A stretch of 20,808 nt of DNA from a virus (IMGVR_UViG_3300032326_001999:1-20808); one strand, 5' to 3'. Shown: positions 1-20,808, counted from the stretch's first letter. Translations and numbers: made by a program. The notes: generated by a model not told the origin, from the sequence alone.

Positions 1-3000
1 AGGGCATTTGAACAATCTGTTGGATTTGATATTAAAGTTCCTCCTTCTCGCAATAAACCTATAGATTTTAAAGAGGTTTTAGAAAAACCAATAAATAAAA
101 ATTTTAATCCAAAACTATATCAATCGAATACTTTTGCTGACGCACACTCTGGTTTAGGGCATACCAGCGCAGAAAATATAAGTAAAGTTATTAATCATAT
201 AGGTCAGAATTATTACGCTTATTCACCAAAACAAGGATCAAAAACAAAAAGATTAAAAATTGATGATGAAACCTCTATTATTTCTCAACCAGATCTTTTA
301 GGAGATTTGTTTATTCGTCCAAGATATACAGAAATTATTGGTGAAGGTTCAGATGTTCCAAAACAAATAGAAACTTCTTCCATTTCTAGTCTAAACACTA
401 CAGCTAAAAAGACTTTATTAAATGGAGTTTCTCAATTGGACTTTGATCGTATTTTAAGAAGAAAAATAAAGATGCAATTTGCTCAAGATAGAGTATATGG
501 TTCTGGTTTTATTCCTAATTTTGCTATACCAGTAGATTCTGCAAGAATACCTTGGTTCAAAAAATACGCATCTTCTTATAAAAATATAGCTTCAGATAAA
601 GATGTTTTCAGACAAATTGATTTTCCAACTTATGGAAAAGGATTAGATCATAATTATGCAAAAGTTGGAAATGCTGATATGGTTTCATTTTTATATGAAG
701 ACTTTGTAAGATCTGCAATAAATATCGCTTTAGGTTCTAAGCAAGCCGTAAGATCTAAAGAAGCTGGTTTTAAAAATACACCAACAAACGCTATATCTAA
801 TAGAGATCCAATAGATTTGGCGCAAAAAATTAGTGGTGCTAAATTTAGAATGCTTGAAGTTAAACAATCAAAAAACAATCAAAAAGAGACTATATCTCAA
901 ATTTCAGATGCAAAATTAAGAGGTCTTTTTCAAGAAAATCCAGAATTGGCTAAAAATGTTGAATTAATGTCGATTATATTTAATGATCCAAGATATGTCG
1001 ATCCTACAGGAAAAAATCCTGCTGGAGTTTTAAGTCCATTTGAGCAAAATATTGCGCCTATTGTAAAAAACAGTTACGCAGATGTTGATTCAACCATGAG
1101 GGGTAAACTTGGATTGCTTACAGATGGTTTATTAAAAAGATACGAAGCTAAGAAAAATTCATTTTCTAAAGGTTTTATTCCTAATTTTGCATATAAACAA
1201 GCAGTAATGGGCTTAGAAGAAAGCATGAGTGGTAACAAAGCTATCTTTGATATCAAGCCTTTCCCACATATCAGAAACAGCGGTCAACCAACATTTAGTT
1301 CTGCGATTGCTGATCATGGTGGTTTAGGCAATGCATTGAGTGATTCAATGAGAGAGCAGAAAGCTGCTGGATTAATGAGTAGGGGATTCGTGCCAAATTT
1401 TGCTACTAGACCTTATAGATATTCTGGTAGAGGATCAACAATAGATCCTAGCAGCAGTATTTCACAATATTCTACTAGTTTAGGATTAAGTTTAGCAGAT
1501 CAAGAAAGACAAGCTAGGGAAGAATTTAATAGAATTATAAATGCTTTGAGAGCTGGAGCAATGAATGCTCAACAGGCTACGACTGCATTTAATACTTTAA
1601 ATACTCAAGCTGGTTTATCTGCAAGAGCGCAAACGAGTTTAACTAGAATATTAACTAGAGAAGTAGCTGCTGCTGGTGCTGCTGGTGGTCCTAATGCTTC
1701 TAGAGGTTCAAGATTCAGCAGATTTTCTAAAGGTCTTTCAAGAGCTAGTACTGCAATATCTTTAGCTGGACCTGCAATAGCAGGATTTGCAGAACAATTT
1801 GCTTTTGGTGATAGACAAAGAACTGAAATGACATCAAACGAGAGAATTGGAAAATCTCTAGTTAGTACTGGTTTAAGTGCGGTTACTACTGGAGCAGGTA
1901 TTGGAGCTTCGTTTGGCGCTCCTGGTGCAATCATTGGTGGTGTCATTGGAGGATTAGTTGGATTAACATCAGCTTTAAATGGTGCAAAATTATCAACAGA
2001 AGAGTTATCGCAATTAGCAGAAAAACAGGTAACTGAACAAAAACAAATTATAGATTCCGGTGAAAAATATGTCGACGCACAGAATACTTATAGAAATTTA
2101 TTGCTACAAGGAGTTACAGGAAAAGAGCTAGAAAAAGCTTCTAAAAATGTAAAAAGCGCATTTGAAGAAATTAAAGATGTTAAATTAGCACAAGCTCTTG
2201 CTGAAACTAAAGATGGTGTAGAAGGTTTAAATTCTATTTTAGATCCTTATAGACAAAAACAAAAGAAATTAGAACAAGCTCAGGCGTTTTTAGCCGCAGA
2301 TCCAAAACAAACTGAATCTCTTTTATATAGTTCACTAGCAAATAGCAATCAAAAAGATATTTTTAAAAAATTATCTTCTGGATTTTTTTATAAAACTCCA
2401 GAACAATATTTTCAAAGACCAACCGCAGGAGGAGTTAATCAGTTAGGAGTAGGAAATTTAATAGGTAAAAATGCTTTAGAAGAGGGGTATGATTATGGGC
2501 AATTGCAAACTAGAGAATTAAATCAAATATTAGATAGCATTGTAAATTCTCTAGGCGAAGGATTAGGTGATGAAATGAAACAAGGTTTAAGATCTAAAAT
2601 TAGATCGTCTCTTTTAGATCCTAAACAAAGAGAAGACTTAATTAAAAATTTAACAAGCTTTTACGAAAATACAAATAAAAATTTAGGCAAACAAGCAGAA
2701 GATGAAAAAGAAATTGGTTATCTTTTAAAAACTAGAGAAATAGTACAATTAGAGATAATTAAAAAAATATCTGAAGCAAATTCTATTTTAAAACAATCTG
2801 AATTTTCTCAAAAATTATTATCTTCTATAAATGATTTTGAAATTTCATTAATGGAAGGTTTAGTAAGCCCATTGGAAGTAGCATCTAAAAAAGCTTCAAG
2901 CCAAAAAAATAAAATGGAGCAAGAAGCCAATAGAGAGCAAAGAAAATCTGTTATTAATTTTGTTAAAGAAAATTATGCACCTTTAATTAAAAGCAGCAAA

Positions 3001-5016
3001 AATCCAGAAATGATAAAAGATCAATTGGGACCAGCAATTAAAAAAATGCTTGAAGGCGATTTTACTGATTTTGAAAATATTGTGAATCCGCCTAGTGTTC
3101 TATCTCCAGAATTTCTTCCTAATGCAGTTTTAGACGCTGATGTGGTTTTAAAATTAAGAGAGGCTTATGAGATATTCAAAGAATCGCAAAAAGATCAAAA
3201 AGATAATTTTAAAAATGAATTAGATTTATTTAATAACGATACTTATTTACAAAATTTAAAAAATAAAACTATTTTACTTCAATCAGGTTTAATTAAAGAT
3301 GAAATCTCATTGATCGCTCAAAGAGAACGCGCAGAAATACAAAGAAAAAATACATTAGATTTAGAAATAGACGCTATAGAACGCAGACAATCTGATGAGG
3401 CTAGTTATTTTGGGCTTGGGGTTTCTGGAAAAGCTCAAGAAAAAATTAATTTTAGAAATCAAAGTTTACAAAAGAAATTACTTGATTCACAAATTTCTAG
3501 ATCAAAATCAGCACAATCAGATTATAATCAAGTTATTAAAATGCAGAATACTAATTTGTTAACTCAAGCTGATATTTTAGAATCTCAAGGTAGATCTGAA
3601 GAAGCTACAACCCTTAGACAAAAAGCGCAAAGTTATACTGGAGTTGAAATTAATAATTTAGATTCATTAAAAGAAGCTATATCAGGTATAGAAACTGCTG
3701 GTAGTTTTGCAGATCCAAAACAAGAAGAACAAAGAATAAATACATTAAAAAAACTTGAAACGATTCAAACTGAAATAATTGAAAATAAAACAAAAGAAAT
3801 TCAACTAAATGATAGACTAAATAAGCAAGAGCTTGTTATGGCTGAACGTTCTACTTCTTTTAAATATGGAGTTGTAAAAGGTTTTGATAATTTAAGAACT
3901 GAATCAGAATTGATGATAGGTCGTTTAGGCGAAGATCTTCCAAAAATGTTTGCTGATGGATTAGTTAATGGGATTAAAGCTGCTATAAGAGAATCTGATA
4001 ATTTAGGAAGTGCTTTGATGGGTATAGCTTCTACTTTTTTGGATACTATAAGCACAACATTAATGCAATCTGCGGTTTATGGAATATTAGGAAATCTTGG
4101 AGTTTCTAATTTACCAGTTGCCGCTAAACAAAGAGGAGGAGTAATTCGCGCTCAATCTGGTATGTATATTTCTGGAGTTGGTTCTGGAGATAAATATCCA
4201 GCATTGCTTGAGAATGGCGAATATGTATTGAATAGAAACGCAGTTATGGCAATGGGTGGCCCAGCATCACTCGACAAATTGAACTTTTCTGCTGCTCCTC
4301 GTTTTGCTGCGGGAGGAACATTTAGTAGTAGTTTTGATGATATTGCTTCTATGGAGTCTAATATGACTAGTTATGGACTTGAAGAAAGTAAATTATATAA
4401 CGAATTAAGAGATCAGAAGAGAGCGGAAATAGAAGCGGCTAGACAAAAGAAAAGAGCGCAAAAACAACAAATGGCTGGTTTAATTGGATCTCTTGCTGCT
4501 GGAGCTGTTAGTGTAGGTTTATCTGCTGGAGTAAGCAAATTAAATCAACCAGCAAAATTGCCTAAAGGTGGATATGCGGCAACAACAGCGGGTAAATTAG
4601 AAGCAGCAGCTAGTTTAAATGGAAGTCCAGAAATGATCACTCTAGACACTAAACAAACTGGAGGTTTAATTGGTTCTCGTTTATCAGATACCATTCCAGC
4701 TTATGCAACAGGTGGATTAATTAATTCTCCTATCGTAAAACGCTATGCAATAGGTGGTGTTTCATCTGCTGGATTCGGTACAGCCGCTGGAAATAACAGT
4801 ACTGTAAATAATAATACTAGTGCTAGTAATTCATTTAACTTTAATACTACTGTTCAAAGAGATGGTAAGATTCAAGTTGGTGCAAATAGCACAAGCTATG
4901 CTCAACAAGATGTAGAATTGTCGCAAAGCTTGAATGGTAAGGTTTACGATGTTGTTCTAGAAACTATTAGAAAAGAAAAACGTTTTGGCGGTTCATTAGC
5001 AGGAATAAGAAACTAA
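1..5016 (+). CDS. H: Tape-measure protein, 5' end outside window
   Basis: This protein sets tail length and is threaded through the tail tube; in lambda-like phages it leaves the tail during DNA ejection. The reading frame is open from base 1 (1,671 codons visible), so the TTG at 307 is only an internal codon and the true start lies upstream. The first ~470 residues are unlike a normal tape measure: three GF(I/V)PNFA motifs (502-525, 1165-1191, 1378-1404) separate extra domains. The classical part follows: a glycine-rich hydrophobic segment at about 1861-1980, a long Lys/Glu/Gln-rich helical region at about 2000-3850, another hydrophobic helix region at about 3955-4110, then the family's C-terminal signature (GDKYPALLENGEYVLNRNAV, 4186-4245) and repeated A-x-GG turns (near 4300, 4700 and 4750). 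A third short hydrophobic stretch is at 4471-4542. The next gene starts 4 bases after the TAA. Assignment as tape measure is strong; the role of the N-terminal domains is inference. Confidence 0.9.
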   Translation, partial: RAFEQSVGFDIKVPPSRNKPIDFKEVLEKPINKNFNPKLYQSNTFADAHSGLGHTSAENISKVINHIGQNYYAYSPKQGSKTKRLKIDDETSIISQPDLLGDLFIRPRYTEIIGEGSDVPKQIETSSISSLNTTAKKTLLNGVSQLDFDRILRRKIKMQFAQDRVYGSGFIPNFAIPVDSARIPWFKKYASSYKNIASDKDVFRQIDFPTYGKGLDHNYAKVGNADMVSFLYEDFVRSAINIALGSKQAVRSKEAGFKNTPTNAISNRDPIDLAQKISGAKFRMLEVKQSKNNQKETISQISDAKLRGLFQENPELAKNVELMSIIFNDPRYVDPTGKNPAGVLSPFEQNIAPIVKNSYADVDSTMRGKLGLLTDGLLKRYEAKKNSFSKGFIPNFAYKQAVMGLEESMSGNKAIFDIKPFPHIRNSGQPTFSSAIADHGGLGNALSDSMREQKAAGLMSRGFVPNFATRPYRYSGRGSTIDPSSSISQYSTSLGLSLADQERQAREEFNRIINALRAGAMNAQQATTAFNTLNTQAGLSARAQTSLTRILTREVAAAGAAGGPNASRGSRFSRFSKGLSRASTAISLAGPAIAGFAEQFAFGDRQRTEMTSNERIGKSLVSTGLSAVTTGAGIGASFGAPGAIIGGVIGGLVGLTSALNGAKLSTEELSQLAEKQVTEQKQIIDSGEKYVDAQNTYRNLLLQGVTGKELEKASKNVKSAFEEIKDVKLAQALAETKDGVEGLNSILDPYRQKQKKLEQAQAFLAADPKQTESLLYSSLANSNQKDIFKKLSSGFFYKTPEQYFQRPTAGGVNQLGVGNLIGKNALEEGYDYGQLQTRELNQILDSIVNSLGEGLGDEMKQGLRSKIRSSLLDPKQREDLIKNLTSFYENTNKNLGKQAEDEKEIGYLLKTREIVQLEIIKKISEANSILKQSEFSQKLLSSINDFEISLMEGLVSPLEVASKKASSQKNKMEQEANREQRKSVINFVKENYAPLIKSSKNPEMIKDQLGPAIKKMLEGDFTDFENIVNPPSVLSPEFLPNAVLDADVVLKLREAYEIFKESQKDQKDNFKNELDLFNNDTYLQNLKNKTILLQSGLIKDEISLIAQRERAEIQRKNTLDLEIDAIERRQSDEASYFGLGVSGKAQEKINFRNQSLQKKLLDSQISRSKSAQSDYNQVIKMQNTNLLTQADILESQGRSEEATTLRQKAQSYTGVEINNLDSLKEAISGIETAGSFADPKQEEQRINTLKKLETIQTEIIENKTKEIQLNDRLNKQELVMAERSTSFKYGVVKGFDNLRTESELMIGRLGEDLPKMFADGLVNGIKAAIRESDNLGSALMGIASTFLDTISTTLMQSAVYGILGNLGVSNLPVAAKQRGGVIRAQSGMYISGVGSGDKYPALLENGEYVLNRNAVMAMGGPASLDKLNFSAAPRFAAGGTFSSSFDDIASMESNMTSYGLEESKLYNELRDQKRAEIEAARQKKRAQKQQMAGLIGSLAAGAVSVGLSAGVSKLNQPAKLPKGGYAATTAGKLEAAASLNGSPEMITLDTKQTGGLIGSRLSDTIPAYATGGLINSPIVKRYAIGGVSSAGFGTAAGNNSTVNNNTSASNSFNFNTTVQRDGKIQVGANSTSYAQQDVELSQSLNGKVYDVVLETIRKEKRFGGSLAGIRN
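502..525 (+). repeat. GFIPNFA motif copy 1 in tape measure
   Basis: Encodes SGFIPNFA. It is the first of three near-identical octapeptides in the tape measure and separates an unrecognised N-terminal region (bases 1-501) from the nuclease-like region. Copies 1 and 2 share the DNA core ggttttattcctaattttgc. Confidence 0.85.
664..990 (+). other. PD-(D/E)XK nuclease-like domain within tape measure
   Basis: The core order of a PD-(D/E)XK nuclease can be read by eye: a helix with a glutamate (LYEDFV, E at 697-699), then DPIDL with the candidate metal-binding Asp at 814-816, then MLEVKQ with Glu at 856-858 and Lys at 862-864, then a Gln/Lys-rich helix. The 13-residue gap between Asp and the ExK motif is normal for this fold. 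The region lies exactly between GFIPNFA copies 1 and 2. This is motif recognition without a structural search, and short ExK motifs can occur by chance. Boundaries are approximate. Confidence 0.42.
1165..1191 (+). repeat. GFIPNFA motif copy 2 in tape measure
   Basis: Encodes SKGFIPNFA, 663 bases after copy 1. It closes the nuclease-like cassette and opens a short 62-residue cassette that ends at copy 3. Confidence 0.85.
1378..1404 (+). repeat. GFVPNFA motif copy 3 in tape measure
   Basis: Encodes SRGFVPNFA, 213 bases after copy 2. Its codons differ from copies 1 and 2 (for example gtg, cca) although the peptide is kept, which points to selection on the peptide. What follows is ordinary tape-measure sequence. 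Confidence 0.85.
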
Positions 5017-5020
5017 TAAC

Positions 5021-5965
5021 ATGAAAGGCGCAACGTTAAATTACGAGAATTTTTTCTTCTTAAATAATAGCACCATCTCTGGAATTATTTCAGTGGATGG
5101 TGGATATAGTATTAATTACGCACCAATTAAAACAATAGGCGTTGGCTATAACAAGCAAGTGATCGCAGAGGTTCCTGTTGCAAATTTTTCTATAAATAAA
5201 TATTTATTGTATAATGAACCGTTTTTAAATTTTACTGGAGAAAATAAAGATAGAAATGCCATAGGTTTCAGAGGAAGTTTAAATTATAATAATAAAAAAT
5301 TTGGATTCTTGTCAGGTTATTTAAATAGTTTTGGTTTATCTTGTTCGGTTGGAGAAATACCAACAACAAAATCAGATATAATTATTTATGGAGATGTTGG
5401 TCCCAGCTACAACGCTTCTGGAAATTTGCAAGCTCCATATATATCGGTTCCACAAGTTAAAGATATAATTTTAACATGCAGCGGATCAAGCACCAATAGA
5501 ATAACAGATTTTAACTACAATATAAATTGCACAAAAAGACCTATTTATATATTAAATCAAAGCGGTTATTCTTATTCTGGTCCAACTGGGCCAACTGAAC
5601 CACAGGCAAATTATGTACCTTATGAAGTATTATTAAATTTACCAATTGAGATAGACGCTTCTTTTACTTTGGAGGTAGATGATTATGCTTCTAAATCATT
5701 ATATTCTCAGTTAGATAACGATACTGATGCTAGTTTTTCTATAAGTATTAATGGAACGGTTTTTGCTGATGAAGTTCTTACAGTTAATGGACAAAATTTA
5801 ACAGTTAATGGTGGGTCTGATTTAATATTATATCAGAAGCTTGTTGGAATAAACATGTTTAATCAATCATTCACTAATGTGAAACTAATCTCTCAAGAAT
5901 TTAATTCAAGTGCTGATGACATTTTAAGTGTAAAACTTAATTATAAAGGTTATCTAAACAACTAA
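5021..5965 (+). CDS. Tail-tube-fold protein A
   Basis: A 314-residue beta-rich protein without signal peptide or membrane segment. Residues ~98-130 (GYLNSFGLSCSVGE..., then an Ile-rich strand) match the usual hallmark of phage major-tail/tube proteins, where a G-Y-x-x-S strand is followed by SVGE and another strand. The C-terminal strand region resembles the end of the protein at 7769-8575, and both start with a YEN-x-x-F-x-x-N-N pattern, so I infer two diverged paralogues. It could be the main tube subunit, a tube-initiation ring or a distal-tail ring; the classic tube gene usually lies upstream of the tape measure, outside this window. ATG follows the tape-measure TAA by 4 bases with no Shine-Dalgarno. 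Role is inferred from motif and position. Confidence 0.55.
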   Translation: MKGATLNYENFFFLNNSTISGIISVDGGYSINYAPIKTIGVGYNKQVIAEVPVANFSINKYLLYNEPFLNFTGENKDRNAIGFRGSLNYNNKKFGFLSGYLNSFGLSCSVGEIPTTKSDIIIYGDVGPSYNASGNLQAPYISVPQVKDIILTCSGSSTNRITDFNYNINCTKRPIYILNQSGYSYSGPTGPTEPQANYVPYEVLLNLPIEIDASFTLEVDDYASKSLYSQLDNDTDASFSISINGTVFADEVLTVNGQNLTVNGGSDLILYQKLVGINMFNQSFTNVKLISQEFNSSADDILSVKLNYKGYLNN

Positions 5966-5966
5966 T

Positions 5967-7769
5967 ATGGGCATACCACTATCATCATTATCTGCGAAAT
6001 TAGGTTCAAATGTTGCTGCAACTGATATATTTTTAGTATCAAATAACGATTCTTCACAAGATAATAAAATAACAAGAGATGAATTCAGTAAAGCTTTTAC
6101 TGGTTTTTATGCTCAAAACGCTCAGGGTCTTACTATTTTTGAAAATAATGGTATTTATGGATTATCAATAAGTGGAAATTATGGTTTTGTTGGTATAAAT
6201 GATAGAACGCCATTTGTTTCATTGGATGTCATAGATAATTTAACCGCAACAAATGGTTCGGGTCAAATTAGATTAAGCACTACTAATTCTGGTAGAAAGA
6301 TAGCTTTTTCATTAAGTGATCCTAATACATATTATGAATTTAGTAAAAAACCAAATGATACTAAATTATATTTAGAATCTTCAATTAATGGTGGATCAAC
6401 ATTTGCTAATTTATTTGTAGTAGATCAAAGCGGTAATTTTGGCATTACAGATTCAACCGGATCTTTAAGCGATAAATTTTTAGTAAGTGGTGCTTCTATT
6501 CAATTTCAAAATTCAGGAAATGCTATATATTTTGATCCATATAATACTGAAATTAAAACAAGCGCTACAGATGAAACTTTATTATTGAATTATAATAACT
6601 TAGGTGATGTAAATATAGGCCGCAATGCGGTTTATATTGATAATAGTTTAACTGCTCCAAAAGTAGGCGTAGGTCATGTAATTCCAGCTTATACATTACA
6701 TGTAAGTGGCACTGCTGGTGAAGTGGCAAGATTTCAAACCAATCTTAGCAGATGTGTAAGCAGCTATAGAAATTCAACAGCTACGGCTTATGTTGGATTA
6801 AGTACTAATTTCACATATATAGGTCCAAGTTCAACATTATCTGAAAGCAATTTAGTTATATCAAGTGACGGTCTATTTGGTTTAGGAACGACTGCTCCAT
6901 CATATAAGTTAGATGTTAGAACGTCTTCGACAGGGCCTTCATCAGCTACTCCAGCTTATTTTCAATCAACAAATGTTCAAGGTTCAACACAAATAGTTGT
7001 TGCAGCTAACAAAGCGTTTGGAGGTGGTGACAGTGGGCCAAGAAATAGTTTAGTAACTTTTTCTCGTTATGATAGTTCTCCAAGCACAGATAAATGGTCG
7101 ATTGGAAATTTGTATGCAGATACTATTTTTCCAGGTCTAAACGATTCTTTTGTATTTATTAAAAATGGTTATAATGGAGCGTCTCCAGATGTTGTTGCAA
7201 AATTAAGTACAGCGGGAAGTTTAGATATAGATGGAAGTTACACTTCTAATGATGCATACTGTAAAGGAAAATTTGTCCAAACATATCAAACACAAGTAAC
7301 TGGTACTGATATATATTTTAATCCATTATACCCTAATTCAAGCAATAATCCTTCTGGTAATAATTCTGTAGACTCGCCATTTACAATAGCAAATTTCAAT
7401 GGAAGTGTTGAAAGAGTAATGTTTATGACTTCTGATCTTGCTGCTGAAACTGCTGGTGGTTATAGGTTTGAAATATCAGCTATTTCACCTAGATATGAAG
7501 ATGGCACACCTGATGGTTTTGTATCTGGTTTTTTTGTTAGTCCTCCAAGTAATCCAGTGAGTTTTCCAACTAGCGGTATTATTGCTGCAACTATTGTTGC
7601 TGGTGTCGCAACAAATGCCGTAGTGGTAAAAACTAAAGCTAATTTCGTTGGATCAACTAATTTTACTTCCGGTCAATTATTACAATATAGATTATGCAAT
7701 ACAAATGGTACAAAAGTGGATGCTGCTAATTTTAACGTAGTAACAACAATTGCTTACACAATAGTTTAA
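5967..7769 (+). CDS. Fibre/decoration-type structural protein with GIG-x-TP-like repeats
   Basis: A 600-residue Asn/Ser/Thr/Gly-rich protein. At least three repeats of the phage-fibre pattern 'VGI/GLG - x5 - P/AP - x-Y - x-L-x-V' are visible (FVGINDRTPFVSLDV, VGVGHVIPAYTLHV, FGLGTTAPSYKLDV), a type common in tail and head fibres that end in an intramolecular chaperone. No such C-terminal peptidase (S74) domain is recognisable; the last ~130 residues are plain beta-type sequence. The N-terminal ~50 residues (TDIFLV..., then DNKITRDEF) resemble short attachment domains seen at fibre N-termini. It starts one base after the upstream stop, and its own stop overlaps the next start (TAATG). It probably forms a trimeric fibre or a decoration on the tail; the attachment point is unknown. 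Confidence 0.6.
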   Translation: MGIPLSSLSAKLGSNVAATDIFLVSNNDSSQDNKITRDEFSKAFTGFYAQNAQGLTIFENNGIYGLSISGNYGFVGINDRTPFVSLDVIDNLTATNGSGQIRLSTTNSGRKIAFSLSDPNTYYEFSKKPNDTKLYLESSINGGSTFANLFVVDQSGNFGITDSTGSLSDKFLVSGASIQFQNSGNAIYFDPYNTEIKTSATDETLLLNYNNLGDVNIGRNAVYIDNSLTAPKVGVGHVIPAYTLHVSGTAGEVARFQTNLSRCVSSYRNSTATAYVGLSTNFTYIGPSSTLSESNLVISSDGLFGLGTTAPSYKLDVRTSSTGPSSATPAYFQSTNVQGSTQIVVAANKAFGGGDSGPRNSLVTFSRYDSSPSTDKWSIGNLYADTIFPGLNDSFVFIKNGYNGASPDVVAKLSTAGSLDIDGSYTSNDAYCKGKFVQTYQTQVTGTDIYFNPLYPNSSNNPSGNNSVDSPFTIANFNGSVERVMFMTSDLAAETAGGYRFEISAISPRYEDGTPDGFVSGFFVSPPSNPVSFPTSGIIAATIVAGVATNAVVVKTKANFVGSTNFTSGQLLQYRLCNTNGTKVDAANFNVVTTIAYTIV

Positions 7770-8575
7770 TGAGCAAATTCATAAAATATGAGAATATAGA
7801 TTTTAGAATTAATAATACTGTTTATTATTCTAATTCAGTATCTATTTCTTTGCAATCTAATATATCCCCAGTGCTTTTATCTGATGGAAGTTTATTAAGA
7901 TATGCACCAGAAAATACAGTTATAGGATCTTTGTCTTCTCAGTTTTATTTAACTGGAACAATTCCATCTTATTTGTTTCCAACTACAGATTCAGAAGATT
8001 CAATAAATTGTTCATTTGGTGGAATTGCTATAGACAATTGTTATATTAAGTCCATGTCATTCGCTGTAGCGGATTTTTCTTCTATTGTTATGGATGTTAC
8101 TTTTGATTGGTATGGAAAAATAAATACAATAAATAGCACATTAAATCTAAAAGAATTTACATCGTCAAGAAATTCTCCTTTGACAAATATAGCTCATGCA
8201 AATCATAGTTATATAATAGATGTAAGTAAAGTATTTGGTTTTGATGAGATATTTAAATATACTTATTCTGAACAATGCGATAGAATACCATTTTTTGAAG
8301 TTGGATATATAACACCTTTTAGAGTGGCTAAAACAAATAGATTAAAAAACGTTTCAGTTGAAGGTAACGTGGTGAAACAAAATAACATTGCTGAAGTGGA
8401 AGGCAGAGATACATATTGTGAATTATATTTAAAAAATTATGAAAATTCACTATTAAATACTTTTACTATTTCAGGAAAAATTCAGTCCAGATCTATTGAT
8501 ACTAGTTCTGATGGAATAGTTCAAAGCAATTTAGCTATAACTCAACGTGTAGCGCCATTAAGAAATACATTATGA
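7769..8575 (+). CDS. Tail-tube-fold protein B
   Basis: A 268-residue beta-rich protein. Residues ~92-117 (CYIKSMSFAVADFSS then MDVTFDWYG) align by eye with the GYLNSFGLSCSVGE strand pair of the protein at 5021-5965. The C-termini also align: FTISGKIQSRSIDTSSDGI here against a matching strand-turn-strand with a SADD turn there. I therefore call it a tube-fold paralogue, perhaps a second ring at the tail tip. Its ATG shares one base with the upstream TAA and its TGA overlaps the next ATG by four bases, so translation is probably coupled. It begins MSKFI, as does the next gene, with 11 identical first bases. Family membership is moderate; which ring it forms is unknown. Confidence 0.5.
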   Translation: MSKFIKYENIDFRINNTVYYSNSVSISLQSNISPVLLSDGSLLRYAPENTVIGSLSSQFYLTGTIPSYLFPTTDSEDSINCSFGGIAIDNCYIKSMSFAVADFSSIVMDVTFDWYGKINTINSTLNLKEFTSSRNSPLTNIAHANHSYIIDVSKVFGFDEIFKYTYSEQCDRIPFFEVGYITPFRVAKTNRLKNVSVEGNVVKQNNIAEVEGRDTYCELYLKNYENSLLNTFTISGKIQSRSIDTSSDGIVQSNLAITQRVAPLRNTL

Positions 8576-10569
8576 GCAAATTTATAGATTCACAATTTTC
8601 TGTTTCTGGAATAAAGAATTTTTCTTTAACAACTTCTTACAATCAATATGACTTGGTTGATTTTCAGTATTATACAGGCAATTCTAGTTATCCAACAAAT
8701 TTATCAGGTTTATTTGCTTGGTTTAATTTAGATAATTTAAATAATATTGAGTTTGATGGTTCTGGAAAAGTGAATCTTTGGTATAACTCCGCTCCCGGTC
8801 ATTCTTTACAATATTTAGTTAATTTAGATTCTACAGTTACAAAAGAAACTCGTCCAATCTTTGATGATAAAAAGAATACTATTTCATTTAAAGCGTTCAA
8901 TGAAAATCAAGAATATAATCAGTTATATACATCTACAGATTTTTCAGGATTTTTATCTGATGATAGATGTTGGTTTATCGTTTACGAATTCGATTCTTTA
9001 AGAAATGGATCTCAAACGGTTAGTGGGTATTTTTCTAATTTTTCTACAATAATAAATACTGACGATTCAAATCCAATAAAATCAAGTGGTTATTGGGGCG
9101 TTTATGGAGATAATTCTAATGGAATTTTAAATAGTAATGTTCCTAATGGTTCCCAAGAGTTTATTGGTGGACCTACGGAAGCTATATATCCATCTCCATC
9201 GACTATAAATTCTTCATTTTCAGCAGCAAAATTATTAAATAATAAAAATATTATATCTATAATAAAAAATAACACATCAAATACTTTACGCATAAGAAAT
9301 AATGGTTATGAAATATTAAATATAGTTAGTGCAAATTATTTTCATGTAAACTCTGATAATTTAAGATTGGGTACAGCAGGAAATGGTCATGGTAATGCTG
9401 CTACAAGTGAATTGTATAACTATGATGCAAGTAATATTTCTTATTATGAAATACTAGGATACTCAAAAGTGCCAACTGATGAGCAAATCCTGCAAATAGA
9501 AAAATATTTATTTAAAAAACATTTCACCAATGATGATAATTTATATTTAACAACTGAAAATTTTACAGCTTCTGACTATCGTTATTCTCCAATAAATATC
9601 ACTGGATCTCAATTTTTAACAAAGAATCCAGATCTTTTGTTTAAAAAAACTTATGGATGTTCAGCTAGTTTTTCTACTAAATCTTTAAGAATGCAATATG
9701 GAGATGGTTATTATACAAACGTAACTCCAAACATAAATAATTTAACTAGCAATTTTAGTTTAACTTACGATGGTTTGTCAGATACTCAATCAAAAGCATT
9801 AATAGGATTTTTTCAAAATACTTTTGAATATACTCCATTAAATATTGAGGAATCATATCAGAATGTAAATATGGATTTATTTTATCCATACAAAAATAAT
9901 GCTAAAATATATTTTGAAAACTTAAATTATTCATCTAAAGAATCTAACCTAAATATGGTTAATATAAATTGCGTTTCAGTTTATGATTCAAGTTTGGATT
10001 ATCGTGGATTCCTGGTTACAAGTAATGAGGTTCTTAGATATTACGAACAAACAAAAACATATATTAAAAATGATGTCGTATTCTATAAAAATATAGATAA
10101 TGCTTTAGAAGGTTATTATTGGTATACTGGAGCAAATAATGTTATTTTAAGTGACTCAACTAGCCCAACTGGATCAAATTCTTTATTTACTAATAAATTT
10201 TATTTTAAACCGGATATTGATTATACTATTCCAATGTCTCCAAGATTTTTGAAAAATGAATACGAAATGACTGCACCAGCTTTTGAAAATAATGGCATAA
10301 ATAAAACAGTTTTAGCTTTTGATTTTGCATTCAACAATAGATCTGATAAAGAGGCAATAGCACTATTAAAATTTTTAGATAATAAAGCTGGTTTTAAGAT
10401 TTTTGAAATAAATTTGCCAGCGCCTTATAATAAAACGATAGATGTTTATTGTCCAGAGTGGAGTCATACATATAAATTTTATAACAATCATGAAATATCA
10501 GCTAAGTTCTTAGAATTTAAAGGTAAAACAGATTCTGACATATTTTTTAATACGCTATTACAACTATGA
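8572..10569 (+). CDS. gpM-like distal tail protein, duplicated, with LamG-like insertion
   Basis: A 665-residue modular protein. Residues 1-43 read like the first half of a CBM5/12-type module (SYNQYDLVDFQYYTG). A LamG/concanavalin-like domain follows at about 44-318, ending in the typical YYEILGYSKVPTDEQ plus helix. Residues ~322-360 then look like the second half of the first module. The first gpM-type domain (364-482) has the lambda gpM signature R-M-Q-YGDGY (373-380). A second CBM5/12-like module (490-547, TYIKNDVVFY) precedes a second gpM-type domain (552-662) with FLDNKAGFKIF, LPAPYN and VYCPEW, which match the C-terminal half of gpM. The [CBM-like + gpM-like] unit is thus duplicated. 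Position between tape measure and L-type gene fits gpM. Lambda gpM is only about 109 residues, so this is a greatly enlarged form. Start is an ATGA overlap. Confidence 0.68.
   Translation: MSKFIDSQFSVSGIKNFSLTTSYNQYDLVDFQYYTGNSSYPTNLSGLFAWFNLDNLNNIEFDGSGKVNLWYNSAPGHSLQYLVNLDSTVTKETRPIFDDKKNTISFKAFNENQEYNQLYTSTDFSGFLSDDRCWFIVYEFDSLRNGSQTVSGYFSNFSTIINTDDSNPIKSSGYWGVYGDNSNGILNSNVPNGSQEFIGGPTEAIYPSPSTINSSFSAAKLLNNKNIISIIKNNTSNTLRIRNNGYEILNIVSANYFHVNSDNLRLGTAGNGHGNAATSELYNYDASNISYYEILGYSKVPTDEQILQIEKYLFKKHFTNDDNLYLTTENFTASDYRYSPINITGSQFLTKNPDLLFKKTYGCSASFSTKSLRMQYGDGYYTNVTPNINNLTSNFSLTYDGLSDTQSKALIGFFQNTFEYTPLNIEESYQNVNMDLFYPYKNNAKIYFENLNYSSKESNLNMVNINCVSVYDSSLDYRGFLVTSNEVLRYYEQTKTYIKNDVVFYKNIDNALEGYYWYTGANNVILSDSTSPTGSNSLFTNKFYFKPDIDYTIPMSPRFLKNEYEMTAPAFENNGINKTVLAFDFAFNNRSDKEAIALLKFLDNKAGFKIFEINLPAPYNKTIDVYCPEWSHTYKFYNNHEISAKFLEFKGKTDSDIFFNTLLQL
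8701..9525 (+). other. LamG/concanavalin-like lectin domain in gpM-like protein
   Basis: Residues 44-318 have the order of phage LamG domains: LFAWFNLDN, then LWYNSAPG, a long beta-rich core, ILRIRNNG-type strands (LRIRNNGYEI), LRLGTAGN, and the closing ISYYEILGYSK followed by an amphipathic helix ending KYLFKKHF. It appears inserted into a loop of a small CBM-like module. Ligand unknown; a surface glycan is the usual kind of target. Boundaries are approximate. Confidence 0.6.
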
Positions 10570-13310
10570 TATATACGAATTCTACTGGTAAATTTATTGG
10601 TGAATGCATGACTGGTTTTGGTATTAATTATCCTGTTTATATTTATAATAGCGGTAATTCTGAGGTTATTTATACAATAACAAGTGATGATAGTAATTTT
10701 TTATTGTCAGATCCACAATTAATAATATCTAACGGTTCATCAGATTATTTTGATATTTTTTTCAATCCTACTGCTAATGGTATATCTGGTTATGAAACAT
10801 CATTAATAACTATATCTTCCGAATCTACTGAAGATGGATCAGCAGATCCAAGTGGTAATATAACAATATATGTAACAGGTCTTAGAATAGTTGACACTAC
10901 GGGTGGGCATGTTAGAAAATTTAGAGCCTTAAAAAATTATGATCCAACTAATGGATTAAGTTATTCTTTTTATTGGAGACCGCCAACTGGAACTGGATCT
11001 TTAAATAATTATTTTATAACTGGATATGGTTTAGATATAGCTACAGATACGGCTTTCAGTACTAAAGTAGTTTCGCAAACTTTCAATATCGCTCAGAATA
11101 GTTCTGATCCGATATATTCTACAAATTATGGATTTGAAGATGAAGACGTTTTTCAAAAAATACAAGCCTATGATAATGGAAATCTGTTTGAATTAGATCA
11201 ATCTTATTATGCAAGAATGTATACTTGGATTGATGGTGTTACTGGAGAATCTGTTTATGCTACAGGTATAAATCAATTAGATACTCAATTATCTAATCAA
11301 GTATTGACTGGTAATATGAGTAACAAGGTGGATTTAATGTTTACTGAAAATGCTCTTGATATTTATATATCTCCTCAATCTGTTTATACTAATTATAACT
11401 TATATGAAAAATTTGTTTCAGCAAACAAAGGAAGCGCTAATTTTAAATATATCTCTGGAATAAATGTTTACTTGCCAGATTTGACTACTTTTACAGCAGA
11501 CAATGAAAATCAATACTGTTTAAATTTAAATGGTCAATTAGAAAATTTTAGCGGAGATGCAACATACGGTACAAATATAAATATATATTTATCTAATACA
11601 ACTAAGCTTTTAGGATATGCTGGTAAAGGTGGAGATTTGAAGGGTTCTATTATAAAAGGATTAGAAAGAAATCAGAATACATATTCTTTTAATGATCTTT
11701 TTTCTCAAACTTCAACCGCTTACTCACAAGCAAATTCAAACATTACAGATGCAAAAAATGGAGGCTCAATTTTTAACTTTAATATAACTTCTAATATTAT
11801 TAATGATAAAGAGTATACAGATTTAAATTATAATGTAATTTCAAAAACAAATTCTTATGTTACTGCTGGAGGTGGAGGTTCTAAAGCATTAGTTGCTTGG
11901 ATATATGGAAATGGTAAAGCTAATGTTGGTGGAACAGATGAATATAATAATGCATATCCATTTGCTTTTCCTATTTTTGGATCTCCAAATACTAAAGGAG
12001 CTACAAGTTATAAACTTTATGAAACTCAATTAGGATCTATAACAATAGCTGCAAATGGAAAAGAAGCTTTTGCTGCTATAACTGCTGGATCTAATTTTGG
12101 CACAATATCTTCTTATCCGCATGTTTATGGAGAAAGCGGCTCTTTGTATCCACTTCTTCAAATTACATCAAATACAAATAGTTTAGGTTTTAGCCCTAAT
12201 CTTTTTGGAGTTGATACTGGACAAAAAATTGATACAAAAGTTGTCAAACCAAACGATTCATTTACGCCTAGTTTATATTTTAATAGAATTAATGATAATC
12301 AAAGTTCTGCTGGTAAAATTTTAAATGGTTTTTCAAATATAAAAGCTAATTTTACGATAGATGGTGGAAATATTGCTTCTGATTATCTTTTTAGATTTGA
12401 AAATTCAGCTATAGATTCTATAAATAAAAACTGGAAAGATACTACTACTACTGCAACTTTAGATGGAAGTACTGCTGCTGGTATTTTTAATAATTCTTTT
12501 TACTCACATACTGCAAAAAATTCTGTTACATTAAACAGCTCTCAATATCTTGATTATACATTTGGAGTATCAAACACGACAATGATAAAGAAAAATTGCA
12601 ATCAATTTGATCTTTATATGGTAGTAGCTTATAGACCTATTACAAAAGATACAAAATTTACAGACAATAGCACTTATTCATTGTCTAAATTTAAAATTTT
12701 AGATTGGTCTTTAAATTTAGATAACACAATTGTAAATCAGATTTTAATAAAACCATTTCCTTATAATGATAGCGTAAGATATTACAAAAAAGAATTTAAT
12801 GTTTTTGAATTTTTTGTTAGTCCATTATTTAATATTAGAAACGATAATACAAAAATGGCAGATGCCTTGTGGTATAATCCTGGGATATTAGCTGAAAATA
12901 ATTTTGTTCAATTATCTAAAAGCTTGTTAAATGCTAACGATTATTATCCAATGTTGTTAAATATAAAACGAACAAATACAACATATTCAGTTTATATAAA
13001 TGGAAACTTAATTGTTACTTATAATATGGGTTCGTATGTAAATTTTGCAGATTCTTATATAACATCAATGATTGATGGCACTACTTTAAAATTAATAAGC
13101 AATTGCGCTACAGCAAATGAAAGTATGAGTTATTTTGATATAATTTTTTATAATAGATTATTAAATCCTAATGAAAATCAGCAACTTAACAATTCATTAT
13201 TAAATTCATATTTTAAACTTTTTACAGGAGGAACGTCGTCATCTTTAAATATCAAATCTAATCAAGTGAGACTGCCAAATGCTTTTAATTTAGCTGGAAA
13301 ATCTTTATGA
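10566..13310 (+). CDS. Large modular tail-tip protein: Ig/ASH, FN3, fibre-like and LamG-like domains
   Basis: A 914-residue protein. Residues ~1-110 resemble an ASH/HYDIN-type Ig domain (VYIYNSGNSEVIYTIT, FFNP, an SLITI strand). About 113-245 read as a fibronectin-III-like domain (HVRKFRALKNY, YARMYTWIDG). About 270-370 has the pattern of receptor-binding fibre segments: a GINVYLPDLT strand, an Asn-rich LNGQLENF turn, then INIYLSNTTKLLGYAGKGG; a glycine-rich TAGGGGSKALVAW stretch follows. About 600-885 looks like a LamG domain closing with FDIIFYNRLLNPNE and a helix, matching the end of the LamG in the previous gene. No catalytic motif was seen. Start and stop are ATGA overlaps with both neighbours. 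There is no lambda counterpart between M and L, so it is an added gene, probably displaying binding domains at the tip. Exact function unknown. Confidence 0.62.
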   Translation: MIYTNSTGKFIGECMTGFGINYPVYIYNSGNSEVIYTITSDDSNFLLSDPQLIISNGSSDYFDIFFNPTANGISGYETSLITISSESTEDGSADPSGNITIYVTGLRIVDTTGGHVRKFRALKNYDPTNGLSYSFYWRPPTGTGSLNNYFITGYGLDIATDTAFSTKVVSQTFNIAQNSSDPIYSTNYGFEDEDVFQKIQAYDNGNLFELDQSYYARMYTWIDGVTGESVYATGINQLDTQLSNQVLTGNMSNKVDLMFTENALDIYISPQSVYTNYNLYEKFVSANKGSANFKYISGINVYLPDLTTFTADNENQYCLNLNGQLENFSGDATYGTNINIYLSNTTKLLGYAGKGGDLKGSIIKGLERNQNTYSFNDLFSQTSTAYSQANSNITDAKNGGSIFNFNITSNIINDKEYTDLNYNVISKTNSYVTAGGGGSKALVAWIYGNGKANVGGTDEYNNAYPFAFPIFGSPNTKGATSYKLYETQLGSITIAANGKEAFAAITAGSNFGTISSYPHVYGESGSLYPLLQITSNTNSLGFSPNLFGVDTGQKIDTKVVKPNDSFTPSLYFNRINDNQSSAGKILNGFSNIKANFTIDGGNIASDYLFRFENSAIDSINKNWKDTTTTATLDGSTAAGIFNNSFYSHTAKNSVTLNSSQYLDYTFGVSNTTMIKKNCNQFDLYMVVAYRPITKDTKFTDNSTYSLSKFKILDWSLNLDNTIVNQILIKPFPYNDSVRYYKKEFNVFEFFVSPLFNIRNDNTKMADALWYNPGILAENNFVQLSKSLLNANDYYPMLLNIKRTNTTYSVYINGNLIVTYNMGSYVNFADSYITSMIDGTTLKLISNCATANESMSYFDIIFYNRLLNPNENQQLNNSLLNSYFKLFTGGTSSSLNIKSNQVRLPNAFNLAGKSL
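12363..13220 (+). other. LamG-like domain, C-terminal in modular tip protein
   Basis: Residues ~600-885. It contains YLFRFENSAIDS, FDLYMVVAYRP, YSVYINGNLIVTY, LKLISNC and the closing FDIIFYNRLLNPNENQQLNN, the same order of landmarks as the LamG domain at 8701-9525. Boundaries are approximate; the ligand is unknown. Confidence 0.55.
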
Positions 13311-14368
13311 AAACTTTATTTAAATTAAATAATTATTTAATATTAGACTTGTTTGAAATCGAATTAGAATCAAATGAAGGTTATCTTCGTTTTCATGGTT
13401 CTAAAAATTTTTCATCTAATATAGTTTTTCAAGGCAATCAATATACTTTTATACCTTGTGAGTTTTCTTCTTTTGAAACTTCGTCCGATGGAAAACAAAG
13501 TAGACCAATTTTAAAAATAGCTAATATAAATAACTACTTTTCTAAAATTCTAAAAGATCGAGCCGATCTTATTGGCAAGAAAGTGTTTAGAAAAAAAATA
13601 TTGGGTAAAGATCTTGACTCTATTAATTTTACAGATGGAATCAATCCATTTGGTGTTTCAGCTTTTAATACTTATGTAGCATACGATAAGTTTATAATTA
13701 ATTTAAAAAAATCAGAAAATTCAGAAAATATAGAATTAGAATTGGTGACTAAGGTTGATATTGAAAATTTATCATTGCCTAGTAGAAAAATAACTAATGA
13801 TACTTGTTCTTGGAATTATAGATGTTATGGATGTAATTATGGAAATACTCCAGCATTCAAAGGGCCACAAATTAATTCAACTCCTTTAAATAAGTTGGAA
13901 TCAAGTTATTTATATTTTAAAGAAAGCGCTTGGCAAGGAAATGCTAGTTCTCCAGATCCAGGTTTACCAGTAGCAGACGAAAACGATAAAACGTTCTTGA
14001 GCGCTTACAAACAAGATTTAGCGAATAATTCTTATGGTTTAACAGCTATTACTTATAAAGGCGAATGGTCATCAACTATAACATATAATTCTGGGGATTT
14101 TGTTTATGTTGATCCTGTTTTAAGTTTAGACGCACAACAAGATGTGAATAATATTAATTTTATTAATAAACCAAAAACTTTTTATGTTTGTGTTTCTAAT
14201 AACGTTTTAAACAAATTTCCAGATAAAAATACAAATGTTTGGAAACAAGATAAATGCTCAAAAACTTTAAGGGGATGTTTATTAAGGTTTGAAGATTATT
14301 TGTCTGATGATGGGGCTTTGCCTTTTGGGGCTTTTTCAGCAACTTTTCCATTCAATAATGATAAATAA
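13307..14368 (+). CDS. L: gpL-like minor tail protein with Fe-S cysteines and CBM-like insertion
   Basis: The lambda gpL family binds a [4Fe-4S] cluster in its C-terminal domain and sits in the tail tip. Here C167, C173 and C176 lie in TCSWNYRCYGCNYG, and C317 and C324 lie in DKCSKTLRGCLLRF, followed by LPFGAF; the second motif closely follows the gpL ending (D-K-C-S-K, G-C, then R-F and L-P-F-G). The family needs four cysteines, so one of C167, C173 and C176 is probably spare. About 140 residues separate the two cysteine pairs, far more than in lambda. Much of that gap looks like a CBM5/12-type module (W254...TYNSGDFVYVD...FYVCVSNN...W312). N-terminal residues 1-160 are the usual beta-rich portion. 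The start overlaps the upstream stop by four bases; the stop overlaps the next gene by 11 bases when that gene starts at 14358. 353 residues, against about 232 in lambda. Confidence 0.8.
   Translation: MKTLFKLNNYLILDLFEIELESNEGYLRFHGSKNFSSNIVFQGNQYTFIPCEFSSFETSSDGKQSRPILKIANINNYFSKILKDRADLIGKKVFRKKILGKDLDSINFTDGINPFGVSAFNTYVAYDKFIINLKKSENSENIELELVTKVDIENLSLPSRKITNDTCSWNYRCYGCNYGNTPAFKGPQINSTPLNKLESSYLYFKESAWQGNASSPDPGLPVADENDKTFLSAYKQDLANNSYGLTAITYKGEWSSTITYNSGDFVYVDPVLSLDAQQDVNNINFINKPKTFYVCVSNNVLNKFPDKNTNVWKQDKCSKTLRGCLLRFEDYLSDDGALPFGAFSATFPFNNDK
14042..14250 (+). other. CBM5/12-like module between the Fe-S cysteines of gpL-like protein
   Basis: Residues ~246-314 show the small aromatic module pattern ITYKGEWSSTITYNSGDFVY, FYVCVSNNVLNKFP and a closing NVWK. 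Chitin- or peptidoglycan-binding CBM5/12-type domains have the same W, Y-x-x-GD-x-V, Y-x-C and closing W order. It stops five residues before C317, so it would loop out from the metal site. Recognised by eye only. Confidence 0.5.
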
Positions 14369-14684
14369 CGAACTAAAAGATCATATAAAATCTATATGTA
14401 TTAATAAATCTTCTGAAGTTTGTGGTTTTATAGTTTATGATGGAAATAAAGAATCTTTTATTGAACTAGAAAATAAGCATCCATTGTCAAATGATTTTTT
14501 TTTGATATCTCCAATTGATTATTTATCTGTTAAAAATAAATTTACTATAAAATACTTATTTCATAAACATAATAATTCAGACAATTTTTCAGAATCAGAT
14601 ATCCATTATCAAAAATTTCATTGCTTGAATATGTTGATTTATAACATCAACACTGATAATTGGTCTGAAATGAAGTGTAAATAG
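14358..14684 (+). CDS. K: JAMM/MPN-domain tail protein (gpK-like, no NlpC/P60 part)
   Basis: With the ATG at 14358 the protein has 108 residues and begins MINNELKDHIKS. It shows the JAMM zinc-protease order: E20 (SSEVCGF), H69-x-H71 (FHKH) and S78-x-x-D81 (SESD), plus the family's F-x-ISP-x-DYL turn at 48-56. Spacing from H71 to S78 is one residue shorter than the classic motif. Lambda gpK has a JAMM domain followed by an NlpC/P60 peptidoglycan hydrolase; here the frame stops after the JAMM fold, with no NlpC/P60 part and no such domain elsewhere in the window. An in-frame ATG at 14289 would add 23 residues (Leu/Met/Phe-rich, not family-like) and lengthen the overlap with the L gene to 80 bases, so I prefer 14358. 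It ends with TAG. Position between L and I types supports the call. Confidence 0.75.
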   Translation: MINNELKDHIKSICINKSSEVCGFIVYDGNKESFIELENKHPLSNDFFLISPIDYLSVKNKFTIKYLFHKHNNSDNFSESDIHYQKFHCLNMLIYNINTDNWSEMKCK

Positions 14685-14691
14685 TATTATC

Positions 14692-15186
14692 ATGGTCAAT
14701 ATAAAATTACATGGTGTTTTTGAAAATCATATAAAGCTTGATTGGAATTTAAATATTCTAACTGTAGCTGAAGCTTTTGAAGCTATTGAAGCTAATACTG
14801 GAAAATTAATTAGCACTTTGGGTATATTAGAAGAATATATATCTAATTTTATTATTTATGTTGATGGTAAAATAATGCCTCCTGAGTATATAAATTCTCC
14901 AATATTGAAATCAAATTCTAAAATCGAAGTGATTCCATTGATAATGGGAAGCGATTTTGGTATTAGCTTATTAATTTTAGCTATATCTATAGGAATTCAA
15001 TTTTTGATTACAAAATTATTAACTCCAAAATCACCAGTTGATATAAAAACAAATTCTAGATTATTCTCTTCTTACGAAAACGTAACTAAAAGAAATGTTC
15101 CTATTCCTATAGGTTATGGGCGTTTAAAAATTGGATCTATAGTTGTATCAAATGATCTTACTAATGTAAATGAAATTGCATCATGA
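14692..15186 (+). CDS. I: Tail assembly protein I, ubiquitin-like domain
   Basis: A 164-residue protein in the position of lambda I. The N-terminal ~85 residues read as a beta-grasp (ubiquitin-like) domain: VNIKLHGVFENHIKLDW, a helix TVAEAFEAIEANTG, then strands to IEVIPLIMGSD, as in the lambda tail-assembly I family. A hydrophobic segment follows at ~89-110 (FGISLLILAISIGIQFLI), typical for this family rather than proof of membrane insertion. The C-terminal hallmark is VPIPIGYGRLKIGSIVVS at 136-153, matching the family's 'VPI-x-YGR-x-x-VGS-VVS' ending. The JAMM gene directly upstream and this ubiquitin-like gene are the well-known phage K-I pair. It starts 7 bases after the upstream TAG without a Shine-Dalgarno and overlaps the J-type start by four bases. 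Confidence 0.82.
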   Translation: MVNIKLHGVFENHIKLDWNLNILTVAEAFEAIEANTGKLISTLGILEEYISNFIIYVDGKIMPPEYINSPILKSNSKIEVIPLIMGSDFGISLLILAISIGIQFLITKLLTPKSPVDIKTNSRLFSSYENVTKRNVPIPIGYGRLKIGSIVVSNDLTNVNEIAS

Positions 15187-18100
15187 AAATAAATTTATCT
15201 AAATCAGATATCAACATGTTTAATGCCTCTGCAAATTCGCAGGGTTTTACAGTTAATTCTGAAAGTTTTTATGAAGCTGTCGATTTAATTTCAGAAGGTC
15301 CAATTGAGGGATTAACAGATTCTTTTGGAAATGCTTTAAATTATATAGATTTAAGCTCTAGCGTTTCAACGCAAACAAATGGATCTTTGGCTTATGGGGT
15401 TTATTTTAATGATGTATCTATAAAAGATAGAAAAAGCAATTTGTTTAATATTAGTTCTTCAGATTTTTCTTTGTCTTTGGGTTCTGAGACTTCTAATATT
15501 CCTGCTATTTCCAGTTCAGTGTATGAATATAAAACTAAAATATATGATTTAAATAAAAGTATTCCTGAGTTTTCTAAAGTCGATGAAGATAAAATATCTC
15601 CTAATTATATATTAACTTCTTTTAATGAAAGTGCGACAGGTGATCCTTTTTTAAAATCTATAATAGATTTAAAAAATAATGCTAGAGTTTTTTCTCACTA
15701 TTTAAAAAATAAATATGCTAATTTAATAAAAGTTATTATTAGCTTAGATGACTTGTATTATGTAGCTGCCGAAGGAACTAATTTTAATAATACAGTACGT
15801 TTTGTAATTAGTTTGACAAATTCCTTCAAACAAAAAACTGAATATTTGCTTTTTCAAGGTTATATAATAGCTAAACAAAATTCTGTTTTATTAACTTTTG
15901 AATTAGAAATAGATAAATATGATAAATTAGATAATATTAATTCTGAATTTGTTGTTAATATTTATAGCGTTCAACAAAGAATTCCAGCGAGTGGTCCTAG
16001 AAAGGGCGTTTTAACAAGAAGTTTTTCTGTTAACAGTATAATTGAAATTGTTAATTATAATTTTTCGTATCCTTTTTCAGCAATTTGTAGGAATAAAGTG
16101 AGTTCTAAACATTTTAGTTCTGTTCCTGTAAGAAGTTTTGATTGTAAGCTTTTGAAAATAGCAGTTCCAGATAATTATGATTCAGAATCTAAAGAATATT
16201 CGGGTGATTGGAGCGGTAATTATAGCAAGTCTTTAAGATGGTCTGATAATCCGGCGTGGATATTTCATGATTTATGTATAAATGGTAGATATGGTTTAGC
16301 TAAATCTATATTGACAGAAAATGATATTAATAAATGGGAACTGTATAAAATTTCAAAATATTGTGATGAATTAGTTAAAACAAATTGTTCTACAAAATAT
16401 ACTCCTCAAGATTTTCATTTTAATAATTCTTTTATTTTTGGACAAGAAGGTTTTAATACAATACAAATAACAACTACAGATGATATTTTTACTTTGCAAA
16501 ATAAATATCCATTTGGTGGTACTTTATTTTTATATGATATCAAAAATGAAATTGGCGAAGATTTAAATTTAAATGTTAAAAAAGTAATTGGAGCAATAAC
16601 TACAAATGGATCTATAGCTACAATAAATTTATATAATGATTTTGGTCCTCGCAAATTTATAGAATCAGATTTAAGTGGGAATTTTTTTGTAGCTTTAAAA
16701 GAATATATATTAAAAGATCCTTCTCTGTTGAATACTCAAGACAAAATAAAAACATTCGCTGTTTCTTATATTTCTGGATATAAAAATACAATTGCAAATT
16801 TCGCTTCTACTAATGAAGCTGTTTCTATAAAATACGCTTCAGCAAAAATTTTTGATACTAGTTTAAAAGTTAAATCTGGAAAATGCGTTGCTAGACAAGA
16901 AGGGTTTTCAGATTTTCTAGAACAAAGATTTGCGGCAAATATTCTTATTAATAGTGAAACAGAAGGATTAAGAATTTTATCTGATTTAGCTTCTATTTTT
17001 AGAGGGGTATTTTATTTTAAAAATGGGTATTTAAATTTAACAAGTGATGTAAAAAAGCCGGTTTCTTATGTCTTTAATAATTCTAATGTAAAAGATGGTT
17101 TCTTTACATATTCCTCTAGTAATTTAAATACTGCTTTTTCAGTAATTAAAGTATCTTATCTTGATCAACTTGATAATTTTAAAGATAAAATTGTTTATAT
17201 TGAAGATGCAAATTTAATTCAAAAATTTGGAATAATTGAAAAAGAAATTCTTGGATTTGGAATTACTTCTAAATATCAAGCTCAAAGAGTCGGCAAGTGG
17301 TTTTTATCTACTGGAAAATTAGAGTCTCAAATAGTTAATTTTAATGGTGGTATAGAAATGTCTTTGTTGAAAGTTGGAGATATTATTAGAATAAGCGATG
17401 ATTTAAAAAATAGCAATATTAATTTTGGAAGAATAACTTCTTTGGATTATAAAAATAGTTATGTAGGAATTGATAGAGAAGTGTCTGAAAACGCTTTAGG
17501 AAGTATTATTAAAATATTTAGTTTGGTTGAAAATGAATTGTCCGAATTGTCGTATTATGTAAGTGAAGTAGATAACGCTAATTTAAAATTAAAATTGATT
17601 AATTTTGCGTATATTTCTTGGGATATAGTCAGTAAAGTAATATCTTCAGACGATGGAAAAACTGTTTATGCTGATGGTATTGGAACAGCGGGTTGGACTA
17701 GAAAAGCTTTTACAAAACAAAGTTATATAAATAATTGTCAAATATCTTTTAAAGTAACTTATGATGGAACTTATTTAGTTTGTGGATTAAGCGAAATAAA
17801 TAATACTACAGTGGATCAAACTGATATAAATTATGGTTTATATATAGCTGCTGGTTCTTTATACTCTGTAGAAAATATAAATAACACGACAACAACAACA
17901 AATTTAAATAAAACAGTAGTTTCAACTGATATTTTGAGTGTTGTTTATGATGGTTCTTCTATAATTTATTATTATAATAATGAAAAACTAAGAAATATTA
18001 CGAGAGCTAAAGGTAATGCTTTGTATGGTGTTGTTGCTTTTAATACACCATATGCAAGAATAAATGATGTTAATTTTTCTTTATTTCCAGATCTTGATTA

Positions 18101-18743
18101 CGGCTCTTTTTCAAATTTAAGAAGCGATGCTTCTTTTAGTATTTATCTTAATGATTATGTAGAAGATGGGGATTTGTATCGAATAACTAATATAGGAGAA
18201 AATTCAGCTAATGAATATTCAATAGCGGCAATGAAATATTCTTATGAAAAATTTGATTTTATTGAAAAAGATGAATATGTAGATATTAGTCAAGATAATA
18301 AAAAAGAAATAATATTTTCTACAGATACTTATATTTCTTCTGCTTTTACTGATTCTCAGATTCAAATATTTTTTACACAAGGTTTATTGTTTGATCAAAA
18401 CATAAATTATTTAACTTCGATTAACTCTAATTATGATTATTCGTTTAGTATAGAAAATGAAACTTTAGATTCAGGTTTTGCAGAAAATAAATTTAAACAA
18501 TTAACTATAGATTTTGAAAATATATTTAATTCTGGTTCTGTGTCTACAAATCCTAAAGTTCATGGTTTATATTGTATCATAACTAAAGATGGAAAAACAT
18601 TGAAATTTAAGATTTTAAGATCAGAGGCAAAATTTATAAAACTATTTTTAGGAGAAACTCCATTAAATAGAATTAATTTTAACCCTCAGTATTCTATTGA
18701 TTTCTACGCTTTTGATCAAAACATGAAATTAATTAATGTGTAA
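15183..18743 (+). CDS. J: Central tail-tip / host-specificity protein (gpJ-like)
   Basis: An 1,186-residue protein homologous to lambda gpJ, which forms the trimeric tip hub and contacts the receptor. Hallmarks: LISEGPIEGL at 35-44; GDWSG at 341-345 and WSDNPAWIFHDL at 353-364, then NGRYGL and KYCDELV near 367-398; EGFSDFLEQRFAANI (about 575) with LASIFRG and a DGFFTYSSS strand; and FGITSKYQAQRVGKWFL near 695-710. A concanavalin-like domain (813-972) then interrupts the chain, after which the usual YRITNIGEN...EYSIAAMKYSYEKFDFIEKD strand set of the gpJ FN3 region appears. The C-terminal ~150 residues are beta-rich and unrecognised. Size is close to lambda gpJ (1,132), but the long fibre part seems to be a separate downstream gene. 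Start is an ATGA overlap with I. Confidence 0.88.
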   Translation: MKINLSKSDINMFNASANSQGFTVNSESFYEAVDLISEGPIEGLTDSFGNALNYIDLSSSVSTQTNGSLAYGVYFNDVSIKDRKSNLFNISSSDFSLSLGSETSNIPAISSSVYEYKTKIYDLNKSIPEFSKVDEDKISPNYILTSFNESATGDPFLKSIIDLKNNARVFSHYLKNKYANLIKVIISLDDLYYVAAEGTNFNNTVRFVISLTNSFKQKTEYLLFQGYIIAKQNSVLLTFELEIDKYDKLDNINSEFVVNIYSVQQRIPASGPRKGVLTRSFSVNSIIEIVNYNFSYPFSAICRNKVSSKHFSSVPVRSFDCKLLKIAVPDNYDSESKEYSGDWSGNYSKSLRWSDNPAWIFHDLCINGRYGLAKSILTENDINKWELYKISKYCDELVKTNCSTKYTPQDFHFNNSFIFGQEGFNTIQITTTDDIFTLQNKYPFGGTLFLYDIKNEIGEDLNLNVKKVIGAITTNGSIATINLYNDFGPRKFIESDLSGNFFVALKEYILKDPSLLNTQDKIKTFAVSYISGYKNTIANFASTNEAVSIKYASAKIFDTSLKVKSGKCVARQEGFSDFLEQRFAANILINSETEGLRILSDLASIFRGVFYFKNGYLNLTSDVKKPVSYVFNNSNVKDGFFTYSSSNLNTAFSVIKVSYLDQLDNFKDKIVYIEDANLIQKFGIIEKEILGFGITSKYQAQRVGKWFLSTGKLESQIVNFNGGIEMSLLKVGDIIRISDDLKNSNINFGRITSLDYKNSYVGIDREVSENALGSIIKIFSLVENELSELSYYVSEVDNANLKLKLINFAYISWDIVSKVISSDDGKTVYADGIGTAGWTRKAFTKQSYINNCQISFKVTYDGTYLVCGLSEINNTTVDQTDINYGLYIAAGSLYSVENINNTTTTTNLNKTVVSTDILSVVYDGSSIIYYYNNEKLRNITRAKGNALYGVVAFNTPYARINDVNFSLFPDLDYGSFSNLRSDASFSIYLNDYVEDGDLYRITNIGENSANEYSIAAMKYSYEKFDFIEKDEYVDISQDNKKEIIFSTDTYISSAFTDSQIQIFFTQGLLFDQNINYLTSINSNYDYSFSIENETLDSGFAENKFKQLTIDFENIFNSGSVSTNPKVHGLYCIITKDGKTLKFKILRSEAKFIKLFLGETPLNRINFNPQYSIDFYAFDQNMKLINV
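17619..18098 (+). other. Concanavalin-like beta-sandwich inserted in gpJ-like protein
   Basis: Residues 813-972 run from WDIVSKVISSDDGKTVYADG through GWTRKAF, a FKVTYDGTYLVCGLS strand pair, INYGLYIAAGSLYSVE, SVVYDGSSIIYYYNNEKLR and ARINDVNFSLF. This is the strand order of phage-fibre carbohydrate-binding sandwiches (GL-x-E, Y-x-N-x-E). Conserved gpJ sequence lies on both sides, so it is an insertion. Confidence 0.6.
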
Positions 18744-18751
18744 TCTAATAT

Positions 18752-20808
18752 ATGGCTTTTATTCCATCAACAGGAATTGATTATAGTAACGCTTTTACAG
18801 TTAAAAGTATAGATTTAACTTTTAATGGTCAGTATTCTTATAAAGACACAACTGTTTCACCAACAGTATACGGTCTAGATATAAATACGCCATTTATTGT
18901 AGGCTATTTAGCTGAAAAAAATATAAATTTAAGTTGGACTGTTGAAAGGCCAGTTACCAAACAAATTTTAAATGGAACCATAAGAGATATAGGATTTTCA
19001 GGTTTTGATATAAATTATTACGATATTAATAGACAGTTAATTTACACTTTTCCATTTTCTACTAAGCAAACTTTATTTTCAATAGATTCTTCAGATTTAT
19101 TGCAAACTTTTATAAACGCAACTGGAATTGAAAACATATCTGGTTTAAATACGTTTTTTATTGATGCAGTAAGCACTGATAATCAAGGTAGAAAAAGCAC
19201 AGGAGTAGCTTTAATTAATTTTGGAACTCCAAATATAAGCATAAATAGCTATTCAATAGATAATACAGTTTCTATTGGTTTGTCTTACGATGATTATACT
19301 GTAATTGATAAAGTTTCTGTTTTTGCTACCACAGGAACAGTTTTCGATACTGATAGTGATAATTATTTGTACAATGTTGAAATCAGAAATCCAAATTTAA
19401 ATTCAGTTTCGATTCCAGATTTAATTAACATTGATCAAAATACTGAAGCTGATAATTTTGTAAGAAAACCTTATTATTTGCATATTGTTCCTTACAACTA
19501 TCTTTATAGTGGACAAAAAATAATTTCTTCAGGAATAAAGTCTAATTCTTATTCTGTATCCAGCTTACCAAATAAATTATCTAATTTAACTGGCTATGTA
19601 AGTTCAAGTTTAAATAAAACAGATAAAAATTTAAATCTTGAAGCATTTATAAAATGGGATCATATTGAGCAATCTCAAGATTGTGGTTATCATATTTTAG
19701 TAGAAGAAAGCGGAATTAATAAAAATAAATATGATTATTTTATTGATAATAGAACAAGCGAAAATATACAATCAATTTATTATGGAACTGGAACAGGGGT
19801 AAGTGGAAGTTTTGATGTTTTTAATACTTATGGATCTTCTGGTATTCAGTGGGTTGATCATACAATTTATGTAGATAATTTTGGATCTTATCCAACAGGC
19901 GTTTTTTCTTCTAATACTGGTTTTAATTATATAACAGAAATAAGAATACCTTCTGGTTATACTAATTCTTCAGAAATTTTCTTATCTTATAATTATACTG
20001 GAAATAATCAATTTCAATTTTTACCTTCTGGTGGTTATTATAGTGGTAATATATACACTGGCACATATTCTGATAATAGATACCTGCCAGTTTTTACGCC
20101 AAACATTAGTGGATTCAACGATCTAAATGATACAGTAACAGGAATACAAATAGCAAAAAGAATAACTGGATTTGCTAATTTTGTATATCCAACAATAGAT
20201 CCATCTTTTATTTTTCCAGTAAAAGAAGATACTAATTATTTTGTTAAGGTTCGCGCAATAAATGCTGATGAAGTAGTATCAGAATTTTCTGATACTTTAT
20301 ATATAACTTCTGGATATATAAATCAAGCTATAAATTTATCACCATTAAGTGGTAAAAAAGTTATTGATGGCTCTGGTATTAGTGGTTATATACCAAAATT
20401 TTCTGACTCAGATACATTAACAACAGGAACATTATATTATAGCGGAAGTAATAATTTAGTATTTACTGAATTGCCAACAACAACTACTACTGCAACTGAG
20501 TATTTAGTTATTGAAAATAATATAATTAAAAAACAAACTGGATCTGGAGGAAGCGGTTCTGCTGGAACTTCAGGATCTTCTGGTACAAGTGGAAGGAGTG
20601 GATCAAGTGGTTCGTCTGGCTCTTCTGGAACTTCTGGCAGTAGTGGAAGTAGCGGATCAAGTGGTTCATCAGGAAGTAGTGGATCGAGCGGTTCGTCTGG
20701 CTCTTCTGGAACTTCTGGCAGTAGTGGAAGTAGCGGATCAAGTGGTTCATCTGGTTCTTCTGGAAGCAGTGGATCGAGCGGAACCAGCGGAACCAGCGGA
20801 ACAAGTGG
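18752..20808 (+). CDS. Tail fibre protein with Gly-Ser-Ser/Gly-Thr-Ser triplet repeats, 3' end outside window
   Basis: An open frame from the ATG at 18752 to the window edge with no stop (685 codons plus two bases), beginning MAFIPSTGIDYSNAF, 8 bases after the J-type TAA and without a Shine-Dalgarno. Residues ~15-570 are beta-rich. Parts look like FN3-type domains (LSWTVERP, YYLHIVPYNY, YFVKVRAINADEVVSEFSD), which in lambda belong to gpJ itself. Residues ~555-600 carry a fibre linker pattern (SGYIPKFSDSDTLTTG, then LVIENNIIKKQTG). From residue 602 an uninterrupted Gly-X-Y array of 28 triplets follows, with X and Y almost only Ser or Thr, and runs off the edge. It is probably a trimeric side or central fibre attached to the gpJ-like hub; the receptor-binding end is not in the window. 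Confidence 0.75.
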   Translation, partial: MAFIPSTGIDYSNAFTVKSIDLTFNGQYSYKDTTVSPTVYGLDINTPFIVGYLAEKNINLSWTVERPVTKQILNGTIRDIGFSGFDINYYDINRQLIYTFPFSTKQTLFSIDSSDLLQTFINATGIENISGLNTFFIDAVSTDNQGRKSTGVALINFGTPNISINSYSIDNTVSIGLSYDDYTVIDKVSVFATTGTVFDTDSDNYLYNVEIRNPNLNSVSIPDLINIDQNTEADNFVRKPYYLHIVPYNYLYSGQKIISSGIKSNSYSVSSLPNKLSNLTGYVSSSLNKTDKNLNLEAFIKWDHIEQSQDCGYHILVEESGINKNKYDYFIDNRTSENIQSIYYGTGTGVSGSFDVFNTYGSSGIQWVDHTIYVDNFGSYPTGVFSSNTGFNYITEIRIPSGYTNSSEIFLSYNYTGNNQFQFLPSGGYYSGNIYTGTYSDNRYLPVFTPNISGFNDLNDTVTGIQIAKRITGFANFVYPTIDPSFIFPVKEDTNYFVKVRAINADEVVSEFSDTLYITSGYINQAINLSPLSGKKVIDGSGISGYIPKFSDSDTLTTGTLYYSGSNNLVFTELPTTTTTATEYLVIENNIIKKQTGSGGSGSAGTSGSSGTSGRSGSSGSSGSSGTSGSSGSSGSSGSSGSSGSSGSSGSSGTSGSSGSSGSSGSSGSSGSSGSSGTSGTSGTS
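20555..20808 (+). repeat. Collagen-like Gly-Ser-Ser / Gly-Thr-Ser coding repeat
   Basis: There are 28 consecutive Gly-X-Y triplets with no proline; one Ala and one Arg are the only residues other than Gly, Ser and Thr. Serine codons alternate freely between TCN and AGY types. Local GC is well above the rest of the window. The array is cut by the window edge. Confidence 0.9.
20609..20751 (+). repeat. 62-base perfect direct repeat, period 81
   Basis: Bases 20609-20670 recur without mismatch at 20690-20751, an offset of 81 bases (27 codons, nine Gly-X-Y triplets). Sequence diverges immediately after the repeat. It indicates a recent in-frame duplication inside the fibre repeat. Confidence 0.85.

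Follow-up and report, generated by a model that had tools for sequence, protein, structure and literature searches.

Binding-type modules in the core tail-tip proteins of an uncultured lambda-type siphophage

The AT-rich virus record IMGVR_UViG_3300032326_001999 raises the question of whether binding-type segments in its tail-tip proteins are inserted modules or integral parts of the core folds, and what such modules would contact. The window, i.e. the whole stretch of 20,808 bases that was analysed, contains tail genes of a lambda-type siphophage, an uncultured virus of bacteria. Homologues of gpM, gpL, gpI and gpJ could be identified by Pfam and PHROGs searches in the lambda order, after the tape measure, with extra genes separating the tape measure from gpM, and gpM from gpL. 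The encoded proteins are the following.

1-5016: tape measure-like protein, end only
Starts at 5021, 5967 and 7769: three further proteins, between the tape measure-like protein and gpM
8572..10569, + strand: gpM-type (distal tail) protein, 665 aa (PF05939, 5.3e-13)
10566..13310, + strand: extra protein of 914 aa between gpM and gpL, candidate adhesin
13307..14368, + strand: gpL-type hub protein, 353 aa (PF05100, 5.6e-36)
14289..14684, + strand: gpK-like protein, JAB/JAMM part only (HKHNNSDNFSESD; phrog_30, 6.4e-12, and motif)
14692..15186, + strand: gpI-like protein (phrog_32, 1.1e-14; ThiS 0.0012, below cut-off)
15183..18743, + strand: gpJ-type central tip protein, 1186 aa (phrog_31, 4e-90; PF13550, 4e-13)
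Start at 18752: collagen-like fibre protein, running off the window end

The true start of the gpK-like protein may lie further in than 14289. The 5021 protein shows a weak match to a tube profile (PF18906, 0.3); profile comparison gave no support for kinship between the 5021 and 7769 proteins, or of either with the gpM domains.

Relatives of the locus are many among viral contigs and form two groups. Group 1, which includes the window, has gpM and gpL proteins that are mostly 53–94% identical, and gpM identity to group 2 is about 35%. No tblastn match in cultured phages was found for the whole gpM protein or for the gpJ module described below. The single match to a genome contig, a Flavobacteriaceae MAG (L205), is too distant for a host to be assigned. 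A plain Pfam scan of the window names no LamG, SPRY or CBM domain, and whole-protein Pfam and PHROGs searches name the cores only; hence the module assignments rest on structure models and family profiles.

The gpM protein and its LamG domain

The gpM protein consists of a short N-terminal segment, a LamG domain, a first gpM domain, a CBM-like segment and a second gpM domain, in this order.

8707..9531, + strand: LamG/concanavalin-type jelly roll, about residues 46-320 (AF2 model, fold matches)
9574..10011, + strand: gpM-like domain 1, residues 335-480 (PF05939, 7.1e-6)
10009..10206, + strand: Y..NDVVFY...YYWYTG segment, residues 480-545, CBM5/12-like by eye only (sequence)
10204..10551, + strand: gpM-like domain 2, the canonical gpM core, residues 545-660 (PF05939, 7.7e-11)

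A LamG-like domain had been claimed for this protein in the initial annotation, and this is borne out by the AF2 model (20 sequences), in which the jelly roll is confident at about residues 45-318 and the remainder poor (mean pLDDT 56), with pLDDT blocks of about 30-65 in the core. The best fold match of the jelly roll (residues 35-318 of the model) is the tailspike of cyanopodophage Pan3 (Z 18.3, rmsd 3.1 over 219 residues), and further matches include trans-sialidase chains (Z about 17) and domain 4 of the arabinanase AbnA (Z 15.0). Binding domains of clostridial neurotoxins also appear among the matches; they share the jelly roll, and no functional claim is attached to them. The Pfam profile Laminin_G_3 (PF13385) has no match above the cut-off in the window, and the LamG assignment is thus made at the level of the fold. 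The domain was found in every gpM relative aligned, with a length of 271-281 residues in the window's group.

The PF05939 profile matches the window gpM twice, separately, at 9640-9822 and 10195-10515; such a double match occurs in six of the eight records examined and a single one in two, the order being constant. A family HMM of domain 1 matched the 117-residue single-domain gpM of Synechococcus phage S-CBS4 (7.8e-9, and a second colinear piece), and that of domain 2 matched lambda gpM (2.6e-7). Since the two halves match single-domain gpM proteins of two different cultured phages, and hhalign also finds them similar to one another (E 7.9e-6), the window gpM is, as judged from profile comparisons, a tandem fusion of two gpM domains, with LamG preceding the first half. 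A search of PDB sequences with the gpM family profile returned nothing useful. Lambda gpM is present in six copies that adopt two conformers in a threefold ring (PMC10721106), and T5 pb6 is a fused pair of tube domains of which three copies make a pseudo-hexamer (PMC5717097); by analogy with both, three copies of the window gpM per ring are likely. The initial annotation contains no mention of a tandem gpM.

Inserts in gpL and gpJ

The gpL protein has the four cysteines of an iron-sulphur site, divided by an insertion.

13805..13834, + strand: first cysteine pair of the [4Fe-4S] site, C167 and C176 (invariant columns of the gpL alignment)
13847..14239, + strand: insertion between the cysteine pairs, about 130 residues against 12-14 in lambda (alignment to lambda)
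14063-14104, + strand: weak CBM5/12-like motif in the insertion, W..T.TY..GDFV
14255..14278, + strand: second cysteine pair, C317 and C324 (invariant columns; matches lambda gpL 200-216)

The cysteines are spaced C-x8-C ... C-x6-C, as are C173/C182 and C205/C212 of lambda, and residues 180-311 of the window gpL correspond to lambda gpL 186-200. Among 80 distinct sequences the insert has 12 residues in lambda, 110-149 in 61 cases, 193 in L113, 254 in L205 and 380-500 in 16 cases; most members of the window's group fall into the 110-149 class, whereas inserts of about 380-500 belong to group 2. The gpL proteins of other annotated cultured phages looked at have 190-245 residues; that of S-CBS4 is longer, at 465 residues, of which about 250 separate the cysteine pairs. 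Group-2 proteins carry a LamG domain at this site and, after it, a C-terminal segment shared with the window's insert. This LamG and that of gpM match each other in hhalign (probability 95, E 2.4e-8 over 222 columns) and in a plain hmmsearch (3.9e-6); by these profiles they are homologous, placing one LamG family in two different core proteins. For the gpL insert, the search of PDB sequences gave hints only (All3316, 0.4; lambda gpL, 0.45; chitin oligosaccharide deacetylase, 4.8).

CBM5/12-like modules had initially been proposed for both gpM and gpL. In gpL the motif is visible, but the CBM_5_12 profile (PF02839) reaches 11.7 bits where the cut-off is 26.2, and it matches at positions 1-14 of 44 only; in gpM no database support was found for such segments. 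The Y..NDVVFY...YYWYTG segment of gpM matches the N-terminal segment of the same protein at an hhalign E of 0.0032 only. The CBM5/12 label is a lead from sequence motifs, too weak to argue for chitin.

Two segments of gpJ require mention.

16362..16904, + strand: segment without lambda counterpart (at lambda gpJ 312-320), about residues 394-574, in both groups
17607..18098, + strand: SPRY/B30.2-type sandwich, residues 809-972 (AF2 model, fold search)

The latter was annotated before as a concanavalin-like sandwich at residues 813-972. An AF2 model of residues 700-1045, in which pLDDT exceeds 90 over most of the sandwich, and the fold search agree with this, and specify the subtype as SPRY/B30.2. 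The best matches are the SPRY domains of RanBP9/10 and Ash2L (Z 16.6, rmsd 3.2 over 164 residues), and CBM66 is found in the same list (Z 14.2). As with LamG, the assignment is at the fold level: the Pfam SPRY profile (PF00622) does not match gpJ, and in PDB sequences the family profile of the module gave SPRY7 at 0.21, a hint only. A common origin of this sandwich and the LamG modules was considered and finds no support in profile comparison.

The insertion site in gpJ lies within the accessory beta-sandwich (lambda 483-569), itself inserted in HDIV, according to the domain limits of lambda gpJ (PMC10721106). The site contains 14-15 residues in lambda and P-HS2, 30 in L170, 40-46 in group 2, 60 in L090 and 180-199 in 95 group-1 sequences, and the sandwich is missing from lambda, P-HS2, L170, L090 and the group-2 loci with complete gpJ. 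The gpJ of L170 is colinear with that of the window over 32-780/30-800 (45% identity) and 774-998/958-1186 (44%); only the sandwich is missing, as a clean indel.

Between gpM and gpL, the 10566 protein comprises an Ig (HYDIN-like) part, an FN3-like part, a Gly-rich region and a LamG-like part.

12336..13307, + strand: LamG-like C-terminal part, residues 591-914 (hhalign)

The HYDIN-like Ig passes the cut-off in the homologue from L170, and searches of PDB sequences gave HYDIN at 0.11 for the N-terminus and nothing useful for the LamG-like part. The latter matches the gpM LamG moderately (hhalign E 0.0015; best of 77 other segment pairs, 0.017). Recognisable core had been reported beside each insertion, including a LamG domain in this protein: the core is found in gpM, gpL and gpJ, and in the 10566 protein the LamG call retains moderate profile support, but no lambda-type core could be recognised. 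For the latter reason it is an added protein, and likely a dedicated adhesin. It is the fastest-diverging protein of the set; mean identity is 0.34 for the Gly-rich region and 0.39 for the LamG-like part. In Burkholderia phage Bcep176 the equivalent place, between M and L, is taken by a fibre gene.

Putative roles of the modules

The segments could be divergent integral parts of the gpM, gpL and gpJ folds, as the silence of plain Pfam scans on LamG, SPRY and CBM might suggest. This is highly improbable, as complete homologues of the three proteins without the segments exist (lambda, P-HS2, L170, L090, group 2), and those of gpL and gpJ align with the window's proteins before as well as after the gaps; L170 gpJ and lambda gpL already contradict it. 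The initial annotation had regarded segments integral to the core, or present in all relatives including minimal ones, as evidence against insertion, and comparison with the relatives favours insertion. Because the gpJ sandwich is missing and the gpL insert varies in size among relatives whose flanking core aligns, the segments in gpM, gpL and gpJ are, on this alignment evidence, modules and not core. The gpJ SPRY and the gpL LamG have come and gone while the cores stayed homologous. Mean identity, for sets of sequences that differ somewhat between proteins, is 0.74 in the core versus 0.50 in the module for gpL, 0.68 versus 0.41 (SPRY) for gpJ, and 0.70 versus 0.60 (LamG) for gpM. Modules that outpace their cores in divergence, two of them being gained and lost, are what is expected of surface-contact domains.

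We propose, with a fair degree of confidence, a lambda-type tip with modules acquired at separate permissive sites, serving outward, multivalent, low-affinity contact with a surface, probably a glycan. Ring and hub proteins would have acquired jelly-roll and other binding-type modules: LamG before the tandem gpM, a small domain between the gpL cysteine pairs and, in gpJ, the SPRY-type sandwich within the accessory domain of HDIV. The modules would occur in multiples of three and face outward, a placement taken by homology from lambda and R4C. The predicted low-affinity, multivalent contacts to surface polysaccharide would hold and orient the tip before receptor-triggered ejection. Putative glycan binding is likely from folds and precedents, but for the SPRY-type module of gpJ, as modelled, a protein ligand is equally possible.

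The SPRY/B30.2 fold is best known for protein binding, and SPRY domains mostly bind proteins. The gpJ module, and perhaps others, might accordingly bind host surface proteins and not glycans: its best fold matches are SPRY/B30.2 domains of protein-binding factors (Z 16.6), and together with residues 1-280 it is the fastest-diverging part of gpJ. CBM66, however, scores just a few Z units lower among these matches, the LamG modules match tailspike and sialidase-associated domains, and the fold does not tell the ligand; we consider this explanation improbable. Rather less so, although still unlikely, is a structural decoration in which the modules brace neighbouring subunits or anchor fibres, as a tip cement with no host ligand. 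Tails often have accessory domains whose role is structural, and the gpM LamG shows little length change and 0.60 mean identity; since it is present in every gpM relative examined, it could be structural within this phage group. Gain and loss of the gpJ SPRY and gpL LamG beside a still recognisable core (45% identity for L170 gpJ) would nevertheless be unexpected for an essential brace, and the module sequences diverge faster than the cores.

We slightly favour an arrangement in which fusion of non-equivalent gpM domains gives a distal ring of three chains and the gpL iron-sulphur gap accepts exchangeable domains as a general plug-in site. Lambda passes from a sixfold tube to a threefold hub via two gpM conformers; here this change of symmetry would be built into the gene itself, a simple genetic way of achieving it. 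With LamG on one gpM half only, three lectin-type heads would sit above the modules of gpL and gpJ. Insertion at the gpL iron-sulphur site appears to be recurrent. Natural pairs with and without modules (for gpJ, L170 versus the window; for gpL, lambda versus groups 1 and 2) make the role of such decorations testable.

Comparison with known tail tips

The analogy with decorated tips drawn in the initial annotation has close published precedents: such tips are known from evolved Dit/Tal proteins (PMC7291167), LSH1 (PMC13243795) and R4C (PMC10276861). Evolved Dit/Tal proteins of Gram-positive siphophages carry CBMs in loops of ring and hub proteins, with host binding demonstrated for some (PMC7291167, PMC10688798, PMC6669499). 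The window likewise shows binding-type modules added to ring and hub proteins with an intact core. In contrast to the window, the evolved proteins have a galectin-type Dit, a gp27-type Tal, a BppA-type CBM and Gram-positive hosts, and an iron-sulphur hub site is not described for them (PMC7291167, PMC10688798, PMC6669499).

The marine roseophage R4C is likewise a Gram-negative siphophage, and its Dit, hub and megatron contain domains of sugar-binding type (PMC10276861). Its oligosaccharide-binding hub domain of about 82 residues (162-243) splits the iron-sulphur domain (142-161, 244-266) at the same site as the gpL insert. Its tip is, however, of the RcGTA type with a C6 hexameric Dit, its modules differ (oligosaccharide-binding in the hub, CBM11-like in the megatron), and the accessible part of its description includes no LamG or SPRY module (PMC10276861). 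Alishewanella phage LSH1 resembles the window in having a homologue of lambda gpM to which a galactose-binding-like domain is added N-terminally, and hypervariability is reported around the gpL C-terminus and the gpJ N-terminus; it differs in a single gpM domain modelled as a 6-fold ring, a fused hub, another decoration fold and a gpL C-like region without the iron-sulphur cysteines (PMC13243795).

Lambda shares gpM, gpL with four equally spaced cysteines, gpI, and gpJ with HDIV, but its gpM of 109 aa occurs as six separate copies instead of a tandem, its gpL of 232 aa has a 12-residue linker, and LamG and SPRY are lacking (PMC10721106). T5 pb6 resembles the window gpM in having a duplicated, fused domain in one chain, but it is a tube protein and not a distal ring, and the duplication is independent (PMC5717097). 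Compared with these systems, the window unites inserted modules of several kinds within a single lambda-type tip. New are this combination in such a tip, the LamG family common to gpM and gpL, the SPRY module of gpJ, and the tandem gpM.

Extended homologues in related loci

L170:6299-7990, 7769-protein homologue extended at its C-terminus
L166:10022-13318, homologue of the 10566 protein, 1099 residues

In L170, a related locus colinear with the window, the homologue of the 7769 protein has about 298 extra C-terminal residues resembling GDSL/SGNH hydrolases; their match to PF13472 (0.024) is under the cut-off, and GDSM and DDTHMN motifs are present. This protein is perhaps a tail-tip esterase. 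The L166 homologue of the 10566 protein, a candidate adhesin, weakly matches an endosialidase beta-barrel domain (0.0013, under the cut-off).

A gene pair in a bacterial chromosome

L205:8498-11437, isolated pair encoding a LamG-like protein and gpL, Flavobacteriaceae MAG chromosome CP070778.1

The LamG-like protein (490 residues) is paired with a gpL in which a 254-residue insert separates the cysteine pairs. The pair is surrounded by bacterial genes, and is either a relic or an assembly artefact.

Tail proteins of the window and of lambda

Window 9574-10551, two gpM-like domains in tandem within gpM
Window 16362-16904, gpJ segment, residues about 394-574

A limited literature search turned up no account of a distal ring protein with such a tandem build. 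The tape measure-like protein (1-5016) contains several G-F-I/V-P-N-F-A repeats. In the gpK-like protein (14289-14684) only the JAB/JAMM part is visible, and no NlpC/P60 part of lambda-type gpK was seen. The gpJ segment lacks a counterpart in lambda gpJ and is present in both groups of relatives, the window's own and the more distant.
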